Shown here: positions 1-64,000 of the stretch, in pieces
Layout of the letters: each line of letters begins with the position of its first letter
Position numbering within the stretch: the stretch's first letter is position 1
NCBI GenBank assembly: GCA_944325195.1
Contig: CALUZB010000002.1
Coordinates: 1 to 64,000 of the forward strand
DNA length: 64,000 nucleotides
Source of the DNA: an uncultured Desulfovibrionaceae bacterium
Lineage (GTDB): Bacteria > Desulfobacterota > Desulfovibrionia > Desulfovibrionales > Desulfovibrionaceae
Reading direction: 5' to 3'
Notes under the pieces: generated by a model
Database searches by the model: none
The model's input: only the letters and a program-made list of their open reading frames with translations
Told to the model about the DNA's origin: nothing
Made by a program: the position numbers and the translations under genes

Positions 1-2
1 CC

Positions 3-173
3 ACGCATGAGGCTATGGACGGCAAAACCTTCCCTCTTGACAAGGGACTGTATGATTCGGCTGTTAACCGTTATGTGCTGCCTGCCGAACTGCCGAATTG
101 CCGCTGTATTTACCGGCGCGTGCTGCCTCCCGTCGGGCACGGGAAAATCAGACCGGACGGGAACGCCCCTTGA
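3..173 (+). CDS. Phage head morphogenesis protein, MuF-like, C-terminal end only
   Basis: The first open frame in the window enters at the left edge and ends at the TGA at 171-173, giving the last 56 residues of a protein. It reads HEAMDGKTF near the start and ends with an LPNCRC motif and a short polar tail. The pairing of a H-x-x-MDG motif with a downstream P-N-C-R-C motif is the signature of the C-terminus of phage Mu gpF-like minor head proteins, which sit at the portal and act in head assembly and DNA ejection. The 5' part lies outside the window, so length and any fused toxin domain cannot be judged. A prohead-protease-like gene 3 kb downstream supports a phage head module. Confidence 0.72.
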   Translation, partial: THEAMDGKTFPLDKGLYDSAVNRYVLPAELPNCRCIYRRVLPPVGHGKIRPDGNAP

Positions 174-272
174 GCCCGAAGCGCGGCCGCGCGGGCGGCG
201 CGTTTTGCCCGACGCGCGAAACATTTGCCTTTCGGGCATGAAAAAAGCGGCTTAGTGCTGCCGCCCGACAAT

Positions 273-881
273 CTAACTCCACTCCATTGGCTTAAATATA
301 TTTGTTCCATCCGGAAGTGTGAGTGTGTCCGGCAGTTGATTGTTTTGCAGGTGACGCAATTTTATCTTAGCGGAGGAATGACAATGATTTCTAAGGTCAA
401 TAGGAGACCTGTTCATTGGCGTAATTACCTTGATGTGTTTGTGAGGGGCTAAATCCTTTAGAGCTTTTACTCCCGCTATCATGTCGCTGTCCCCGCTGAA
501 CAGCAAAATTTTATCAAAAGTATTCCTACCGGCTTCCAGGAGCATCTTGACCGCGATATTAACGTCAGTCTCTTTTTCTTCATAGGTTTTATACTGCTTG
601 TGGCAAAGGCGACATTCGCGGGAAACTTCCTTGAATTTCCCATAAATGACTTTTACACCATACAGTTCTTGCGCCCTGATAAAAAATTTATGTCGACTGG
701 CCTTTGCAGCGTCCCAAGGGATAACCGCCGTGAAGTAAAACACATCTACAAGCTGTTCTTTGCTTGGAGCTATAAAAGCCTCAGCAAGCGAGAAATAGTT
801 AAGCCATTTCAGCTTAGGACAAACTTCACGCACAGAATGATAGAGATTAAAGCCATCAATAAAAGCAGCTATACGAATCAA
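273..881 (-). CDS. NYN domain (PIN-like) putative ribonuclease
   Basis: This 202-residue protein has the NYN/LabA-type PIN-like fold motifs. An N-terminal FIDGFNLYH supplies the first acidic residue. A central EKETDVNIAVKML supplies a further acidic residue on the substrate face. LFSGDSDM follows as the next conserved acidic motif. A C-x2-C pair (CRLC) lies just before the central motif. NYN proteins are metal-dependent RNases or RNA-binding proteins of varied roles. I chose the TTG at 881 because a GGAG lies six bases upstream of it; a second TTG at 893 lacks this spacing. A terminator hairpin lies immediately upstream. The gene is opposite in direction to the flanking phage head genes, which suggests a cargo gene with its own expression. 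Family assignment is firm; substrate is unknown. Confidence 0.82.
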   Translation of the reverse strand: MIRIAAFIDGFNLYHSVREVCPKLKWLNYFSLAEAFIAPSKEQLVDVFYFTAVIPWDAAKASRHKFFIRAQELYGVKVIYGKFKEVSRECRLCHKQYKTYEEKETDVNIAVKMLLEAGRNTFDKILLFSGDSDMIAGVKALKDLAPHKHIKVITPMNRSPIDLRNHCHSSAKIKLRHLQNNQLPDTLTLPDGTNIFKPMEWS

Positions 882-895
882 TATGTTCTCCAAAT

Positions 896-925
896 AAAAA
901 AACCCGGCTCCGCAGGGAAACCGGG
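896..925 (-). terminator. Intrinsic terminator, leftward
   Basis: On the minus strand a CCCGG arm and a CCGGG arm enclose a 13-base loop, and a run of seven T follows directly. This is a standard rho-independent terminator shape. It lies just upstream of the start of the NYN gene, so it would stop leftward transcripts coming from further right. Confidence 0.65.
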
Positions 926-1202
926 GCTCTTACGACGCCAGTCAGTAAGAGGGGGTTGGTCTACAACTAACCATATTAATTCAATATGTCAATGGGGCTA
1001 TAAGAAAAATTTGGCCAGTTCCGGCAACTGACAAAAATTACAATTTTTGACATCCTCCCCCGCCTGAAGTCGAAGAGGGCGTCAAGAGCAAACTGCTATT
1101 TTAGCACTTTGCCCCCCTCAAACGTCTTCCGCCTTCTAAAATATATGCTATGATTAATTCGAATTTTAAAGAAAGGGCGTAAAACGCTGATATCAGGGAG
1201 AA
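926..1202. other. Non-coding stretch between NYN gene and small membrane protein
   Basis: No credible gene is visible here. A perfect 8-base inverted repeat (CAAAAATT/AATTTTTG) lies near 1034-1051. It is followed by TGACATCCTCCCCCGCCT, whose complement ends in GGGGGAGGATGTCA. That string resembles the ends of IS200/IS605-family elements and may be a remnant. The stretch around 1140-1165 is AT-rich. Confidence 0.45.
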
Positions 1203-1436
1203 TCAGTCGGCGGAATTACCGAGGTGAAGCGAAAGATTAAGCGGGTATTTCCCGGTCAGGCTGAAGACCAGACGAGAGGACAGGTAGATGATGCCGAAAC
1301 CGACAATTGCCAGGGGCAACGCCGCCGCCAACGCGACACAGGCCGGAATGCACAGGCATTCTTTAAACGCGGATTTGAGCCCGCGCGGTTTGAAGTTGTC
1401 CGTTGCGACATCAGACAGTCGGGTGATTTTAGCCAT
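1203..1436 (-). CDS. Small single-pass membrane protein, unknown function
   Basis: This 77-residue protein starts at an ATG with an AGAGGAG ribosome site about seven bases upstream. Residues 1-25 are polar and basic (MAKITRLSDVATDNFKPRG). Residues about 28-55 form one long hydrophobic span rich in Ala, Leu, Ile and Val, probably a single membrane helix or a short hairpin. A short polar tail follows. I do not recognise a family. It lies in the group of small opposite-strand genes within the phage head module. The strong ribosome site is the main reason to call it real. Confidence 0.5.
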   Translation of the reverse strand: MAKITRLSDVATDNFKPRGLKSAFKECLCIPACVALAAALPLAIVGFGIIYLSSRLVFSLTGKYPLNLSLHLGNSAD

Positions 1437-1468
1437 TGCCGGGCTCCTCTGAGCGACAAGGGACTTTT

Positions 1469-2053
1469 TTATTTTTGTCCACGTCTTGTTTTTATTCTCC
1501 CCGGAAGGGTGAACAGGTAAATGTATAACATTTCGGCGAAGTCAATAATATCTTCAGCGTCCTGCTTTGTATGCGGCGTTCCGTCGTGCGCGGCGTTGTT
1601 GCCGATGGTGCGTATTTCATGCGCCCAGTCCGCCAAATCCGGGGTGATGATATGACGCGCGGCCAAATCGTTGATTTTTTCTTTAAGGTTATTCCCTTTT
1701 GCCTCAAGCGATTTAACGGCGGCTTCAAGCGAGGCTCTGGCCATGATGGACGCGGCTTTGTAGTTGCCGGTGCGCAGACAGGACGCCGCCTCTTCAAAGT
1801 CATGCGCGGCTTGTTCAGGAGTGAACTCAGGCGCGCGTTCAATATCAGGCGCGGGGTAACATGTATTAAACGCTTTAAACGGGAAATTGCCGTTGTGATT
1901 AATGACATGACCTTCCAGGTAAATTCCCCTTTTGCAATTGGCGCATATCCACGCGCTGACGTAGGGGTGAAATCCGGTCTGAGCGAGAAGATAAAACGTT
2001 ATTTCGCGACTATGACAGTGCGGACATTCAGGGAGGACAGTTATGGCAACCAT
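1469..2053 (-). CDS. Zinc-ribbon DUF4145-type protein
   Basis: The likely protein is 194 residues from the ATG at 2053. An open frame continues upstream to 2293, but that extension is Cys/Ser-rich, unlike the rest, and lies over a rightward gene. The N-terminus carries a zinc-ribbon pair, CPHC and CANC, spaced about 25 residues apart. The second half is helical and contains the DUF4145 signature: a stretch like ASCLRTGNYKAASIMARAS, then IRTIGNNAAHDG and an E-D-A-x-D-I-x-D-F-A segment. DUF4145 domains occur alone or attached to restriction and other defence-related enzymes; their activity is not settled. The gene starts head-to-head with the rightward small gene at 2043 and overlaps it by 11 bases. 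Only a weak ribosome site is visible. Confidence 0.68.
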   Translation of the reverse strand: MVAITVLPECPHCHSREITFYLLAQTGFHPYVSAWICANCKRGIYLEGHVINHNGNFPFKAFNTCYPAPDIERAPEFTPEQAAHDFEEAASCLRTGNYKAASIMARASLEAAVKSLEAKGNNLKEKINDLAARHIITPDLADWAHEIRTIGNNAAHDGTPHTKQDAEDIIDFAEMLYIYLFTLPGRIKTRRGQK

Positions 2054-2261
2054 TAAAGAAGCAACCTTAATCGAAAGAGAAGCCGAACGGCAGATACAAA
2101 TTTTAATTTCCGACAAACAACCGGCGCAGGAATTGTTTGAAGCGTATATCCAAGCGCAGGACAAAGAAGCGTTCGCCGCCGGATTGATTGGAAATCTTAT
2201 CTTGCGGCACAAACAATGGCAAGCTGAAAAAAGACGGGCAAAATGCCAAGCGCGCATGTGA
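2043..2261 (+). CDS. Small helical protein, unknown function
   Basis: This 72-residue protein starts at an ATG preceded by GGGAGGA at good spacing. It is highly charged and probably all helical, with an N-terminal TIKEATLIEREAERQIQIL segment and a basic C-terminus (EKRRAKCQAR). No family is recognised. It lies opposite and head-to-head with the DUF4145 gene and precedes another small rightward gene by 17 bases, so the two may be cotranscribed. Confidence 0.5.
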   Translation: MATIKEATLIEREAERQIQILISDKQPAQELFEAYIQAQDKEAFAAGLIGNLILRHKQWQAEKRRAKCQARM

Positions 2262-2278
2262 GCAACAAAGGAGACGTC

Positions 2279-2473
2279 ATGGAAGTTGAACAAATCAGAT
2301 TATTTGTTGAATTGGTTATGCGTCAATTAAAAGGCTTCGTGCCCAAGGGGGGATATGTTCACTTCAATCTTAATACATATATTAGTGACCCTCAGCGTGT
2401 AGAGTTTGACGTTATTCAAAGCTTTGATGAGGAAGATCAACTACCACCTCAAATTGAACTCTTGAAACTGTAG
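2279..2473 (+). CDS. Small acidic protein, unknown function
   Basis: I place the start at the ATG at 2279, which follows AAAGGAG at good spacing, giving 64 residues. An in-frame ATG at 2243 lies inside the upstream gene and has no ribosome site. The protein has an N-terminal helix (MEVEQIRLFVELVMRQ), then a region of alternating hydrophobic residues (YVHFNLNTYI) and an acidic tail. No family is recognised. Confidence 0.48.
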   Translation: MEVEQIRLFVELVMRQLKGFVPKGGYVHFNLNTYISDPQRVEFDVIQSFDEEDQLPPQIELLKL

Positions 2474-2500
2474 CCGTGAGACGCTGGAATCGGAGCTTTT

Positions 2501-2872
2501 GTGGAAAACATCGAAAAAATATCCGTTACGGCGGCGTTTTTCCTGCCGGGGACGGGACTGATTCTGGACGTGCAGGAACGCGCTGATGATTTTTGGATGT
2601 TTTTAGGCGAGCTGGTGGGCTGGGGACGCTTCGCCCCGCGCACGCGACGCAAGCCGGACTGTATTATGCCAACAGCTTTTGAATTAGTTGAAGTGCGTCC
2701 GGAGTTCTGCCCAGCGCCAAGTCCAGTAGTTTACATACCAAATGCTTTGTGGCGTCGTAAGGAAGTTCTCGAAACCGAGCGATATAATGCTTTTTTTGAG
2801 GCTCTGGCAGATGTGATTGTGCAAGAAACTTCTCAACCCGTGCAAGAGTTTCGTCATGAATGCGCACGGTAA
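2501..2872 (+). CDS. Hypothetical protein, doubtful over its second half
   Basis: A GTG start with GGAG six bases upstream opens a 123-residue frame. The first 54 residues lie in otherwise empty sequence and look protein-like (a TAAFFLPGTGLILDVQERAD segment). The remainder runs opposite to the well-supported leftward gene that ends at 2664. Either the gene is real and the two converge with a 209-base overlap, or an older gene lost its own 3' end when the neighbour came in. No family is recognised. Confidence 0.28.
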   Translation: MENIEKISVTAAFFLPGTGLILDVQERADDFWMFLGELVGWGRFAPRTRRKPDCIMPTAFELVEVRPEFCPAPSPVVYIPNALWRRKEVLETERYNAFFEALADVIVQETSQPVQEFRHECAR

Positions 2873-3167
2873 CGCAGTTCAGTATGGCGGAAAGGCCGCC
2901 GTCCTCTTCAAGGAAATCAATGCCTTTGCAGGTTATGCGCATTCCGTCCCGCGAAAACTGGTATCCGCCGGAGCCGTTGGGGATGAGACCGCTGATGATG
3001 AGTTCATGCTCCTCAAGGTAGATAAGGTTGCCGATAACATCAACCCGGTCAATATTTTCACTGAAAGCTTCAAACTCTTTAAACACCGCGATGTCAGTGC
3101 GGGAGACGGGGTAGGATTTTTTCAGGAGACACAAAATAAAGCATTGCAGTTCACGGTTTATTTTCAT
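2664..3167 (-). CDS. Phage-associated protein with probable winged-helix fold
   Basis: This is a 167-residue protein. Residues 1-90 have the layout of a winged-helix domain: a helix (CFILCLLKKSYP), a second helix (IAVFKEFEAF), a strand-rich wing (LIISGLIPNGSGGYQFSRDG) and an ITCKGIDFLEEDGG segment. The C-terminal half is helical, with a short LPEPQKKHYIARFRELP segment that resembles the tails of small phage-encoded proteins of this kind. The role is not known; a DNA-binding or transcription role is inference from the fold only. The gene diverges from the large phage ORF at 3218, with 50 bases between the two starts. Confidence 0.62.
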   Translation of the reverse strand: MKINRELQCFILCLLKKSYPVSRTDIAVFKEFEAFSENIDRVDVIGNLIYLEEHELIISGLIPNGSGGYQFSRDGMRITCKGIDFLEEDGGLSAILNCVTVRIHDETLARVEKFLAQSHLPEPQKKHYIARFRELPYDATKHLVCKLLDLALGRTPDALQLIQKLLA

Positions 3168-3217
3168 GGTTCACTTCCGGCTTTCAAATTATAAAAAGTA
3201 AGGTTGAAAGTAAAGGC

Positions 3218-6200
3218 ATGATCGCCCAGCCCGCCCTATCCATCACCGAAGCGGCCGACGCCATAGTCTGGCGCACTGCCGAGAACGGCAAACATTTTCA
3301 GATTGATACCGAGACCGGCGAGATTGTTAAGGGAAACGTCGGGCAGGAGAACTTACACCGTGAGTTTCGCTCTTTGGAAGCCACAAGGCCGGATACAGAG
3401 CATTATAACGCTTTGCTGCGGGAGCATGGCGGAGACCATTTTGAAGCGGCCAAGGAATTTTTCAGAACAAGGTTACAGGGGACAACTATGAGCGCAACAG
3501 CGGAGCAAGGGCAAGTTGAAGTGCATTTCACCGGAGGGACTTGGAAGGAAATTAAACGCGGGATTAAATCCGACCCGTTAAAGGCGGAAATGGTACCGCA
3601 TATGCCGGATATTATTGCGACAGGTCAATATCGTAAAAGGGAACTGCACAAGAAGCGTGATGACGGCACAGTAGCTTTCCATGAATACCGGAAAACCGTC
3701 CAGACCAGCCAAGGGCCGCGTGAAGTGATTGTGGACGTGGCAGAGAGAGAAGGCGCAGAACCAAAGTTCAGTACTTACAACATGATCCGTGAAGGCGGGC
3801 GCGGTTACGCCGAGCGTATAAGCCACGATGAAAAAGAAAGCAGCGTTACCTTCCCGTCTTCAGGTTCGAGCCTCATCATGCAAGATAACGCCGCTTCATT
3901 TGATAATAATATAGAGCCGTTTTTTGAAGTTGTCAACCTGAGATTCGCGGATGAAGGACAACAAACAGACCGCCCACAGACGGGCGTATCAGACAAAAAC
4001 AACCACGCCATAGCCTTCGACGCGTCGCCGAGCGCGCGGCGGATTGACGAAAACGGCTACCTGCATGTGGGGGCGTCGCACATCACCAAGGCCACGGTCA
4101 ATCCCTACTACGGCCGGGAAATACCCGGCTGGGAAGAAGCCGGGCTTGAGCCGGACAAAGTATATTACGGGTTGCGCGCGCCTGAGGAGTTGGAAAAATC
4201 GCTCTCCACCTGGAGCGGTCTGCCCCTGCACATCGAGCACCACATCGACAGCGCCCGCGAGCCCCAGAAATGGACGCGGGTGGGGGCGGTGGGTACGCAG
4301 ATTGTCTGGAACCCGCCCTATGTGGACGCGCCCCTGGTGGTGTGGGACGCCTCGGCCATCGGCGGCATCGAGGACGGCTCTTATCGCGAGCTTTCCTGCG
4401 CCTACCGCTACGAGCCGGACTTCACGCCGGGCGAATTTGAGGGGCGGCCGTATGACTTTGTGATGCGCGATATCCGGGGCAACCATGTGGCCCTGGTGGA
4501 GGAAGGCCGGGCCGGGCCGGACGTGCTGGTGGCGGACGCCAATATCGTGGCCCTTGACGACCGTTGGATAACGGTTAAGCCCAACGGCCCGAACAATACC
4601 GGCCGTCCCGCGTTGATTGATGAAAACGGGAATGTCAAGGCAGGCATGGGCGGTAAATTTAACGGGCGCAATATCGACGATATCCCGCGCGGTAAGAACC
4701 CGCACCCTCAAACGGAAGAGAAGTATCAGGCCAGACAGAAACGCCTGGAGGGCAAGTCTTCTGAGGCCACCGTCAAGCAGACGTCCGCTCAACCCGCCAA
4801 AAAATTTGAGGGCGTCCCCCGTCCCGTGTCGGAAGTGGAAAAAGATATCAAAAAAACTGAAAAAGAACTGGCTGATCACGAAAGGGATATCAGATTATCG
4901 GAAAGCAATCTCCAAAGATATGAAAGTCAGCTTGGAAATCCGGCGCTATATGGGAACCAGGCACCGTCCATACGGAAGGACGCGGAATTTGAGCGCTCCC
5001 GCCTTGAAAAAAGTTCAAAGAAACGGGACGAGCTGACCGCGAAACTGGAGAAGCTTAATTCTGAACGGGAAGCGGCCAATGCGACAGGTTCCGAAGTGAA
5101 GAATTCCGGGCAAAATCCGGTTAAACCAACCGCCCCGGAATGGTGGACGGATATGAAATCCAATTCCGGAGACGGATACTGGAACGGGAAATTCTACAGC
5201 GGCAACCGGGTTTATGTGGGTGGAAAGGAGCGCAAGCTCTCCGACGCGCAGCGCAAAGAGCTGGAAACATATACGTCGGAACTCAAGAAATACAAAGTGC
5301 AGGCTCAGGCTGCCGAATCGGAAAGACGCAACACCGCCGGGAATACTTATCTCAACGTGCCTTACGAAAATCGGGAGCTTGCGAAAAGCTTAGGCGCGAA
5401 GTGGAACCCGGAGCGCAAGCAGTGGTACATGCCGGAGGGGGTGCAAGTACCGACTGAGCTGAAAAGGTATTCCCGGTCACGGGAATGGCATGCCGCTGCT
5501 GTACGGGAGAAAGCCCGGATTGAGAACATGAAAAAAGAGGCGGCCGAGACGGAAAAAGACCTTGAGGCTCTGCGGCGGCGGGGGCTCGACACTGCAGTCT
5601 CGACACAAAGACTGCAAAGGCTCAGAGGGGAAATTCTGCGGGCTTCCGCCAACCTTGAAAGCTCCCTGACAAAAGCGGGGATGAGCTATGAGGAAGTCGG
5701 AAAAGGGCAAGACAGTTCTTTAGCCAAAGACGGCGAAAGAATTAATCCAATAAAAAAAGGTGGAATTATGGGAAAATTAAAAAAGTGGTTCCGGGGCGCG
5801 CTGGACGACGACCCGGGGGTTGAACAGCGGGAAGTGGATTTGGCGCAGGCGATCATCGACCTGCACCGGCTTGACCCGGTGAGCGGCGAAATTGTGGACG
5901 TCACTGAGGATGAGGACAAAAACGCCGCAATCAGAAAACTCATTGACGAGCTTGCGGGCAAGCTGGGGCCGGAGGATACCAAACGTCTGACCGACGCCCT
6001 GACCGACCTGGCCTACAGCAAGGCCACCGGCGACGAGGAACCGGACGGGAGCGCGTCCCCCGGCCTGGATGCGGATAACGACGAGCAGAAGAATTTCGCC
6101 GAAGGCGTGGAGTACGGCGAGAAGCTGGAGCGCACTCCGGAAGAGCGGGAAAAACTCGACCGGGAGCACGAGAGCGAGGGCATGAAGCGCGCCATGGACG

Positions 6201-6829
6201 CCTGCGGTCTGGATTCGGAAGACCCCAATGAGGCCCGTGCTTTTGCGGAAGGCGTGAAGTACGGCGAGGAAAAGGGCAAGGCCGCCGCGGATAAGCCGGT
6301 GGAAGACGAAGAACCGGCCGCCGCGACCCGTCCGGCCGAGGACCGGGCTTTGCGCCGTGGCGCCCGCTCCGGACGCGGGTTCGGGGCAATGGATGCGGCG
6401 GCTTTGCGCGCGGCCGCCACTGCCGACGCGGTGGAAAATATCCGGGCCGTGACCATTGCCGCTCAGCAGGTGCGGCCGTTAATCGGTGAAGTCAATCCCC
6501 TGGCCTTTGACTCCGCCCGGGAACTTTACCGCTACGCGCTCAAGGAGTTGGGGCGCAACCCGGCCCGCTACGACCCCCGCGCCTGGGGCGCAATGATTGA
6601 GGTTATGGCGCAAGAGCGCGCGAACGCGTCCCTCGGCGGCGCGGGCGGGCAGGTGTATGTGGACAAGACCAACGGTAAAATTCTGGCGGCGGGGCTGAAG
6701 GAGAACAGGAATGAACGGCGCCTTGACGCAGGGGAAAAATTATTCAAAGTGTATTTATATAAAAGAGGGGAGAGCATGGAATTCATCTGGGATATGCGGA
6801 AAGCTGCCACCTCTGAGAGGAGAAAATAA
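3218..6829 (+). CDS. Fused phage protein: nuclease-toxin-like domain, DUF2213 protease-like domain, DUF5710 and scaffold-like tail
   Basis: This 1203-residue frame has several parts. Residues 1-60 resemble the glycine-poor linker near MuF C-termini (HFQIDTETGEIVKG). Residues about 95-200 resemble the phage Barnase/EndoU/ColicinE5/RelE-like nuclease domains found on MuF proteins (MPDIIATGQY, FHEYRKTV). Residues about 260-445 are a DUF2213 domain, related to phage prohead proteases, with HIEHH, YRELSCAYRYE and RGNHVALVEEGRAGPDV. Then comes a long charged coiled coil (about 535-620), a DUF5710 domain near 710-740 (TYLNVPYENRELAKSLGAKW), more coiled coil, and from about 848 an acidic scaffold-like region opening MGKLKKWF. 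DUF2213 proteins usually run straight into such a tail, so the middle looks inserted. The last 17 codons are a BrnT remnant with its own ribosome site. The ribosome site at 3218 is weak. The domain names are from recall. Confidence 0.75.
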   Translation: MIAQPALSITEAADAIVWRTAENGKHFQIDTETGEIVKGNVGQENLHREFRSLEATRPDTEHYNALLREHGGDHFEAAKEFFRTRLQGTTMSATAEQGQVEVHFTGGTWKEIKRGIKSDPLKAEMVPHMPDIIATGQYRKRELHKKRDDGTVAFHEYRKTVQTSQGPREVIVDVAEREGAEPKFSTYNMIREGGRGYAERISHDEKESSVTFPSSGSSLIMQDNAASFDNNIEPFFEVVNLRFADEGQQTDRPQTGVSDKNNHAIAFDASPSARRIDENGYLHVGASHITKATVNPYYGREIPGWEEAGLEPDKVYYGLRAPEELEKSLSTWSGLPLHIEHHIDSAREPQKWTRVGAVGTQIVWNPPYVDAPLVVWDASAIGGIEDGSYRELSCAYRYEPDFTPGEFEGRPYDFVMRDIRGNHVALVEEGRAGPDVLVADANIVALDDRWITVKPNGPNNTGRPALIDENGNVKAGMGGKFNGRNIDDIPRGKNPHPQTEEKYQARQKRLEGKSSEATVKQTSAQPAKKFEGVPRPVSEVEKDIKKTEKELADHERDIRLSESNLQRYESQLGNPALYGNQAPSIRKDAEFERSRLEKSSKKRDELTAKLEKLNSEREAANATGSEVKNSGQNPVKPTAPEWWTDMKSNSGDGYWNGKFYSGNRVYVGGKERKLSDAQRKELETYTSELKKYKVQAQAAESERRNTAGNTYLNVPYENRELAKSLGAKWNPERKQWYMPEGVQVPTELKRYSRSREWHAAAVREKARIENMKKEAAETEKDLEALRRRGLDTAVSTQRLQRLRGEILRASANLESSLTKAGMSYEEVGKGQDSSLAKDGERINPIKKGGIMGKLKKWFRGALDDDPGVEQREVDLAQAIIDLHRLDPVSGEIVDVTEDEDKNAAIRKLIDELAGKLGPEDTKRLTDALTDLAYSKATGDEEPDGSASPGLDADNDEQKNFAEGVEYGEKLERTPEEREKLDREHESEGMKRAMDACGLDSEDPNEARAFAEGVKYGEEKGKAAADKPVEDEEPAAATRPAEDRALRRGARSGRGFGAMDAAALRAAATADAVENIRAVTIAAQQVRPLIGEVNPLAFDSARELYRYALKELGRNPARYDPRAWGAMIEVMAQERANASLGGAGGQVYVDKTNGKILAAGLKENRNERRLDAGEKLFKVYLYKRGESMEFIWDMRKAATSERRK
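6776..6829 (+). pseudogene. brnT toxin remnant, fused in frame to the end of the phage ORF
   Basis: An ATG at 6776 follows GAGGGGAG at good spacing and opens a 17-residue peptide, MEFIWDMRKAATSERRK. The first residues match the typical start of BrnT RNase toxins (MxFxWDxxKA). The end (RKAATSERR) resembles the BrnT C-terminal ARKATxxER segment, so the middle of the gene seems to be deleted. The gene just downstream is a BrnA-type antitoxin, the normal partner in this order. The upstream phage ORF reads through this remnant in the same frame and shares its stop codon. Confidence 0.55.
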
Positions 6830-6831
6830 CC

Positions 6832-7029
6832 ATGCGCGACGAGTACGATTTTTCCGAAGGTATTAAGAATCCGTATGTCAAAAAGGAAAAGACCACAGCG
6901 ACAATCCGGCTGGACAGAGCGACTGCGGCCTGGTTCAAAAAACTGATTGAATAAGTGGATATGCCCTATCAGAACTTGACAAACGCTTATCTGGCCGATT
7001 GCGCGGCCAAACGAAAAAGCCGGTGCTGA
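6832..7029 (+). pseudogene. BrnA-type ribbon-helix-helix antitoxin, interrupted by an in-frame stop
   Basis: An ATG with GAGGAG about nine bases upstream begins a CopG/BrnA-like antitoxin: EYDFSEGIKNPYVKK, then TTATIRLDRATAAWFKKL, which is the ribbon and first helix. A TAA at 6952-6954 ends the frame after 40 residues. Reading past it in the same frame gives VDMPYQNLTNAYLADCA and a basic tail ending at TGA 7027-7029, which is the normal second helix of the family. A single nonsense change therefore separates an otherwise intact gene. The 40-residue product would lack the second helix needed for dimerisation. Confidence 0.68.
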
Positions 7030-7268
7030 CCTGGAGCGACTGATATTTCTTTCAATCCACAATCGCCTATCCGGCGACTGACTCCGCAACCGACGGATAG
7101 GGGGCGTTGCGCCGCTGATTATTGGCCCTGTGTCGGGAGATATCGGCGTGGCTGTGTTCTGCAAAGACCTTTCTTCCGGGGTTGAGCATGTGGGGAAGCA
7201 ACAGCGATCCAGCGGACAAGCAGGACGGCGCCCCATAGAAAATAATTACTTATTCCATAAAAGATTGC
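7030..7268. other. Right edge of the prophage remnant, no intact gene
   Basis: No intact gene is supported. A short rightward frame near 7188-7238 reads MWGSNSDPADKQDGAP and could be a scrap of a phage structural gene, but it is too short to judge. From about 7238 the sequence becomes AT-rich and leads into the promoter of the sugar locus. Confidence 0.4.
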
Positions 7269-7297
7269 TTGCTTGAACTGTTTTTTTACTATATTAT
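7269..7297 (+). promoter_or_regulatory. Probable sigma-70 promoter of the rightward polysaccharide arm
   Basis: A TTGCTT at 7269-7274 and a TATTAT at 7292-7297 are separated by 17 bases. Both are close to the sigma-70 consensus. The next gene starts about 400 bases downstream, so the transcript would have a long leader. Confidence 0.5.
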
Positions 7298-7619
7298 CTA
7301 TTGGTAGATACCGCTTCGGACTCCGGTTAGTGTTGTTTCACACCTCTGATGCCGGCAGTTGTACTTGCTCTTGCAATTAGTGCTTAACCCTCACAGCGTG
7401 CGGCTATTCATCCAGAACTGTTTAAATCAGGAAAGCAATTTTGTCTAAGTGGTTGGTTGTGCAGATTCATCATCAACATCAGAGGGGTGAAGTTTCTCCT
7501 TACTTTGGCAGGGGGGTGACCACCAACAGCATTACCCTCGCGTCCGGAGCTTGTGACGTACTTTTGTCAGCTTCGGTACGTTATTTGCTCTCTCTAGTTT
7601 ATACTTTTGTTGGGACAAT
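7298..7619. other. Long untranslated leader of the polysaccharide arm
   Basis: This stretch has one open frame (7441-7674, 77 codons) with no clear ribosome site and no protein-like pattern, so I treat the region as leader. I searched for a JUMPstart/ops element (GGCGGTAGCGTG) and did not find one. Confidence 0.4.
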
Positions 7620-7655
7620 AAAGCAGGCGTGGCAGAAAATGCCATGCCTGCTTTT
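7620..7655 (+). terminator. Terminator-like hairpin in the leader
   Basis: Arms at 7620-7634 and 7640-7654 pair over 15 bases with one G-T pair and a five-base loop, followed by TGTT. The hairpin stands 56 bases before the PseC-like start. It may end the upstream transcript or act as an attenuator that needs an antiterminator for readthrough. The T run is short, so termination may be partial. Confidence 0.6.
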
Positions 7656-7710
7656 GTTATGTGTTCAGTTTTAATGTGGGTCTTGCCCGATATTGAAAGG
7701 TGGGTGCTTC

Positions 7711-8898
7711 ATGAATGAATTGGCCATAAACGGTGGTAAGCCGGTACGTAAAACTCTGCTGCCTTATGCTACGCAATCGATAGATGAAAATGATATCAAT
7801 GAAGTAGTGAAGGTTTTGCGCGGTTCCTGGTTGACTACCGGACCGGCGGTCAAAGCATTTGAAGAGAAGCTTTGCGACTATACCGGGGCGAAATACGCGG
7901 TGGCGGTCAACACCGGAACCGCCGCGCTGCATGCCGCTTCCGCCGCCTTGGGCATCGGACCCGGCGATGAGGTGATTGTTCCGGCGATTTCTTTTGTCGC
8001 CAGCTCTAACTGCATTCTTTATCAGGGGGCAACACCTGTTTTTGCCGATCTTGACCCGGTTACGCTCACCATTGCTCCCGACGATGTCGCCCGCAAGCTC
8101 ACGCCCCGAACCAAAGCGATTGTAGCGGTTGACTATGCCGGGCAGCCCTGTAATTACGACGCGCTTGATCAGATTGCGCGAGAGCACGGCATACCCGTTA
8201 TTGAAGATGGGGCACATTCTCTGGGCGCTGCTTACAACGGCAGAAAAGTAGGGACCTTGGAGGATCTTACCATACTGAGCTTTCACCCGGTCAAACATAT
8301 CACTACTGCTGAGGGCGGGGCGATTTTAACTGATTCATTGGAACGTTGTCAAAAAATGCGCTCGTTCAGGCATCATGGAATTGATCTGGACTTACATGCA
8401 CGCGGCAGCACGAACAGCTGGATTTATGATGTGGTACGGTTGGGATATAATTATAGAATACCCGATACGAGTTGCGCCCTTGGAATCAGCCAGTTGGATA
8501 AAGCAAATATCTGGCTGGAGCGTCGCAGGGAGATAGCGGAGCTGTACTCCCGGCTGCTTGCGGATTTGCCGATGCTGCAGTTGCCGCAAGAGGCGCCGGG
8601 TTGCAATTCCGCCTGGCATCTGTATGTGGTGCGTTTGAATCTCGACAAAATCCGGGTGGGCCGGGCGGAGGTCTTTGCCGCCTTAAGAGCTGAGAATATC
8701 GGGGTTAACGTGCATTATATTCCCATACCCTGGATGACTCTTTATCAGAATTTAGGCTATCGGAAAGGACAGTGGCCGGTGGCGGAACATGAATACGAGC
8801 GCTTGCTCAGTCTGCCGATGTACCCCGGCATGTCTGACAGTGACGTGGAGGATGTGGTGCTTGCCTGCCGCAAAATCTACGCGGCATTCAGAAAATAG
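7711..8898 (+). CDS. pseC: PseC-like aminotransferase, DegT/DnrJ/EryC1 family
   Basis: This 395-residue PLP enzyme is predicted to transaminate a UDP-4-keto-6-deoxy-N-acetylhexosamine, as PseC does in pseudaminic acid synthesis. The N-terminus (INGGKPVRKTLLPYATQSID) and GSWLTTGP are close to PseC. VNTGTAALHAA binds the cofactor phosphate, IEDGAHSLGA holds the PLP-binding aspartate, and SFHPVKHITTAEGG carries the Schiff-base lysine. An ATG at 7711 with AAGGTGGG upstream is preferred over the TTG at 7693. It opens the rightward polysaccharide arm. No PseB dehydratase or PseF/G/I is present in the window, so the exact sugar is inference; other 4-aminotransferases of the family are possible. Confidence 0.8.
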   Translation: MNELAINGGKPVRKTLLPYATQSIDENDINEVVKVLRGSWLTTGPAVKAFEEKLCDYTGAKYAVAVNTGTAALHAASAALGIGPGDEVIVPAISFVASSNCILYQGATPVFADLDPVTLTIAPDDVARKLTPRTKAIVAVDYAGQPCNYDALDQIAREHGIPVIEDGAHSLGAAYNGRKVGTLEDLTILSFHPVKHITTAEGGAILTDSLERCQKMRSFRHHGIDLDLHARGSTNSWIYDVVRLGYNYRIPDTSCALGISQLDKANIWLERRREIAELYSRLLADLPMLQLPQEAPGCNSAWHLYVVRLNLDKIRVGRAEVFAALRAENIGVNVHYIPIPWMTLYQNLGYRKGQWPVAEHEYERLLSLPMYPGMSDSDVEDVVLACRKIYAAFRK

Positions 8899-8918
8899 TG
8901 ACGAGGAAAGCTTCTGTT

Positions 8919-9836
8919 ATGAAATGTCCGGCTTGCCGATGTGAAGATGTCGTATTTAAATTTAAGATAAGGGAGTTCCCTTATTTCTTTTGCCGGGGGT
9001 GTCGTTCCTTATTTATAGAGCCTGAAACTTTAACCCCTGAAGTATATAAAATATACGATCAGAGATATTATGAGAATAATGCGTATGAAGCAGATGATGA
9101 CAAGAAGGGTTACCCTTCCTATGGCGATTCTGAAAAGACCTTAAAAGAGGGCTTCCGCAACAAGTTGCAGGTGATAAAAAAGTATTGCTCCAGTGGGACG
9201 CTGCTGGACGCGGGGGCTGCCTATGGGTATTTCCTGCTCAGCGCACAGAATGATTTCCAGTGCTCCGGTCTGGAGGTAAGCGAATATGCTGCAAGCGTGG
9301 CCCGTGAAAAGTACGCTTTGGATGTGGTGACCGGTTCACTGGAGAAAACAGCTTTTTCGGACGCCCAATTTGATGTTGTCACCATGTGGGATATTGTTGA
9401 ACACATAGTAAACCCTTCCCTGGCGTTGCAGGAAGTATACAGAATATTAAAACCGGGCGGATATCTGTTTATAAGCACAGATAATGCGGCGCATTGGCTT
9501 CCAAGAGTTCTGGGGAGAAGATGGTGGGCTTTGGGGGCTCCATATCATGTTTTCCATTTTTCCAAGCAGGCGTTGGATCAGGTTGCGGTTTCAATAGGGT
9601 TTGAACAGCCTCGTTACCATAAAGATCCGCGCAAATACAGCGTATCGGAAATAATAGCCCACTTTGGGGTCTCATACGGCAGCTCCTTTTTAAACTATCT
9701 GGGCAAGCTTCTTCATAAAATACGTGTGGGGAATATCACTATAAATATAGCCAGGCCGGAACAGTTTATTGCTGTTATTCGGAAAGGTGATGCAGACTTG
9801 AAATCAAATATGCGGTGCCCCCCCCTTAAATTATGA
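8919..9836 (+). CDS. SAM-dependent methyltransferase with N-terminal zinc ribbon
   Basis: This 305-residue protein begins with a zinc-binding knuckle pair (CPAC, CRGC) in residues 1-40, then a class I methyltransferase domain. Motif I is LLDAGAAYGYFLL and an acidic residue follows in CSGLEVSEYAASVA. DVVTMWDIVEHI and ILKPGGYLFI are the later motifs. Proteins of this type modify sugars or lipids in polysaccharide loci. I chose the ATG at 8919 because GAGGAAAG lies upstream; a GTG at 8898 overlaps the previous stop. A decayed copy of residues about 70-140 lies at 10735-10945, so this gene was once duplicated. Confidence 0.8.
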   Translation: MKCPACRCEDVVFKFKIREFPYFFCRGCRSLFIEPETLTPEVYKIYDQRYYENNAYEADDDKKGYPSYGDSEKTLKEGFRNKLQVIKKYCSSGTLLDAGAAYGYFLLSAQNDFQCSGLEVSEYAASVAREKYALDVVTGSLEKTAFSDAQFDVVTMWDIVEHIVNPSLALQEVYRILKPGGYLFISTDNAAHWLPRVLGRRWWALGAPYHVFHFSKQALDQVAVSIGFEQPRYHKDPRKYSVSEIIAHFGVSYGSSFLNYLGKLLHKIRVGNITINIARPEQFIAVIRKGDADLKSNMRCPPLKL

Positions 9837-9950
9837 GGTATCAGATAATGAGGCCGCCTATGATAAGTACACAGGCAGCCTCAGATATGTGTTGAAAGTG
9901 CTTTTGGTAATGTATATTTTTAATTGCAAAATGCTGGTGGAGATAAGCTT
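9837..9950. other. AT-rich spacer between methyltransferase genes
   Basis: The 114-base spacer has no gene. It contains an internal frame remnant without a start and a GGTGGAG site serving the next gene. Confidence 0.3.
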
Positions 9951-10706
9951 ATGGATAAATTAGATTTCTGGAATCAGCGGGCACAGCTTGGAATGGCCGC
10001 CGGAACTAATGATCTTATAGCAAAACAATTAGAAATTAATGCCATCTTGGAATATATTAAAGATAACATGACTATTCTTGATTTTGGATGCGGCAATGGC
10101 ATTACTATGGTGAATATTGCAAAAAAATTTGATGTAAAAATAATAGGAATAGATTTTTCATCGGAAATGGTCGCGCATGCGCGAAAATTGGCTGACAAAG
10201 AGGGTCTTTCGCACAGGCTGGACTTTTTTGTAGGAAATGAAAACGATCTTCTAAAGCTAAATGAAAGATTTGATTTAATTTATACAGAGAGAGCGCTTAT
10301 CAACTTGGACACCTGGGAAAAACAAAAAGATACTATCTTAAACTTATGCTCCTTATTGAAGGATACTGGAAAATACGTGATGTGCGAGGCAAGCAGCGAT
10401 GGCTTGGCGGAAATAAATTTTTTCAGAAAACAGCTCAGTCTGAAAGAAATTATACCCCCGTGGCACAACCGGTATTTAGTTGACATGGAAATCAATTCAC
10501 TTAACTCAACAGGACGTATCAAACTTGAAACCGTCAACTATTTTTCCGGGACCTATTATTTCATTAGTAGAATTATCAATGCCGCTCTGGCGAAAGACAA
10601 AGGGGAAGAACCGGCATATGACGCTCCTGTTAATAAATTGGCTTTTCATCTTTCTTCGATTGGGAAATGCTCTCAATCAAGAATTTGGGTATGGAGCAAA
10701 GCATAA
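9951..10706 (+). CDS. SAM-dependent methyltransferase
   Basis: This 251-residue class I methyltransferase has motif I as ILDFGCGNGITMV, the acidic ribose-binding residue in IIGIDFSSEMVAHA, a LDFFVGNENDL segment and DLIYTERALINL. The ATG at 9951 follows GGTGGAG and is preferred over the TTG at 9924. Its base composition is clearly more AT-rich than its neighbours, with many AAA and ATT codons, which suggests a separate origin within the locus. The substrate is not known; a sugar or small lipid-linked acceptor is inferred from the context. Confidence 0.75.
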   Translation: MDKLDFWNQRAQLGMAAGTNDLIAKQLEINAILEYIKDNMTILDFGCGNGITMVNIAKKFDVKIIGIDFSSEMVAHARKLADKEGLSHRLDFFVGNENDLLKLNERFDLIYTERALINLDTWEKQKDTILNLCSLLKDTGKYVMCEASSDGLAEINFFRKQLSLKEIIPPWHNRYLVDMEINSLNSTGRIKLETVNYFSGTYYFISRIINAALAKDKGEEPAYDAPVNKLAFHLSSIGKCSQSRIWVWSKA

Positions 10707-10734
10707 AATTTCCCATGAATTTTTTCCGAAATAA

Positions 10735-11158
10735 TATCAAGATTTACCCTTCTTATGGAGATTCTGATAATACAATAAAAGATGGTCTCAACAACAAGTT
10801 GGAGTTGATAAAAAAGTATCGTTCCAGCGGAACGCTGGATGCGGCTATTGCTTAGGGGTATTTCCCGCTCAACGCGCAGAATGATTTCCAGTGCGCCGTT
10901 TTGAAGGAAAGCGAATATGCGGCAAGAGTTGACAGTGAAAAGTACGCTATTCCTTCAGACATTAATATTGAAGATGGCGTTTATCTCCGCTCAGATTCAA
11001 TTATTCCGCCGGGGGTTACTCTTGGCCGGGGTTCACTTATTGGAGCCGGTTCTGTTGTATCAAAGGATATCCCCGCTTATGCCGTGGCGGTTGGAGTGCC
11101 GGCGAGGGTTATCGGCGATATCCGTACTTATTTCAATAAAGAAAACAAAGGTGGTTGA
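10735..11158 (+). pseudogene. Chimeric remnant: methyltransferase fragment joined to a hexapeptide acyltransferase tail
   Basis: The first part (10735-10945) aligns in sequence with codons 70-140 of the methyltransferase at 8919: YPSYGDSDNTIKDGLNNKL against YPSYGDSEKTLKEGFRNKL, then IKKYRSSGTL, and NAQNDFQCA with the same spacing. It contains a one-codon loss and an in-frame TAG at 10854. The second part (10946-11158) is the C-terminal turn of a left-handed beta-helix acyltransferase: VTLGRGSLIGAGSVVSKDIP and a GVPARVIG tail. Residues from 10901 to 11158 stay open through the joint. Two decayed genes have therefore been joined by recombination. No function is expected. Confidence 0.75.
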
Positions 11159-11177
11159 GCCTGAATACGATTTGCTT

Positions 11178-11900
11178 ATGAATTCGACGAAAACAAAATC
11201 CAAAGTTCTGTGCATAATACCAGCCCATAATGAGGAAAAGAGTATCGGCTCTCTGCTTAGGGAAACTTCTTCATGTGGTTACGATTTCATCGTTGTCAAT
11301 GATGCCTCAGTTGACAATACGGCCGGCATCGTGAAGTCTTTCGGCGGAAAGCTTCTCTCGCTGCCGGTAAATCTCGGTATCGGCGGCGCTGTTCAGACAG
11401 GGTTTTTGTATGCTTTGCGCAATGGTTATGATTATGTCGTACAATTAGACGGAGATGGCCAGCATAATCCCGCGTTGATCGGCGATATTCTGGCGCCCCT
11501 GCAGAATAATGAGGCTGATTGCGTGATCGGTTCCCGCTATTTGCCGGCAATGCCGGATATTGCGTATAAAACCCCGTTTACCCGCAGGCTGGGGATGTAC
11601 TTTTCCACCTGTATTCTCCAACTGGCCACCGGGATTACCATACATGACACGACCTCCGGATTCAGGGGATTAAACAGAAGAGCATTTTCATATTTTGCCT
11701 ATGAGTATCCTGTGGATCACCCCGAGGCGGAATCCCTGCTTCTTTTACATCGGGAAGGGTTCCGGATATGTGAGGTGCCCACCAGGATGCGCCAGCGGGT
11801 TGCCGGCAAGTCTCTGTTTACCCTGACCAAAGGGCTTATGTATCCATTTCGGGTGATTATCGGATTTTGTGGTATTCTTTTGCGGAGGAAGAGCCGGTGA
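11178..11900 (+). CDS. Glycosyltransferase family 2, polyprenyl-phosphate sugar synthase type
   Basis: This is a 240-residue GT2 enzyme of the dolichyl-phosphate-mannose-synthase-like branch. VLCIIPAHNEEKSIGSLL opens the nucleotide-sugar fold, FIVVNDASVDNTA and VQLDGDGQHNP carry the acidic metal-binding motifs, and DTTSGFRGLNR is a family mark. It probably loads a sugar onto undecaprenyl phosphate at the inner face of the membrane. The start is uncertain: ATG at 11178 has no close ribosome site, and a GTG at 11151 is possible. It overlaps the DUF2304 gene by four bases (GTGA). With the next three genes it forms a lipid-sugar unit. Confidence 0.82.
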   Translation: MNSTKTKSKVLCIIPAHNEEKSIGSLLRETSSCGYDFIVVNDASVDNTAGIVKSFGGKLLSLPVNLGIGGAVQTGFLYALRNGYDYVVQLDGDGQHNPALIGDILAPLQNNEADCVIGSRYLPAMPDIAYKTPFTRRLGMYFSTCILQLATGITIHDTTSGFRGLNRRAFSYFAYEYPVDHPEAESLLLLHREGFRICEVPTRMRQRVAGKSLFTLTKGLMYPFRVIIGFCGILLRRKSR

Positions 11901-12454
11901 GCTTCAGCATCAAGTCGATATTGTTAGTGGTTATTGTTTTCGGAGCCCTGATCGGATATACTTTATATCTGCTGTATGCCCGTAAATTAAGCGCTCACCT
12001 TGCTGTGCGTTGGGCATTGGCTGAGTTGGCGGCACTTGGGTTCATTCTCTTATGGCCCTGGCTGCCGTTCATTCATTGGACATCGCAAATGAGCGACAGG
12101 AAGCTGTTGCTCCTGGTTGTGATCTTTCTTTTCATTTTTCTTGTCTTCCTGCTTCTCTATGCTTTTACGCACATTTCAGCCAACACCGGAAATATCAAGT
12201 TGCTTACGCAGGAAATTGCGCTTTTGCGCGCCGCTGTTCAGGAGGCCGGTATAGATGACCATTCCGGTGTACAGCGGGAATGTGATGCCCGGGCACTTGA
12301 AAGCAACGTGCCGGTAAAAGGCGCTTCCAAAAGGATAAGTTTGAGCGGTATCCTGATTGTTGTGTGGTCTGTATCTTGTGTCCTCGCTTATATTTATAAG
12401 GAAGATCTCCCTGAAAGCTTCAAGGCAATGCTTACAGCCGCCTACCTGGAGTAA
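11897..12454 (+). CDS. DUF2304-type membrane protein
   Basis: The 185-residue protein starts at GTG 11897, after GGAGGA, overlapping the GT2 stop. It has about four membrane spans: near residues 5-25, 35-58, 70-95 and 150-170, with a soluble stretch between the last two. Small proteins of the DUF2304 type often follow GT2 synthases that make polyprenyl-phosphate sugars, and may anchor or regulate them. The longer soluble segment and fourth span are more than the usual DUF2304 core, so the assignment is tentative at the C-terminus. Confidence 0.6.
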   Translation: MSFSIKSILLVVIVFGALIGYTLYLLYARKLSAHLAVRWALAELAALGFILLWPWLPFIHWTSQMSDRKLLLLVVIFLFIFLVFLLLYAFTHISANTGNIKLLTQEIALLRAAVQEAGIDDHSGVQRECDARALESNVPVKGASKRISLSGILIVVWSVSCVLAYIYKEDLPESFKAMLTAAYLE

Positions 12455-12457
12455 AGA

Positions 12458-14284
12458 ATGCCGCTATTTGAGCTATGGCCTTTGCCGGTGTTCATGCTGG
12501 CTTGTCTTGGAGCCGGACATGTCCTTTTTCTGTGCCTGCCGTCTTTACGAAACGATTTTTCAACCACTCTGCTTTTACTGTTCCGGTATTTGGCCGGAAT
12601 GGGAGCATTGATATTTATTCTATTCATTCTGGCTCTTTGCGGTCTTTTTCAGGCGCTGCTCATCTATCCGCTTGTGGCAGTAAGCGCGCTGCTGGGAGCC
12701 GGTATTTTACTGCGCAATGCCCGGAACCTGGCCTTGGAAGCGAAACACGAAGCCTGTGCCCTTTTTCAGGACTCCCCGCTCTGGCTGCTCCTGCTTCTGC
12801 TGTGCTTCGGGGTATGGATTTATTTTTTTGGTGGGCTGGGCACCACTGTTGATGGCGATTCTGTCGCCTTCTATTATGCGCTGGCCAAATTGACGGCAGC
12901 CACAGGACAACTTGCGCCGTTGCCGGGCTATGAGCCTTTTTCGGGAATTACTTTGTACGGCGACATGATCAGCGCTTTATTCATGCTGCTGAAAATGCCT
13001 GATTTTACGCAAAAGATGTATGGTTGGCTGCACATGTTGCCGGCCATACTGTTGTTTTATTCAGTTTTTAAGAAAACATGCGACAGCCGCCGGGCGGGGA
13101 TACTGGCGGCGGTATTTCTATGTAGTTCAACCGCATATCTGTTTTTAACCCCATTCGGTAAGAATGACTCTCTCCCGGTTTCTTTCTGTGTGGCGGCTGT
13201 TTTTTGTTTGCTGCAAGCGGTGTCGGTCAGGGAAACTAAAACCTTGTTTGGCCTGGCCGGATTGTTTGCAGGCTGCGCTGTAGGGATCAAATACAGTTAT
13301 CTGATTATTCTGTGCCCCTGGCTGCTGGTAGTGAGCGTTTATGTGGTTTATAAACAGGTCTCGCTTAATTCATACCGCATATTTATCAGTAATTTTGTGA
13401 AGCTTTCCTGCGTGACCGGCGGCGTATTTCTATTGTTTCTGGCCCCGCACTTCCTTAAAAATATATTATGGTATGGTTCGTTGGTAGGGTTGTCCTCCAG
13501 CCATGTCTATTTCAGCAGCGCCACCACGATACGGTTGTTGTTGCTGTATCCTCTGGCTCTGGTGTATGGAAATTTCTGGGTACAGGGCGGTCATATCACC
13601 CCGTTGCTTCTGGCGCTGCTTCCCTTTGTATTCATGCTTTCCAGAAAGGAGTGGGCGCTTCGGGAAGGTGCTGTGGTTTACTGGCTGGGCGCTTTGGCCG
13701 GGCTGGGAGCCTGGTTGATATTATTCCCATCGGTATTCCAGTTGAGGTATATACTGGCGGTTTATTTATGTCTGGGAATTCCGTTATGGCTCAGCGCCGC
13801 TGCAGTAAGCAAAAAAAGCAAAGCCATGTCTCTCCTCATAGTCATGCTTTCAGTTTTTTCTTTTTATGGTGCCTGGAAACATTCAAAATCAGATTTATAC
13901 CATAACTGGTGGAATACCAGGCAGTATCTTAAATCCGGCGACCCGCTTTTTATATATGGGGGGTTGAGCAGTTTTTATCTGGCTCAAAGCAAATTAAATG
14001 AAACAGCCCCTGAAAACGCGCGCGTATTCTTAATGTATTATCGCTACTGGCTGCGCCCTGACTTGCTGGAGCACGCGCGAAAAACCGGTGACCAAGGCGA
14101 CTTTACAACAAAGGACGGGTTTTGGCCTTTTATTATTGATAATAATTTTTCGTACATTCAAATGGACTCCACAACAACTCATTTGGAAGAATATATTCAT
14201 GAACCGCCGGAAGGAGTGCGCGTCAGCCCGGTTTATGTTAAGGATGAATGCTCCGTAAAAATATATAAGGTGACTGTGGAATGA
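12458..14284 (+). CDS. GT-C fold glycosyltransferase-like integral membrane protein
   Basis: This 608-residue protein has many membrane spans, at least ten, from residue 8 to about 460, then a soluble C-terminal domain of roughly 120 residues. The first large loop holds a GTTVDGDSVAFYYAL segment, in the place where GT-C transferases (ArnT, PMT and relatives) carry catalytic acids. These enzymes use a polyprenyl-phosphate sugar on the outer face of the membrane. Sequence identity to any named family is not recognised, so the role rests on topology, the acidic loop and its place between a polyprenyl-phosphate sugar synthase and a small flippase candidate. The gene follows DUF2304 by three bases and overlaps the next start (ATGA). 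Confidence 0.65.
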   Translation: MPLFELWPLPVFMLACLGAGHVLFLCLPSLRNDFSTTLLLLFRYLAGMGALIFILFILALCGLFQALLIYPLVAVSALLGAGILLRNARNLALEAKHEACALFQDSPLWLLLLLLCFGVWIYFFGGLGTTVDGDSVAFYYALAKLTAATGQLAPLPGYEPFSGITLYGDMISALFMLLKMPDFTQKMYGWLHMLPAILLFYSVFKKTCDSRRAGILAAVFLCSSTAYLFLTPFGKNDSLPVSFCVAAVFCLLQAVSVRETKTLFGLAGLFAGCAVGIKYSYLIILCPWLLVVSVYVVYKQVSLNSYRIFISNFVKLSCVTGGVFLLFLAPHFLKNILWYGSLVGLSSSHVYFSSATTIRLLLLYPLALVYGNFWVQGGHITPLLLALLPFVFMLSRKEWALREGAVVYWLGALAGLGAWLILFPSVFQLRYILAVYLCLGIPLWLSAAAVSKKSKAMSLLIVMLSVFSFYGAWKHSKSDLYHNWWNTRQYLKSGDPLFIYGGLSSFYLAQSKLNETAPENARVFLMYYRYWLRPDLLEHARKTGDQGDFTTKDGFWPFIIDNNFSYIQMDSTTTHLEEYIHEPPEGVRVSPVYVKDECSVKIYKVTVE

Positions 14285-14652
14285 AAGTATATTTATATGT
14301 CCTGCTCACAATTATCCTGGTGATATACGGGCAGATCGCCGTAAAGCAAGGTGTCGGCACACTGCTTGCTTCAGGTATCAGCGTAAAAACCAGTGGTTTG
14401 CCGGTGTTCATTATTAAAGCTCTGCTTAATCCCTGGGTGTTGAGCGGGTTTGCTTCCGCTTTTCTGGGAGCGCTTGTCTGGTTGCTGGTTTTGCAGCATC
14501 TTGAGTTGAGCCGAGCCTATCCCTTTGTCGCCATGATTTTTGTGCTGATGCCGTTCGCCTGCTGGATTGCCTTGGGGGAGGGGATTTCTCCTGGAAAAAT
14601 TATCGGCTCAGGGATAATCGCTCTGGGAATAGTTGTTTCCGGTAAATTTTAA
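14281..14652 (+). CDS. Small EamA/SMR-like membrane protein, ArnE/ArnF-like flippase candidate
   Basis: The 123-residue protein has four membrane helices (about 3-20, 45-70, 72-92 and 98-121) and the SMR-like features YGQIAVKQG near the start and LSRAYPFVAMIFVLMP in the third helix. ArnE and ArnF have this size and layout and move undecaprenyl-phosphate-aminoarabinose across the membrane. The neighbours upstream are a lipid-sugar synthase and a GT-C protein, which supports a flippase role for the same lipid-linked sugar. Small multidrug efflux proteins are the alternative, less likely here. Confidence 0.68.
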   Translation: MKVYLYVLLTIILVIYGQIAVKQGVGTLLASGISVKTSGLPVFIIKALLNPWVLSGFASAFLGALVWLLVLQHLELSRAYPFVAMIFVLMPFACWIALGEGISPGKIIGSGIIALGIVVSGKF

Positions 14653-14683
14653 TTCAGCAGGTGCACGGGAGCGGGAGAGCGGC

Positions 14684-15250
14684 ATGTTGAGTTTTCGCCA
14701 AGCGACTATGGAGGATGCAGACCTTCTTTTCATTTGGAGAAATGACCCTGTCACACGACTGGGAAGCCATTCCGATGCAGAGTTTGATTTTGAATCGCAT
14801 CTGTCCTGGTTGAAATCTTCCCTTGCGAGTCAAACAAGGGATTTGCTGATTGTTGAGGAAAACGGGCTCCCGGTGGGGACTTTGCGGATTGATTACCCGG
14901 CTGTGGGTGTGGCCGCGCTGTCCTGGACTGTGGCCCCGGAGGCGAGAGGAAGGGGGGTAGGCAAGCGTATGGTCAGGCTTGCCGTTGAGATGATCCCTGC
15001 TTCCTGTATTATCCGAGCTGAAGTTAAGGTGGAGAATACGGCTTCAATTAAAGTTGCGGAGGCCGCAGGTCTGGGCTTAATCGGGCAGGAGCAGGGGTGT
15101 ACTATGAGAAATAGGCTCTATCTTCCAATAAGTCGCTTTATTCTTTCCCTGACGCTGTATTCCAGGTGGAGGCAAGGGGAGAGAAGCTTCCAGATGAGAG
15201 ATTTTTCGCGGAACCGGCATTCCCGGTCCAACTCGATACATTTTTTATAG
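14684..15250 (+). CDS. GNAT acetyltransferase, PseH-like, with extended C-terminus
   Basis: The 188-residue frame starts at the ATG at 14684 (GGGAGAG upstream). Residues 1-140 form a GNAT fold: a FRQATMEDADLLFIWRND start, LSWTVAPEARGRGVGKRMV as the acetyl-CoA-binding motif A, and VENTASIKVAEAAGL as motif B. RNDPVTRLGSHS near the start is like PseH, which acetylates the 4-amino group made by PseC, so this gene may complete the work of the pseC-like gene at 7711. A normal end would be near residue 148 (RNRLYLP). The last 40 residues read into the opposite gene and look accidental, so the original stop seems to have been lost. Confidence 0.75.
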   Translation: MLSFRQATMEDADLLFIWRNDPVTRLGSHSDAEFDFESHLSWLKSSLASQTRDLLIVEENGLPVGTLRIDYPAVGVAALSWTVAPEARGRGVGKRMVRLAVEMIPASCIIRAEVKVENTASIKVAEAAGLGLIGQEQGCTMRNRLYLPISRFILSLTLYSRWRQGERSFQMRDFSRNRHSRSNSIHFL

Positions 15251-15954
15251 AGCTTGTCCACATGCCGTAAGTAAATGCCTTTATGGGCGTTAAATGTGGT
15301 CATCGCCGCAATCTCCGTATTTTGCCTGCCCCCGGTTGCCGCCGATCTGGAGTTCGGCTTGATGCGATAATGGAACAGCACCTCTTGGATCTGGAATATT
15401 TCCGCGCCCATGTCTGCCAGGGCCAGCCAGAAAATGTGATCTTCAAAGCCCATATGCACATTTTCATCAAAACCGCTCGCCTGCTCCCAAAGCTGTTTGC
15501 GGAACAGAGCCGATACAAATATCATGTTGCGCAGCAGCAAAGTTTCAAAGCTGTAAGGCGGAAGCTTCCATCGTCCTTTTTTTAATCCGAAATAGGCCGC
15601 CTGACAGTAACATACCCCGATGTTCGGGTTGTTGTCGAGAATACGGCATGCTTTTTCTATGTAAGTCGGATCAATCAGATCATCGGCGTCCAGAGGCAGG
15701 ATATATTCCCCCTCAGCTTGAGAGATCCCCAGATTACGGGCAGCGGATACGCCTTTCTTACCAGGGGGGACTGTGATGAGCTTCACTCTGTGCCCGAGCG
15801 ATTTCAAAACGGATTGAGTATGTGGATCAGAGCTGTGATCATCGACAACAATGATCTCACAATCCTTGTGCGTTTGATTAAGCGCGGACTCCAGGGTCTT
15901 CAGCAGGTATTTCCCATCATTATAGCAGGGAATGACGATAGATACTTTGCTCAT
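15118..15954 (-). CDS. Glycosyltransferase family 2
   Basis: This is a 278-residue GT2 enzyme. KVSIVIPCYNDGKYLLKTL opens the fold, EIIVVDDHSSD binds the nucleotide, and YILPLDADDLIDP is the metal-binding motif. GFEDHIFWLALADMG is the catalytic-base region. The ATG at 15954 overlaps the stop of the upstream gene (ATGA); a longer frame to 16005 has no start with a ribosome site. It converges with the GNAT gene and overlaps its end by 133 bases. It is the distal gene of the leftward arm; the sugar and acceptor are unknown. Confidence 0.83.
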   Translation of the reverse strand: MSKVSIVIPCYNDGKYLLKTLESALNQTHKDCEIIVVDDHSSDPHTQSVLKSLGHRVKLITVPPGKKGVSAARNLGISQAEGEYILPLDADDLIDPTYIEKACRILDNNPNIGVCYCQAAYFGLKKGRWKLPPYSFETLLLRNMIFVSALFRKQLWEQASGFDENVHMGFEDHIFWLALADMGAEIFQIQEVLFHYRIKPNSRSAATGGRQNTEIAAMTTFNAHKGIYLRHVDKLYKKCIELDRECRFREKSLIWKLLSPCLHLEYSVRERIKRLIGR

Positions 15955-16892
15955 GGCTTGCCTGCATAGAATTTGAGTTTCCTGATCAAGGGCAGAAGCC
16001 CGCACCTGTGCAGGAAAATTTTGAGCCTGTGCCTGAAAGAGCTGTGGTAGCGCCGGCGGGCAGTTGGGGAAGCTTGGCTCCAGGCAAAATCATGCGCCTT
16101 TTTTAAATCAACTTCGCACATACTTCTGCCCACTTCTGCAAAAAAGGCTTCTCTGCTTGGCTCGCAGGCCAGAATTTCTTCTTCAGTCAGCTCCTGCATC
16201 AGCTCTGTGAAGGTTTCCGCGGCTTCCTCCCGCGCTTTTCGGGTACGAAAACCCTGTTCAGCATGGAGACGCGAAAGCAGCACCACTTCCGGAAGATAAA
16301 TCGGACGGGCCAGACGGATAAGCCTGAACCACAGTTCGTAGTCCTGAGTTGTGGGCAGATTGCGGAAGCAGCCGGCCTCTAAAAGCAGGGAGCGACTGAT
16401 GAGTGTTGTGCAGCCGTTAATCATATGTTTGAATACGGCATAGAAGGGGGCGCGCCGGATTAACGCCGCATCAGGGTAATATTCATATAAGGGTTTGCCT
16501 TTGCCGTTTATGGTTTTATAAGCCGCAAACATAAAAATACCCTGTTTGCGTCGGTCTTCAGGCAGAGCTGAAACAGCCTCTATTTGGGCGGCGATTTTAT
16601 GTGGCAAATATACATCATCATGAGACAGCCACGAGAAAAATTCACCCCGCATCTCCTGTATGCCCAGGTTCAGAGCTGTGGCCACCCCGCCGTTCTCTTT
16701 TTTGAAGTAGCGGATACGTTTGCCGTAAGAAAGGGCAATGTGTTCTGTCTCGCCGTTGTCGGTGGAGCCGTCGTTAATCACCAATACTTCGCAGTACGGG
16801 TAGGTTTGCGCTAAAGCCGAGTCAATTGCTTCTCTTAAATAGTTTGAGCCGTTGTACACGGGAATAATTATGGAGACTTCAATATCAGACAT
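15951..16892 (-). CDS. Glycosyltransferase family 2
   Basis: The 313-residue GT2 enzyme has VSIIIPVYNGSNYLREAI at the start, VLVINDGSTDNGET, WLSHDDVYLP as the metal motif, and LPTTQDYELWFRLIR as the probable acceptor and base region. The C-terminal 90 residues are helical and basic (a RRRYHSSFRHRLK segment), which may sit on the membrane. It is translationally coupled to the next gene by an ATGA overlap. Confidence 0.83.
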   Translation of the reverse strand: MSDIEVSIIIPVYNGSNYLREAIDSALAQTYPYCEVLVINDGSTDNGETEHIALSYGKRIRYFKKENGGVATALNLGIQEMRGEFFSWLSHDDVYLPHKIAAQIEAVSALPEDRRKQGIFMFAAYKTINGKGKPLYEYYPDAALIRRAPFYAVFKHMINGCTTLISRSLLLEAGCFRNLPTTQDYELWFRLIRLARPIYLPEVVLLSRLHAEQGFRTRKAREEAAETFTELMQELTEEEILACEPSREAFFAEVGRSMCEVDLKKAHDFAWSQASPTARRRYHSSFRHRLKIFLHRCGLLPLIRKLKFYAGKP

Positions 16893-17033
16893 GGTTCTTT
16901 AATCGGCTGCATTTTATAATGTGCTGAACCACAGCGGCGATGCAGCATTATTCTTTAATTACTAAAGTCGGTAATCTTTAACTCAATACATGCCCTCAAG
17001 CGCCATTCACCTGATGCTGTGCGGCAAGGAAGC
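16893..17033. other. Intergenic spacer, AT-rich
   Basis: The 141-base spacer between asnB and the GT2 gene has no gene. It includes short AT-rich stretches and could hold a processing site or promoter, but no clear consensus is visible. Confidence 0.3.
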
Positions 17034-18836
17034 TTAATATCGGCTCTGATCGAGTACTTCCGAAGCCCATAATTCCGTCATCATTAAAAGCCATGGCTGC
17101 ACCCATGGGGCTTGGCCGGCATAAAAATCTTTACGCACTTTACCTACAGCAATTGGATCAAAGATATTACGCTTTTTTACGGTTTCCGGACTGAGTAAAT
17201 CCTGACATGTTTCACGCAGTTCACCTTTAAGCCAGGCGTCGAACGGCATGGTAAATCCTCTTTTTGCGCGGTTGTCAAAGCCTTCAGGCAGTAAAGGGCG
17301 CCCCAGGTCCATAAGCAGGCGCTTTACGCCGGAATGGGCATAGCTTCCGGGAACGGCATCTGCTCTTGACGGTGAGATTTTGGAGTCATCGGGAAGGCTC
17401 AGGGCAAATTCCACCAGACGCGGGTCAAGAAGAGGCACCCGCACTTCCAGACTGTGGGCCATGGCAGCCGTATCCATGTCGAAAAGCAGTTGATCGCGGG
17501 TGTAACCGCTCAGAAGGCAGCCGGTAACGCGGTTTAAAATGCCGGAAGAGGCGAAAGGATCTTCGCGGCGAGGGAGATTTTCCCCCGCGGGGACGAGCTG
17601 TCGGGCCATATCCGGTGCGAAAATGAAATACTGTTTATTGAAGGTATCGACAAAATCGTCTGACTGCCAGAAGCGCCACCACGGACGTTTCCGGGTTCTG
17701 AGCATAGCGGCGAACCAGGGATAGCCTGCAAAAAGTTCATCGCCACCGGTTCCGGAAAGCGCAACTTTGAGCTCTTGGGCGGCAGCGCGGCAGACCAGCC
17801 AGGAGTTGACTCCATCTACCGTGGGATGATCGAGATCGCGGGCGATTGCGGGAAGATTACGGCAAATATCCCGTTGTTCTATCCGGATGACAGAGTGCTG
17901 CACTCCAAGGTGCGCGGCGACCAATGCGGCGTCGTCCGTTTCATCTTCCGTTACTGTTGATAAGTCAGGTTCAAAGCCTATGGAGAAGGTTTTCAAAGAT
18001 GCGCGCTGTTGCGCGAGCAGAGCAACCATCAGCGATGAATCCAGACCACCGGAGAGAAAGGCACCCAAGGGCACATCGGAAATGGTTTGTTGCTCCAGGA
18101 TAGTGGCGAGCAGTGCACGGGCAGCCTCGAGCCGGTCGGCCGGACTGCCTTGAAAAGGTGCCGGAATGCTTAACTGGTCATGCGCTGTCAGCGTGATGCG
18201 CCCGTTTTGCCGTCGCAGCATGTGTCCGGCCGGCAATACCCGCACATGTTTAAGCAGGGTTTGCGGTTGAGGAACCGAACCGCGGATCATCAGCCCCAAA
18301 GCAGCGTCATGGTCTATCTCTTTTGGGACCAACCCTGATGCAAGCAGAGCTTTAAGCTCTGATGCAAAAATTAAAGTTCCGTTCAACTCGCAATAGATAA
18401 ACGGTTTTATCCCTAAAGCATCCCGGCAACAGTAAAGCGTTTGCGTATTATCATCGAATAAAGCAAACGAATAAACTCCGTAAAGGCGCCGGGTAAAGTT
18501 TATCCCGTACCTTTCATAAAGCGCAAGCAAAACTTCTGTGTCTGTTTTCGTTTGAAATTCTGCTCCCTGCTTTTTAAGCAAGTTCCGCTCTTCCTTGAAA
18601 TTGTATATTTCCCCATTATAGACAATGGTATATGGGCCGCGACGCATCGGCTGCATTCCGGCCGGGGAAGGATCGATGACGGCAAGTCTTGTATGGCCCA
18701 GCCACCCCCCGCCGGTTACACTTTGCAGGCTTGAGGAATCCGGCCCGCGGCGGCGCATGGCCTGCAGCATTTTTGCCAGATTTATCTCTGCATCAGGAAC
18801 CTGTGTGGTTGAAAATATCCCTGCTATCCCGCACAT
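17034..18836 (-). CDS. asnB: Asparagine synthase (glutamine-hydrolysing)
   Basis: This is a 600-residue class II amidotransferase. MCGIAGIF at the start puts the catalytic cysteine at position 2, followed by RRRGPDSSS and YNGEIYNF in the glutaminase domain (residues 1-200). The synthetase domain has GAFLSGGLDSSLMVALL as the ATP pyrophosphatase loop (near residue 260) and ALSGTGGDELFAGYPWF near 360. In sugar loci such enzymes amidate uronic acids of the polysaccharide, or act in general asparagine synthesis. The length is near the usual 590-630. The gene is in the leftward arm between the GT2 pair and the methyltransferases. Confidence 0.9.
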   Translation of the reverse strand: MCGIAGIFSTTQVPDAEINLAKMLQAMRRRGPDSSSLQSVTGGGWLGHTRLAVIDPSPAGMQPMRRGPYTIVYNGEIYNFKEERNLLKKQGAEFQTKTDTEVLLALYERYGINFTRRLYGVYSFALFDDNTQTLYCCRDALGIKPFIYCELNGTLIFASELKALLASGLVPKEIDHDAALGLMIRGSVPQPQTLLKHVRVLPAGHMLRRQNGRITLTAHDQLSIPAPFQGSPADRLEAARALLATILEQQTISDVPLGAFLSGGLDSSLMVALLAQQRASLKTFSIGFEPDLSTVTEDETDDAALVAAHLGVQHSVIRIEQRDICRNLPAIARDLDHPTVDGVNSWLVCRAAAQELKVALSGTGGDELFAGYPWFAAMLRTRKRPWWRFWQSDDFVDTFNKQYFIFAPDMARQLVPAGENLPRREDPFASSGILNRVTGCLLSGYTRDQLLFDMDTAAMAHSLEVRVPLLDPRLVEFALSLPDDSKISPSRADAVPGSYAHSGVKRLLMDLGRPLLPEGFDNRAKRGFTMPFDAWLKGELRETCQDLLSPETVKKRNIFDPIAVGKVRKDFYAGQAPWVQPWLLMMTELWASEVLDQSRY

Positions 18837-18887
18837 ACATTACTGCCCCTTTTAAAAACAGATCAGCCGGACGCACCTTGTAACACA

Positions 18888-19064
18888 TTAATCAAAAAGT
18901 GGAACCGGTAATAATCGATTGTTTACAGCGTGGCCCCGCCAGCGTGAAATTTTGCCGTCAGCTTCTGTCAGTGTGCCCTCAATTGTCCCTTCGGAATTCA
19001 GGCTCCCTTTATAGGCGGCAGAGTTTACCTCACTTGTGAAAATCAGTTCTGAGTTGTTTCGCAT
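18888..19064 (-). CDS. Small hypothetical protein in the asnB-methyltransferase gap
   Basis: A 58-codon frame begins at an ATG at 19064 and ends at TAA 18888-18890. The peptide is MRNNSELIFTSEVNSAAYKG, then a GTIEGTLTEADGKISRWRG segment and a NRLLPVPLFD tail. The alternating glycine-rich pattern looks like a real beta-rich protein and the frame is too short for routine ORF calling. No ribosome site is clear, and it may be a fragment of a larger lost gene. No family is recognised. Confidence 0.35.
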   Translation of the reverse strand: MRNNSELIFTSEVNSAAYKGSLNSEGTIEGTLTEADGKISRWRGHAVNNRLLPVPLFD

Positions 19065-19118
19065 CGTGTGCGGGGATTACTCTATTCCTGTATAAATGTT
19101 GTTTGCACTCAAAGCGTC

Positions 19119-20087
19119 TCACCCATCATATCTGGCGCAGACAAAACGGTCAAATGATGTAAAGGGCACATGATCAAACGGCAGAGCATTCAGAATTGCC
19201 TCAAAGCTTTTTTGCAGATCAACCAGTTTACGGTACCTTTCCAGGTTAAGCTTTTGCAGGAAATGATAAAAAATCGGATTTGCGTATTGCTTGATGCCCT
19301 TCTTCTGCAACGGAATGCCTTTATTGCAGAGAATAGAGAAATTGCGGTGCAATAATAATGCGTTGAGTGACGATTTGTTCCAGCGGGTCAGATGATGCGG
19401 AGGGGTTTCTGTGTGTGAGTCTCCATAAAAACGGATAGCACCGTCGTAATCGGGCACAGAAATTAACAGCAGGCCACCCGGGCGCAGAATTTCCCTGCAA
19501 CGGTCAACAAAGTCAAACGGCTCGCCCATGTGTTCCAACACCTGGAAAGCGCATACAGCATCGAGATGCTCCGGTAGAGTTGAATAATCATGATGTACGG
19601 CGGCAATCTCCGTCAACGTGGATTGCACATCCGGGTTGTTGTCAATGGCATGCAAGCGGTATGCAACCCCTTTCTTCTGAAGAAAATGCAGAAAATGCCC
19701 GCGCCCGGACCCGATTTCAAGCAGATCGCCCTGTCCCTTTGCGAGAATGCTGTATGCCAGGTCAAACTCCGGACGGTGGTCGCTGTAATAATCCGTCTCA
19801 GTGATAGCGGCATAGTAATCCGCAGAGCCTTCCACAACCGGATAAAACCGCCCCAGGCCGCAAACATTGCAGCGGTACAAAAATGAGCAGGGGGTTGCGG
19901 AAAAGCTGTTTTTCAAGTCATCATTGAATGTAATGCCGTACTTTTCCCATTTTGCAAAGTGCGCCATGATCTGACTTTCAATGCCGGTATAACGCATGAC
20001 GCCGACATGGCAGTTCGGGCAAAGCCGGCCGTCATATTCTGCAATGGCGCGCAAATGCTCCGCCAGACCAAAAGCTTGCGTCAACAT
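19119..20087 (-). CDS. SAM-dependent methyltransferase with zinc-ribbon N-terminus
   Basis: The 322-residue protein has a CPNC and CNVC pair in the first 80 residues and a class I methyltransferase core after that: LLEIGSGRGHFLHFL (motif I), LHAIDNNPDVQS, AVCAFQVLEHMGEPFD and LRPGGLLLISVPDYDG. The layout matches the Methyltransf_23 group common in polysaccharide clusters. It follows the 20102 gene by 14 bases in the leftward arm. The substrate is not known. Confidence 0.8.
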   Translation of the reverse strand: MLTQAFGLAEHLRAIAEYDGRLCPNCHVGVMRYTGIESQIMAHFAKWEKYGITFNDDLKNSFSATPCSFLYRCNVCGLGRFYPVVEGSADYYAAITETDYYSDHRPEFDLAYSILAKGQGDLLEIGSGRGHFLHFLQKKGVAYRLHAIDNNPDVQSTLTEIAAVHHDYSTLPEHLDAVCAFQVLEHMGEPFDFVDRCREILRPGGLLLISVPDYDGAIRFYGDSHTETPPHHLTRWNKSSLNALLLHRNFSILCNKGIPLQKKGIKQYANPIFYHFLQKLNLERYRKLVDLQKSFEAILNALPFDHVPFTSFDRFVCARYDG

Positions 20088-20101
20088 GAAAGCACCGTAA
20101 A

Positions 20102-20809
20102 CTATGGTTGTATATCATATGGAACATTGAATGAAGTGTCATTTTGTTTTATTGTAGCGTAAAAGAAAAGAATGTTTCTGCGTACATTTAAATTATCCAG
20201 CTCATAATGGATATCACGCGCTTCTTTTGTATAATTTTCACCAACCCGTACAATCTGCAAGCCATTTAATTTATATTTAGATGAGAATGTATTTTTAACT
20301 TTTGGTAAATAGAAACCTTCCGCTATCCTGCGGTATTTGTTAACAGTATCTAGTGAATAAAAAAGAATTGGGTCTAAATTATAAAATCCGTGGATATGCC
20401 AAGTATAAGGAACAATATTTAAAAAAATTCCTCCAGCCCTCAGCATATTGTGCATATTTTCGAAGACACATGAAATATTAAAGATGTGTTCAGCGGTACC
20501 GGCATTGAGGATAATATCGCACGAGTTGTAAAGATTTTTGGGGACAGGTTTCCCCATATCAATTTTTACATCTGCTGAATCATTAATGTCATAATCCACA
20601 TAACTTGAAATGTTATATCTATCCTTAAAAAGGTTACATACAGAGAAATCTTTAGTAAAATTTGAATAGTTATGTCTTGTGGCAAACTCTTTCAAGGTTT
20701 TGTTTGGGTCATGCATTTCCTGCGAGCCCAGCACCGCCATATCTCCATTAAGAGGTTTTTTAGTGTGAACTAAATCAAAAAAGGGTAGATACGCTATGTT
20801 AATTCCCAT
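20102..20809 (-). CDS. Methyltransferase-like protein of very low GC
   Basis: The 235-residue protein starts at the ATG at 20809, preceded by GAGGA at five bases; a longer frame to 20830 has no ribosome site. It has the second half of a class I methyltransferase fold: CDIILNAGTAEHIFNIS, then MLRAGGIFLNIVPYTWH and GFYNLDPILFYSL. A normal motif I (GxGxG) is not visible, so it may be a degenerate or divergent enzyme. Its codons are strikingly AT-rich and asparagine- and tyrosine-rich compared with both neighbours, which is a sign of separate acquisition. Confidence 0.65.
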   Translation of the reverse strand: MGINIAYLPFFDLVHTKKPLNGDMAVLGSQEMHDPNKTLKEFATRHNYSNFTKDFSVCNLFKDRYNISSYVDYDINDSADVKIDMGKPVPKNLYNSCDIILNAGTAEHIFNISCVFENMHNMLRAGGIFLNIVPYTWHIHGFYNLDPILFYSLDTVNKYRRIAEGFYLPKVKNTFSSKYKLNGLQIVRVGENYTKEARDIHYELDNLNVRRNILFFYATIKQNDTSFNVPYDIQP

Positions 20810-21478
20810 GTCATCCTCATTACTAACCAATCTGCTTCTGTTTGAAGACTGTATGGCGCTTCGTTTAGAACATTAATAGCTTTGCTTGTTTTAGGAGCTA
20901 AATTAAATTATTGGCTTACAACTAGTTATTTATTTTACACATTAATGAAACTTAATAAAGTATCAAATTTAATTGTTTTCTTTGGTAACCTTATAAACAC
21001 TGTTGTTTTTAATTCATATCATAATAATATTAAACCATTTTTGTATTTTTAAATTTTTTATAGGACTATTATGTATTAAACTGCTGTGTGTCACGCTTGC
21101 CAAGTTTTTAAAACGTTTTGTTATACCCAGGCATAAAATAGTCGTTGCAGCTAGTAAATTTATTGGACTTTTATTGTAGCTCCTCTTAGTTGCTGTTCAC
21201 AGCAAATCCATATATTTATATGCTAAGGAGGTTTATGTATGCTGTTCTTAAGGATAATCCTGCTAATCAAGCTACTAAGTGCCACACTATTACTTCCACA
21301 GTTTTATGAAGCTGTTCCGTTAGGCTTATATGTTACTGTTTTTTACAGTTCTTGCATATGCTAAAATATTTTTACACATTCTCGATTAAATACATTTATT
21401 CCTTGACATTCGGAGCGGTTAATTCAGTCAATTTTAGCTTTATTGGGAATGTAAAAGAATCAGTCGCTTGCTTATATA
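20810..21478. other. AT-rich gap upstream of the 20102 gene and downstream of wzt
   Basis: About 670 bases without a convincing long gene. The base composition is the lowest in the window. It contains a strong ribosome site at 21224-21232 with a short frame (listed separately) and no other coding signal that I can support. It may be remnants of lost genes or a regulatory space. Confidence 0.4.
21239..21364 (+). CDS. Possible 41-residue hydrophobic peptide with a strong ribosome site
   Basis: AAGGAGG at about 21225-21231 precedes two ATG codons. The one at 21239 has seven-base spacing and opens a peptide beginning MLFLRIILLIKLLSATLLL and ending at TAA 21362. The other, at 21235, opens an unrelated 24-codon frame with poorer spacing. 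The first half could be a membrane helix. The only support is the ribosome site in otherwise empty AT-rich sequence. It could be a leader peptide or chance. Confidence 0.25.
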   Translation: MLFLRIILLIKLLSATLLLPQFYEAVPLGLYVTVFYSSCIC

Positions 21479-22708
21479 CTAAGTAGAATATTTAAAGTCT
21501 AAATTTACATATCCGATCATTTTAATGTTATTTTCAACATAAAAAGAATAAAAATTGGGCAAGGATTGCAATATCACTACATTGTTATCATCTGTCAACC
21601 CGCTTAAAGTCAGGCCGGAAACAACAGATAATATATAATTCCCGGTTCCCAGCATACATTTGAAGTCATAAGCGATGGTCTTTGTTTCTCCTTTTCGGCC
21701 GACCACATATTTACCTTGAACGCAGGAGTTGGTGCCGTATAATTCAACGCCCGTAAGAGTTTTCAATACGAAATGGACGCTTCCGTTACCAACGTCATCA
21801 TTAAAGCTCAGAACAAAATTCAGTTGATATCTTGCCCCTGATTTAAGCATAGTAGTTTTATTTTTATCAGCATCTGATATATAGACATCAATTATAGTAA
21901 ATGGATGTGCGGTACTTAAGTCGTCACATTTTTCTAAAATCGGTACGGTATAATTCTGCTGCGAATTTATCTCATCGTATAATTTTTTTTCATATATTGC
22001 GCCCACAGCTCGGGGATCGCCTTGAGCGGCAACACAGCCGTTTTCCAGATAGATCGCTCTGTGGCACATATCATAAATCTGCTGCATACTGTGGCTGACC
22101 AGCAGGACGGTGGCTCCGCTTCTGGCGATTTCCCGCATCCTCGCATAACTTTTTGCGGTAAAAACAATATCGCCGGTTGCCAGCGCTTCGTCCACAATCA
22201 GGATATCAGGGTCAACATGCGCGGCCACACTGAAGGCAAGCCGGGCCAGCATCCCGCTGGAATAGGTCCGGCATGGCGCATCAATAAACGAACTGATGCC
22301 GCTGAATGCGATAATCTCGTCCTGTTTTGCGCGGATTTCCTCATGAGTCATTCCCAGACACAAGCCGCCCATCAGAATGTTCTCACGTCCGGTAAGCTCC
22401 ATATTGAACCCGGTGCCCAGGGCCATTAACGCGGAGATCCGGCCGTTCACTTCCACTTTCCCGGAAGTATAGTCCAAAGTATTGGAAACGATGCGCAGCA
22501 GCGTGGTTTTGCCCGCTCCGTTGCGTCCGATAATGCCTACAACTTCTCCCCGTTTGACTTCAAAGTTTACGTCGCGCAGGGCGTAATGCTCGCGATGTCG
22601 GGGTTTGCGCAGCAACACCTCCCGCAGCAAGTCGGAAGGCCGGTTGTAAATTTTATAGACCTTGCTCAGGTTGCTGACGCGCAAGGCCACATCATCAGGC
22701 AAACTCAT
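21479..22708 (-). CDS. wzt: Wzt-like ABC transporter ATP-binding protein with C-terminal glycan-binding domain
   Basis: This 409-residue protein has an N-terminal ATPase of the Wzt/KpsT type: GIIGRNGAGKTTLLRIV as Walker A, TYSSGMLARLAFSVA as the signature, and DILIVDEALATGD as Walker B. The hydrolysis histidine is in LLVSHSMQQI. Residues about 260-409 form a separate beta-rich domain. In O9a-type systems this C-terminal domain recognises the modified, non-reducing end of the O-polysaccharide before export. Its presence means that the exported chain is recognised by its terminal group. It overlaps the wzm stop by four bases. Confidence 0.9.
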   Translation of the reverse strand: MSLPDDVALRVSNLSKVYKIYNRPSDLLREVLLRKPRHREHYALRDVNFEVKRGEVVGIIGRNGAGKTTLLRIVSNTLDYTSGKVEVNGRISALMALGTGFNMELTGRENILMGGLCLGMTHEEIRAKQDEIIAFSGISSFIDAPCRTYSSGMLARLAFSVAAHVDPDILIVDEALATGDIVFTAKSYARMREIARSGATVLLVSHSMQQIYDMCHRAIYLENGCVAAQGDPRAVGAIYEKKLYDEINSQQNYTVPILEKCDDLSTAHPFTIIDVYISDADKNKTTMLKSGARYQLNFVLSFNDDVGNGSVHFVLKTLTGVELYGTNSCVQGKYVVGRKGETKTIAYDFKCMLGTGNYILSVVSGLTLSGLTDDNNVVILQSLPNFYSFYVENNIKMIGYVNLDFKYST

Positions 22709-23526
22709 ATAAAATTCCCGAATTGATGTTTAAAGCGGACGAAGAAACAACAGCCCACAAGCAGGCAAAGCACGCTGAGCCCGGAGGCAATCAGCCAGGG
22801 CTGCCAGCCGGAACTGAATCCGTAGAAAAAAGCGTCTTGAAAGCATTTAATAAACCAGGTGGCCGGGTTCAGATAAATCACCTTGCGCAATACAGCCGGA
22901 ACCCAGTCCATATAGTAAAACACCGGCGCCATATACAGCCCCACAAATAAGTAAACGCCGACCAGATCTTTGGTATCGCGCAAAAGAACCCCCAGTGAGG
23001 ACAGAAAGTAGGCCAGACCGAATAACGCGATATACATAATCAGGGAAGCCGGCACCACCCCCCAGAAAGACCAGGGAATAAATCCGTACAGGATATATGT
23101 ATAAACGAACAACCCGGACAGACAGATGACGAACATGGGAAGGCTTGCCAGCACCATTTTGGCGGGGAGCACTTCCAGAGGGAATACAACTTGTTTGACT
23201 AAAGCTGCCTGTCCGACAATCAGCATTGGTGAGCGCCCCATCACGTCGGAAGCCACCAGCCACGGAATCAGACCGGCGAGCATGTAAAGGGTGTGATCTT
23301 GCGGAATAGTGCCTATTTCCAAAGACTCCGCCTTGAGCCGGAAGATTACCCCAAAAAGGATTACAAAAACGGTAATGGTCAGTATCGGATTGATCACCGC
23401 CCAGATTGTGCCCAGGATTTGACCGGCATAGCGATCCGACAAATCACGTTTTGCCATTTCATAAAGCAGCCGTCTGTGCTCCTTCAACCGTTTTATAACG
23501 CTGTATGTCGGTGAAAATATCTTCAT
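22705..23526 (-). CDS. wzm: Wzm-like ABC transporter permease
   Basis: The 273-residue protein has six membrane spans and the ABC-2 permease pattern: a cytoplasmic LLYEMAKRDLSDRYAGQILG start typical of polysaccharide and teichoic-acid permeases, WAVINPILTITVFVILFG as the first span, and a YMDWVPAVLRKVIYLNP region. The ATG at 23526 is preferred to a TTG at 23550. With the ATPase downstream it forms a complete export channel for a lipid-linked polysaccharide. The two genes are coupled by an ATGA overlap. Confidence 0.9.
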   Translation of the reverse strand: MKIFSPTYSVIKRLKEHRRLLYEMAKRDLSDRYAGQILGTIWAVINPILTITVFVILFGVIFRLKAESLEIGTIPQDHTLYMLAGLIPWLVASDVMGRSPMLIVGQAALVKQVVFPLEVLPAKMVLASLPMFVICLSGLFVYTYILYGFIPWSFWGVVPASLIMYIALFGLAYFLSSLGVLLRDTKDLVGVYLFVGLYMAPVFYYMDWVPAVLRKVIYLNPATWFIKCFQDAFFYGFSSGWQPWLIASGLSVLCLLVGCCFFVRFKHQFGNFI

Positions 23527-23550
23527 TGCTCGCCCTTGGTTGATGACCAA

Positions 23551-24549
23551 TCAACAGGTAACAAACCAGAATGCTGTCGGTTCCGACTGCGGGAAATACT
23601 TGCGCATGAGTTGAAATTCAGGGAACGCCCTGTCAAACCGGTTTTCATCTTGCAGGCGCAGCCAGTTCCCGGCCCATTCAATCTGCACTTTTGAGTTGTT
23701 TGTCAGGTAGGCCTGCAATAAATACTGCTCATTCCAGAAATAGAGGCTCTTCTCATGGTAAACGCGGGGATATTGCCGCGGCAGGGATATATCATGAATA
23801 TGCACATGCACGCCCGGCTTAAGGCGGGGCAGAATTTCGCAATAAATGGCCTGTACATCGCCACCCATACGTAAAGCATGGGTGGTGTCAATGAACAGAA
23901 TATCGCCTTCGCCAAGTTCCTCAAACAGCGAGTAGGGCGTTTTCTGGATTTTCTCCTTTCTGAACTCTGTGACTTTCATTACCGGATTTTGCGATAAATA
24001 GGCTTGCGGGTAGGGCTCTATACAGGTATAATTACATGCCGCGGCGCCTTCCCGCTCATTTCTGGCCAGGGCTGTGGAGCACAGCAGGGTGGACATGCCG
24101 CAGCCGGTTTCAATAATCCGCCGCGGCTTTAAATGCCGAACCAGACCGTAATACAGATGCCCGTCCACAGCCATGTAGCCGCCGTTGATGAGGTAAAATC
24201 CGGGATAGTCATTGCCCGGCTTTTGCTCGGGAAAATCCGCGAATTCATCAAAATAGGGGCGCAGTTCATTTTCAGCCAGATGCCACATTCTATCGGCAGA
24301 GAGATCCAGCCCGACCAGCTCGGACCGGCTTTCCAGAAAATCCGGGCCAAGATCCTCCGCATCGGGAAGCGGAAGATAAAAGTGATGCCGTAACAGGTGC
24401 AGGCCGCGCCTGGAGAATGCGTGATAACCGGAGTTTCCCGGGCAGGCCTTATCCACGAGTACGGCAAGAAAATCCGTGAGCTTCAGTGAATTGGAGAAAA
24501 CGCCTAAGGCTCGAGCCATCCCATTTTTAATCTTCTTCACACACAACAT
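23551..24549 (-). CDS. Class I SAM-dependent methyltransferase, Methyltransf_24 type
   Basis: This is a 332-residue protein. The methyltransferase core starts near residue 140 with RRIIETGCGMSTLLCS (motif I), then YTCIEPYPQAYLS, GDILFIDTTHALRMGGDV, with the IDTTH as the metal and acceptor region, and LKPGVHVHIHDISLPRQYP. The N-terminal 130 residues are a helical extension. HIHDI and IDTTH resemble Mg-dependent or capsule-type methyltransferases. It is cotranscribed with wzm. Terminal methylation of the O-chain would fit with the Wzt cargo-binding domain, but this is inference. Confidence 0.78.
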   Translation of the reverse strand: MLCVKKIKNGMARALGVFSNSLKLTDFLAVLVDKACPGNSGYHAFSRRGLHLLRHHFYLPLPDAEDLGPDFLESRSELVGLDLSADRMWHLAENELRPYFDEFADFPEQKPGNDYPGFYLINGGYMAVDGHLYYGLVRHLKPRRIIETGCGMSTLLCSTALARNEREGAAACNYTCIEPYPQAYLSQNPVMKVTEFRKEKIQKTPYSLFEELGEGDILFIDTTHALRMGGDVQAIYCEILPRLKPGVHVHIHDISLPRQYPRVYHEKSLYFWNEQYLLQAYLTNNSKVQIEWAGNWLRLQDENRFDRAFPEFQLMRKYFPQSEPTAFWFVTC

Positions 24550-24550
24550 A

Positions 24551-26086
24551 TTAAGTTCCGATAAAGTGATTGATTATCCTACGAAAATCCAGGCGTTTTC
24601 GAAGTCTTTTTAAGGATAGTTTTTGACTGCAGCGCCGGGAATGCTCAGAAAGATTAAAGTTCCGGTTAAACACATGAACCTGTTGCGCCTGCACAGGGAG
24701 AGTCGTTGTACACGTATGCAGACCAACTGTAAAGCTTCCGGGCAGATTCCTGTCAAGGAGATGCTGAAAGGAGCATCTCAGAATGTAAACCCCTTGCCGG
24801 TAAGCCAGCTCAGCCGCTCCCTCACAAAGAATCAGTACATCAGCTCCCTGTCTGACCCAATTCTGCGCGCGTTGCTGCACCCAAGCCAATTCTTCCGGCC
24901 CGCATGCCACTGCCACGGACAGACCTGCAATGTTCAAATCCGGCGGGAAAAGCTCTGTATGCATAAATTCACAAAAGTACTTTTCCAGGGCCTGCTTTCG
25001 GGGATCGCCGGCAAGGGTCAGGTCACAGTATAGCTGTTGTCCGGCCCAGGCGGGATTGACTTCAGTTTCAGCGGCAGCAGGCGTCCTGCTTACGGCTGCA
25101 AGTAACATCACCCGAACCATGTGAGCGAAGGCGCTTTCGGGAAGTGCTCCGGCAGCACCGGTCAGGCGTTCCTCCGCCATCTGCCACAATGCACTTCTGA
25201 CCGTTTCGTCCGGATAGTGTGCTATCCATTTGAAGCAATTGAAAAACAGGGCCGGCGTGGCGCCGAACCAATAGAGAAAGGCGTCCGCTTCCAAGGCGAT
25301 GCGCAACGCTTCATTTAAAACGTCAACTGCTGTGTCCGGACGGCTCAGATCACACAATGGTACCATATCCGGCAGTGAAACACGGGACAGGAAGCGGACG
25401 GCCGCTCGGGCGGTATCGTAGTAACACGCCTGTGGGAAAACTTCTGAGCCTTGCCCGGCATGATTTCGGCTGATACACGTCCATTCAGGAATGAAAACGC
25501 CGGGGTATTGCGAGGAGATCCACAGCCAGCGGTCATAGTCCTGTCCATAGCGCAACTCTTGGGAAAATCCGCCCAGCTTGTCAAAAACTTCACGGTGGAT
25601 ACACACGCTGATGCCGCTTATAAAGTTGCGCACCAGTAATCCCAAAGCCTGATAGCGGCGCTGCGGCAACGGCCCCCATAAACCGTGTTGGTTGAAAGTT
25701 TGCCCGGTCGCCTCAATTCTCAAGCGAAAATAGGTGAAGAAAAACTTGCAGTCCGGGCAGAGAGTGAACCAGCGCTGGTGGACGGCCAGCTTATCCGGTG
25801 TGAACAGATCATCGGAGCTGAGCCAGCAGATCCAGGTTCCGCGCGCTTGGGATAAAGCGGTATTCAGCGCGGCGGCAGTACCGCCGTTTTGTTGGGTGAA
25901 GGCGCGAATACGCGGGTCAAGAGCGGTATATTGCTTCAAAACTTCCGCGGTATGATCGGTGGAACCGTCATCCACCACCACAGCTTCCCAATCCTGAACA
26001 GATTGCGCCAGCAAACTGTCCAGGGCTTCCTTGAGGAAGTCCGCCTGGTTATAAGTGGGGACCAGAATGGAAAATTGCGGTTTCAT
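24551..26086 (-). CDS. Glycosyltransferase family 2 with long C-terminal region
   Basis: The 511-residue protein has an N-terminal GT2 domain: FSILVPTYNQADFLKEALDS, AVVVDDGSTDHTAEV and WICWLSSDDLFTPDKL. GQDYDRWLWISSQYPG contains the probable base. From residue about 255 a helical region without a clear family follows, followed from about 390 by a more folded segment (VAVACGPEELAWVQQRA). The C-terminal part may recruit other enzymes or act on the acceptor. It starts inside the preceding GT-B gene (ATGA overlap) and precedes the methyltransferase by one base. Confidence 0.8.
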   Translation of the reverse strand: MKPQFSILVPTYNQADFLKEALDSLLAQSVQDWEAVVVDDGSTDHTAEVLKQYTALDPRIRAFTQQNGGTAAALNTALSQARGTWICWLSSDDLFTPDKLAVHQRWFTLCPDCKFFFTYFRLRIEATGQTFNQHGLWGPLPQRRYQALGLLVRNFISGISVCIHREVFDKLGGFSQELRYGQDYDRWLWISSQYPGVFIPEWTCISRNHAGQGSEVFPQACYYDTARAAVRFLSRVSLPDMVPLCDLSRPDTAVDVLNEALRIALEADAFLYWFGATPALFFNCFKWIAHYPDETVRSALWQMAEERLTGAAGALPESAFAHMVRVMLLAAVSRTPAAAETEVNPAWAGQQLYCDLTLAGDPRKQALEKYFCEFMHTELFPPDLNIAGLSVAVACGPEELAWVQQRAQNWVRQGADVLILCEGAAELAYRQGVYILRCSFQHLLDRNLPGSFTVGLHTCTTTLPVQAQQVHVFNRNFNLSEHSRRCSQKLSLKRLRKRLDFRRIINHFIGT

Positions 26087-27333
26087 GTCCAGCCTCCCAG
26101 TCGGGCCAGCTCCGGATAAAATCGGCGGGCAATCGACTTGACGCGGTTGCGGTCAGCCAGTTCTCTGACCCGAACCCTGTTCCTTTCGGCTGCTTTGTCC
26201 ACCAACTCGTCGTCAGTCATGGCGCGGATCAGCGCTTCCGCCAGTTCCTCCGGATACAGATTGCGGGCAAACAGTACGTTTTTTTCCTGCTCCACAACCC
26301 CGGCAACGCCCTCCAGCGGGGAGATAATCGGAAAAGCGCCACAGGTCATGGCTTCAAGCATGGAGTTGGGAATACCGTCCAATACCGAGGGAGCATAGAG
26401 TACTCTGGCCTCGCGCATGGCCTGAATGCTTTCTTCTTTCGGCAAGACTTCCTCATGCAGAATGCAATGCCGGATGATTTCTTCCCCTAAACACGCCCGG
26501 ACCCAAGGGCGGAATTCCGCTTGCGTGATCCAGGCGCATTTAACCTGACACGGTTGAATATGCGGCCAGGCCAGGCGCAACCCTTCAAGAGCGCTGTGCC
26601 CGCGCACGGCTATATTGTCATAACATTTAGGCATATAAATGAGCCTCTTGCGCCGGGAGGGCGGGGTGTCGGCGCCTTTGCTGAAACGCTCGATATCCAT
26701 GCCGCCGGTACCGGAAACAATGCCGAAAGCTGTTTTCTGTTCTTCCTTCAGTCCAAGGCTTGCCGCAAAATCATAATTCCACTGGTTGTCGGCGATAAAC
26801 CGATCACAGGTTTTGATTACGGATTCCATAAGCGGCCGCAAATCATCACGAAAGCGGAAAAGATACAGATCCGGCCCGCCCCGGGCCTGAGCCACCCATT
26901 GGGCCTGCTTCCATGCCAGTTGCTGTCGGATGGATAGAAAGATATAAGCTGCCGGATCAAAGCCCAGTGTGTGGATTACGTGTGGTTTCCAGGTATCGAT
27001 GACCTTTTTAAGCGAGGATGCAACCACATCGTTTTCAGGCCGGTGCAGCCTGCGTAAGATGCCGTTCCCGAATTTCTCTGTGAATTTAGACCAGAACCGA
27101 CGGGCTTCTGTGGTCATGAAACAGCGGGTTGCCTTATTCTGCCCGGCAACCCAGGTTGTCATGTAGGTCTTGACCGGCCAGTCCGCGGGGGGAACTGTAG
27201 GCAGCCCGAACAGCCTGACATTCAGTTTCTCTCCCTGGAGCAGCTCTATCCACGAGTGGGTATGGGGGCTGTTTGGCCAGCCCACAAATAAAATCCGCGG
27301 CGCTCCCGGAAAATCGTCATCATGAAAGCCCAC
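26083..27333 (-). CDS. Glycosyltransferase family 4-like (GT-B)
   Basis: The 416-residue protein has a GT-B fold. RILFVGWPNSPHTHSWIELL starts the N-domain. The C-domain has ARVLYAPSVLDGIPNSMLEA, which contains the conserved acid of GT4 enzymes, and CGAFPIISPLEGVAGVVEQ. The N-domain is more divergent. It overlaps the next gene by four bases and follows the 27346 gene by 12. Confidence 0.8.
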   Translation of the reverse strand: MGFHDDDFPGAPRILFVGWPNSPHTHSWIELLQGEKLNVRLFGLPTVPPADWPVKTYMTTWVAGQNKATRCFMTTEARRFWSKFTEKFGNGILRRLHRPENDVVASSLKKVIDTWKPHVIHTLGFDPAAYIFLSIRQQLAWKQAQWVAQARGGPDLYLFRFRDDLRPLMESVIKTCDRFIADNQWNYDFAASLGLKEEQKTAFGIVSGTGGMDIERFSKGADTPPSRRKRLIYMPKCYDNIAVRGHSALEGLRLAWPHIQPCQVKCAWITQAEFRPWVRACLGEEIIRHCILHEEVLPKEESIQAMREARVLYAPSVLDGIPNSMLEAMTCGAFPIISPLEGVAGVVEQEKNVLFARNLYPEELAEALIRAMTDDELVDKAAERNRVRVRELADRNRVKSIARRFYPELARLGGWT

Positions 27334-27345
27334 AGTCCCACTCCC

Positions 27346-28815
27346 CTACTGTAACGAATAACGCGACCCAGCTACATGCGCCAGCAGCAATTCCCACTGC
27401 CTGACGACCTCCGGACGGTCGAAACGGCGGATATAGGTTTGACCATGCAGAATTTTCTCACGCACAACTTCCGGTTCATTCAGTGCGGCAAACATCGCTT
27501 CGGCCAGCGCTTCACTGCTCTCTTCCACTAGAAAGCCGGCCTTGCCGTCATCCAGCACACCCCGGGGTGCATGCGGACAATCTACACTAATCGGCGCACA
27601 ACCACAAGCCAGCGCCTCAACAAGCACCAGCCCGAAACTTTCCGAGTCAGAAGCGCAAATCAGCCCGAGCGCCTTGTGCATGTAGGGAAAAGGATTGGCG
27701 CATTGCCCGATGATGTGCACATGCCGGGACAGCCCAAGCCTGCTTATCTCTGCTTCAACCTGGTTGCGGCAATGCCCGTCGCCGATAAACAGGACGCGGA
27801 AATCTTCTGTTTCCCGGCGCAACAGAGCGCACGCCTGAAGGATCCGGTCGTGGCGTTTTTGAGGGTCAAAGCGGGCAACCACCACAAAGAAAGGAAGGTT
27901 TCCCCAATCTTCCGGCAAAGGTTTTTCCGGAGCTTGCAGCATTGCCTGTTGTATGGCCGCAATATCCACCGGGTTCGGCAGGGTCAGGGTTCTGTCCGGC
28001 GGAGAGTTGAAGTGTTCGACCAGGTCATCTCGACAGCCCTCACAGGGGCTGAGCACGGCCTCCGCGCCTTGGCAGGCTTCTGCAAATAAACGTTTTTCGC
28101 GTTCAAGATCATAACCGGGCTGGCCGTACATAACCGGCAAATAGTATGATTCCCAGGCGTGTGTGGACAGCAGATAAGGGCGCCCGGAAAGGGGGCGCAT
28201 TCCCAATGCCAGCCTCACGACAGAAGCCGCCTCCTCCATCACGGCCACAACCACCAGCGGACCGTGTATTTTCCCGACAAAGTCCGCCAGTTGTCGCGCC
28301 TGGCGTTGATCGTCAATGGGACGCTTTGAGGGAACCTTTTTAGAATCGTAGGCGGCCCGGACGGCCTCGGCATCGAAATAAATCCTGTCTAAAGGCACGG
28401 TGGATCCATTTGTTTCAGACGGCTGTGTCCCCGCGCTTTTGGTTCCGGAAGCAGCGAGTTTTGGAAAGAACATCGCATACAGAGAGAGGAGAAAATGCCC
28501 TTCAGCCTTTGCCTGCGCCAGATAACGCAAACGTGTTCTGAGGCAGATCCTATGCAATATCGGGAAGGCGGCCTTTATTTTTCTGTAAATTAATGACTTG
28601 TAAGCGGAACATCTGTCCGGAAACGAGCTTTTCAACCGTATGTAGGCAACATCGGAAGAGCGCATTGATTTAGGCAGATTTCCGCCGGAATACAAGCATA
28701 ATACCTCAACAGCAAACCGCCTCTTATCGATGTTTTTTGCGATGTCGTAAATAACCCGCTCTGCCCCGCCGGCCCAGGGTACACGCTGGATGAATAGAAT
28801 TTTAATACGTTCCAT
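27346..28815 (-). CDS. Glycosyltransferase family 4 (GT-B)
   Basis: This 489-residue retaining glycosyltransferase starts with KILFIQRVPWAGGAERVIYD, the glycine-rich acceptor loop. The C-domain has VARFDPQKRHDRILQA, LFIGDGHCRNQVEAEI, and ASDSESFGLVLVEALACG with the catalytic glutamate pair, then GKAGFLVEE. A 100-residue insert (about 110-210) between the N-domain elements is longer than in most relatives. It is the first gene of the leftward arm and starts at an ATG with no close strong ribosome site. Confidence 0.85.
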   Translation of the reverse strand: MERIKILFIQRVPWAGGAERVIYDIAKNIDKRRFAVEVLCLYSGGNLPKSMRSSDVAYIRLKSSFPDRCSAYKSLIYRKIKAAFPILHRICLRTRLRYLAQAKAEGHFLLSLYAMFFPKLAASGTKSAGTQPSETNGSTVPLDRIYFDAEAVRAAYDSKKVPSKRPIDDQRQARQLADFVGKIHGPLVVVAVMEEAASVVRLALGMRPLSGRPYLLSTHAWESYYLPVMYGQPGYDLEREKRLFAEACQGAEAVLSPCEGCRDDLVEHFNSPPDRTLTLPNPVDIAAIQQAMLQAPEKPLPEDWGNLPFFVVVARFDPQKRHDRILQACALLRRETEDFRVLFIGDGHCRNQVEAEISRLGLSRHVHIIGQCANPFPYMHKALGLICASDSESFGLVLVEALACGCAPISVDCPHAPRGVLDDGKAGFLVEESSEALAEAMFAALNEPEVVREKILHGQTYIRRFDRPEVVRQWELLLAHVAGSRYSLQ

Positions 28816-29251
28816 AGACAGCTTGATATATCGGGTACTTATCTATTAAGGATTTCTTGGAAATAGAGTTGAACTCTTGAGCTGCAGTTACAGCAGTTCA
28901 TATCGGCGACTGTTGTATGATGAAATTCGCATTTTTATAGACAACAGGAGAATTCATACAGCGGTTTATCATCATGAGAGATAACATAATTACAATTGTA
29001 CCTCGGCGCGGTATTCGCGGCACTAGTAATAAGGGTAAATCCGTAAAATGTCCAGACAGGAGTTCATTGACCGGAATATTCATTTGGTTGGCTGCCCGAC
29101 CTTGTTGAATTGTGTGCCGATTTTGATTTTTGGGCACCCCGCCAAGGTCAATATTGCCCATTGGGTGGGGGTGATTGAACTCCGGCACAGCCTGTTGCGG
29201 CGTAGCCGTATGTAAGGGCATCGATTCGGAGAGCCGCCGGAGGGCTGCCGG
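28816..29251. other. Spacer between the polysaccharide locus and the housekeeping block
   Basis: No gene is well supported in this 436-base stretch. A 107-codon leftward frame (28898-29221) and short rightward frames are present, without ribosome sites and with patterns I do not recognise. A fragment reading VNIAHWVGVIELRHSLL on the plus strand looks protein-like and may be a scrap of a lost gene. The leftward arm's promoter should lie here, but I cannot point to a good consensus. Confidence 0.35.
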
Positions 29252-29701
29252 TTATTCACTTAGCTCAAACAGGGTTCTGAGCTTGAATTTCCGTTCAGCC
29301 GGCAGGTTGAGGATAGTTATGCCCAGTTCATTTTCCAGTTGTGCGATAGTGCGGGCCAGTTCCGTTTCGTCGGGCATGGTCAGGGTAAACCACAGGTTCA
29401 GCCGGTGATCGCGCAGGTAGTTATGGGTTACGCCGGGCAGAGAGTTGATTTTCTCCGCAACTTCGTCCAGGCGCGGCGGCGGCACTTGGGCCGCGCACAA
29501 CGTGCTTTTATAACCCAGGGCGGCAGAGTTGAACAGCGGCCCGATCCGTCGGATCAGCCCCTCTGCCTGCCACTTGCGCACCAGCGCAAGTACCTCTGCT
29601 TCCGTCAGCCCGGTCTGTTCCGCCAGACAGGCAAACGGGCGTTCGCAAATGGGAAAGTCGGTTTGCAGCAGACGCAGAAGCCGGTTTTCCTGTGTGTTCA
29701 T
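29252..29701 (-). CDS. Siroheme decarboxylase subunit-like, AhbA/AhbB (Lrp/AsnC fold)
   Basis: The 149-residue protein has an Lrp/AsnC-type winged helix (residues 1-60: LLRLLQTDFPICERPFACL, GLIRRIGPLFNSAALGY) and a RAM-like alpha-beta domain. PGVTHNYLRDHRLNLWFTL is characteristic of AhbA/AhbB and NirDLGH proteins, which decarboxylate siroheme to didecarboxysiroheme in the alternative heme and heme d1 pathways. Active enzymes are usually heterodimers, and the partner is not in this window. The family is firm; which subunit is not. It lies just downstream of murJ with 70 bases between, and a palindromic element lies in that gap. Confidence 0.8.
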   Translation of the reverse strand: MNTQENRLLRLLQTDFPICERPFACLAEQTGLTEAEVLALVRKWQAEGLIRRIGPLFNSAALGYKSTLCAAQVPPPRLDEVAEKINSLPGVTHNYLRDHRLNLWFTLTMPDETELARTIAQLENELGITILNLPAERKFKLRTLFELSE

Positions 29702-29727
29702 TGCCTTCCCCTTAATCAGAATTACTC

Positions 29728-29757
29728 CAAATTGAAATCTCCGTATTTCTTCAATTG
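29728..29757 (-). repeat. Palindromic element, copy C, upstream of the ahb-like gene
   Basis: AATTGAA (29730-29736) and TTCAATT (29750-29756) form an inverted repeat with an AAT-rich core, followed by GCGCGACC. Two related palindromes lie upstream of the DegT gene (39.96 kb) and the cpoB-like gene (47.91 kb). In all three the element is about 25 to 55 bases upstream of a leftward start codon. Copy C is the most divergent. Confidence 0.4.
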
Positions 29758-29771
29758 CGCGACCTTGAAAC

Positions 29772-31526
29772 TTATTTCCGGGAGTTGTCCGCCAATGCCG
29801 ATATCCGGCCCGGCAGCGGCAGGCGCTTGCCCAGAGGCGCCAGCGGCGCCAGCAGGGCGGGGCAGAGCAGGCGGGAAGCGGTGAGATAAATGAGGCAGAA
29901 AATCGCGCCGCAAATCAGCATCTGCAGCAGATAGCCCACCGGATTGAGCGGCAGATGCGGGGCGAGCAGGTAAAAGATCGCTCCGGACGGCAACAAGGCA
30001 ACGACGCTGAGCAGGCAGGCCGCCAGACCGTGAGCGACTGTGCCGCGCAGGGCTTCCCGGCCATGCTGTCTGCACCAGGCCGCGGCAATCAGCCCGGCGT
30101 AGGCGCTTACCCCCAGCACGCTTACCCCGGCTATCCCCACTGTGCCCCAGCGCAGCGTCGCCCAATAATAAAGGGGGAGAAAGACCACAGTGGCGGCGGT
30201 TCCGCACAGGGCCGGGGTAAGGGTGTTTTCCGCGGCGTAAAAGGCGCGCCCGAGCAACTGTTGCGCGCCCCAGAAAATCACCCCGACCAGCATTACCCGC
30301 AACAGCAGGGCGGCGTCGGCCGTATCGGCGGCGCTGAAGTCGCCATGCTGGTAAATTACGGCAATTATGGGCCGGGCCAGCAGTATCATGCAGGCGCAAA
30401 CGGGAGCCAGCACGGCAAACACGTTTTTCAGCGCGGTTTGCAGGGTTTGGTTGAACCGGGCGGTCTGGCCGCCGGCGGCCAGTTGGGCCAGGAAGGGGAA
30501 AGAGGCCACCCCGGCCGCTTGGGCCACCACACCTACAGGCACCTGCATCAGGCGGCGGGCGTAATTGAGCAGACTGACCCCGCCCTCTCCGGCAAGGCTT
30601 CCGAAAATGCGGAAGAACTGCTCGTCCAGCACCACCATTGACTGTCCCAGCATCAGGGGCAGGGCCAGGATGAAGATTTTCTTCAGCTCCGGATGCGTCA
30701 GGGTGAGTGACAGGCGAAATTCCCCGGTGGTATTTTCCGCACTTCCGGCCGGGCCGGAGTTTTCAGTTTTGCCGTTACTTTCGGTTCCGTCTGCGGCGGC
30801 AACCGTTCGACTGCCCCGCCATACAGCCCACAGCGGGAGCAGGAAACTGCCGGTAAACGCCCCCAGCAGCACCCCCAGACAGAACCCGGTCATGCCCTGT
30901 TTAATCAGCAGCAGTCCGCAGATGATGATTGCCCCATTGTAGATTAACGGGGTCAGGGCCGGAACCGCGAAATGGCGGCGCAGGTATAAAATGGCGGTAA
31001 GGCAGGCCCCCGGCAGGAAAAAGGCCTGGGCGGGCAGAATGATGCGCAGGAAAAAGACCAGTCGTTCTCTGGCCGCATCGGAAAATCCGGGCGCGGTGAT
31101 TTGGGAGAGCTGGGGTGCAAAAATGAAGGCCGCGAGCGTGAAGCAGAAAATCAGAATACACACCCACCAGAACACCGCGGAAAACAGACGCCAGCCGTCC
31201 GCCTGATTTTTGGCAAAGCAGCGCGAGAGCACCGGGATCAGGGTAATGGAAAAATAGCCGCCGGCCAGCAGATAATTGATGAAATCGGGCACCATGAATG
31301 AGGCGAAATAGATGTCCGATTCCGTACCGGCCCCATAGAAATGGCCGATCACCATATCCCGCAACAGGCCCATGAACCGGGACAGCAGTACGCTTAGGCC
31401 CATAATCAGGGCGGCTGCTCCGAGGCGGCGGCTTTTAAATAAACTTCCCAAGCTGGTCTCCGCAATGGTTCCGGCGGCATGAACGTCCGCGTAAATCCGC
31501 CTGTGAATGTTCAGGCGTGCGGCCAC
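29772..31526 (-). CDS. murJ: Lipid II flippase MurJ
   Basis: This is a 584-residue membrane protein of the MOP superfamily with about 14 spans. SRFMGLLRDMVIGHFYGAGTE at the start contains the MurJ arginine (RDM) and YGAG motifs. FFLRIILPAQAFFLPGACL and ALPLMLGQSMVVLDEQFFRIFG follow. Residues about 235-265 form an unusually long hydrophilic loop rich in Gly, Ser, Thr and Asn. MurJ moves lipid II across the inner membrane for peptidoglycan synthesis. The start is a GTG at 31526, and an internal start nearer the first membrane span (residue about 35) is possible. It follows tsaB by seven bases. Confidence 0.92.
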   Translation of the reverse strand: MAARLNIHRRIYADVHAAGTIAETSLGSLFKSRRLGAAALIMGLSVLLSRFMGLLRDMVIGHFYGAGTESDIYFASFMVPDFINYLLAGGYFSITLIPVLSRCFAKNQADGWRLFSAVFWWVCILIFCFTLAAFIFAPQLSQITAPGFSDAARERLVFFLRIILPAQAFFLPGACLTAILYLRRHFAVPALTPLIYNGAIIICGLLLIKQGMTGFCLGVLLGAFTGSFLLPLWAVWRGSRTVAAADGTESNGKTENSGPAGSAENTTGEFRLSLTLTHPELKKIFILALPLMLGQSMVVLDEQFFRIFGSLAGEGGVSLLNYARRLMQVPVGVVAQAAGVASFPFLAQLAAGGQTARFNQTLQTALKNVFAVLAPVCACMILLARPIIAVIYQHGDFSAADTADAALLLRVMLVGVIFWGAQQLLGRAFYAAENTLTPALCGTAATVVFLPLYYWATLRWGTVGIAGVSVLGVSAYAGLIAAAWCRQHGREALRGTVAHGLAACLLSVVALLPSGAIFYLLAPHLPLNPVGYLLQMLICGAIFCLIYLTASRLLCPALLAPLAPLGKRLPLPGRISALADNSRK

Positions 31527-31533
31527 GCGCGGT

Positions 31534-32439
31534 TCAGGCGCCGCGTCCGGTCAGTTTCAAGAGGTCAAGCATGGCCTGGTGCGGGTCAAGGCCGAGCCCG
31601 GCCGCGATATACGGCAGGTTCTCTTCCGCGTCGCTCGCCCGCAGATACAGCGGCTCTATCGGCTTTTGCGCATAGGCGGCTTTGGCCGCGGCTTCCGCCA
31701 GACAGGCCGGGCTGGGATAGAGCGGAGCGTCCAGCAGGCGGGCCTGAGGAAATCTCCCGGCAAAGGCGTCCCGGTTGCGGGCAAGTCCGCTTCCCATCAG
31801 GTACAGCGGAGCGTTGTCCGGGGCGGTCTGTTCGATTAACGCGCAGGCCTGCTCCAGCAGGCAGCCTTGGGGGGGACAGAGCGGTGACAGACCGGCCCCA
31901 AGCGCGAAACCCTGGATATGCACCTGGGCCCGGCGGGCGTGGGTGAGCGTCCAGAGCGAACCCGTGGGGGGAAGCCGCGGTTCCGTTTCCGCGGTACGGG
32001 CCAGCAACGGCAGATAGTCCAGACCGGCGGCCGCCGGGCGGCCGGGGAGTGCGCGCGACAGTCCCAGAGCGGTGCTTAAGGCCAGGCGGATCCCGGTGAA
32101 ACTGCCCGGCCCGCGTACGCAGGCGATTTGCCGGATTTGTGCGGGCTTCATGCCGTTTTCGGCCAGCAGGGCCGCTAAATTGGGGATCAGCGTTTCCGCG
32201 CCCTGTCCGTCCGGCTCCCAGCACAGGGCGGCGACAATTTCCCAGGCTTGCCCCGCGGTTGCACCGGGAGTTGTGAAGTGCCCGCCCGCCGGAGCTGTTT
32301 CCCGCGCGGGCGGGCGGTCATCAGCCTCTCCCGACCGGGGTTGCGCTTGCCCGGTTCGGGCCAGAACCAGTTGCAGCGGCCCTTCCATGCTGTTTATAAT
32401 CAGGGTGAGCCTGTCCGGTTGGTTGGTCTGATCAGCCAT
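31534..32439 (-). CDS. tsaB: tRNA threonylcarbamoyladenosine biosynthesis protein TsaB
   Basis: The 301-residue protein has the ASKHA-like fold. RGPGSFTGIRLALSTALGLS is the signature of TsaB. It works with TsaD and TsaE to put the t6A modification on tRNAs that read ANN codons. At 301 residues it is longer than the common 225-235, because of a Gly/Ala/Pro-rich insert at about 30-75 and a longer C-terminal tail. The usual AIDTS start is INSMEG, so the first strand's acid is altered. The start overlaps the rseP stop by eight bases. Confidence 0.88.
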   Translation of the reverse strand: MADQTNQPDRLTLIINSMEGPLQLVLARTGQAQPRSGEADDRPPARETAPAGGHFTTPGATAGQAWEIVAALCWEPDGQGAETLIPNLAALLAENGMKPAQIRQIACVRGPGSFTGIRLALSTALGLSRALPGRPAAAGLDYLPLLARTAETEPRLPPTGSLWTLTHARRAQVHIQGFALGAGLSPLCPPQGCLLEQACALIEQTAPDNAPLYLMGSGLARNRDAFAGRFPQARLLDAPLYPSPACLAEAAAKAAYAQKPIEPLYLRASDAEENLPYIAAGLGLDPHQAMLDLLKLTGRGA

Positions 32440-33517
32440 TGAGCAACCCCAGCACGTCGTTGAACACGGCCAGCCCCATCAGGCAGAGCAAAAGCAGCAA
32501 GCCTAGCCGCAGGGCCGTTTCCTTGAATTTATCCGGCAATTTGCGGCCAATGGCCATTTCAATCACGAAAAAGGCGATGTGCCCGCCGTCCAGCATGGGA
32601 ATGGGCAGGAGGTTGAGAACCGCCAGGTTGATACTGATGAACAGGGTCAGTTCCAACACGCTGGACAGGCCACGTTCAGCGCTCATTCCGATTAATTGCC
32701 CCATGCCGATAGGGCCGACCAGCGAGTCGGCCTCAACTTTCAGGGTCAGCGCGTCCTTGAGAAACTGGCCGATTGCTTCCACATAAGTCCAGACCTTGCC
32801 CAGACCCAGCAGAGCCGACTCGAAAAAGCCGTAGTGCTGTTCAATCAGGGTGATGTCTTGTGCGGGCGACACCCCGATCACCCAGTTTTTAAAGGTGCGC
32901 CCCAGCACATTGGGCAGTTCCTGTTGCATCGGGGTGAGGGTGAACGCCAGGTCTTCCGTGCCGAAACCGGTTTTGCGGCGCACTTCCACAGTGATTGGGC
33001 TGTCTTTGGCATTATAGACAATCGGGGTGATTTTTTCCCAACTGCTGATTTCCCGGCCGTCGATGCGCAAAATGACGTCGCCCGGGGCAAGACCGGCCTT
33101 GGCCGCCGGCGAGTCTGCCTGCACCATGCCGATTTCCGGCAGGATCACGGTTTCGCCGTTCTGCCAGAGCAGACCCCAGGCAATCAGCCAGGCGAGCAGC
33201 AGATTGAACACCGGTCCGGCGGCCACAATCAGCAGTTTCTGCCAGGTGGGGTGGTTTGAAAAGCTTTCTTCCGGGGTGAAGTTTTCAGGCAGGCTTTCCC
33301 CTTCCTGCTCGCCCACCAGCATCACAAATCCACCCAGAGGAATGGCGGCGACCTGATAATGAGTTTTGTTGCGGGTGACGCCGAACAGGCGCGGGCCCAG
33401 GCCCAGGGAGAATTTGCTTACCCCCACCCCGCAGGCGCGGGCCACGAGGAAGTGGCCCAGCTCATGGAAAAAGATCAGGCCCCCGATAACGAGGACTATA
33501 GTAACAGCGGCTAACAT
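32432..33517 (-). CDS. rseP: Site-2 metalloprotease RseP
   Basis: This is a 361-residue intramembrane zinc metalloprotease. HELGH at residues 18-22 is the zinc-binding HExxH, GGFVMLVGEQEGES follows, a PDZ domain lies at about 125-190 (SPAAKAGLAPGDVILRIDG), and LLPIPMLDGGHIAF near 310 holds the third ligand (LDG). RseP cuts anti-sigma factors and clears signal peptides. It lies between dxr and tsaB, the common place for this gene. Only one PDZ domain is present, whereas Escherichia coli RseP has two. The ATG at 33517 has a GGTGA upstream. Confidence 0.93.
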   Translation of the reverse strand: MLAAVTIVLVIGGLIFFHELGHFLVARACGVGVSKFSLGLGPRLFGVTRNKTHYQVAAIPLGGFVMLVGEQEGESLPENFTPEESFSNHPTWQKLLIVAAGPVFNLLLAWLIAWGLLWQNGETVILPEIGMVQADSPAAKAGLAPGDVILRIDGREISSWEKITPIVYNAKDSPITVEVRRKTGFGTEDLAFTLTPMQQELPNVLGRTFKNWVIGVSPAQDITLIEQHYGFFESALLGLGKVWTYVEAIGQFLKDALTLKVEADSLVGPIGMGQLIGMSAERGLSSVLELTLFISINLAVLNLLPIPMLDGGHIAFFVIEMAIGRKLPDKFKETALRLGLLLLLCLMGLAVFNDVLGLLNG

Positions 33518-33703
33518 ATTTCACCATTGAGCTTATTTGTTGTTCCACAGCAATCTGCCGGGCTTACAGCCCGGTGAAAGTACAATTGCCGTTCATTGCG
33601 GCGCAAAGCACCTTGTAAACCGGGGGCAATCCGTTCCGGCCGCGCGGCTTGAACCGTAGTTGCGGCCCCGGCGGAAATTCGTGCAGGCCTGTGTATATAA
33701 ATG
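33518..33703. other. dxr-rseP intergenic region with a perfect hairpin
   Basis: No gene is visible. CCGGGCT (33558-33564) and AGCCCGG (33568-33574) form a seven-base hairpin with a three-base loop, 41 bases upstream of the rseP start. It has no T run, so it is not an intrinsic terminator. Confidence 0.45.
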
Positions 33704-34945
33704 CTACATCTTTGCCAATCTGTCCAGACACCAGCGCCGGGTTTTCCGGTCAAGCTCCAGAATGGCCTGCTCGCTCAGGGCGGCTTGCTCCGGCACGGCG
33801 TTCAGCGCCGCCAGAATCATTTCGGGAATGCCGAGAAAGCCGATGCGGCGGTTTAAAAACGCTTCCACCGCGATTTCGTTCGCCGCGTTCAGGATAACCG
33901 GATAGCCGCCGCCTTTACGCATCACCTCGTAGGCGTATTGCAGGCAGGGGAAGTTGACCGGGTCAGGGCTTTCAAAACTCAGGTCTGGCGCGCTGTTCAA
34001 AGACAGGACGGGCACGCCGGAAGGGATTTTACGCGGCCAGGCCAGGGCGTGGGCAATGGGCATACGCATATCCGGGGTACCGAGCTGGGCCAGGTATGAG
34101 CCGTCTCTGAAACAGACCAGGGAATGGGCTATGGATTGTTTATGCACAGTCACGTCAATCTGATCCGGGGGCAGGCCGTAAAGCTGGTGGGCTTCAATCA
34201 CTTCCAGGCCTTTGTTCATCAAAGTGGCGGAATCGATGCTGATTTTCGCGCCCATGCTCCAGTTGGGATGCTTGAGCGCGGCTTCCGGGGTAACGTGTTG
34301 CAATTCCGCCCGGGTGAGGCCCCGAAACGGCCCGCCTGAAGCGGTGATGAGCAGCTTGGCCGGTTCCGGGCAGAGCCGCTCCATTAAAAGCTGGAACAGG
34401 GCGTTGTGTTCGGAATCCACCGGCAGCACCACCGCGCCGTTTTCCGCGCAAATGGCGCGGATCAGCCCCCCCGCCAGCACCAGTGATTCCTTGTTGGCCA
34501 GGGCCACAATTTTACCGGCCCGCGCCGCGGCAAGCGTGGCCCGCAACCCGGCGGCTCCCACCTGAGCGGAGAGCACCAGTTGCGCTTCCTCAAGTCGGGC
34601 CAGCCGGGCGTAGCCTGCCTGTCCGGCCAGAATTTCCGGGTGATAGCCGTCTGCCAGCAGGCGGCGCAAGGGGGCGATCAGGTGTTCTTCCTGCACGGCG
34701 AGCAGGCCGGGACGGTGGCGGTTGGCCTGGCGGGCGAGCAATTCGATGTTTTTTCCGGCCGCCAGAGCTTTGAGCGGGAACTGACGGCTTTGTTCCGGCT
34801 CCAGGGCTTCCAGCACAGCCAGGGCGCTGCGTCCGATTGAGCCGGTTGAGCCCAGAATGACCAGGCCGCGCGGGAAAAAGTCGTGCAGCTTTTCGAGCGG
34901 CAGCGGCGAAATGTAAGCGGGGGTTTTCCAGTCGGATTTAAACAT
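33704..34945 (-). CDS. dxr: 1-deoxy-D-xylulose-5-phosphate reductoisomerase
   Basis: The 413-residue enzyme of the MEP isoprenoid pathway uses NADPH and a divalent metal. LVILGSTGSIGRSALAVL is the cofactor loop near residue 30, ANKESLVLAGG follows, DSEHNALFQLL holds the metal-binding acid, ASGGPFRGLTR the flexible loop, and NWSMGAKISIDSATLMNKGLE the active-site region. The C-terminal domain ends at about residue 410 as in the family. An N-terminal extension of about 25 residues precedes the fold, and no ribosome site is visible at 34945. It follows cdsA by 17 bases. Confidence 0.95.
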   Translation of the reverse strand: MFKSDWKTPAYISPLPLEKLHDFFPRGLVILGSTGSIGRSALAVLEALEPEQSRQFPLKALAAGKNIELLARQANRHRPGLLAVQEEHLIAPLRRLLADGYHPEILAGQAGYARLARLEEAQLVLSAQVGAAGLRATLAAARAGKIVALANKESLVLAGGLIRAICAENGAVVLPVDSEHNALFQLLMERLCPEPAKLLITASGGPFRGLTRAELQHVTPEAALKHPNWSMGAKISIDSATLMNKGLEVIEAHQLYGLPPDQIDVTVHKQSIAHSLVCFRDGSYLAQLGTPDMRMPIAHALAWPRKIPSGVPVLSLNSAPDLSFESPDPVNFPCLQYAYEVMRKGGGYPVILNAANEIAVEAFLNRRIGFLGIPEMILAALNAVPEQAALSEQAILELDRKTRRWCLDRLAKM

Positions 34946-34962
34946 GGCGATATGGGTTCAGG

Positions 34963-35787
34963 TTACAGGCAGAGGAGCATTTTCAGCAGCACGTAAGTAG
35001 GCAGTGCGAACAGGAAGCTGTCGATGCGGTCGAGCATGCCGCCGTGCCCCGGCAGAACGGCGCCGGAATCCTTCACATTGCTGCTGCGTTTGAGGGCCGA
35101 TTCAAAAAAGTCACCGATCTGGGCCATGATGTTGATGACAATGCCGGCCACCAGCCAGTTTGCCCAGAACCCGCCCCAGAAAATCATACCCAGCAGGGTG
35201 ACCACCAGCGAGCAGGCGCCCAGGCTGGCCAGGCAGCCCACCACGCTTTTTTTCGGACTGACCTTGGGCCAGATTTTCCGTTTGCCCCAGGTGGAACCGG
35301 CGTAATAGGCGGCGGCGTCGGATGAGCTCACGGCCACAATGACCAGAAGGATTTCCAGCGAGCCCAGATGAAAGGCAAGTTGCAAAAGCAGCGGCACATA
35401 GGCGAACCCGGCCAACACCAGCATGCTTTTGGACAGACTGGCGTCCGGTTGGGCGGGGTCGTTTGAGCAGGTGCAGCCGAAGCGCACCAGAAAGGAAATT
35501 GCCCCGATCACCGCAGAGGCGATGATGCAGAACATCATGGCGGCGTATGCGTCCAGGAACACCGCTGTGATCAGGCCGCCCCCGGCCAGCAGCCCGGCAA
35601 TTTTTTCAGGCAGCATGTGGGTTAAGCCGGGCCAGAACATCTCGTAAAATTCCTGCTGGGCCAGCAGGGAAGTGAGCAGCAATACAATAAACAGCAGCCA
35701 GCCGCCGAAATAAAGGGCCAGACCCAACACAACCAGAATGGCCACGCCGGTGATCAGGCGCTTTCTATGACCTTGGGGTATGTTCAA
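34963..35787 (-). CDS. cdsA: Phosphatidate cytidylyltransferase
   Basis: The 274-residue membrane enzyme makes CDP-diacylglycerol. SALKRSSNVKDSGAVLPGHG followed by GMLDRIDS is the family signature. About eight hydrophobic spans cover most of the length. It starts with a TTG at 35787 that has AGGAG six bases upstream, and overlaps uppS by 23 bases, so translation is coupled. Confidence 0.94.
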   Translation of the reverse strand: MNIPQGHRKRLITGVAILVVLGLALYFGGWLLFIVLLLTSLLAQQEFYEMFWPGLTHMLPEKIAGLLAGGGLITAVFLDAYAAMMFCIIASAVIGAISFLVRFGCTCSNDPAQPDASLSKSMLVLAGFAYVPLLLQLAFHLGSLEILLVIVAVSSSDAAAYYAGSTWGKRKIWPKVSPKKSVVGCLASLGACSLVVTLLGMIFWGGFWANWLVAGIVINIMAQIGDFFESALKRSSNVKDSGAVLPGHGGMLDRIDSFLFALPTYVLLKMLLCL

Positions 35788-36499
35788 CTTGTTCTCCTGT
35801 GGTTCCGAAACGGCGTTGCCGTCCTGTATAGTCTGTAAGTGCGCGCATCAGTTCCTGACGGTTGAAGTCGGGCCAGAGGGTTGAGGTGAAATAAAACTCG
35901 CTGTACGCGCATTGAAAGAGCAGAAAGTTGCTGATCCTCTGCTCGCCGCTGGTGCGGATGACCAGATCGGGATCGGGCATTCCCGCCGTGTATAGCCGGG
36001 CGGAAACCGCGTCAGGGGTGCACTCTTCCGGCCGCATTCCCTCTGCAAGCATTTGACGGCAGGCCAGGGCGATTTCGTCGCGGCTTGAGTAGTTCAGGGC
36101 CAGATTGACCTGCAGCGCCCGGTTTTGGGCGGTTTTCCGGCACACCTTTTCCAAAGCGGAACGGGTTTGCGCGGGCAGTTCTGCAATTTCCCCAAGCACA
36201 TTCAGGCGAATGTCCTGCTCCGCGAATTTATCCGCTTCCTTCTCCAGAAAATGTGAAAGCAGTTTGAACAGATACCCCACTTCATCAGGTGGTCGTTTCC
36301 AGTTTTCTTTGGAAAAGGTGTACAGCGTGAGGTATCTGATGCCGATTTCCCGGCATGCCGCAACAATATCGCGCGCTGTTTCCACCCCCCGCCTGTGCCC
36401 CTGACTGCGGGGAAGCCCGCGCGCTTTAGCCCAGCGGCCATTGCCGTCCATAATTACGGCAATGTGCAGAGGCAGATGGTTTAACTGCTCTGTAACCAT
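35765..36499 (-). CDS. uppS: Undecaprenyl pyrophosphate synthase
   Basis: This 244-residue cis-prenyltransferase makes the C55 lipid carrier for peptidoglycan and polysaccharide. HIAVIMDGNGRWAKARGLPR puts the catalytic aspartate near residue 18, SQGHRRGVETA follows, and the C-terminal RTSGEQRISNFLLFQCAYSE binds the pyrophosphate. The start at 36499 has GGAG seven bases upstream. The product feeds both MurJ-dependent cell-wall synthesis and the polysaccharide genes in this window. Confidence 0.95.
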   Translation of the reverse strand: MVTEQLNHLPLHIAVIMDGNGRWAKARGLPRSQGHRRGVETARDIVAACREIGIRYLTLYTFSKENWKRPPDEVGYLFKLLSHFLEKEADKFAEQDIRLNVLGEIAELPAQTRSALEKVCRKTAQNRALQVNLALNYSSRDEIALACRQMLAEGMRPEECTPDAVSARLYTAGMPDPDLVIRTSGEQRISNFLLFQCAYSEFYFTSTLWPDFNRQELMRALTDYTGRQRRFGTTGEQVEHTPRS

Positions 36500-36603
36500 G
36501 TATCTCCATACCTTTCAAGTCCGGGCTTCAAACCCGGCCCGGCGGCTCGAAAACCCGCAAAGGGACTTTGCCGGCGGCAAGTCTAAGCCGCACGGATACC
36601 CGA

Positions 36604-36658
36604 CACAGCTCCAACCACAGCAATGGTTTATGCGGTTGCTGTGGCTGGATCGGCTGTG
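36604..36658. other. Long imperfect hairpin between uppS and frr
   Basis: CACAGCTCCAACCACAGCAA on the plus strand pairs with a complementary arm ending CGGCTGTG across a 12-base loop; the inner nine bases pair perfectly. There is no T run on either strand. It lies in the 165-base gap between frr and uppS, inside the operon, and could control RNA stability or the ratio of products. A smaller hairpin, CCGGG/CCCGG, lies nearby at about 36525-36541. Confidence 0.5.
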
Positions 36659-36665
36659 TTGCAAG

Positions 36666-37226
36666 CTACAACTGCATGATGTCCTTTTCTTTGGCCGCAA
36701 GTTTTTCATCTGCTTTGGCCACGCCGGCGTCGGTGATTTTCTGAATTTCATCGTGACTGCGGCGGTGGTCATCTTCCGTAATTTCCTTGTCCTTTTCGGA
36801 TTTCTTCAAGGCGTCGTTGGCTTCGCGCCGGATGTTGCGCAGGGCCACTTTGGCTTCTTCCGTGTATTTTTTAGCCACTTTCACCAGGTCTTTGCGGCGT
36901 TCTTCCGTGAGCGGGGGAATGCTGATGCGCAGCACCTTGCCGTCGTTCACCGGGGACAGACCCAAATCGGATTTCTGAATGGCTTTTTCAATGGCGGAGA
37001 ACGCACCTCTATCCCAAGGCTGAATGGAAATGGTGCGACTGTCGGGAATGGAAACAGTGGCCAGTTGGTTCAGCGGAGTTACCGCGCCGTAGTAATCCAC
37101 CTTAATGGAGTCCACCAGTTCGGTGCTGGCCCGGCCTGTGCGCAGTTTTGAGAATTCCCGGTCAAGGGCGGCCAGGGTTTTTTCCATGCGTTCTTTGGTT
37201 TCTTGCTTCAAAACGTCCAGTTCCAC
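36666..37226 (-). CDS. frr: Ribosome recycling factor
   Basis: The 186-residue protein splits post-termination ribosomes with [30 protein letters not shown], and [20 protein letters not shown] are family marks, and the length is the usual 185. I place the start at the GTG at 37226, which has GGAGG seven bases upstream; the upstream ATG at 37259 lies in pyrH. It follows pyrH by four bases. Confidence 0.96.
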
Positions 37227-37230
37227 TTGT

Positions 37231-37947
37231 TTATCCTCCGTGTACGATTGTTCCAACATTCATGCCCTGCACCACGTTGGTGATGTTGCCCGGGGCCAGA
37301 CTGCACACCATGATCGGCAGATTGTTTTCCATTGCCAACGAAAAGGCGGTTGCGTCCATCACCCGCAGTTTCTTCTGCAACGCCTCAGAATAGCTCAGTT
37401 CTTTATACAACACCGCGTCGGGGTTGGTTACCGGGTCTTTATCGTAAATTCCGTCCACTTTTGTGGCTTTGATAATCGCCTGACAGCGCAGCTCCATGCC
37501 GCGCAGCACCGCAGCGGTATCGGTGGTGAAGTAGGGGTTGCCGGTACCGGCCGAGCAGATGATGATCCGTCCTTTTTCCAGGTGACGTTCCGCCCGGCGC
37601 AGAATATAGGGCTCGCACACTTCCTGCATGGTAATGGCGGAAAGCACCCGGGTGGGGCAGCCCAGTTTCTCCAGAGCGTCCTGCACAGCCACGGCGTTGA
37701 GCACAGTGGCGAGCATGCCCATGTAATCGGCCGGGGCCCGGTTCATGCCTTTGGCCGAGGCGGCCATGCCCCGGAAGATGTTGCCGCCGCCGATGACCAG
37801 GGCCAGTTCCAGCCCCAGCTTGTGGACATGGGCGATTTCCCGGCAAATGGTTGAAACCGTGTCCGGATCAATACCGTATTTTTCTTGCCCTGCAAGGGCT
37901 TCCCCCGAGATTTTCAAAAGCAGCCGTTGATATTTCAGCTCCGACAT
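37231..37947 (-). CDS. pyrH: UMP kinase
   Basis: The 238-residue amino-acid-kinase-fold enzyme phosphorylates [43 protein letters not shown] and [17 protein letters not shown] are present in order. I place the start at the ATG at 37947, with AAGGAATT upstream; the frame runs open much further upstream into the opposite frame of the GT gene and that part is not coding. It is followed directly by frr. Confidence 0.96.
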
Positions 37948-37957
37948 GTGCAATTCC

Positions 37958-38740
37958 TTATTGACGGTCAAAAGGTTCTCCCCAGGATTGTTTTTCCACG
38001 CGCAAATATTTGCTGAAGGCATAAAAAGCGCCGTGCGCCGCGTTGATGAATCCGGCTTTGCCGTCCAGCAGGCCGGCTTTGAAGACATACAGTTTAATAA
38101 ACCGGGCCGCTCCGTGCAGAACGGCCGGGCAAAGGCCGCCTTTTTTGCCCGCAGCGGCCAGAGAAGCGGCTCCCTGACCGGCATAGGCGTTGATTTTATC
38201 CAGATGTTCCGCAAAGTCTTTATAAGGATAATGCAGAATTTCTCCGTCCAGCTTGCGGGTGCGGCCCCGCGGGTTGAAGCGGTAGTGGGCCCCGCTGATT
38301 TCCACCTGCATTTTCGCCGGTTGAAACAGGCGCAGCAGATAATCGGGATACCAGCCGCTGTGCAGCATAAACCGGTTATAATACCACGATTTGCGCCGCA
38401 CGAAACAACCGGCCAGTTCCGCATTTTCCGGTGCGGCCGCCACGCCCAGCACCTGTTCGCGCAAGGACTGAGTACAGATTTCGTCCTGATCGAGCGAGAA
38501 CACCCAGGGCGTGGCAATCTGCCGGAGGGCGAATTCAAACTGGGGGCCGGGCCCGGACCAGGGGTTTTGGATTACTTCCGCCCCCAAGGCGTGGCAAATC
38601 TCCACGGTGGAGTCCGTGCTGAAAGAATCCACAACCAGAATGCGTCGGCAGAACCGGAGGGAGTCAATACATTTTTCCACCAGCCGCTCACCGTTATAAG
38701 TGAGCACCAGGCCGGTGATTTGAGCAGGGCTGTTTTCCAA
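37958..38740 (-). CDS. WaaE/KdtX-like glycosyltransferase family 2
   Basis: The 260-residue enzyme resembles the WaaE group that adds a glucose to the first heptose or Kdo region of the lipopolysaccharide core. [20 protein letters not shown] opens it, [16 protein letters not shown] binds the nucleotide, [11 protein letters not shown] is the metal motif, and [17 protein letters not shown] is typical of the group. It sits between pyrH and the DegT gene, 10 bases from pyrH, which is not the usual neighbour set of pyrH; tsf normally precedes pyrH directly. Confidence 0.82.
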
Positions 38741-38754
38741 AAGCGATCCTGAGG

Positions 38755-39933
38755 TTAAGGGGTTTGCAATATTTCCTTTACAGCCTCAATTACGTCCGTT
38801 ACGTCGCGTTCGTCCAGTTTCGGCGAAAGCGGCAGGCTGAGGGTTTTTCTTCCGTAGGCTGTGGCTTTGGGGTATTCCTCGGCGCGCCAGCCGAACCGCT
38901 GCTGATAGTATGGGTGTTCCGGAATAGCCAGATAGTGCACGCCTACCCCGATTTTCAGGGCAGTGAGCCGCTCCAGGAAGCGGTCGCGGCTGATGCCGCA
39001 TAAATTCTGGTCAACCCCGACGGTGAACAGGTGGCAGGCATGACGGCTGTTTTCCGCTTCTTCCGGCTCAAGCGGAGCGGGCAGTTCCAGTCCGGCCGGG
39101 AAGTCGGGCGCGGAAAAGGCATCCACATATTGTTGCCAGATGCGCCGCCGCTTTTTCCAGTTTTCCTCTACTCTTTCCAATTGATGAATGCCTATGGCCG
39201 CCTGCAGGTCCATCATATTGTATTTGAAGCCGTGATCCACAACCTGATAATGCTTGAATCCGGCGTCGGAGAAGCGGGCCCAGGCGTCCGCGCTCATGCC
39301 GTGCAGGCCCATGATTTTAATGCGGTCAATCAGGGATTTGTGTTTGCTCAGGGCCATGCCGCCCTCGCCGGTAACCACGTTTTTAGTGGCGTAGAAGGAA
39401 TAGCAGGCAAGGTCACCAAAGTGCCCGGAGCCCTGTCCCTTATAGGTGGATTCAATGGCGTGGGCGCAGTCTTCAATTACGCGCAGGTTATGTTTCGCGG
39501 CAATGCGCATGATTTCGTCCATGCGACACATGCGGCCCGCGTAGTGCACCACCATGATCCCCCGGGTTCTGGGGGTGATTTTCCGCTCGATTTCGGCCGG
39601 ATCGATATTCGCAGTGGCCGGGTCAATATCCGCCAGCACCGGGGTTGCCCCCGCATGAATAATGGAGTTGACCGATGAGCAGAAAGTCATGGCTGTGGTG
39701 ATGATTTCGTCGCCGGGCTCAAGGTTCAGGGCCAGGCACGACAGGTGCAGGGCGGCGGTGCAGGAATTGAGCGCGGCCGCATAAGGCAGTTGCTTGTATT
39801 CGGAAAATTCCCGCTCAAAGCGGTGCACTTTCGGACCGGTGCCCAGCCAGGCGTTTTCCAGACTGTCCACCACTTCGGAAATTTCCGCTTGTTCAATCAG
39901 TGGCTGGCCGAATATTAAAAACGAATCACGCAT
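38755..39933 (-). CDS. DegT/DnrJ/EryC1 sugar aminotransferase
   Basis: This is a 392-residue PLP enzyme. NSCTAALHLSCLAL binds the cofactor phosphate, IEDCAHAIESTYKG holds the aspartate, and SFYATKNVVTGEGGMAL carries the Schiff-base lysine. KLDERDVTDVIEAV ends it as in ArnB/PseC relatives. The ATG at 39933 with GGAG five bases upstream is preferred to the longer frame to 39975. The sugar is unknown; with the WaaE-like gene it forms a two-gene surface-sugar insert in a translation and lipid operon. A palindromic repeat lies directly upstream. Confidence 0.85.
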   Translation of the reverse strand: MRDSFLIFGQPLIEQAEISEVVDSLENAWLGTGPKVHRFEREFSEYKQLPYAAALNSCTAALHLSCLALNLEPGDEIITTAMTFCSSVNSIIHAGATPVLADIDPATANIDPAEIERKITPRTRGIMVVHYAGRMCRMDEIMRIAAKHNLRVIEDCAHAIESTYKGQGSGHFGDLACYSFYATKNVVTGEGGMALSKHKSLIDRIKIMGLHGMSADAWARFSDAGFKHYQVVDHGFKYNMMDLQAAIGIHQLERVEENWKKRRRIWQQYVDAFSAPDFPAGLELPAPLEPEEAENSRHACHLFTVGVDQNLCGISRDRFLERLTALKIGVGVHYLAIPEHPYYQQRFGWRAEEYPKATAYGRKTLSLPLSPKLDERDVTDVIEAVKEILQTP

Positions 39934-39943
39934 AATTACTCCG

Positions 39944-40030
39944 TCAGAGCATTTTCTGATTGAAATGTTCTGCATTTCAAGGATTGCGCCGTCTTTCGCG
40001 AGAAAAATGCGGTTTTTCCACTTTCACGCA
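39944..40030 (-). repeat. Palindromic element, copy A, upstream of the DegT gene
   Basis: TTGAAATG (39960-39967) and CATTTCAA (39973-39980) form a perfect eight-base inverted repeat. On the same side the flanks AGAGCATTTTC and GGATTGCGCC, and a CTTTCGCGAGAAAAATGCGG segment, resemble those of copy B at 47.9 kb. It lies between the ribosome site of the DegT gene and the upstream spacer. Confidence 0.6.
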
Positions 40031-40420
40031 ACTACCGGTGCGGGCGTCTGTCTCTTGCGGGCGGAACAAATTGACTTTTACAGCATTTTGCGCTTGAGAT
40101 TTCCGCTTCCCGGCAGGCAGCCCCGCGCCCGGGAGGTGTTCCGGTCACCATCATTCCTGAAGCGGCGGCGCTGCTTATACAGCTTTTGCACCCACTCCGG
40201 ATAATTTAACATGCCGGGTTTACAAAAACAAGGCTAAACCGATGGAAAGCCCGATTATCGCGGTGTGACTTGCGGCAGTTTCACTCCTTGCCGGAATTAT
40301 GGGTGGGGTGGGGGGCTTGCGCTCCCCCGGGAAGCACGCGCCGGGGCATTGCAACAGAACAGAGATTTTCAATGACGAAATGTTTTGAGGTGAGAGCGGG
40401 CAGCGGATATGCCGGAGAGC
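40031..40420. other. Spacer between the tsf terminator and the DegT operon
   Basis: About 390 bases without a supported gene. A 44-codon leftward frame starting near 40212 (MLNYPEWVQKLYKQRRR) is protein-like at its start but has no ribosome site. The promoter of the DegT-pyrH unit should lie here; I see no strong consensus. Confidence 0.4.
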
Positions 40421-40422
40421 AA

Positions 40423-40452
40423 CAAAAAGGGAAGGAACAGGTCCTTCCCTTA
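40423..40452 (-). terminator. Intrinsic terminator of rpsB-tsf
   Basis: AAGGGAAGGA and TCCTTCCCTT (40427-40436 and 40442-40451) form a perfect 10-base stem with a five-base loop; on the minus strand the arm runs into TTTTTG. It lies 30 bases after the tsf stop and separates the ribosomal unit from the DegT-pyrH unit. Confidence 0.85.
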
Positions 40453-40481
40453 AGGTCTTGCAGGAGCCGGAAACGAGCAGC

Positions 40482-41336
40482 CTATTCGTCGCCGAGCTGC
40501 AGCCGGACAAAGGCGCGCACCCCGATTTTATCACCCAGGGCCTTGCCTTCTTCTTCCATCAGTTGGGAAACGGTTTTCTTATCGTCGCGGATATAGGCCT
40601 GTTCTACCAGGCAGACTTCCTGATAGAACTTCTTAATCCGGCCGTCAACGATTTTATCAACCATGTTTTCCGGTTTGCCTTCTTCCAGGGTTTTCTGGCG
40701 CAGCACTTCCCGTTCGCGTTCCACTTCAGCCTGATCCAGGCAGGCGGCGTCTATGGACAGGGGGGAAGCGGCGGCAACCTGCATGGCGATGTTTTTGCCC
40801 AATTCCTTAAACTGCTCGCTGTTTGCCGTTTCCGCTTTTTCGCAGCCCAGCTCCACCAGCACGCCGAGTTTCTGGTTGGTGTGAACGTAAGCGGCGATAA
40901 TGCCGGGTCCGGAAAGCTCCATGCGCACAATGCGGCCGATGATGGTGTTTTCGCCGGTTTGGGCGAGCAGGGTCTGGAATTCCTGTTCCACCAGAGCGCG
41001 CAGCTCTTCAGGGGAAGCCGGATTTTTTTCAAAAGCAGTGTCGGCCAGCAAGTCGGCAAAGGCCTGGAATTTTTCGCCGCGGGAAACAAAGTCGGTTTCG
41101 CAGCGCACTTCAGTAAGCATGGCCACCTTGCCGTCCGCGGACTGGCGCAGGCTTACCCGGCCTTCAGTGGCGGCGCGGGAGGCGCGCTTGGCCACCTGGG
41201 AAAGGCCTTTCTGACGCAGCCAGTCAATGGCCTTGTCCATATCGCCGTTGCATTCCTGCAGGGCTTTTTTGCAGTCCATCATACCAGCCGCGGTTCTTTC
41301 GCGCAGCTCTTTTACCATGTTGATGCTCACGGACAT
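40482..41336 (-). CDS. tsf: Elongation factor Ts
   Basis: The 284-residue protein exchanges GDP for GTP on EF-Tu. VKELRERTAAGMMDCKKALQ is the N-terminal signature, ETDFVSRGEKF follows at about residue 80, and the two core repeats cover the rest. The ATG at 41336 has GGAG about nine bases upstream; the longer frame to 41414 overlaps rpsB and lacks a start site. It is 37 bases downstream of rpsB, as expected. Confidence 0.96.
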   Translation of the reverse strand: MSVSINMVKELRERTAAGMMDCKKALQECNGDMDKAIDWLRQKGLSQVAKRASRAATEGRVSLRQSADGKVAMLTEVRCETDFVSRGEKFQAFADLLADTAFEKNPASPEELRALVEQEFQTLLAQTGENTIIGRIVRMELSGPGIIAAYVHTNQKLGVLVELGCEKAETANSEQFKELGKNIAMQVAAASPLSIDAACLDQAEVEREREVLRQKTLEEGKPENMVDKIVDGRIKKFYQEVCLVEQAYIRDDKKTVSQLMEEEGKALGDKIGVRAFVRLQLGDE

Positions 41337-41373
41337 TATATCTTCTCCAAAAATTCTGAGTTGTGTACTTGGG

Positions 41374-42189
41374 TTAAGCGGTTTGTTCAGCAATATCTTC
41401 AGCCTTGGAAACAACCGCTTCAGTTTCCGGGGCTTCCTGAATCGGAGCTTCCGGAGTTTCAGCGGCCTTTATCTCGCGGGCCAGATCGTCCGGATCCACT
41501 TCTTTGCGCATGGCTTTGCCTTCCAGGCAGGCGTCGGCCATGGCGGAAACAAACAGTTTAATGGCGCGGATTGCGTCATCGTTGCCGGGAATGATGTAAT
41601 CGATCAGATCCGGATCGGAGTTGGTGTCGGTTACGGCCACAATCGGGATACCGAGTTTGCGGCATTCGCTCACGGCGATGTCTTCGCGGTGCGGGTCGAT
41701 GATGAAGCAGAGATCGGGCAGACCGGGCATTTCCTTAATACCACCTAACACGGAATTGAGCTTGTCCAGCTCGCGCTGCAGGCGGAGGATTTCTTTTTTC
41801 TGATAACGGTTGATGCTTCCGTCGGCAAACATGGCTTCCAGCTTGTTCAGGCGCTCGATGCTTTTTTGAATGGTCTGGAAGTTGGTCAGGGTACCGCCCA
41901 TCCAGCGGTTGGTAACGGAAAACTGACCGGCGCGGGCGGCTTCTTCGGCCACAGCGTCCTGGGCCTGGCGCTTGGTGCCCACAAACAATACCCGGCCGCC
42001 TTTGGCCACGGTATCCACCACTTTATCGTGGGCGTTGCGGAACAGTTTCACGGTCTGCTGCAAATCGATGATGTGAATGCCGTTGCGGGTGCCGTAGATG
42101 TAGGGGCGCATTTTAGGGTTCCAGCGGCGGGTCTGGTGACCGAAGTGCACGCCTGTTTCCAGCATTTGCTTCATAGTTACATAAGCCAT
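41374..42189 (-). CDS. rpsB: 30S ribosomal protein S2
   Basis: The 271-residue protein has the S2 core: [20 protein letters not shown] at the start, [18 protein letters not shown] in the coiled-coil region, and [20 protein letters not shown] near residue 195. A 35-residue acidic tail extends beyond the core, longer than in Escherichia coli (241 residues). It starts at an ATG with AAGGAG about seven bases upstream and begins the rpsB-tsf unit. Confidence 0.97.
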
Positions 42190-42320
42190 TTGAAACTCCT
42201 TGTCATTTGGGGTTGGCTGCCACCGCCGGCGTAATGCAATCCGCGGTTTGCGGACACCCCAAGGCCGCTTGTTTAAGAGCGACGGCCCGCGCCGGGACGG
42301 TGTGCGTATTTTGGACGTAT

Positions 42321-42349
42321 GCTATATATCAAAATCGGTTAAAATGCAA
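42321..42349 (-). promoter_or_regulatory. Sigma-70 promoter of rpsB-tsf
   Basis: On the minus strand TTGCAT (42344-42349) and TATAGC (42321-42326) are 17 bases apart; the -10 is preceded by a TGATA stretch. The start codon of rpsB is 130 bases downstream, and the leader contains a GC-rich part that could fold, as in S2 autoregulated leaders. Confidence 0.65.
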
Positions 42350-42434
42350 GCAAACTGTGTCCGAAAACGGTGAACGCCTTGACCGGGCTGCTTTTTGGGC
42401 GGGAGTGGAGTGCTTTCGGACCCGGGCGGTGGGG

Positions 42435-43397
42435 TCAGGAGTGATCATGCTCATCGCCCTTGGGGTGGGCTTTATCGTAAACTTCCAGCAGTTTCGCCAG
42501 ATTAAGATGCGTGTAGCGCTGGGTTGTGGATATGCGCGCGTGCCCCAGCAATTCCTGCACGCTGCGCATATCGGCTCCGCCCTGCAGCAGGTGAGTTGCA
42601 AACGAGTGACGCAGCGAGTGCACCGAAACCAGGGGCAGACCGGCTGTGGCGCAGTATTCCTGAATAATCCGGTTGGCTTGGCGTCGGTTAAGCCGGCCGC
42701 CCCGGTTGCCCACGAATAAGGCCGGTTCCGCCGGGGCGGCAATCCGGCCGCGCTGCTCAAGCCAGTTGCGCAAAGCTGTGCGGGAGGTGTCGCTTAAGGG
42801 CACAAGGCGTTCTTTGGAGCCTTTACCCATTACCACAAGCGAGCCGGACTCGGGGGTAACGTCTTTGGCGTTCAGGCTCAGGGCTTCGGAGATGCGCAGG
42901 CCGGAGCCGTAAAGCAACTCGAGCAGGGCCAGATCGCGGGCTTTGCCGGCCCGCTCGAGCTCATCGGCGTCCCCCGGGATAGACTCCCCGCTCAGCAGAG
43001 CAAAGGTCTGGTCCACGTTCAAGGCCTGAGGCTGCCGTTTGTCCTGTTTGGGATTTTTAATACCGGCGCATGGCGACGCGCTGATTATGCCCCGGTGCAG
43101 CAGATAATTGAAATAGGAGCGCAGGGTGGACAGTTTGCGGGCCACAGAGCTTTTACCGGTGTTCAGGCGGTGCAGATGCACCAGAAAGCCCTGAATGTCG
43201 GTTTTTTTCAACTCCTGGGGGCGGTCCGGTTCCAGGCCACGCCCGGTGAGGTATTGTTCAAGCTGTTCCAGATCGCGGGTATAAGCCGCGACAGTGGCGG
43301 CGGAGTAAGCTTTCTCCACTTCCAGAAACCGGATGAAGTCGGTGGCGAAAGGAGAGTGTGGGGTGCTTTGAGTTGTTTGAGCTGAAGCTTGAGCCAT
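42435..43397 (-). CDS. xerC: Tyrosine recombinase XerC
   Basis: The 320-residue site-specific recombinase resolves chromosome dimers at dif. Residues 18-105 form the SAM-like core-binding domain (FATDFIRFLEVEKAYSAATV). The catalytic residues are in GSGLRISEAL (arginine), KGSKERLVPL (lysine), HSLRHSFATHLL (histidine and arginine), LGHARISTTQRYTHL (histidine and tyrosine). The frame ends 85 bases from the rpsB promoter. XerC rather than XerD is a judgement from the HARISTTQ form. Confidence 0.9.
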   Translation of the reverse strand: MAQASAQTTQSTPHSPFATDFIRFLEVEKAYSAATVAAYTRDLEQLEQYLTGRGLEPDRPQELKKTDIQGFLVHLHRLNTGKSSVARKLSTLRSYFNYLLHRGIISASPCAGIKNPKQDKRQPQALNVDQTFALLSGESIPGDADELERAGKARDLALLELLYGSGLRISEALSLNAKDVTPESGSLVVMGKGSKERLVPLSDTSRTALRNWLEQRGRIAAPAEPALFVGNRGGRLNRRQANRIIQEYCATAGLPLVSVHSLRHSFATHLLQGGADMRSVQELLGHARISTTQRYTHLNLAKLLEVYDKAHPKGDEHDHS

Positions 43398-43608
43398 ATG
43401 TTGCGATGTTGGGGCTGGTTTAATTTACGTCCTGAAAGCAGAGCCGCTACGCATACACAGGCCGTTTTTTTGCGGTGCTCCTGCAAGCATTGCAGCTTTG
43501 GCGGCGCAGCAGCCGGGTATCCGGATTTGCAGACCCGCGTCGCTCCCGCCCTCTCTGACCGCACGCCGGAAACACAACAGCCTTGCGGATGCGGCGTTTG
43601 CGCGAAAG
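43398..43608. other. Spacer between xerC and the HDOD gene
   Basis: About 210 bases with short overlapping frames and no ribosome sites. I see nothing that I can call. Confidence 0.35.
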
Positions 43609-44454
43609 CTAAAGGAAGTAGCCGGATACCTCTGAAAACTTCTCACCCACCCTATCCAGAATAGTTATCAGGTTTTTCTTGTTGATGCCCAGCACTTTAA
43701 AGGTTTGCGGGCAAACTTCCGGCGCCTGGTTGTCCCCGCCGGAACCCTGCTGGAACACTCTGGCCAGAAAGTCGCCCAACTGCACACAGGCCGCCTGCAG
43801 GGGATAGGTAGTAGCCTCGGGCGGGCAGTGGTGATAAGTTATTCCTTCAGCCAATACAGGCGGCAGCCGCCAGGCATTGGCCAGCCAGCCGTTGATTTTT
43901 TCGTGGCTGAAGCCCAGCACTTTTTCTTCCGCCTGACGCATGGTCAGGTCTTCATTTTTCACCAGGGTGCGGATTTCGTTTGCCGCTTCCGGGAGCTGGT
44001 CTTCAATCACTACCTTGCCGATATCGTGCAGCAGACCGGCCACAGCGAATTCCCCGGGATCCTTGAAATTCAGGGTACGGGCTATTTCGGCAGCAGCCAG
44101 GGAAACCGCCATGCTGTGATCCCAAAGTTTGTTCATTCCCGGCGGCAGATTTTCAAATATGCTGGTGGACAGCAGCAGGCCGTGCACCACGTTGAACCCC
44201 AATAACACCAGGGCGTGTTGCATGGAGGAGATCTTCCCCGGGAAATTGTATATGGGGGAATTGACCACCTTTAAAAGCTTGGAAGACAGCACCTGATCTT
44301 TAACGAGCAGATCAGCCACCTGTTCCGGGGAGATGTCGGGGTTATGAAGCAGCTGGTTCATTTCTTCCAGTACAGACGGCAGGGTCGGCAGGCTTTTTAC
44401 CTCAAGCAGCTCTCCATTATAGTTGGTAAGCAAATATTCAGAGGACTTGTCCAC
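43609..44454 (-). CDS. HDOD domain protein
   Basis: The 281-residue protein has an HDOD domain in residues 15-215: LPTLPSVLEEMNQLLHNPDI, LSSKLLKVVNSPIYNF, MQHALVLLGFNVVHGLLLS and FAVAGLLHDIGKVVIEDQLP with the HD pair. HDOD domains are signalling modules related to HD-GYP enzymes and are mostly without activity. The retained HD suggests it could bind metal. The downstream partner at 44459, encoded four bases upstream of its start, is often found next to such proteins. The output is not known. Confidence 0.82.
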   Translation of the reverse strand: MDKSSEYLLTNYNGELLEVKSLPTLPSVLEEMNQLLHNPDISPEQVADLLVKDQVLSSKLLKVVNSPIYNFPGKISSMQHALVLLGFNVVHGLLLSTSIFENLPPGMNKLWDHSMAVSLAAAEIARTLNFKDPGEFAVAGLLHDIGKVVIEDQLPEAANEIRTLVKNEDLTMRQAEEKVLGFSHEKINGWLANAWRLPPVLAEGITYHHCPPEATTYPLQAACVQLGDFLARVFQQGSGGDNQAPEVCPQTFKVLGINKKNLITILDRVGEKFSEVSGYFL

Positions 44455-44458
44455 TTAA

Positions 44459-44815
44459 TCAGACCTCTTCTTTATTCTTTTCCGCTTCCGCCGCATTTTG
44501 GGCTTCCGCCTCAGCCTGTTTGGCCTGGAAATAACTACGCATCAGATTCTGCAGGGCGCTCATGAACCTGTCGCCCTGCCAGTTCCTGAACATCGGGTCA
44601 AGCGCGTCCAGCAGACTGTTGTAGTCGCCGCCGGCTTCATCGGGAACCGGGTGGCCTTGGACGGTAATGGTTGGTATGCCGGAAAGCGTGAGCCGGTTGA
44701 GAATGGATTCGGTAAGCTCCGCGCCGGGTCCTACCAGCACCAAGCCATCGTCCCGTTGTACCGGAGTAGCCAAAATCATGCCCGGGCGGGCGCGTTTCAG
44801 GGGAATTTTCTGCAC
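44459..44815 (-). CDS. Small partner of HDOD protein, unknown function
   Basis: The 118-residue protein opens with IPLKRARPGMILATPVQRDD and GLVLVGPGAELTESILNRL, a pattern seen at the N-terminus of HD-GYP and HDOD signalling proteins. The C-terminal 40 residues are Ala/Glu-rich and helical. I place the start at the GTG at 44815, with AGGA upstream. It is cotranscribed with the HDOD gene, and a role in the same signalling unit is inferred. Confidence 0.62.
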   Translation of the reverse strand: MQKIPLKRARPGMILATPVQRDDGLVLVGPGAELTESILNRLTLSGIPTITVQGHPVPDEAGGDYNSLLDALDPMFRNWQGDRFMSALQNLMRSYFQAKQAEAEAQNAAEAEKNKEEV

Positions 44816-44979
44816 ATTAATCCTATTGTATCAAGCTTTGTTCCCAAATCGCGGCGTTTCAGCAGTACTGCCAGGCTGTGTCCGTTAAGCTCCGGGCCGA
44901 GGTGAGGGTTGAAGCCGGGATAACACCCGGCAGGACTTGCGGGCGGCGCGACGGGTTGTCCACAATTGAACGCATTCAT
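44797..44979 (-). CDS. Possible small protein upstream of the HDOD pair
   Basis: A 60-codon frame from the ATG at 44979, with GGTGG eight bases upstream, overlaps the next start by 19 bases. It has a basic tail (LAVLLKRRDLGTKLDTIGL) and three cysteines. It may be a leader that couples translation to the next gene or a chance frame; a second frame with AGGAG upstream also exists over the same bases. Weak call. Confidence 0.25.
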   Translation of the reverse strand: MNAFNCGQPVAPPASPAGCYPGFNPHLGPELNGHSLAVLLKRRDLGTKLDTIGLMCRKFP

Positions 44980-45144
44980 CAGAATGCCACCACATCTCTT
45001 ATATCTACTCCTTTTTGGTAGTTAAGGCAAATAATCATTTGTTTTAAGCAATCGTGCGTCGCTATCGCTTTTTCCGGTTTATCGGGCGCGAACGTACGGC
45101 TGGGGAGAGACCGCCGGCAGGAGTTGGTTTACAGGTTAAATCTG

Positions 45145-46608
45145 TCAGGTTAAAGCGTAGATCATGCCCGGATAGCGTTTAACCTTACCCAGAATTTCCA
45201 GCACTACCAGTTCGCCGCTCACCTTGGCGGCCGGAAGCTTCAGCAGGGCGCAGAGACTGTCCGCCTGAAGCGGTCCCTCTATATCCAGCAAATCGAGGAT
45301 GCGGGCGGAAACATCGTTATTGTATTCGCTTTGGGTGGGGTAGGTTTTTTCTCCGCTTGCGGCGGAAGCAGCGCGGGGGTGACGGTGGCCGGGTTTCTTG
45401 GGGGCGCCGACCTTGTTGGCGGGACGGTTGTCTGCAGATGCGGCGGAAGCGTTTTCCTCAGTAATGCCTGGTTGTTCCGGGGGCGGCAGGGCATTGGCCG
45501 GGGTTAAGGCCGGCGCGTCTGACGCGCTTGTGTCTGATGCCGTGGAAAGGTTTTCCCTGTCTGCATTCAGGGCAAGGTTTTGCATGACTTTTTCAAGCTT
45601 TGTGATATCTGTTCGGAACGCGGCGTAATCTTTCAGACGGGGCACGAGTTCCAGCAGCAGGTCATCCGGGTCGAGCACCGGGGTTGCCCCTCTGCGAATC
45701 AACTCGTGTGAGCCCTGGGCCTTGGACGCTGCAAATTTCCCGGGAATGGCGAACACTTCCCGTCCATACTCCAGGGCAAGGCGGGCGGTAATCAGACTGC
45801 CGCTGCGTCCGGCCGCCTCAACCACCAGCACGCCCAGTGCCAGACCGCTGATCAGGCGATTTCGGACGGGGAACTGATAAGGCTCCGGGGGCGTTCCCGG
45901 GGCGTATTCACTAAGCACCAGGCCCGACTCGCAAATATCGTCCTGCAGTTTTTTGTTCTCCCGGGGGTAATAAACGTCCAGGCCGCAGCCTAAAAAAGCA
46001 ATGGTGGAGCCGGGGCGGTGCAAAGCCGCTTTGTGCGCTTCACTGTCCACCCCTCTGGCCAGGCCGGAAATGACGGTTATGCCTGCTTTGGAAAGTTCGT
46101 GGCTGATGCGGAAACTGGCGGCAAGGCCCTCGGGCGAGGCTCTTCTTGCTCCCACCACGGCTACGCAGGGGGCGGTAAGCAACTCAATGTTGCCTTTGAA
46201 ATACAGAAACAGAGGCGGGTCGGGGATTTCCTTCAACAAAGCCGGATAGTAGGGGTTTGTCCACAACAGGATATTCAACCCCGACGTTTTTGCCCGGGCC
46301 CATTCGCCGCCTGCGTTATTTCGCCATTGCTCCGACTTGAAATTGTTGATTACAGACGGATAGAGATGCAGTCCTTTCCAGTTGTCGGGATTTTGAATGG
46401 CCTGATAGGCCGAACCGTATGCTTTAAGCAGAATTCCGGATTTGCGCAGACCCAGCCCCGGGGTGTGCTTCAAGGCCAGGGCGGCCCAGAACTCCCGTTT
46501 CTGCTCTTCCGCCAGAGAGTCGAATGCCGTTGCGGCGCATGGCGGAGTGGATTGGGCGGCATAACAGAGATCGTCGATTTCCTCATCAGGCGGCATGCTT
46601 ATCGTCAT
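45145..46608 (-). CDS. dprA: DNA processing protein DprA
   Basis: The 487-residue protein binds incoming single-stranded DNA and loads RecA in transformation. The Rossmann-type core is clear: VAVVGARRASPEGLAASFRI, VISGLARGVDSEAHKAAL, FLGCGLDVYYPRENKKLQ, FPVRNRLISGLALGVLVVEA and IPGKFAASKAQGSHELI. Residues 1-120 are the SAM-like N-terminal domain. A Ser/Ala/Pro-rich linker (about 350-425) separates a C-terminal winged-helix domain (SARILDLLDIEGPLQADSL). The ATG at 46608 has AAGGAATT upstream and is better than the longer frame to 46722. No other competence gene is visible nearby. Confidence 0.9.
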   Translation of the reverse strand: MTISMPPDEEIDDLCYAAQSTPPCAATAFDSLAEEQKREFWAALALKHTPGLGLRKSGILLKAYGSAYQAIQNPDNWKGLHLYPSVINNFKSEQWRNNAGGEWARAKTSGLNILLWTNPYYPALLKEIPDPPLFLYFKGNIELLTAPCVAVVGARRASPEGLAASFRISHELSKAGITVISGLARGVDSEAHKAALHRPGSTIAFLGCGLDVYYPRENKKLQDDICESGLVLSEYAPGTPPEPYQFPVRNRLISGLALGVLVVEAAGRSGSLITARLALEYGREVFAIPGKFAASKAQGSHELIRRGATPVLDPDDLLLELVPRLKDYAAFRTDITKLEKVMQNLALNADRENLSTASDTSASDAPALTPANALPPPEQPGITEENASAASADNRPANKVGAPKKPGHRHPRAASAASGEKTYPTQSEYNNDVSARILDLLDIEGPLQADSLCALLKLPAAKVSGELVVLEILGKVKRYPGMIYALT

Positions 46609-46768
46609 CTGAAATTCCTTAATATGGTTTGAGACTTCGGCAGTCAGGCCGAAACCCCACCCTGTGCCTTTCCGGCCGCAGCCGACCGGTGGAGCAGGTC
46701 TGTTGCGCGTTGATTTGCACAAAACCGGGTTTGCCGCCCCTTCAGTCAGGTGCGGGCGAGCCGGGGCA
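46609..46768. other. Spacer between dprA and the cpoB-like gene
   Basis: No gene, no strong terminator; GC-rich sequence with short inverted repeats. Confidence 0.3.
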
Positions 46769-47872
46769 TCAGGGTATTTTTGTCAGTTGCTGCTTGGCCA
46801 GATTAGCCGCCCGCGTGTTTGGGAATTCGTTTGTCAACTGTTCCAGATAGAATTTCGCGTTTTGAGAGTCGCCCATTTTCTGGTAGGACATACCGATTTT
46901 CAGCAGCGCGTCCGCCGCTTTCGCGGTTTTCGGGAAGCGGGTGGTCACATCGCGGAACGCCAGCACCGCTTCCTGGTAGTTCTGTTCACCATAATAGGTT
47001 TCGCCTTTCCAGTAAATGGCGTTAGGCATCAGGGTGCTGGAAGGGTATTTGCTCATGAATTTATCCAGGGCGGCGCGGCCTTCCGCGTTTCTGCCGCGTT
47101 CCACCAGGCGCAGGGCCGAGGCATATTCGCCTTTTTCACCTGCTGTCCGGCCGGGTTGGACGGAAGCGGAGCCGGACGGAGCGGCCTTTGGCCGGCTGGT
47201 TTGGGCGGCTGCAGTCGGCTTAAGTGGGGTGGGAGCGGCATTGGGGTTAATGACCCGCCCGCCCGGCGCTGCCGTCGGGGTGGGGACGGCCGGTTGAGCG
47301 GCGGCTTGTTCCGTGCGGAGTGGGGCAGCTTTCGCCGCTTCCGCGGGTGCAACGGCCGACTGGGCAGTTTGAGTGGGGAGGGGAGCGTTTACACCGCTTA
47401 CAGTTACGGATGATTGCCCGGCAGCGGGCGCCGGTGCGGGAGCTGTTCCCGGCAAAGGCGCCGGATATACCCGCATGCTCTGGGCGTTGGCCTGCAGGGC
47501 CGGTTGTGCCGCGGCGGGAGCAGCCCCGGCGGCGGTAGGCTCTATGCGTGCCAGGCCCGGATTCGTTTCCACAACCCCGCCCTGCAGCGGGTTGGCCGGT
47601 TTGGTTGTTGCGGGCATAGTTTCTTTGAGCATGTACTGGGGCGGGGGCGGAACTGCTATATCCGGATGCTTGGCTTCAACTTTGGAAAGGCGGCCGGCTT
47701 CCCAGGTATTCAGACTTTCCTGCTTGGCCTGGAAGTTATGCTGCTCGTCTTCCAGGGCCGCAATCCGGCGTTCAAGGCTGGTTAATTGGGCCGAGTTGCT
47801 TGAACACGCGGGAAGAACGATTAATGAAAGGCCCATTGCCGCCACAAGACCGGAGAGAAAAGTATACCGCAT
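46769..47872 (-). CDS. CpoB/YbgF-like TPR lipoprotein
   Basis: The 367-residue protein has a lipoprotein signal with Cys23 (a VLPAC lipobox). A short coiled coil (LTSLERRIAALEDEQHNFQ) follows, as in CpoB. From about 80 to 250 lies a long Ala/Pro/Thr linker. The C-terminal 110 residues are TPR repeats with the CpoB pattern: YASALRLVERGRNAEGRA, AIYWKGETYYGEQNYQEAV, and AFRDVTTRFPKTAKAADAL. CpoB normally ends the tol-pal operon and links the Tol system with cell-wall synthesis; no tol or pal genes lie here, and the linker is longer than usual. A palindromic repeat lies just upstream. Confidence 0.82.
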   Translation of the reverse strand: MRYTFLSGLVAAMGLSLIVLPACSSNSAQLTSLERRIAALEDEQHNFQAKQESLNTWEAGRLSKVEAKHPDIAVPPPPQYMLKETMPATTKPANPLQGGVVETNPGLARIEPTAAGAAPAAAQPALQANAQSMRVYPAPLPGTAPAPAPAAGQSSVTVSGVNAPLPTQTAQSAVAPAEAAKAAPLRTEQAAAQPAVPTPTAAPGGRVINPNAAPTPLKPTAAAQTSRPKAAPSGSASVQPGRTAGEKGEYASALRLVERGRNAEGRAALDKFMSKYPSSTLMPNAIYWKGETYYGEQNYQEAVLAFRDVTTRFPKTAKAADALLKIGMSYQKMGDSQNAKFYLEQLTNEFPNTRAANLAKQQLTKIP

Positions 47873-47892
47873 ACCGCACCTTTGGTTTCAGA

Positions 47893-47975
47893 TTAAAGCA
47901 TTTTACGATTGAAATGTTACGGATTTCAATCCTTGCGTCGCCGTTTCTTTCGCGAAAAAAGCGCAGTTTCTCCGC
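47893..47975 (-). repeat. Palindromic element, copy B, upstream of the cpoB-like gene
   Basis: GATTGAAAT (47907-47915) and ATTTCAATC (47923-47931) form a perfect nine-base inverted repeat. The flanks AAAGCATTTTAC and CCTTGCGTCGCC and a CTTTCGCGAAAAAAGCGCAG segment match those of copy A in kind. It lies about 35 to 100 bases upstream of the cpoB-like start on the same strand as in copies A and C. Confidence 0.6.
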
Positions 47976-48222
47976 TTAGTTATGGCGCCTCGTGTCTGCC
48001 TTTCGCAGTCGCCGGGCAAATCAACCCTTAAAGTTAATTTACTGATGTGTTGAATATACGCGGTTGCCGGGAAAAATCAACTTGCCCGGCGGGCACGTCT
48101 GAGTTCCGACGCGGGCGGCGGGGTTGCCGGCGGCAAAGCAACTGTAAATCCGCGGAAAACACCTTTTCCCGGCAACATTTTACCTGCATCTTAAGCGGGG
48201 ACTTGGTATTCCGGCTATCTGC
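47976..48222. other. Spacer downstream of polA
   Basis: GC-rich sequence with no gene; includes several short inverted repeats near 48050-48140. No clear terminator T run. Confidence 0.35.
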
Positions 48223-51200
48223 CTAGTGCGCGGCGTCCCAATTTGCGGCCATTCCCCATTCCACCAGCAACGGAACGGAAAGGGTGACGCCGTTTACGCT
48301 CACCCCGCTCATGATCCGGGCCAGACGTGCGCCTGCTTCCCGGGCCGCGGCCTCGGGCGTTTCAACCACCAGTTCGTCGTGCACCTGCAGAATCAGCCGC
48401 GCCCCCAGACTGTGCAGAATGCTGTCATTATTTACGGTGAGCATGGCGATTTTAATGATATCGGCGGCGCTGCCCTGAATCACGGTGTTCACGGCCTGAC
48501 GTTTGGCCTGTGACAGGGCTTGGGCGTTGGCGGAGCTGATGTCGGGGATAAACCGGCGGCGTCCGGCCATGGTGGTGACGAACCCGTCGGTGGTGGCTCG
48601 TTGAATGATTTGATCGTAATAGGTCTTCAGGGTGGACAGTTTCTCATAATAGCGGGTGATGAAATCCTTGGCCTCTTTCATGGATATTTTCAGCTCGCGG
48701 GCCAGTTTTTGCGCGCCCATGCCGTAAATGATCCCGAAATTAATGGTTTTGGCGTTGCGGCGTTCGTCCGGCGAGATGTCTTCCCGGGGTTTTTCAAACA
48801 GCAGGGCGGCCGTGGTGCTGTGAATGTCCTCACCGTTGCGGAAGGCCAGGAGCAGGGCCGGGTCTTGCGAGAGGTGGGCCAGCACCCGCAGTTCAATTTG
48901 TGAGTAATCGGCTGAAATCAGGACATTTCCGGGCGAGGCCACAAAACAGGAGCGCATCCGGCTGCCCAACTCGCCGCGAATGGGAATGTTCTGCAGATTG
49001 GGATTGCTGGACGACAGGCGCCCGGTGGCCGTGGCCAGTTGGTTGAACGAGGTGTGGACCCGCCCGTTGCGGTCAACCAGTTGCGGCAACGGCTCCAGGT
49101 AAGTGGAGCGCATTTTTTCCAGCTTGCGGAATTCCAGAATGGTGTCGATGATTTCGTGTTTGCCGGCCAGTTTTTCCAGGGCTTCCTGTGAGGTGGACAG
49201 TGCCCCGCTTTTGGTTTTGCCGGCCTTGGGCAGCCCCAGTTTATCAAACAGAAGGTGCTGCAACTGCTGAGATGAGCGGATATTGAAGCTTTCTCCGGCC
49301 TGAGTGTAGATCTTTGCCGTGAGTTGTTCCAGTTCAGCCTGCACTTCCTGCAGAAAAGCGGCAAAAGCGTCCAGATCGAGCCGGATACCGCGCTTCTGCA
49401 TGGCGGCCAGCACCGGGATCAGGGGTTGTTCCAGCTTTTGCAGGAGCGGGCGCAGACCGGCCTGCTCCAGCCGGGGGGCGAGCAGTTTCTTCATGCCCAG
49501 AGCCAGCAGAGCCGGGGAGCGCGGCGAAATTCCGACGTTATGGGCAAAGCGTCCGGCCAGATGCGGCCAGGCATAGTCGCGCTCTTCCGGGTTAAGCAGA
49601 TATGCGGCCAGGCCCAGGTCAAACCAGCGTTCAACCCGCTGCCAGGCGTCGTCGGACAGCAGCAGCGCCTTTACGTCGGGCGCAATTACACAGTCCGCCC
49701 GTTCCAAAGCGGTGAGCAGGGCTTGCGGCGGCTTGGGGGGGAAGTCGTTGTCGGATCCGGGGGCAATCGGCTCCCCGGTGGAAGCGGCGGGCGCGAGCGC
49801 CCCGGTGGGTCTGCTTAGGGCATAACTGTTCCCCTCAAACGCAATCTGCCATTTGCCCTGCTCATACACCACTGCAACCTCAGCGCCGCTTAAATCGGGA
49901 AGCGCGTCGGGTTGCAGCGGCAAGGGCGCGGGCGCGTCCAGACCGGCAAAGGGATCATCTGAAGCGTCGTTTGCTCCGAACAGGCTCATCTGTTCTGTTT
50001 GCGGCGGCCGGACGCCGGAAGCGGCGGAATGGCCGGGGACGGATGCCGGGTTGGGGGTGGCCGATGCGGCAGGGGGCACCGATGCGGCGGAAGCGGACGT
50101 GCCCGGGGTGAGCGGCTGCTCATTGCTTCCCGGATTTTCAGGGGAGCGGGGGCCGATATCGAAATCGTCCGGATTAAGGCCGGCCGGGGTAACTGTTTCC
50201 GGCGCAGTTCCAGTCTCAGCGGTGTGTTTGAGGGCGTTGGGCGGCACGGCATTGTTTGCGGCGTCGGTTGGGGCAGCGGGCGCGGCGGAACCGGATTGGC
50301 GCGCCGGACCTTTCCCGGTTCGGGCCTTGGCGGCCGGGGCAGCGGCAAAGCGGGCGGCAAGCTGTCTGGCCGGGCCCATTAACGAGAACAGTTCAAACTT
50401 TTCAAACAATTCGGCCAGGTGATTTAAATCCGGCCGGGCGGGCGTTAAATCGGTCAGGCTCAGCTCAGGGCAGCAGTTGGTGGAAAGGCGGGTCAGTTGT
50501 CGGTAGATGAACACCTGCTGCATGGAGTTGCGGAATTTCTCCTGCAGCTTAGGGGGCAGGCTGTCCAGACCGGCTTCAATGCTTTCCAGGTCCGGCATGT
50601 CCGCGAAGATTTTGGCCGCGGTTTTCGGCCCCACGCCGGGAACGCCGGGGATATTGTCGCTGGAGTCGCCGATTACGGCCTGGAAATCGGGCCATTGGGC
50701 CGGGGTGAGCCCGGTTTCCCGTTCAAAGTCTTCCAGAGTGGTAATCTTTTCATCTCTTGCGGCCGGGTCCCACAGCAGTACGTTGGGGGTCAGGCATTGC
50801 TTGAGGTCTTTATCCGCCCCCACAATCACCACCGGGCGCTCGTCCTGAAAGCGCCCGGCCAGGCTGGCAATGCAGTCGTCCGCCTCACAGTTTTCCGAGA
50901 CAATCAGGCGCAGGCCCAAAGCCATGACCAGTTCCCGGGCCGGTTCGATTTGACTGATCAGATCTTCCGGAGTGGCACTGCGCTGGGCCTTGTATGCGGG
51001 GAAGAGCTCGTGCCGGAAGTGGGGGCCTTTGCCGTCCATGATAAAGGCGAAATAGGCCGGTTCTTCCGACTTCAGAATTTTCATAAGCAGGCGGGTGAGG
51101 ATATACACCGCGCCGGTGGGTATGCCGTCGGAGTTCTGCATGTTGCCGCCGGCATAAAACGAGCGGAACAGAAAGGCAGTGCCGTCCATCAGATATACGG

Positions 51201-51237
51201 GGGCCTGGCTCAGGCCCAGGCGGGCTGCAAGCGACAT
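48223..51237 (-). CDS. polA: DNA polymerase I
   Basis: This 1004-residue enzyme has a 5' nuclease domain at about 10-300 (VYLMDGTAFLFRSFYAGG, EADDCIASLAGRF, GVPGVGPKTAAKIFADM). A Pro/Ala/Ser-rich linker covers about 305-445. A 3'-5' exonuclease-like domain at 450-620 lacks the usual FDTET acids: at that place the protein reads VAVVYEQGKWQIAFEG. The polymerase domain at 620-1004 has VLISADYSQIELRVLAHLSQ (motif A), RRNAKTINFGIIYGMG (motif B) and LQVHDELVVE (motif C). It therefore seems to lack proofreading. The ATG at 51237 has GAGG upstream. Long linkers and a dead exonuclease are known in some lineages. Confidence 0.93.
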   Translation of the reverse strand: MSLAARLGLSQAPVYLMDGTAFLFRSFYAGGNMQNSDGIPTGAVYILTRLLMKILKSEEPAYFAFIMDGKGPHFRHELFPAYKAQRSATPEDLISQIEPARELVMALGLRLIVSENCEADDCIASLAGRFQDERPVVIVGADKDLKQCLTPNVLLWDPAARDEKITTLEDFERETGLTPAQWPDFQAVIGDSSDNIPGVPGVGPKTAAKIFADMPDLESIEAGLDSLPPKLQEKFRNSMQQVFIYRQLTRLSTNCCPELSLTDLTPARPDLNHLAELFEKFELFSLMGPARQLAARFAAAPAAKARTGKGPARQSGSAAPAAPTDAANNAVPPNALKHTAETGTAPETVTPAGLNPDDFDIGPRSPENPGSNEQPLTPGTSASAASVPPAASATPNPASVPGHSAASGVRPPQTEQMSLFGANDASDDPFAGLDAPAPLPLQPDALPDLSGAEVAVVYEQGKWQIAFEGNSYALSRPTGALAPAASTGEPIAPGSDNDFPPKPPQALLTALERADCVIAPDVKALLLSDDAWQRVERWFDLGLAAYLLNPEERDYAWPHLAGRFAHNVGISPRSPALLALGMKKLLAPRLEQAGLRPLLQKLEQPLIPVLAAMQKRGIRLDLDAFAAFLQEVQAELEQLTAKIYTQAGESFNIRSSQQLQHLLFDKLGLPKAGKTKSGALSTSQEALEKLAGKHEIIDTILEFRKLEKMRSTYLEPLPQLVDRNGRVHTSFNQLATATGRLSSSNPNLQNIPIRGELGSRMRSCFVASPGNVLISADYSQIELRVLAHLSQDPALLLAFRNGEDIHSTTAALLFEKPREDISPDERRNAKTINFGIIYGMGAQKLARELKISMKEAKDFITRYYEKLSTLKTYYDQIIQRATTDGFVTTMAGRRRFIPDISSANAQALSQAKRQAVNTVIQGSAADIIKIAMLTVNNDSILHSLGARLILQVHDELVVETPEAAAREAGARLARIMSGVSVNGVTLSVPLLVEWGMAANWDAAH

Positions 51238-51245
51238 GGGGAACC

Positions 51246-52358
51246 TCAATCAGTTTCGGTTACGGCCTTGTGCAGGGCGCGGGGGGTGTCCACATTCCGG
51301 TTCAGAGCCATGCCGATTTCATAGGCAAAAAGCTGTAGAGCGGGCAGGGCCAGAAAGGCGGAGCAGGGCCCGCACGCGGGGGGCAGTTGCCAGAGATCTC
51401 CGGCCCCGGGGATTTGCCCGGGATTGCACAGGGCGATGATTTTGCAACCCTGCTGTTTCAGGGCGTTCAGATCCTGAATGGTGCGGGGCAGGTGCCGGTC
51501 CGGCAGGGCCAGGGCGAATACGGGGGCGCTTTCATCAAGCAGGGTGCGCGCACCATGAGGAATGGAGCCCAGAGACAGGCCTTCGGCATGGATATAGGTT
51601 ATCTCTTTGAACTTAAGCGCCCCTTCCAGGGCCAGGGGGTAATTCAGACCGCGGCCCGCAAAGAAGAAGTGCCGGAAATTCTTATACTTCAGGGCCAGAG
51701 CGCGGGCCGTATTTTTGGTTTCCGGCAGGGAAAAAGCCACAGTTTCCGGCAGTTGAAGCAGATCTTCCAGAAGCGCGGCGCAGTCCGCGGCGGTGAGCGT
51801 CTCTTTTCTCCGCGCCCAGTAAACGGCCAGCATCAGGAGGTAAATCATCTGAGCGGAAAGGCTTTTTGTGGCGGGAACGGCTGTTTCCTTGCCCGATGCG
51901 GCAAGCAGGGTTATGTCCGCCGCTGCGGCCAGCCTGGAGTCTGGGGTACTGGTAAGTGCGATTATCCGGCGGTCGGCTTCTTTCAGATGCCTGACCACGG
52001 CCAGGGTATCGGCGCTTTCCCCGGACTGGCTTATGACCAGTGCGATTTCGTTTTTCAGGAATACAGGGGTTCGATAGCGGGTTTCGCTGGCAATGTCGGT
52101 GATTACCGGTATGGCGGCCAGACTTTCAATTTGCGCGCCCCCCCACATACCGGCATGGGCGGAACTGCCGCAAGCCGCTATTCTGATGACTTCGGGAACG
52201 GGAAAGGCGTCCAGTTCCGGGAACAGAACCCGTTTATGCACTGCGTCCAGTCTGCCGTTCAGGCAGGCGGCCAGCACCTCGGGCTGCTCCATTATTTCCT
52301 TGAGCAGATGCTTGGGGTAGGTTGGGGACTCGGGTTGCGGCAAAGCGACAACGGACAT
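51246..52358 (-). CDS. GlmS-like isomerase half, two SIS domains, no glutaminase
   Basis: The 370-residue protein has only the two SIS domains of glucosamine-6-phosphate synthase. It opens with YPKHLLKEIMEQPEVLAACL, as the second half of GlmS does. SIS1 (about 45-180) has RIAACGSSAHAGM and LVISQSGESADTLAVVRH. SIS2 (about 210-350) has FFFAGRGLNYPLALEGALK and the HAEGLSLGSIPHG region. The end, NVDTPRALHKAVTETD, keeps the lysine equivalent to GlmS Lys603. The class II amidotransferase half and its Cys1 are absent. The protein may use free ammonia or act as a sugar-phosphate isomerase or deaminase. It lies nine bases upstream of polA in the same direction. Confidence 0.8.
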   Translation of the reverse strand: MSVVALPQPESPTYPKHLLKEIMEQPEVLAACLNGRLDAVHKRVLFPELDAFPVPEVIRIAACGSSAHAGMWGGAQIESLAAIPVITDIASETRYRTPVFLKNEIALVISQSGESADTLAVVRHLKEADRRIIALTSTPDSRLAAAADITLLAASGKETAVPATKSLSAQMIYLLMLAVYWARRKETLTAADCAALLEDLLQLPETVAFSLPETKNTARALALKYKNFRHFFFAGRGLNYPLALEGALKFKEITYIHAEGLSLGSIPHGARTLLDESAPVFALALPDRHLPRTIQDLNALKQQGCKIIALCNPGQIPGAGDLWQLPPACGPCSAFLALPALQLFAYEIGMALNRNVDTPRALHKAVTETD

Positions 52359-52708
52359 TTGATCAGACCTTCCTTTCCTGAGCTCAAAAGCGTTCAGACC
52401 AGGTTAACTTTGAGCCGGTCACACAAAAAAAGCGCGCTGCCCGCAAGTTGCGACGGGCGGCTGTTCCCTGTTTGCAGCCCCGGCGGGAGCAGAGGGGGCA
52501 GACCGGCCCGTCCGGGCAATACTGCCGACTTAAGGCGCAACCGTTGCTCCGGCTGATTATACCCTTTATTGAACCGGGCTGGCAAGCGGAATGTGCTCCG
52601 GGGGCGCGTCCGCTTTGTCCGGGTCCGGCCCGGGTTTGCGGACGGACCCGGTAAAACCCGACAGGGCTGAGGCGGCGCCGTCAAGTAATGGTTGCGGCGT
52701 TTGTCCGG
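52359..52708. other. Spacer with a GC-rich hairpin between rdgB and the GlmS-like gene
   Basis: No gene. CCGGGTCC and GGACCCGG form a perfect eight-base pair near 52619-52660 with a 17-base loop. No T run follows on either strand. Confidence 0.4.
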
Positions 52709-53347
52709 TTAAGGGGCGGGGCGCCAGAACCCGTTCCATTGGGCGAGCAGGGCGGCCAGGGCCTTTCCCCGGTGGCTGCGCGCGTTTTTTTCCGCCGGGC
52801 TCAGTTCGGCCGCGTGCAGACCGGAGTGGGAGTCGATAAACACCGGGTCATAGCCGAACCCGTTGCTTCCCTTGGGCGCCAAGGCGATGCTCCCGTCCCA
52901 GAAGCCCTCCGCCGTAATTTCCCGGCCGTCGGGGCTTACCGCGGCCACGGCGCAGCAGAAACGGGCCTTGCGTTCGGGAGCGGGCACGTCCTGCAACTCG
53001 GCCAGCAGCTTGGCGATGTTCGTGGCATCGGTTCCGGGTATGAGTCGGCCGTTTTCCAGTTTGTCGCTGTAACGGGCGGAGTACACCCCCGGCGCGCCGC
53101 CCAGTGCGTCCACCATCAGGCCGGAGTCGTCGGCAATGGCGTAAATTCCGGCGGTTGCGGCGGCGTAGCGGGCTTTTTTCAGCGCATTGGCCATAAAGGT
53201 ATGGCCGTCCTCCTTCACCTCTGCCAGTTGGGGGAAATTTTCCAGCCCTAAGACTACCAGGTTGTGTGAACTGAGCAGGTCTGATAGTTCTTTAATCTTG
53301 CCTTGATTTCCGGTTGCAAGCAGAACTGTGTACAGGGGCGTTTTCAT
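52709..53347 (-). CDS. rdgB: XTP/dITP diphosphatase (RdgB/HAM1)
   Basis: The 212-residue house-cleaning enzyme hydrolyses non-canonical purine triphosphates. LLATGNQGKIKELSDLL starts the fold, DGHTFMANALKKARYAA and AIADDSGLMVDALGGAPG follow with the SARY motif, and APKGSNGFGYDPVFI holds the metal site. The ATG at 53347 with AGGAACC upstream is preferred to the longer frame to 53458. Confidence 0.94.
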   Translation of the reverse strand: MKTPLYTVLLATGNQGKIKELSDLLSSHNLVVLGLENFPQLAEVKEDGHTFMANALKKARYAAATAGIYAIADDSGLMVDALGGAPGVYSARYSDKLENGRLIPGTDATNIAKLLAELQDVPAPERKARFCCAVAAVSPDGREITAEGFWDGSIALAPKGSNGFGYDPVFIDSHSGLHAAELSPAEKNARSHRGKALAALLAQWNGFWRPAP

Positions 53348-53522
53348 TAAAGGTTCCTTTGTGGTTTGGTCTCTCCCGAAAAGGCGGGAAGGAAGAAGTT
53401 GACAAACGGCTTTGCCGCTGCAATCATTTCCGCAACTCCTCCACCTTATGGAGGGCAATCTGTGCGGCGCGGCGGATTGGCGGCGGGCCGGGTTTAACCA
53501 TTATTGATGTGAGGTCATTAGC
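53348..53522. other. Divergent spacer rdgB / hydroxyacid dehydrogenase
   Basis: This 175-base spacer serves two diverging genes and should hold both promoters. I see no strong consensus. A GAGGT ribosome site precedes the rightward gene. Confidence 0.35.
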
Positions 53523-54509
53523 ATGTTTCAGAACAAATTTACAGGCGGCGGAAAACCGAAAATTGTGATCCTTGACGGGCAGACTGTGGGCGCGGAGCAG
53601 GATCTGTCCGCTCTGGCCGAGCTTGGCGAACTGACAGTGTTCGGCCTGACCGGCCCGGAACAGACGGCTTCCCGCATTCAGGACGCCGATATTGTGCTGA
53701 CCAACAAGGTGCATCTGGGTGAGGCGGAAATGGCGGCTGCTCCCAACTTAGGCATGATCGGAATTTTCGCTACCGGATACAACATAATTGATCTTGAGGC
53801 GGCCCGGCGCAGAAAGATTGTGGTGTGTAACGTGAAGGGCTATTCCACCAATTCGGTGGTGCAGCATGTGTTCGGCCTGCTGATTGCTCTGGCCGGGGGC
53901 ATCTGCCGGCACAACCAGGCTGTGCAGGCCGGGGAATGGGCTGATTCGCCCACCTTCAGTTTCTGGAAGCAGCCCACCAGGGAAATAGCCGGTAAAACCA
54001 TCGGCATTGTCGGCTTCGGCGATATCGGCTCCGGAGTGGGCCGGGTGGCCCACGCTTTCGGCATGTCGGTGCTGGCCTATTCGCCGCGTCCCAAACCGGA
54101 ACCGGGATACACTCCGTTTGCATTTGTGGGGCTGGACGAGCTGTTCTCCCGCGCGGACTACATCAGCCTGAACTGTCCTTTAACTCCGGAAACTGCTGGG
54201 CTGATCAATCTGAATACCCTTTCCAAAATGAAGCGCGAGGCAGTGCTGATTAACTGCGGGCGGGGCGGTCTGGTGAATGAGGCGGATTTGCGCCGCGCTC
54301 TGGAGCAGGGGATTATTGCGGGCGCCGGTCTGGATGTGACCGAAACCGAGCCCATGCCCCGGGAAAGTCCGTTGTTTCAGGCGCCCAACTGCATCATCAC
54401 TCCACACATCGCCTGGGCCACAGTGGAGGCCAGAGAGCGGCTGGTGAAGGAAGTGGCGGCCAATATCCGGAATTATCTGGCCGGAACGCCCAGTAATGTG
54501 GTCAATTAA
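53523..54509 (+). CDS. D-2-hydroxyacid dehydrogenase, glycerate dehydrogenase-like
   Basis: This is a 328-residue NAD-dependent enzyme. KTIGIVGFGDIGSGVGRVAH is the nucleotide loop near residue 160. NCGRGGLVNEADLRRAL holds the arginine, GAGLDVTETEPMPRESP the glutamate and CIITPHIAWATVEARERL the histidine. The VQHVFGLLIALAGG segment and the HIAWAT form resemble glycerate or hydroxypyruvate reductases (HprA) rather than SerA, and no ACT domain follows. The ATG at 53523 has GAGGT upstream. It is a single-gene unit facing right. Confidence 0.85.
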   Translation: MFQNKFTGGGKPKIVILDGQTVGAEQDLSALAELGELTVFGLTGPEQTASRIQDADIVLTNKVHLGEAEMAAAPNLGMIGIFATGYNIIDLEAARRRKIVVCNVKGYSTNSVVQHVFGLLIALAGGICRHNQAVQAGEWADSPTFSFWKQPTREIAGKTIGIVGFGDIGSGVGRVAHAFGMSVLAYSPRPKPEPGYTPFAFVGLDELFSRADYISLNCPLTPETAGLINLNTLSKMKREAVLINCGRGGLVNEADLRRALEQGIIAGAGLDVTETEPMPRESPLFQAPNCIITPHIAWATVEARERLVKEVAANIRNYLAGTPSNVVN

Positions 54510-55161
54510 GCGGGTTGATTTTTAACGCCCGCTTCGGAGTTAGCAGCGGAAGTGATATTTTCGCCTACGCCCACGCGGCGGACAGCGCTCTCCGCGGTCA
54601 GAGGTTTTTCAGATTGACTGCCGCACAGATCAAACATAACGCCGGTTGCGTTTCACGGGAAAAACCGCTTTTTCCGTGAAGCGCACGGCGCACGGCCTCC
54701 GGCGGCCTCATTGCCGGGGGGGCGGGGTATGGCTGAACTTTACGGCCGCGGTAAGTACGGCTGTAGTTTGGGCAGGAGACACGCCCGACGGTGAATGCCC
54801 GTCGTCTATTCGGGCAGGGGCGGGCCGCTTTCGCGCCGTAGTTTTTCCGCCTGATTTTGACGGCGAGGGGGTCACCGCCCGGTTGCTTTAAGTCGGAACT
54901 GCCGACACCCCCGGCCCGGCTGGAGTTGACGGGCGGTTGCCGGATAACCGGGTTTATCGTCACTGCGACTGAGCCTGTCTCAGTCGACTTGGCCGGCGTC
55001 CCGGACGTTTCCGTCAATTGCGGCAAATGTAAGAGGTTGTATCAGAGGTAATGCGCGGACAGGCCGGGCTTGCGGATTGAATACGGGCCGGACAAGTGTC
55101 CGGCCCGGGGTTGGATTTGCGGCCGAGGGAGTTCAGCGTAGGCCTTTCAGATTAGAGCATG
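54510..55161. other. Large non-coding region with strong hairpins
   Basis: About 650 bases without a supported gene. AAGCGGG/CCCGCTT with a 13-base loop follows the hydroxyacid dehydrogenase stop at about 54510-54537 and could be a weak terminator. A GCGTTTCACGG/CCGTGAAGCGC hairpin with A and T tracts lies at about 54650-54683; its CACGGGAAAAACCGC core resembles the flank of the palindromic element at 40.0 kb. A perfect 11-base hairpin, CGGGCCGGACA/TGTCCGGCCCG, lies at 55084-55107. A 142-codon leftward frame (54598-55026) is basic and proline-rich without a ribosome site, and I do not call it. Confidence 0.5.
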
Positions 55162-55356
55162 TTATTGCCTGACACTACCTGTTTTTATTCCGGATGCATC
55201 ATACACATCATACCCGCCCGAACTGTTTTCCCGGGTACTGCCTGTTTTTTTCCCGGCTGAATCATAGTGGTCCGCAGAAATCGCAGGGCATGCAAAGATA
55301 TTCAAGACAGCTACGATAAGCGCACATCTTTTGAAAAGTTTTATGAGGTTATACAT
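55162..55356 (-). CDS. Small secreted protein with two DxxGxxxGSxR repeats
   Basis: The 64-residue protein starts at the ATG at 55356 with GGAG upstream; longer frames begin at 55377. It has a signal peptide: MYNLIKLFKRCALIVAVLN, then an FACPAISA end with a likely cleavage at AISA-DH. The mature part is about 38 residues with two copies of a YDxxGxKTGSxR unit: YDSAGKKTGSTREN and YDASGIKTGSVRQ. It is probably periplasmic. The repeat is like short motifs in small secreted proteins of unknown role. No function is assigned. Confidence 0.6.
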   Translation of the reverse strand: MYNLIKLFKRCALIVAVLNIFACPAISADHYDSAGKKTGSTRENSSGGYDVYDASGIKTGSVRQ

Positions 55357-55422
55357 ATAAAGCTCCATTGAAAGCAAGCAACTTTTAAAGCCGACTGCCC
55401 TGATTATAAGGTTGAGTTGAAT

Positions 55423-56739
55423 TCAATCTTCAGACAATTCTGCCCGGCGGGTGAAAATATACACCCGTTTCATTGCGCCATCGCCTTTGCTGCGGGTTTC
55501 AATGTCTTCTTCTTCCTGCAGAATCATGTGTACAATGCGCCGATGATATGAAGACAGGGGCCGGGTGTACTGGGTTCTCCCGGTTTCTCTGGCCCGTTCT
55601 GCCAGGCGCAGGGAAAGCTCCCGTAACTTCTGCTCCTGGCGCTCCTTATATTCTCCGGTATCCAGGTGCACATGCACCGCCGCTTCCATTCGGCGTGAAA
55701 TAATCCTGCTTGCCATGTATTGCAGGGCGGAAAGGGTCTGACCCTCGCGTCCGATAATCAGCCCGGAAGCGTCCGCACAGTCGATGCCTGCCTCAATACG
55801 TCCGTTTTTAATGCACACAGTTATTTCCGCATTGTCGCAAATGGGCTTCAGAAGCTCGCCAAGAGTCTCTTTAACCAGCAGCATGGCTTTTTCCTGATCT
55901 ATATCAGCAAGAGTGCGCAAACCGGATTCAGGCGCGTCGAAATCCATGGGGAAATCCACGCTGTCCGGAAACTCGTCGCTTGGAGTGGGGGCCGGGAATT
56001 CGGGGGAGCGGTCACTATAACCTGAATCGGAAAACGTCGCGCTGCGCCTGCGTTCACCCGATTTACCCTCACGCCTGTCGGACGCGCGTTCAAAACGCCC
56101 GGTTTTTAAATCGCTGCGCCGGTGGTCTCTGTTTTCGGTCTGACTTTCCTCAGATGCTTCAGTGCGTTCGCGGTTGCGGGCGGCGTCCTGCCCCCGGCCG
56201 CGGGAGCGCGGTACTCCCGGTTTGGGGGAACGGGACCGCATTGCCCTTTCCACCCCGCGTTTTTCCGGAGCGGACTTGTCTTGCCGCCCGGCCTCTTTCA
56301 GTTCGGCCTCACTTTGGAGATTTTCTCCGATCTGCTGTTGCTGAGCGTGCTCGCTGGCATCTCTCTCCGGTTCCGGCCGGAGGGTTTCCTCGCCGAAATT
56401 TTTCATGCCTGGTTGACGGCGCGGGCGCTCCCGCCCCGCTGGTTTCAGGTCAGCCCTCTCGGCACGCTCGACGGAAGCCTGACGGCGCGGTGCGCGTTCA
56501 ACGGCTGGTTGCGCGTTTCTGTCCGGTTTTTCTCTGCTCAAGTCCGGGGTATAGTTTTCCACAGATGCCTGTTTTGCCAGTATTTTGGCTTTTTTTGCGC
56601 CAACCAGTCCAAAAATGCCGGTTTTTGAGTCATTTACTATTTCAACTTCCAGTTTTTCTCTGGGCAGATCGTAATATTTGCAGGCGGCCTCAATCGCTTC
56701 ATCCAAGCTGCGCCCTGTGAATTCTTTTGCGCCTTTCAT
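55423..56739 (-). CDS. jag: Jag/KhpB-like RNA-binding protein
   Basis: The 438-residue protein has three parts. Residues 1-50 are a Jag-N domain (KGAKEFTGRSLDEAIEAACK, GIFGLVGAKKAKIL). From 60 to about 280 lies a long Arg/Glu/Pro-rich disordered stretch, unusual in length. A KH domain (about 285-360) has SGLIIGREGQTLSALQYM, and an R3H domain (about 370-430) has RPLSSYHRRIVHMILQ. Jag binds RNA and is linked with cell division and wall synthesis. It stands next to yidC as usual, 153 bases away. GAGGATTACTG precedes the ATG. Confidence 0.92.
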   Translation of the reverse strand: MKGAKEFTGRSLDEAIEAACKYYDLPREKLEVEIVNDSKTGIFGLVGAKKAKILAKQASVENYTPDLSREKPDRNAQPAVERAPRRQASVERAERADLKPAGRERPRRQPGMKNFGEETLRPEPERDASEHAQQQQIGENLQSEAELKEAGRQDKSAPEKRGVERAMRSRSPKPGVPRSRGRGQDAARNRERTEASEESQTENRDHRRSDLKTGRFERASDRREGKSGERRRSATFSDSGYSDRSPEFPAPTPSDEFPDSVDFPMDFDAPESGLRTLADIDQEKAMLLVKETLGELLKPICDNAEITVCIKNGRIEAGIDCADASGLIIGREGQTLSALQYMASRIISRRMEAAVHVHLDTGEYKERQEQKLRELSLRLAERARETGRTQYTRPLSSYHRRIVHMILQEEEDIETRSKGDGAMKRVYIFTRRAELSED

Positions 56740-56892
56740 CAGTAATCCTCATATCTACAACTCATTTCATCTCGCCTTACCGGCGATGTATGTGGGACAC
56801 TCCGCCGAAAAAAGTGGTTTTCGGCCGTTCACGACGGCAGAGCCGCCGCACGGGATTGTCGTCCGGTGTTGGAAGCCTGTAAAACAGGTTCC
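56740..56892. other. jag-yidC spacer
   Basis: About 150 bases without a gene. Confidence 0.3.
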
Positions 56893-58638
56893 TCAGGCCG
56901 GTACATCTGAGTTCTTGTTCTTTGGGGCCGGTTTCGGTTTTTGGGAAACCGCGTTGTCTCCTTTCTTATCGCCTTTGCCGTTTCTGGTGTTGCGCATGGT
57001 CAGATATTGCTGGCCCAGCGAGAACAGCAGGTTCACCAGCCAGTAAACCACCAGGCCCGACGGGAAGCCGGCGAAAAGAATGGTGAACACAACAGGCATG
57101 AACAACATGATTTTGGCCTGGGTGGGATCTCCCATCGGCGGGCTCATTTTCTGCTGAATGAACATGCACACCCCCATGATTATCGGGGTGATGTAAAACG
57201 GGTCTCTGGAAGAGAGGTCGGCAAGCCAGGTGATGTCGGTGAACGGCAGATACTCAATAAACGGGGCATGCCTGAGCTCCACGGCGTTCAGCAGGCCCTG
57301 GTAAAGGCCGATGAACACGGGAATTTGCAGGAGCAGAGGCATACAGCCGCCGGCCGGGTTGATCTTATAGGTTTTGTAAAGCCGCATGGTCTCTTGGGAG
57401 GCCATCTGGCGGTCGTCTTTATATTTCTCCTGGATTTTCTTGATCATCGGCTGGAGCTGGCGCATTTTTTCCATGGATTTGTAGCTCTTGCGCGACAGGG
57501 GCCAGAGTGCGATTTTAATGAGCACAGTCAGGATGATGATCGCAACGCCGTAGTTACCTACATACTGATAAATCCAGGTCAGGAACATGATCATCGGTTC
57601 GGCGATGAACCAGAACCAGCCGTAGTCCATGGCGTCTTTCAGATCGGCCGGAGCTGCTTCCAGGTCTTTTCTGACTTTGGGACCGAGAAAATACTGCACT
57701 TTGGTGTCGATTGGGCTGTTGCTCGGTAGAGTGAGTTTGGGTCCGTTCAAAGTGATCCCATAGACGCCGTCGTTCAGAAGGGCTTTGAATGCGCTGGGCG
57801 AATCAGTGATCACCGCGGCCATGAAAAAGTTCGATTGCACACTGCCCCACAGCACCGCGGCGTTTTGCACGCCTGCGAGCAGTTCATCTTCGTCCTGCTC
57901 AAAGTCGAATTTGTGGTTGGCGGTCAGAAAGCCGATTTTATTGAAGTTACGTCCGTCTCCGCCGTCGCCCACCAGATCGCCGGTTTTCATGCTGTAGCCA
58001 AGGGTGAAGGACAGGGCCTGTCCGCTTAAGTTCTCGATGTGAACAGCTTCATCGATTAAATAGGAATCGGCGTGAAAGGTGAGGGTGCGGGTGAGCCTGA
58101 TCCCGGAATATTCCCAGACAAATTGCAGTTCACCGCTCTGTCCGTCGCTCAAATTCAGGCTCTCACTTTGGGAAGACCAGCTTCCGATTTTCCAGGTGGG
58201 GCTTTCGTTGAGTAGAAGGCCCATGGGCGCGGCCGGCGCGGCGCTGGAATTTACAATGGGAAACGGACTGTCATCGGTAAGAGTTTTAGCGTAGCGGGCA
58301 AGGGTGAAGCTGGTCAGAATGCCCCCGGTGGAGTTGAATTCCGCCTGGTAGAGGGGGGTGGTAACGGAAACAGCCCGGCCCTGGGGCAGTTCCGGCGCGG
58401 CGTCAAGCTGCAGAGACGCCCCGGCGTTCAACCGGGTTTGATTGCCCGCGGCCGGATTCAGGGCGGCGTCCGCGGGCGCAAGCACCGGCGCTGCGGAGTT
58501 GGTGGCGTTTTCACTCACCGCGGCCGGTTGCATGAGGGGCTCCTCGGGCACCAGCCCCAGGGCGGTCTGCAATTGGTTCCAGCCGATAATCACAGCCAGG
58601 GTCAATGCAATGGCGATTATGTATCTGTAGTTTTCCAT
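56893..58638 (-). CDS. yidC: Membrane protein insertase YidC
   Basis: The 581-residue insertase has an N-terminal span (YRYIIAIALTLAVIIGWNQL), a large periplasmic beta domain (about 90-350) as in Gram-negative YidC, and the insertase core at 365-560: AIIILTVLIKIALWPLSRKS with the conserved cytoplasmic arginine region and then YPPGL-like spans ending with FTILFAGFPSGLVVYWLVN. A short charged tail follows. It stands six bases upstream of yidD in the leftward rpmH-rnpA-yidD-yidC order. Confidence 0.96.
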   Translation of the reverse strand: MENYRYIIAIALTLAVIIGWNQLQTALGLVPEEPLMQPAAVSENATNSAAPVLAPADAALNPAAGNQTRLNAGASLQLDAAPELPQGRAVSVTTPLYQAEFNSTGGILTSFTLARYAKTLTDDSPFPIVNSSAAPAAPMGLLLNESPTWKIGSWSSQSESLNLSDGQSGELQFVWEYSGIRLTRTLTFHADSYLIDEAVHIENLSGQALSFTLGYSMKTGDLVGDGGDGRNFNKIGFLTANHKFDFEQDEDELLAGVQNAAVLWGSVQSNFFMAAVITDSPSAFKALLNDGVYGITLNGPKLTLPSNSPIDTKVQYFLGPKVRKDLEAAPADLKDAMDYGWFWFIAEPMIMFLTWIYQYVGNYGVAIIILTVLIKIALWPLSRKSYKSMEKMRQLQPMIKKIQEKYKDDRQMASQETMRLYKTYKINPAGGCMPLLLQIPVFIGLYQGLLNAVELRHAPFIEYLPFTDITWLADLSSRDPFYITPIIMGVCMFIQQKMSPPMGDPTQAKIMLFMPVVFTILFAGFPSGLVVYWLVNLLFSLGQQYLTMRNTRNGKGDKKGDNAVSQKPKPAPKNKNSDVPA

Positions 58639-58644
58639 GCCGTA

Positions 58645-58923
58645 TCAATCCTTATGCGATGAACGTTCGCCTGAAGCGGCGGGCGGCACGGGGTCAAATC
58701 CCCCTTTGCACAGGGGGTGGCACCGGGCCAGCCGTCGGAGAATCAGGAATATGCCGAAAAGCAGACCCCTTTCCTGAAGGGCCTGCCGGGCATACTCTGA
58801 ACACGTGGGCTGAAAGCGGCAAGAGGAAACGTATAGCGGCGAGATGCAGTACTGATACAGCGTTACCAGCACTATGCCGGCATTGCGGGGTAAAGTGGCG
58901 ATTTGATACAATAAACGCTTCAC
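58645..58923 (-). CDS. yidD: Membrane protein insertion efficiency factor YidD
   Basis: The 92-residue protein has the family core: [34 protein letters not shown] and [17 protein letters not shown]. It is membrane-attached and aids insertion by YidC. The start is a GTG at 58923 overlapping the rnpA stop (GTGA). Confidence 0.94.
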
Positions 58924-59324
58924 ATCTGACCTTGAGAGCCGGACTTAAGACTTAAACGTGGTGAAATTTCCCGCTTAAGCCGCTGCAACAGGGGCAAAAG
59001 TTCCTGCTCAAGTATGCTCAGGTTGAGCTTGTCCGCATTCAGGTGGCGTTTGGGCACAGCCACAATACTTAAGCCTGCTGGAATCAGAGCCTGGTGCAGT
59101 CTGAAAAACTCGCGCAATACCCGTTTAATTCGGTTCCGCGTAACGGCCTTGCCGCTTTTGCGTGAAATGGCCGTTCCCACTTTCCAGGGCAGCCCGCTAT
59201 CCGCTTCCCAACGGGCGAACAGGATGAAATGCCTGGAGTGGCAGCGTTGTCCTTGTTCATAGCAGATTACAAAGTCTGCCCGCTTCAACAGCCTGTTTTC
59301 TTTCTTGAAGTTTAAACGGTTAAT
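58920..59324 (-). CDS. rnpA: Ribonuclease P protein component, start uncertain
   Basis: The protein binds the RNase P RNA for tRNA 5' maturation. [20 protein letters not shown] starts the fold and [19 protein letters not shown] holds the RNR motif. The frame is open to 59468 through the whole of rpmH, but the only standard starts are TTG codons: at 59468, with no ribosome site, and at 59288, which would cut off the first strand. I place the start at an ATT at 59324, after AGGCAGAAAGAG, as a working choice giving 134 residues. Nested rpmH and rnpA are known in Thermus. The family call is firm; the start is not. Confidence 0.85.
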
Positions 59325-59446
59325 CTCTTTCTGCCTTTGGCGCGGCGGGCGGAGAGCACAGCCCGGCCCGAAGAGGTTCTCATGCGCAAACGGAAGCCGT
59401 GGGTGCGCACTCTGCGGATTTTGCTGGGTTGGTAAGTTCTTTTCAT
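59312..59446 (-). CDS. rpmH: 50S ribosomal protein L34
   Basis: The 44-residue protein [20 protein letters not shown] is a complete L34 with the [20 protein letters not shown] end. The ATG at 59446 has an AGGAG six bases upstream; the frame to 59521 is only read-through. It is the first gene of the rpmH-rnpA-yidD-yidC unit. Confidence 0.96.
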
Positions 59447-59554
59447 GATTACTCCTGGTATATGGCAAGCTGAATTTATATTGGCAATCACCGCCGCCTG
59501 GAAACGCGGCAGTTCAAACAAACCCGGATTTTAAAGTTACGCGCAATGTGATTA

Positions 59555-59645
59555 GGTGCGCTGAAAAAAAGCACAATGCCCTAAATCAGGTACAAAAGCA
59601 AGTTCTTGTACCCGTTATTTTGCAATCAGGCAAGCGAAATTTATT
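59555..59645 (-). promoter_or_regulatory. rpmH promoter region with a 7-base inverted repeat
   Basis: On the minus strand TTGCTT and CATTGT are 17 bases apart near 59580-59610, a plausible but weak promoter for rpmH. GGTACAA and TTGTACC form a perfect seven-base inverted repeat at the same place (about 59598-59622) and could be an operator. No DnaA boxes are visible, so this is not the origin. Confidence 0.4.
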
Positions 59646-59716
59646 TTGTGATTTTTCGGTTGAAAATCAGATTTAATCCTTATTTCAGGTTTATATTATT
59701 AAAAAACAGCCTTAAC

Positions 59717-61972
59717 TCATTTCCCATCTGTAGGAATTGCCGCCTCTGATGCCTTGGCGGGGGCGGCGTTGTTACCGGCCGCCGGTTCGGGAGAAGCCGG
59801 AGAAGCGGCGAAAGTCTGGGCTTCCAGGCCTGTGCCGCCCAGAGGAGCGGCCCCTTTGGGCTGCACCACCACGGCTTTTACCCCCCAGCCGGGCAGATTG
59901 AAGCTTATTGCAGACCCGGCCGGGCCGAGACTTTTACCGCTGAACGGATCAACCAGTTTTGCCCCGGTCAGGGTTGTGCCGGGTTGGGGAACGGCGCTCA
60001 GAGGCACGCTCCCACTGACCTTATCCCGGCTGAAGTTGGTGGCGGCCAGCATAATTCCTTTGTTGTCCGGAAGCACGGTAGCGGTGATGACCAGTCCTTT
60101 CCCGTCGGTTTTAATTCTGCCTGCGTAACGACCGGCAGCCACTCCGGTGCGGTCGCGCATGGCCGCCAGCTCACCCAGGCGGGTGAGAAACGAGGTTTTA
60201 TCCGCCGCCTGAAGATCCAGACCGGGGTAGAGGGCCGGCAAGGCGACCACGCCGCGCTGGGAAATTTGAATGCGGTTGCGCTCGCCAAGCAGGTTTACCC
60301 CGCCGACCGGCGTCTGGTCCGGCTCGTCCGTCCGGGAATGGGATTCCTTGGGGAGCTGGCCCGGGGGCAGAACCCCCAGAGCATCGTGGGCCGGAATGAC
60401 GAACAGACCCGGCTGGGCGGCCAGGAAAAAGGCCAAGGCCGCGTGCCCCTGCTGAATTTTCTGTTTCTGAGCATCGCTGATGTCCGCGCCGGGTTGAAGC
60501 CCCATTGCCAGGGCGGCGAGCGTAGCGCCGGAGGCCTGTAAATTGCGCCGGTCAGTTGCAAGCAGGCCGTCTGTGCCGGGATACTTCACGAGATCCCGGT
60601 AAGCTTCCTTGGATTCATGCAGGCCGTTGTCGTAAAGCAGGCCGTCCACGCCGGGCAGGCTGTGGGCCAGGTGGCTGAAATCAATCTGCTCTGCATAGCA
60701 GCGATCCAAAGTAAGCCGCAACAGCGCGGCATTGCCGGTAAGCAGGGCGTGACCGGCGCCGGTGGTGAGCAGGACGTCGTCGCTGAAATCCTGTTTCTGA
60801 GTTTGAAAGTACTTAAGCCGGGACAGGGGCAGGCGATCCCGGTTCCAGGACCAGCCGCCGTAACGGCGGATTTCCAGGCCCACATCGGCGGCGGCGCCTA
60901 AACCCGGCTCCAAGGCGGCGCTTCCGGGCACCGGTTCGGCGTGCGGCATCAGACCGAACAGGGGCTCCACACTGCTGCTGACCAGGGCCGCGCCCAACTC
61001 GCCCACCCCGCGCACAATGCCGCCGCTCACAATCCGGCGCCCGGCCGCGGAAGGGTCACCCCAGTTGAGGACGGCGCGCCGGGGGGAGCCGTAGCAGCGG
61101 TAGGCGAAACGGCGCATCTGTCCGTCCAGGCCGCGCACTTTTCCGGTTGCCGCCCAACCGCCGGGCAAGGCCAGTTGCGCTTCCTGGGTGAATTTGGGTG
61201 CGAACAGACCGGCCGCGCCCAATTCGGCGACGGCGTCCGGCTCAATCGCTTTGACGTCCCATTCGCTTTTTGCGTCCGGGAGCAGTCCCCACAGGTTTTC
61301 CGGCACCTCCACCATGCAGTATATGCCCGGATAATTGCGCATGTTGCGGGCGGCCAGAAAGAAATCCGGCCCTATTCCGGTGGCGGCGGGTATGAGGTGA
61401 ATGCCGATTATCGCCTGGTTGGCGTTGGCCGCGTCGAGCAGGGCGAAGTATTCATCGTCGGAGCCGGCTGCATCGGAAAACCGATAGGATACCGGGTCGT
61501 CGTAATCGTCCAGCGCATAATAGGAGCCTGACCACGCCGAGCCGGAAGAAAACACCGGGGCGATATACAGGCCGCGGATATTGTTTTGGCGCAGGGCCTG
61601 CCAGAAGCCGGGGGCGCGCAATTGGGCGAAAGCGCTTTGTTTGCCTTGGGTAATCAGGGCAGTGGGGTTGACGGCCAGCCAGGTGTTGGCGTGCTTGAAC
61701 AGTTCGGCGTGAGCCTCTCCCACCGGGGAAACCTGCCAGGAAATACTGCTTCCGGAAACCACCTTAGCCAGTTCAGAGGCGTTATACAGCATGGATTGTT
61801 TTTCCAGCCATTGGGCCTGACCGGGATCGGCCCGCAATATTTCAGAGCGGGAAGGCTCTCTTGCGGCCTGGGGCCGGGTGTCGGCCAGCCCGCAGGCGGA
61901 AAGGCTCAGACAGACTGCCAGGATAACGGCCGGGGCGGTGACTCGAATTGACAAATATGTTAAATTGAACAT
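59717..61972 (-). CDS. Large GH13-like lipoprotein without recognisable catalytic residues
   Basis: The 751-residue protein has a lipoprotein signal with Cys27 (LSLSAC). The body resembles a trehalose-synthase/alpha-amylase-like barrel: FWQALRQNNIRGLYIAPVFS and AFFLAAQPGLFVIPAHDALG are typical of one bacterial group. The C-terminal part (about 610-700) has a beta domain as in GH13 proteins (LVITATVLPDNKGIML, VKAVVVQP). The usual GH13 motifs with the aspartate, glutamate and NHD are not visible. An activity is therefore doubtful; binding or structural use is possible. The last 40 residues are Ala/Pro-rich. It is alone between rpmH and the ferredoxin-nitroreductase. Confidence 0.6.
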   Translation of the reverse strand: MFNLTYLSIRVTAPAVILAVCLSLSACGLADTRPQAAREPSRSEILRADPGQAQWLEKQSMLYNASELAKVVSGSSISWQVSPVGEAHAELFKHANTWLAVNPTALITQGKQSAFAQLRAPGFWQALRQNNIRGLYIAPVFSSGSAWSGSYYALDDYDDPVSYRFSDAAGSDDEYFALLDAANANQAIIGIHLIPAATGIGPDFFLAARNMRNYPGIYCMVEVPENLWGLLPDAKSEWDVKAIEPDAVAELGAAGLFAPKFTQEAQLALPGGWAATGKVRGLDGQMRRFAYRCYGSPRRAVLNWGDPSAAGRRIVSGGIVRGVGELGAALVSSSVEPLFGLMPHAEPVPGSAALEPGLGAAADVGLEIRRYGGWSWNRDRLPLSRLKYFQTQKQDFSDDVLLTTGAGHALLTGNAALLRLTLDRCYAEQIDFSHLAHSLPGVDGLLYDNGLHESKEAYRDLVKYPGTDGLLATDRRNLQASGATLAALAMGLQPGADISDAQKQKIQQGHAALAFFLAAQPGLFVIPAHDALGVLPPGQLPKESHSRTDEPDQTPVGGVNLLGERNRIQISQRGVVALPALYPGLDLQAADKTSFLTRLGELAAMRDRTGVAAGRYAGRIKTDGKGLVITATVLPDNKGIMLAATNFSRDKVSGSVPLSAVPQPGTTLTGAKLVDPFSGKSLGPAGSAISFNLPGWGVKAVVVQPKGAAPLGGTGLEAQTFAASPASPEPAAGNNAAPAKASEAAIPTDGK

Positions 61973-62215
61973 AAATTACCGTTAATTGAGGCTTGAACAG
62001 TTTATACTGTCCGGCAACCCGTAAAACGGAAGGGCTTTTCCGGACATCTGCCTGCTTGCGGAGGCCGGGGGCGCCGTTTTCCGGTCAACCGGCGTGGGGC
62101 GGAACCCACATATCGCAAACAGCCGGAATGCAAGTTTACTCCATATTCCGAAAGGTTTAAAGCCAAAATTGTTTAGAGGAAATAAGCCGTTTTTCTCGTT
62201 AAAACAGAGGTGAAA
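61973..62215. other. Divergent spacer lipoprotein / nitroreductase
   Basis: About 240 bases between divergent genes; AT-rich at 62130-62200. No clear promoter consensus. An AGAGGTG ribosome site precedes the rightward gene. Confidence 0.35.
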
Positions 62216-63040
62216 ATGTCGTTTTTCATTGTAGATGCTCAAAAATGCCGCCGGTGTGGCGTGTGCGTGGCCGAATGCCCCAACCGGTTGATTTTACAGG
62301 ACGGCGAAACCGGCCTGCCCAAACTGCGTTATCGCGGTGAGCAGGACTGCATTCTGTGCGGACATTGCGTGGCCGCCTGTCCGTTTTACGCCCTGAATCT
62401 GGAGCCGTTGCCGGCCGCCGGATTTGTGCCGCTGGACAAAGAGCTGAAGATCAACTTTGAGCAGGGTGAGCAGTTTCTGAAAAGCCGCCGCTCAATCCGG
62501 GCATACAAAGATAAACCCGTGCCCCGCGAGGTGCTGGATCAGATTATGGATGTGGCCCGGTTCGCCCCCACGGCCAGTCACCGGCAGGAGGTGCGCTGGC
62601 TTCTGGTGGAAGACCCTGCAACGACGCATCGCATTGCCGAACTGGTGATTGAGTGGATGACAGCCGTGCGCCGGGCTGAGCCGGAACGGGCGAAACAATA
62701 CCGCATGGCCGGCCTGATTGCCGGCTGGATTAAGGGGCGGGATCTGATTTTGCGCGGGGCCCCGCATCTGGCCGTGGCCTGGACTGAGCAGCCCGGCCGC
62801 TGGGCTGCGGTTGATTGCGCCATTGCCCTTACCTATGTGGAGCTTGCCGCTCACGCCGCCGGAGTGGCCGCCTGCTGGGCCGGGTTTTTCACGCATGCGG
62901 TGGAGCATTATCCGCCCCTCAAAGAGTTGCTCGGACTGCCGCCGCAGGCGCAGGTGCACGGCGGCCAGATGTTGGGCTACGCCAGATATCCGTATCCCCG
63001 GCTTCCTTGGCGCAAACCGCTGGAGTTGCGGCGAATTTGA
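62216..63040 (+). CDS. Ferredoxin-nitroreductase fusion protein
   Basis: The 274-residue protein has two 4Fe-4S motifs at the N-terminus: CRRCGVCVAECP and CILCGHCVAACP. A nitroreductase domain follows from about residue 80: RRSIRAYKDKPVPREVLDQI, ARFAPTASHRQEVRWLLVED, VDCAIALTYVELAAHAAGVA. It would bind FMN and take electrons from the clusters. The fusion is common in anaerobes. The ATG at 62216 has AGAGGTG upstream. The substrate is unknown. Confidence 0.88.
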   Translation: MSFFIVDAQKCRRCGVCVAECPNRLILQDGETGLPKLRYRGEQDCILCGHCVAACPFYALNLEPLPAAGFVPLDKELKINFEQGEQFLKSRRSIRAYKDKPVPREVLDQIMDVARFAPTASHRQEVRWLLVEDPATTHRIAELVIEWMTAVRRAEPERAKQYRMAGLIAGWIKGRDLILRGAPHLAVAWTEQPGRWAAVDCAIALTYVELAAHAAGVAACWAGFFTHAVEHYPPLKELLGLPPQAQVHGGQMLGYARYPYPRLPWRKPLELRRI

Positions 63041-63550
63041 GCCGTTGCTCCGGTTACGCCCGGCCTCCCGGCTTTGGCGCGCTTTAACCCGGCCGACCGC
63101 AAGCTGAGGGCGGGCAGTCGGCTCTGAAATCTTTATGCTCCGTCCGCGGCGACAAGGCTATTCCACGCCGTCCCCTGAAGGCGAGGGGCAATCCGTACGC
63201 CCCTTTTTCCGGCCTGTACGTCGTCTGAGCGGGAAAGCAGGCGGCGGACAGGCGGCCCGGTGGTTGCAGGGATAACCGCTGATTTCTCTATAACCCTCAT
63301 GCGCGAAGCCGCGGCGGGGCGGGGGCGTTTGCGGCTCACGTCTGGACATACCCGATAAACTGACTATGTTAAAATCCGGCCGCACGCACATTTGTGATTA
63401 TGAGGTGTTTCTTCTGTTTTGCCGTGCCCGCTTTCCGGAAGCCTCTAAACCGCAGTCAGCATTAATCACGGCGGGGCGCAACCGCGGGAGCAGATTGACT
63501 TTGGAAAGTCGAATCGCTCCTAAGCTTTACCTGGAGCATAAACTTAAGGC
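63041..63550. other. Intergenic region before the metallophosphoesterase-like gene
   Basis: About 510 bases. A 62-codon frame (63366-63554) ends with ATGA overlap on the next start but has no ribosome site and an irregular protein, so I do not call it. TGGACA and TATGTT with 16 bases between, near 63342-63370, could be a promoter for the last gene. Confidence 0.4.
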
Positions 63551-64000
63551 ATGAGTCATCAGATTATCATCAGTGTTTTATTCTTCATTCTGGCCTGTTA
63601 TCTGGGGGTCAGGGTGATTTGTTATCTGCCGGTTCGACGGGGCTGGAAGTGGTTGTTTTTTCTGGTCTGCCTGGTGGCGTCGGAAAACTTTCTCATTCAC
63701 CGTCTGCTTTATCTGACCGGTCAGCTGGCCGCCGCGCCGCAATGGTTTTCGTTGGGCTTGAGTGTGGCCCAGGCCTTTGTGATTGTGCTGGCCTTGTTGT
63801 CGCTGGCCCGGGAAGCGGTGCTGGTGCTGTGGTTCATCATCGGGAGGACTTTTTTCAAACCCCGCCTGAGCGACCCGGCCCGGGCCCGCTCACTCTGGCT
63901 GAAGCGCATGGGGTGGTTGAGTCTGGCCTTATGCGGGCTGGCTGTGCTGATTACCGGGCAGGGGGTGTACAATGCCATGCAACTGCCCCGGGTGGAAGCG
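63551..64000 (+). CDS. Membrane protein, N-terminal part, probable metallophosphoesterase
   Basis: The ATG at 63551 opens a frame that runs to the window edge, 150 residues without a stop. It has four membrane spans: about 4-25, 32-52, 65-90, and 123-140, with a basic loop between the third and fourth (FFKPRLSDPARARSLWLKRM). This start pattern (short loops, then VYNAMQLPRVEA leading toward a likely soluble domain) resembles membrane-anchored metallophosphoesterases, but the catalytic domain is outside the window. Ribosome site AAGG is close, GGAG is far. Call is tentative for function. Confidence 0.55.
   Translation, partial: MSHQIIISVLFFILACYLGVRVICYLPVRRGWKWLFFLVCLVASENFLIHRLLYLTGQLAAAPQWFSLGLSVAQAFVIVLALLSLAREAVLVLWFIIGRTFFKPRLSDPARARSLWLKRMGWLSLALCGLAVLITGQGVYNAMQLPRVEA

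Follow-up and report, generated by a model that had tools for sequence, protein, structure and literature searches.

The question raised by this locus is why small genes on both strands are packed between two phage head genes, and whether they form one system. The window (the whole stretch of 64,000 nucleotides that was analysed) begins at base 1 of its contig, and the remainder of the head module therefore lies outside the view. All ORFs described by an earlier note between the MuF and protease genes were found to exist, and its NYN and DUF4145 calls were confirmed by Pfam. One gene (2501-2872, plus strand) was added to its list, together with a structured RNA (896-960, minus strand) that it had overlooked. 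The features are:

1 to 173, plus strand: left flank, final 56 codons of a MuF-like head protein (Pfam Phage_Mu_F, E 0.016; phrog_324, E 2e-7)
273 to 881, minus strand, ORF open to a TTG at 893: NYN nuclease of the HEC-09 type (Pfam NYN, E 5e-13; PADLOC HEC-09, E 3e-54)
960 to 896, minus strand: two-hairpin small RNA of about 65 nt, directly upstream of the NYN gene (covariance model R1, E 7e-8)
992 to 964, minus strand: possible promoter of the RNA, read from the sequence (TTGACA at 992-987, 17 nt, weak -10 TAGTTG at 969-964)
1203 to 1436, minus strand: hydrophobic small protein of 77 aa, probably a membrane protein (ORF; hydrophobic stretch by inspection)
1469 to 2053, minus strand: zinc-ribbon and DUF4145 (HEPN-like) protein (Pfam DUF4145, E 9e-24; HEPN, E 4e-5; phrog_1305, E 1e-40)
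2043 to 2261, plus strand: 72-aa protein, divergent from the DUF4145 gene, the starts overlapping (tblastn, 44% identity to L056:1845-1979, adjoining DUF4145)
2243 to 2473, plus strand: 76-aa ORF (ORF only)
2501 to 2872, plus strand: small conserved gene, convergent with the phrog_3983 gene and overlapping its 3' end (L015 and L016 carry matching ORFs, unannotated, 3' of phrog_3983)
2664 to 3167, minus strand: phrog_3983 protein, possible winged helix (phrog_3983, E 2e-35)
3218 to 6829, plus strand: right flank, head maturation protease fusion of LPD3 and DUF2213 (DUF2213, E 2e-44; LPD3, E 4e-12; phrog_2229, E 1e-95)

The small-gene cluster is a real insertion between MuF and protease in a phage-derived region, as the earlier note had supposed. 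In the window the island fills a gap of 3,044 nt (174-3217) between the stop of MuF and the start of the protease gene, versus an overlap or at most about 7 nt in seven relatives (L055, L056, L057, L068, L071, L072 and L074). The spacing is about 49 nt in L070, and the architecture at this point differs in L069 and L075. The MuF end of the window can be aligned with those of L055, L056 and L057. The possibility that the insertion had struck within the MuF gene was also weighed, since in relatives the LPD3 part of the fusion sits in other head genes; it was ruled out by L057, in which the MuF stop is followed after 1 nt by the LPD3-protease start. The NYN gene has a G+C content of 42% and the 76-aa ORF one of 40%, whereas the MuF end and the protease domain have 58-64%; the island genes are richer in AT than the head genes. 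The head-module setting proposed earlier holds for the flanks only: the phage part stops near 6.95 kb without capsid or tail genes, and "head module" here denotes a fragment. A broken BrnT/BrnA-like remnant was observed at the end of the phage part, and an IS605-like hairpin relic inside the island. No portal relative was found in the assembly by a search run without a positive control.

Translation of the NYN gene probably starts at the TTG at 881 (MIRIAAFIDGFN...). The protein matches PADLOC model PDLC04163 over its full length (E 2.8e-54; residues 7-206 on profile positions 3-203 of 203), and NYN was the only family reported by Pfam, with no Abi_2. Residues D13, D110, D135 and D137, which are putative active-site residues, and the CxxC motif (C94/C97) are intact and are invariant in 62 sequences. 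The structure model (pLDDT 97) found its best solved match in VPA0982 (PDB 2qip; Foldseek E 7e-9, TM 0.60/0.74; profile match E 4e-5), a functionally uncharacterised NYN-domain protein with 17% identity; the fold search gave no match to ToxN. The gene thus falls in a candidate defence family, which bears out part of the earlier suggestion of defence-type genes; that the genes form one set was not borne out. HEC-09 stands for Hma-embedded candidate 9, and the PADLOC model comprises the protein only, without an RNA partner. Among the proteins of the island and its flanks no Hma gene was recognised, and the window copy lies outside an Hma locus; in L064, by contrast, NYN is placed between helicase- and methylase-like genes. 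Defence genes adjoin only some NYN relatives, and the neighbour counts are a lower bound because some of the scanned ORFs may be shadow frames. In one paper HEC-09 is listed as correlated with phage susceptibility in Pseudomonas (PMC12447246). NYN genes in viral contigs were found by an alignment-based search and not by a scan for close relatives.

The RNA upstream consists of 5' AACCCC, hairpin 1, a C, hairpin 2 and a U tract. Hairpin 2 is an intrinsic terminator (925-903, minus strand; 9-bp stem, then TTTTTTT) located between the RNA and the NYN gene, as it also is in sense-type relatives. The window RNA folds exactly into the family structure (MFE -25.3 kcal/mol, z -3.0). The TTGACA of the possible promoter is shared, at the corresponding position, by relatives including L064 and L065; this promoter was not reported by a consensus scan of the window. 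An alignment of mixed RNA types with MAFFT gave no consensus structure, and model R1 was instead trained on 11 RNAs of equal layout from other phyla, the window RNA being left out. Its single match in the whole genome of the organism was the window RNA. In the covariation analysis 17 of 18 pairs were changed on both sides, and 93% of cells were paired versus 64% after shuffling, a level that none of 500 shuffles reached. Covariation is as strong in hairpin 1 as in the terminator hairpin. Modelling was confined to nested pairs, and two hairpins account for the covariation. C-rich unpaired segments and the hairpin-2 loops are conserved, and no variable guide segment was seen. Searches against Rfam gave no match up to E 1 in the window, none at gathering for the RNA site in 10 relatives, and only matches far below gathering scores in L003-L009; the RNA is a previously uncatalogued family, absent from Rfam.

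The RNA is tightly linked to HEC-09 NYN genes, and the pairing recurs in at least 24 bacterial phyla. R1 gave 35 matches at E <= 0.05 across 691 kb, of which 11 were training sequences, and every one adjoined a NYN gene; on 80 unseen viral-contig NYN loci it gave 22 matches, 21 of them just upstream of NYN. Model R3 placed the RNA no more than 450 nt from NYN in 62 of 80 genome loci (sense in 44, divergent in 18); E-values of models later than R1 are not independent on these loci, since the models were trained on the same locus set. LabA-type NYN loci (L010-L013) gave no match in the RNA search. One unit only is present in the window, and three tandem two-hairpin units of about 50 nt precede the terminator and NYN in seven relatives, which were folded as six hairpins in L170, L172 and L177 and counted by inspection in L117, L126, L178 and L179. 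In a mycobacterial prophage the RNA is downstream of NYN and convergent, and in the Hma-type loci L164 and L166 it is present without NYN. RNA orientation has changed at least four times on the NYN tree. These divergent and convergent arrangements and orientation changes argue for action in trans, and the orphan RNAs would be expected of an RNA that does no harm by itself.

With moderate confidence, the core of the island is interpreted as a type III-like RNA-antitoxin/RNase-toxin module, carried as prophage cargo and composed of an NYN toxin and the new RNA. We infer that the RNA acts as antitoxin by binding and neutralising an RNase toxin, and that the module is transcribed, inducible and active against phages. 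The promoter would yield mainly the short RNA, and occasional read-through of the terminator would give the nuclease mRNA. Bound RNA would hold the NYN protein inactive. Once transcription was shut off, as an infecting phage might do, the RNA, being short-lived, would disappear, and the freed nuclease would cleave RNA and halt growth or the production of phage. Carried by a prophage, such a module may serve as addiction and/or defence cargo. Counting against this interpretation are the single RNA unit and weak -10 of the window, the nested hairpins of the RNA, an NYN fold that has no relation to ToxN, the presence of defence genes beside only a part of the relatives, and the listed correlation of HEC-09 with phage susceptibility.

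What defines type III toxin-antitoxin systems is a promoter followed in order by RNA repeats, a Rho-independent terminator and an endoribonuclease (PMC5086642). The module resembles ToxIN, CptIN and TenpIN (PMC5086642) in the succession of a structured small RNA, a Rho-independent terminator and a nuclease gene, and seven relatives also share the tandem RNA units, of which the window has one. It differs in that the presumed toxin has an NYN fold unrelated to ToxN and does not belong to the ToxN, CptN or TenpN families. Unlike ToxI and CptI, which fold as pseudoknots, the RNA is described by two nested hairpins, the second hairpin is the terminator itself, and the RNA, which would neutralise NYN, may be divergent, convergent or orphan. 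A further likeness is to AbiF with the RCd22 RNA, which acts both in cis and in trans to neutralise the protein (PMC12373285): there, too, a protein that is toxic, as NYN is presumed to be, is found on a prophage with a conserved structured RNA. AbiF, however, belongs to Abi_2 and is paired with abiF RNA motifs, whereas an NYN protein is combined here with an RNA absent from Rfam. Whether HEC-09 NYN and the two-hairpin RNA constitute a new phylum-spanning class of RNA-antitoxin/RNase-toxin, independent in origin from ToxN-type type III and spread by phages and defence islands, is judged to be evenly balanced. No paper joining NYN with an RNA antitoxin was found in the open-access PMC literature.

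Alternatively, the RNA could be a cofactor or guide required for activity or targeting of the nuclease and not an inhibitor. The tight, orientation-independent association, the strongly conserved structure and the conserved C-rich segments and hairpin-2 loops would suit such a role, but the tandem units and the placing of a terminator between RNA and gene are in keeping with toxin dosage control, orphan RNAs are more easily explained by an inhibitor, and a variable guide segment was not seen; this alternative is considered unlikely. Still less probable is a purely cis-acting attenuator or leader, in which the terminator sets NYN expression, the nuclease feeds back on its own leader and the RNA has no separate function. 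The window and 44 of 80 loci, with a terminator-ended sense RNA directly upstream, agree with it. The RNA is, however, on the opposite strand in 18 of 80 loci, convergent and downstream in the mycobacterial prophage and orphan elsewhere, and hairpin 1 shows covariation of the same strength as the terminator.

The remaining genes do not belong to the RNA-NYN module. The island is an accretion of independent cassettes sharing one insertion site, and not a conserved system: the NYN gene (minus strand), the 77-aa ORF (minus strand), the divergent DUF4145/72-aa pair, the 76-aa ORF, and the convergent pair of phrog_3983 and the small ORF. For the 77-aa and 76-aa proteins no family match and no relatives were found. 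The DUF4145 protein has a relative in phage locus L056, and the pair with the 72-aa gene recurs in the early region of that related phage, distant from NYN; the 72-aa ORF had no match in phage records. The phrog_3983 gene is a lone gene whose position varies among unrelated phages, and its winged-helix label derives solely from a sub-threshold YjcQ match (E 0.008). In its convergent partner, the conserved portion is approximately 2501-2705.

The island might also be a decaying pile of morons in a prophage remnant, now functionless, with the NYN-RNA family functional elsewhere. The absence of capsid and tail genes, the broken BrnT/BrnA-like remnant, the lack of a portal relative in the uncontrolled search and the IS605-like relic would agree with decay, but the ORFs of NYN, DUF4145 and phrog_3983 are unbroken, the fold of the RNA is exactly that of the family and the active-site pattern is complete, and this explanation is regarded as very improbable. 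That all seven genes form one cargo system, such as the superinfection exclusion suggested earlier, is scarcely credible and already refuted at the present sampling: the genes are contiguous within a single insertion and DUF4145 and NYN are defence-like, but none of the other island proteins was found in 80 NYN genome loci, each cassette occurs alone elsewhere, the strands are mixed, and no direct evidence of superinfection exclusion was found. Lack of conservation, named by the earlier note as the refuting outcome, was thus observed for the whole set; the NYN module recurs with its RNA.

If the interpretation as an RNA-controlled NYN toxin is true, RNA-controlled toxins would be extended beyond the ToxN fold, and the candidate defence gene HEC-09 would gain its missing RNA partner. 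HEC-09 would become open to direct test: the RNA may have been overlooked in assays of the protein alone, and heterologous expression of HEC-09 without it may be toxic or inactive.

Head-gene spacing was compared in relatives of the same family and in viral contigs (L numbers denote comparison loci fetched from phages, viral contigs and other genomes). The MuF and protease genes normally abut in both groups. In L056 and L057 the protease starts 1 nt after the MuF stop, and in L055 3 nt after it; L068, L071, L072 and L074 have a gap of a few nt or an overlap, L070 a gap of about 49 nt, and L069 and L075 other architectures. In the window the gap is 3,044 nt, and most genes of this island exceed the head genes in A+T content. 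L057 carries, straight after MuF, the LPD3-protease order that the window also has, and was therefore usable as the empty site. The window features are:

3-173, C-terminal 56 residues of a MuF-like head protein (profile matches)
273-881 (-), NYN nuclease gene
896-960 (-), two-hairpin RNA
1469-2261, DUF4145 (HEPN-like) gene and 72-aa ORF, a divergent pair with overlapping start regions
2501-2872 (+), small gene that converges on phrog_3983 and overlaps the 3' end of that gene
2664-3167 (-), phrog_3983 gene
3218-6829, fusion gene encoding LPD3, the DUF2213 head-maturation protease and other domains (profile matches)

The position of the LPD3 module varies among head genes of related phages (portal end, inside the protease, protease start), with sites at L055:9803-10510, L056:11196-11963, L057:7526-6978 and window 3218-3960. 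A hairpin resembling an IS200/IS605 end (GACATCCTCCCCCGCC...GGGCGTC, window 1049-1083) has a 27-bp near-copy at L059:7395-7421, and a similar hairpin adjoins the NYN module in L126.

The window runs from base 1 to base 64000 of contig C2 in its own genome, so that its first base is a contig end. The head module is a prophage fragment, or a prophage cut by the contig end, because no capsid or tail genes were found 3' of the protease fusion in the window and no portal relative in the assembly (searched without a positive control). Beyond the protease, the frame continues into a short BrnT-like piece, followed by a 40-codon piece with a BrnA match below the cut-off (E 0.004); polysaccharide-type chromosomal genes begin at about 7.69 kb. 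These BrnT/BrnA toxin-antitoxin-like remains (6770-6955) lie at the right-hand edge of the phage fragment, BrnT being apparently internally deleted.

All ORFs listed in the earlier note were found between the MuF-like end and the protease fusion. Its reading of about seven small genes as one cargo or defence system was not borne out; the island is an accretion, and phrog_3983, its convergent partner, DUF4145 and the 72-, 77- and 76-aa proteins occurred in 0 of 80 NYN-carrying genome loci. The phrog_3983 gene is solitary and variably placed in phages of Edwardsiella, Escherichia, Pseudomonas, Acinetobacter and Halomonas. Edwardsiella phage GF-2 and Escherichia phage PhiR49_2 also have its partner, conserved but without annotation (L015 about 7385-7530; L016 about 7505-7640), and the two genes possibly form a cassette; weaker likeness to the partner was seen in L014, L017 and L018. 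A related phage has the DUF4145/72-aa pair as well, in its early region (L056:1202-2003) and at a distance of about 9 kb from the head protease. For the 77- and 76-aa ORFs no relatives were found.

The NYN protein, probably starting at TTG 881, matches PADLOC HEC-09 (E 2.8e-54). D13, D110, D135, D137 and a CxxC motif are invariant across 62 NYN proteins, and the predicted fold (pLDDT 97) has NYN structure 2qip as its best match.

Comparison of NYN 5' flanks in genomes of the window's order revealed a common two-hairpin leader, which was then seen in most of the 80 NYN loci from a species-level genome collection. To train a covariance model (R1), 11 RNAs sharing one layout were used; the window's genome and its searched relatives contributed none of them. 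In 691 kb of sequence, R1 scored 35 matches at E<=0.05 (the training RNAs included), each beside an NYN gene. One of them is the window RNA, matched at E 7e-8 and the sole RNA match in its own genome. Among 80 unseen viral-contig NYN loci, 21 of 22 R1 matches at E<=0.5 lay directly upstream of NYN. With a later, wider model (R3), 62 of the 80 genome loci had an RNA no more than 450 nt from NYN (44 sense, 18 divergent); several of the 18 loci without a match contain variant forms recognizable by eye. LabA-type NYN genes (L010-L013) had no RNA match. In L110, a second RNA-like match (3262-3331, -) and the NYN-linked copy are about 650 nt apart.

In the 35 sequences, 93% of cells were paired versus 64% in shuffles, in an alignment fitted to the covariance model and hence biased in favour of the structure. 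Changes on both sides occurred in 17 of 18 pairs, 0 of 500 shuffles reached the observed covariation values, and slid structures collapsed to a paired fraction of 27-51%. Folded alone, the window RNA gives essentially the model structure (MFE -25.3 kcal/mol, z -3.0). No Rfam family matched the RNA. We regard its structure and its linkage to NYN as practically certain.

In the window RNA, hairpin 2 is an intrinsic terminator, which lies immediately before the NYN start. Three units of about 50 nt, the last a terminator, precede NYN in L117, L126, L170, L172, L177, L178 and L179, and the three-unit RNAs of L170, L172 and L177 give six-hairpin folds. Terminator placement and tandem units follow the order that defines type III toxin-antitoxin loci, namely promoter, RNA repeats, Rho-independent terminator and endoribonuclease gene (PMC5086642). 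The RNA most likely acts in trans, because it is divergent from NYN in many loci, lies downstream of and convergent with it in Mycobacterium prophage prophiGD43A-1 (a variant at L020:3897-3969 (-), weakly matched at E 0.7 and clear by eye), and has switched orientation four or more times on the NYN tree, the rows of which represent at least 23 named phyla. RNA copies also occur without NYN within Hma-type loci, between helicase- and methylase-like genes:

L164:1501-1568 (-), orphan RNA
L166:581-646 (-), orphan RNA

Such orphans fit an antitoxin that is harmless by itself. Membership in ToxIN, CptIN or TenpIN was rejected because the toxin-family feature tested was not found. AbiF with RCd22 of a C. 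difficile prophage (PMC12373285) offers a precedent for RNA neutralizing a non-ToxN protein, as may be the case for NYN. On balance, a type III-like toxin-antitoxin function of RNA-NYN is slightly favoured. No priority is claimed for the pairing, for which mainly open-access literature was searched. Defence genes (HmaA/B, type I specificity, Drm, Dpd, mads) adjoin NYN in only some relatives, and the one paper found that mentions HEC-09 lists it as correlated with phage susceptibility in Pseudomonas (PMC12447246); addiction or prophage stability is as fair a reading of the role of RNA-NYN as an anti-phage one.

Follow-up and report, generated by a model that had tools for sequence, protein, structure and literature searches.

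A prohead protease joined in frame to LPD3, DUF5710 and a scaffold-like tail in a decayed prophage, and its possible role as a carrier of virion cargo

The window, i.e., the whole 64-kb stretch of DNA analysed here, forms the start of its contig and holds an unusually composed phage ORF. The question raised by this locus is why a head maturation protease would be joined in one frame to mobile domains of the conflict type, and whether these domains could travel in the virus particle as cargo, as the extra domains are called below.

Extent and setting of the fused ORF

The 1203-aa ORF is real. A single open frame of 1203 codons runs from the ATG at 3218 to the stop at 6829, and the longest open run obtained after shuffling its letters 500 times was 296 codons. 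In the Pfam scan of this ORF, domains were counted when above the family cut-off. Their order was leader A and LPD3, then DUF2213, then leader B, a Pepsin-I3-like stretch and DUF5710, and finally a scaffold-like tail, with module borders in agreement with those of relatives. The Pfam matches and the single open frame bear out the sequence-only reading that a mobile conflict-type domain, DUF2213, DUF5710 and a scaffold-like tail had been joined with the frame kept. As in polyvalent proteins, several domains are present in one phage ORF according to Pfam, their tie to the virion being presumptive. The features are as follows.

3..173, + strand: end of a MuF-domain gene including its stop, inside which the contig opens; frame 3 open to the stop (PF04233 model positions 80-110, E 0.016, below the curated cut-off)
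273-893, - strand: NYN gene, between MuF and the fused ORF (Pfam/PHROG match)
1469-2293, - strand: DUF4145/HEPN gene, between MuF and the fused ORF (Pfam/PHROG match)
2664-3167, - strand: phrog_3983-like gene, between MuF and the fused ORF (PHROG; YjcQ match below cut-off)
3218..6829, + strand: fused ORF, 1203 aa
about 3218-3955, + strand: whole LPD3 module
3266..3346, + strand: leader A WRTAENGKHFQIDTETGEIVKGNVGQ, 5' of LPD3 (leader HMM i-E 1.4e-14; this copy is one of the seeds)
3443..3751, + strand: LPD3 domain, residues 76-178 (PF18798, E 4e-12 and 2.9e-13 in two scans)
4037..4537, + strand: DUF2213 prohead-protease domain, residues 274-440 (PF09979, E 1.7e-44 and 6.9e-46 in two scans)
4238-4240 (His), 4394-4396 (Ser) and 4484-4486 (His), + strand: invariant residues of DUF2213
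4559..4654, + strand: leader B WITVKPNGPNNTGRPALIDENGNVKAGMGG, opening the slot cargo (leader HMM i-E 4.4e-8; also a seed)
5159..5332, + strand: Pepsin-I3-like stretch in the slot, residues 648-705 (PF06394 above cut-off, E 1e-6)
5345..5446, + strand: DUF5710 in the slot, residues 710-743 (PF18974, E 7e-13)
5768..6631, + strand: scaffold-like tail, opened by a nested ATG at 5768 with AAAGGTGG just before it
6644..6691, + strand: what is left of the following head gene (phrog_2122-type), joined to the end of the scaffold
6776..6951, + strand: brnT-like short start, then a BrnA-like frame with an early stop (frames read; BrnA E 0.0038, below cut-off)

The accessory minus-strand block as a whole covers 273..3167. 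Across the order, Pepsin-I3 exceeded its cut-off only in the window, with one weaker match more (2/342 genomes).

The last ~60 codons of the fused ORF are remnants of other genes. At 6644..6691, 14/16 residues are identical to a phrog_2122 gene of locus L098, a level reached in 0/1000 shuffles, and the short start at 6776 is presumably brnT-like, judging from its motif. The conserved scaffold end is missing, and the head gene that follows persists as a remnant only. No head gene could be recognised downstream of the fused ORF. Of five large ORFs at 7693-14284, two encode methyltransferases, one an aminotransferase and one a glycosyltransferase, and the fifth has no match. A working head module, in which the genes for the minor and major head proteins come after a complete scaffold, was found in L033 and not at the window copy; L034 likewise has both of these head genes. 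Searches of this genome for portal PF06381 gave no match at E 1 (the control matched 2/14 genomes, none above cut-off), and MuF matches above cut-off lie on its contigs C26, C17 and C7. Queries with the L033 capsid and terminase returned nothing for the rest of the prophage, an empty answer that by itself shows nothing. The window protein bears two cargos and, since it belongs to a decayed prophage, is now probably a relic. The virion delivery envisaged from the sequence alone is reasonable for the family and unlikely for this decayed copy.

Identity of the front domain and of the protease

LPD3 scored 46.8 bits in the fused ORF against a cut-off of 27. AlphaFold2 predicted its core mostly with pLDDT >90 and leader A as three short strands, and viral LPD3 models took ranks 1 and 3 in BFVD. 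This N-terminal domain had been called MuF-type, a label that finds no support. Its near relatives lie inside DUF2213 proteins or behind portals, the latter identified by Pfam in L039 and by sequence plus portal profile in L098 and L049, more distant ones lie within very long ORFs of 2000-4268 aa, and the MuF proteins of L039 and L098, scanned beside the LPD3 relatives, have no cargo domain. Given these portal and DUF2213 neighbourhoods, LPD3 as a MuF tail was dropped. Loci L189 (stops in frame), L191 (not LPD3-like; omitted from the alignment), L187, L198 and L204 were left out of the LPD3 comparison. The Pfam scan of the 1203-aa ORF gave neither a PBECR match nor a MuF domain PF04233, the MuF end being a separate gene 3 kb upstream. 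Nor is the description as a nuclease toxin supported, as LPD3 has no assigned function in the accessible text of Iyer 2017 (PMC5512222) and its RelE/CdiA-CT-type likeness is weak and tied. Indeed, the best VIA fold match (Z 5.0, a CDI toxin) was tied with DotI at 4.9, matches to CDI/RelE-type toxins (Z <=5.0) stood among DotI and NTF2-like folds, and a PDB profile search gave nothing better than E 0.23. On these results, and with no Foldseek PDB match at E 0.001 or better, LPD3 as a proven nuclease was dropped.

The DUF2213 domain of the window matched PF09979 with 152 bits (cut-off 22), and PHROG 2229 "head maturation protease" matched the fused ORF in two stretches, the best at 261-592. The model of the domain (pLDDT 92) matched the fold of T4 gp21 (5jbl_A) with Z 10.7, and gave Z 8.2-10.1 against four herpesvirus assemblin entries. 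H83, S135 and H165 were invariant in 53/53 DUF2213 domains. On these models, DUF2213 has a gp21/assemblin-type fold and is predicted to act in head maturation as a self-contained assembly (prohead) protease.

Cargo, slot and leader among DUF2213 proteins

The survey comprised 136 ORFs with 108 distinct DUF2213 domains. In the usual layout, the protease is followed by a nested scaffold start with a Shine-Dalgarno sequence, and the place between the two is referred to here as the slot. In the 99 of 108 distinct proteins covered by the nested-start test (9/108 fell outside it), the first in-frame ATG <=60 residues after DUF2213 had a Shine-Dalgarno of 4+ nt in 80 cases, against 169/1027 for other in-frame ATGs. 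Such a scaffold ATG was present in 7/7 distinct slot-cargo proteins, and the tail of the fused ORF aligns from residue 846 with tails of other DUF2213 proteins. In 6/11 front-cargo cases a start codon is found close to where DUF2213 begins, so that the protease may be made there without cargo.

Extra domains before the protease or in the slot were found in 17/108 distinct proteins (front >90 residues; long tail or late start), and belong to LPD3, PBECR1, DUF5710, NUDIX and the anti-CBASS Acb1. By our own count, cargo was absent from 91/108 proteins and front cargo from 97/108. The N-terminal part is thus not a normal segment of DUF2213 proteins, in agreement with the sequence-only reading. Front LPD3 recurs outside the window in L036, L037 (a genome in one contig), L038 and L111, and an assembly joint is therefore not needed to explain the fusion. 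The search for the same fusion elsewhere was successful for front LPD3, and the exact double-cargo protein (front and slot) was confined to the window (1/108). Slot cargo was seen in 6 distinct proteins outside the window and falls within 3/55 clusters at 80% identity. No close relative of the whole 1203-aa protein emerged from a pattern scan of viral contigs; among cultured phages, 80% coverage was reached by 0 of 595 records matching this protein, 0/415 for the Acb1-DUF2213 query and 0/704 for the NUDIX-DUF2213 query.

The cargo count leaves out the ~80-aa fronts of L101, L127 and L128, whose immunity-like domain had no Pfam/NCBIfam match above cut-off (best E 0.038, unrelated), and the leader behind DUF2213 in L123. 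Also uncounted are long open stretches before DUF2213 in L019, L078, L108, L136, L139, L143, L150, L153, L159, L161, L165 and L172; those of L108, L139, L143, L153 and L165 resemble read-through or remnants. The L047 slot was considered as PBECR and rejected (no Pfam match at E 0.1, no NCBIfam match); its relative L048 matched PBECR1 at E 0.0096, below cut-off.

Cargo is exchanged between otherwise similar proteins. DUF2213 is 99% identical in G159 and L060, and the slot holds LPD3 in the former versus PBECR1 in the latter. Portal proteins also end in LPD3 or DUF5710 (Pfam), and Acb1, found in front of DUF2213 in the Neorhizobium phage L092, stands at the end of 3/3 portal ORFs scanned. NUDIX-DUF2213 proteins occur in the Mesorhizobium prophages L084 and L085. 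Leaders A and B of the window protein resemble each other, and one opens each cargo. The leader HMM gave 46 matches in 8204 ORFs (duplicates kept, seeds included) and 0 in either reversed or shuffled copies of these ORFs. The leader also precedes Gln_amidase toxin and ddrB-ParB domains, and leader-bearing effectors occur as separate genes as well. The G+C content of 14 cargo segments (NUDIX/Acb1 excluded) was 5.5-21 points below that of their own DUF2213, compared with +2.1 (s.d. 3.5) for the tails of 84 distinct cargo-free proteins, 1/84 of which was at -8 or more; NUDIX and Acb1 fronts have no leader and no low G+C. At the sequence level, the fusions, nested starts, swapping, leader and a pool common with portals are established.

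Proposed cargo loading and its alternatives

These data suggest that, in related viruses, exchangeable domains, among them RNA-cutting and anti-defence enzymes, have repeatedly been mounted on the prohead protease, perhaps for travel inside the virus particle. In the reading that we favour, with a probability of about 0.6, effectors loaded into the virion dock on the protease-scaffold protein as well as on portal and MuF, and the fused ORF is a cargo-bearing version of this protein. A scaffold with an additional start of its own continues the frame of DUF2213, and effector domains, mostly with the short common leader, are inserted before the protease or in the slot. The long form would combine protease, cargo and scaffold, the scaffold alone being still producible. 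Its scaffold part would pull the long form into the growing head, where the protease would cut the cargo loose; the cargo would then accompany the DNA out of the head and into the next host, where it would most likely counter host defences. That the cargo-bearing protein is expressed, packaged, cleaved and injected is what we infer.

Passive mosaicism would account for the same fusions if, in a head-gene region of frequent recombination, domains from portal or other phage genes came to lie in frame in the DUF2213 gene, purposeless there and tolerated thanks to the separate scaffold start. The decay of the window copy, the 91/108 proteins without cargo and the location of the slot ahead of the nested start, where inserted sequence would be tolerated, agree with this explanation. 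We nevertheless regard it as unlikely: protease and portal repeatedly carry one small set of conflict-type domains, leader-bearing effectors also form separate genes, leader and domain stay together, slot-cargo frames are open over about 200-400 codons, and Acb1 and NUDIX are enzyme families of possible use at infection. A role in assembly, in which the domains would regulate the protease or bind packaged DNA as structural head parts rather than injected effectors, appears quite improbable. Binding of proteins or nucleic acid is conceivable for the coiled-coil-like, Pepsin-I3-like and DUF5710 pieces, and the proteins that carry cargo, protease and portal, both belong to the assembly machinery; however, phages with nearly the same protease have other cargo or none, and we know of no assembly role for the enzyme families PBECR1, Acb1 and NUDIX. 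Least credible is an assembly artefact or chance read-through joining unrelated fragments at the contig edge. The opening of the contig inside MuF, the absence of the identical arrangement from relatives and the fused gene remnants at the 3' end would fit such an origin, whereas front LPD3 in four other loci, slot cargo in six other distinct proteins and module borders as in relatives oppose it.

The cargo-docking reading may be extended, tentatively and with the odds somewhat against it, to a general phage loading system. Here a 25-40-aa leader (W-x-T ... G ... G-x-h-x-x-G-x-x-G), serving as cleavage or docking signal, would mark exchangeable effector cassettes for the portal C-terminus, the protease front, the slot or a separate adjoining gene, and the protease-scaffold route would deliver anti-defence enzymes and toxins in the head. 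If cargo docking holds, a central component of head assembly, the maturation protease, doubles as a carrier of injected effectors, and a sequence rule (DUF2213, slot, nested scaffold start; common leader) would find candidate anti-defence proteins, any protein in the slot or behind the leader being one. The Acb1 and NUDIX cases make the cargo idea directly testable.

Phage polyvalent proteins, with PBECR/2H fusions to MuF and portal, share the domain pool (LPD3, PBECR, 2H-type) and head-linked effector carriers with our cases (Iyer 2017, PMC5512222). In the accessible text of that paper the simple carriers are MuF and portal and the term "prohead protease" appears a single time, among the references, whereas here the prohead protease-scaffold protein is the carrier and its slot precedes the nested start. 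As far as their available description goes, MuF polymorphic toxins of temperate phages likewise place toxin domains on a minor head protein encoded beside the portal gene (Jamet 2017, PMC5576092), whereas the fused ORF has no MuF domain and its cargo is N-terminal or internal. The DUF2213 architectures with LPD3, with NUDIX and with DUF1073 are already known, being quoted from Pfam in PMC8770471. The accessible part of that paper does not read them as head cargo, describes neither nested scaffold nor slot nor leader, and mentions no fusion to Acb1, PBECR1 or DUF5710. In the accessible text of the open-licence literature, no paper joining "polyvalent proteins" with "DUF2213" and no description of a cargo slot or leader was found.

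The nested protease-scaffold gene of the DUF2213 family is shared with lambda C/Nu3 and Mu I/Z, in which translation of the scaffold begins in frame inside the protease gene and no cargo slot is known to us. T4 gp21 resembles DUF2213 in its gp21-type protease fold. The cargo of T4 and P1 is a separate protein, whereas here it lies inside the protease-scaffold polypeptide. According to the accessible text of PMC12810830, head-internal anti-defence proteins (T4 internal proteins, P1 DarA) are co-injected with DNA, and P1 DarA is cut by the P1 prohead protease. Pa193 gp24, a distant DUF2213 relative, was detected in the mature virion, as stated in the available part of PMC11042391.

The fused gene and its relatives

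A sequence-only reading had placed a MuF-type nuclease toxin, DUF2213 and DUF5710 in one phage ORF; this ORF was borne out at exactly 3218-6829 (+), with 1203 stop-free codons against a maximum of 296 in 500 letter-shuffled versions. The protein, labelled head maturation protease in PHROGs, keeps four domains in frame.

Domains of the fused ORF (Pfam, above cut-off)
Residues 76-178: LPD3
Residues 274-440: DUF2213
Residues 648-705 (window 5159-5332): Pepsin-I3-like
Residues 710-743: DUF5710

The Pepsin-I3-like stretch, here lodged in the gene of a phage protease, is the only such match above cut-off across 342 genomes of the order, which gave one further, weaker match.

The fusion is recurrent. 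The survey drew on 39 genome, 80 viral and 17 earlier loci and comprised 136 DUF2213 ORFs with 108 distinct DUF2213 domains; by our own count, 17 of the 108 bear extra domains. This cargo lies before the protease (front, 11 distinct proteins) or before the scaffold start (slot, 7), both places being occupied in the window only. At 80% identity (55 clusters), front cargo occurs in 10 clusters and slot cargo in 3.

Cargo by place (L numbers are surveyed loci)
Front, LPD3: window, L036, L037, L038 (truncated, barely above cut-off), L111
Front, NUDIX: L084, L085, L162
Front, Acb1: L092 (PF23474, E 1.6e-42)
Front, DUF5710: L168
Front, leader without recognised domain: L104
Slot, LPD3: L033, L034, L035, L040
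Slot, PBECR1: L060
Slot, no Pfam match: L047 (its relative L048 weakly resembles PBECR1)
Slot, Pepsin-I3/DUF5710 module: window

A start codon lies near the DUF2213 start in 89 of the 96 proteins without front cargo. In the window, L036, L038, L084 and L111, the span from 16 codons upstream of the DUF2213 start to 3 downstream contains none, so the protease would bear at least part of the cargo there, barring an unusual start; the remaining 6/11 front-cargo proteins have one nearby. A further fusion of an LPD3 end to a DUF2213 start, at L044:4133-4735 (genome G068), is broken off, and the translation at the break presumably resembles a CRISPR repeat.

Nested scaffold start and exchange of cargo

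Downstream of DUF2213, the usual layout in the survey is a scaffold-like tail beginning at an ATG. Where an in-frame ATG follows within 60 residues of the DUF2213 end, the first one has a Shine-Dalgarno motif of at least 4 nt in 80 of 99 proteins, whereas such a motif accompanies 169 of 1027 other in-frame ATGs; 9 of the 108 proteins fall outside this test, 4 of them without any ATG past DUF2213. In L033, L034, L035, L040 and L060, the first ATG lies more than 60 residues past DUF2213 because cargo intervenes, and the tested ATG falls within the cargo in the window (34 residues past DUF2213) and L047 (51). At the scaffold start proper, the motif measures 6 nt in those five loci; it is 4 nt long in the window and 7 nt in L047. 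A separate scaffold product is therefore likely to be general in DUF2213 phages, as in lambda C/Nu3, where the scaffold is made as a separate product.

Cargo is swapped on near-identical proteases. The loci G159 and L060 share 99% identity over DUF2213 and 78% over the scaffold start, with LPD3 in the slot of one and PBECR1 in that of the other; in G071, whose DUF2213 is 82-83% identical to both, the slot is empty. In a tree of 22 LPD3 modules, whose first two forks lack firm support, the window front copy clusters with copies borne on portals and in slots (85/93), the remaining front copies form one group (90/87), and the slot copies of L035 and L040 make a third lineage (98/95); the labels "portal" (L035) and "fragment" (L043) were based on neighbouring sequence. 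Leaving aside NUDIX and Acb1, 14/14 cargo segments, with borders placed by hand, are 5.5 to 21 points lower in G+C than their own DUF2213. Cargo-free tails differ by +2.1 (s.d. 3.5; 84 distinct proteins, 1 of them reaching -8), and in the four fronts with NUDIX or Acb1, G+C exceeds that of their DUF2213 by 2 to 6 points.

Protease fold, shared leader and proposed role

H83, S135 and H165 are invariant among 53 aligned DUF2213 domains (each representing one cluster at 80% identity, L075 and L095 excluded), and the window copy retains all three; the catalytic residues of herpesvirus assemblins are Ser-His-His. Fold comparison of the AlphaFold2 model (pLDDT 92) aligned 127 residues with the T4 prohead protease gp21 at Z 10.7 and rmsd 2.7; assemblins scored up to Z 10.1, and other families followed from Z 5.7. 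A distant relative (profile E 4.6e-19) is gp24 of Pseudomonas phage Pa193, which PMC11042391 reports in the mature virion by LC-MS, placing helices of residues 286-326 at the inner five-fold vertices. In Burkholderia cenocepacia, according to PMC8770471, knocking down a DUF2213 gene leads to a growth defect, for which a cause related to a prophage may deserve consideration. Separately, phrog_30637, a family of 1119 positions and unknown function, aligns with portal proteins over 1-291 and with DUF2213 over about 726-912, suggesting that some phages hold portal and protease in one protein.

Portals draw on the same domains. PF06381 portal proteins end in LPD3 in L039 and in DUF5710 in L046, and the L098 portal, by sequence, ends in LPD3. 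Of 394 genomes searched in the family to which L092's genome belongs, 43 gave a match. Apart from L092 itself, the Acb1 part was matched 21 times at E 2e-24 or better; 17 of these frames span 603-656 aa, and 6 of the 21 contain stops. All three stop-free frames scanned encode a portal with C-terminal Acb1, whereas in L092 Acb1 precedes DUF2213.

A leader of the W-x-T ... G ... G-x-x-G type, with no Pfam family at its positions in the window ORF, opens 13 of 14 cargo segments (NUDIX/Acb1 excluded), truncated L038 being the exception. Its profile (18 seeds), run on 8204 ORFs taken from 206 sources that overlap in part, gave 46 matches at i-E 0.01, duplicates included, and 0 on reversed and shuffled copies of these ORFs. 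De-duplicated at i-E 0.1, 28 remain (15 DUF2213 ORFs, 4 portals, 9 others), those other than seeds or seed copies being in L101 (two), L102, L123, L127, L128 and L138. The L138 leader accompanies ddrB-ParB. In three loci, the leader belongs to a separate gene that lies between MuF and DUF2213 and encodes a papain-fold glutamine-deamidase toxin domain; in cultured Vibrio phage 1.112.O (tblastn E 3e-5), the rest of the leader protein has no significant Pfam match.

Leader-bearing separate genes
L101:3217-4988, leader and glutamine-deamidase toxin gene, then DUF2213 ORF
L127:3292-5006, same arrangement
L128:3436-5009, same arrangement
L229:5560-6894, Vibrio phage 1.112.O, 444 aa, directly before the portal gene

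The DUF2213 ORF directly after each of these three toxin genes begins with about 80 additional aa forming a domain without any family match, perhaps an immunity protein joined to the protease.

The LPD3 model has a confident core (pLDDT mostly >90) and resembles predicted viral LPD3 proteins, with no significant likeness to solved structures; CDI and RelE-type toxins reach Z ≤5.0, mixed with other folds. On this modelling, nuclease activity is possible. LPD3 occurs in 56 of 345 genomes of the order (52 above cut-off), many copies lying in ORFs of 2000-4268 aa.

We favour the protease-scaffold protein as a docking place for virion-loaded effectors: the scaffold part would take the long form into the procapsid, the protease would cut the cargo loose, and the cargo would be injected. 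P1 DarA offers a precedent: according to PMC12810830, this head-internal anti-defence protein is cleaved by the prohead protease, stays in the virion and is co-ejected. The pairing by itself is not new, since PMC8770471 already gives DUF2213 with LPD3, NUDIX and DUF1073 from Pfam; MuF- and portal-borne cargo are likewise known from PMC5512222 and PMC5576092. As far as the open-licence literature searched shows, the new elements are the slot preceding a nested scaffold start, the fusion of Acb1, PBECR1 and DUF5710 to a DUF2213 protease, cargo swapping on near-identical proteases, and a leader common to portals, the protease and stand-alone effector genes.

State of the window copy

The window copy is best read as the remains of a prophage at the edge of a contig, the window being bases 1-64000 of contig C2 in a 2.48-Mb genome of 27 contigs. 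In the intact relative L033, the order is terminase, portal, MuF-like head protein, DUF2213-scaffold, minor head protein and major head protein, and in L039 and L098 MuF lies immediately upstream of DUF2213. The window MuF ends at 173 and is separated from DUF2213 by accessory minus-strand genes. Searches for relatives of the portal, capsid and terminase in the rest of the window's genome gave nothing, a negative that carries little weight alone. The scaffold's conserved C-terminal motif is absent from the window ORF, whose end continues into 16 residues of the next head gene (14/16 identical to L098; equally good shuffles, 0/1000); L033 and L034 genes do not match this remnant. It is followed by a short start that we take to resemble brnT, then by a frame with a weak BrnA-like match and an early stop, so that 6776-7029 is possibly a decayed BrnT/BrnA toxin-antitoxin pair.

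Window features around the fused ORF
273-3167 (-): NYN, DUF4145/HEPN and phrog_3983-like genes, a block interrupting the head genes
7693 to 14284: five large ORFs (aminotransferase, two methyltransferases, glycosyltransferase, one without match)
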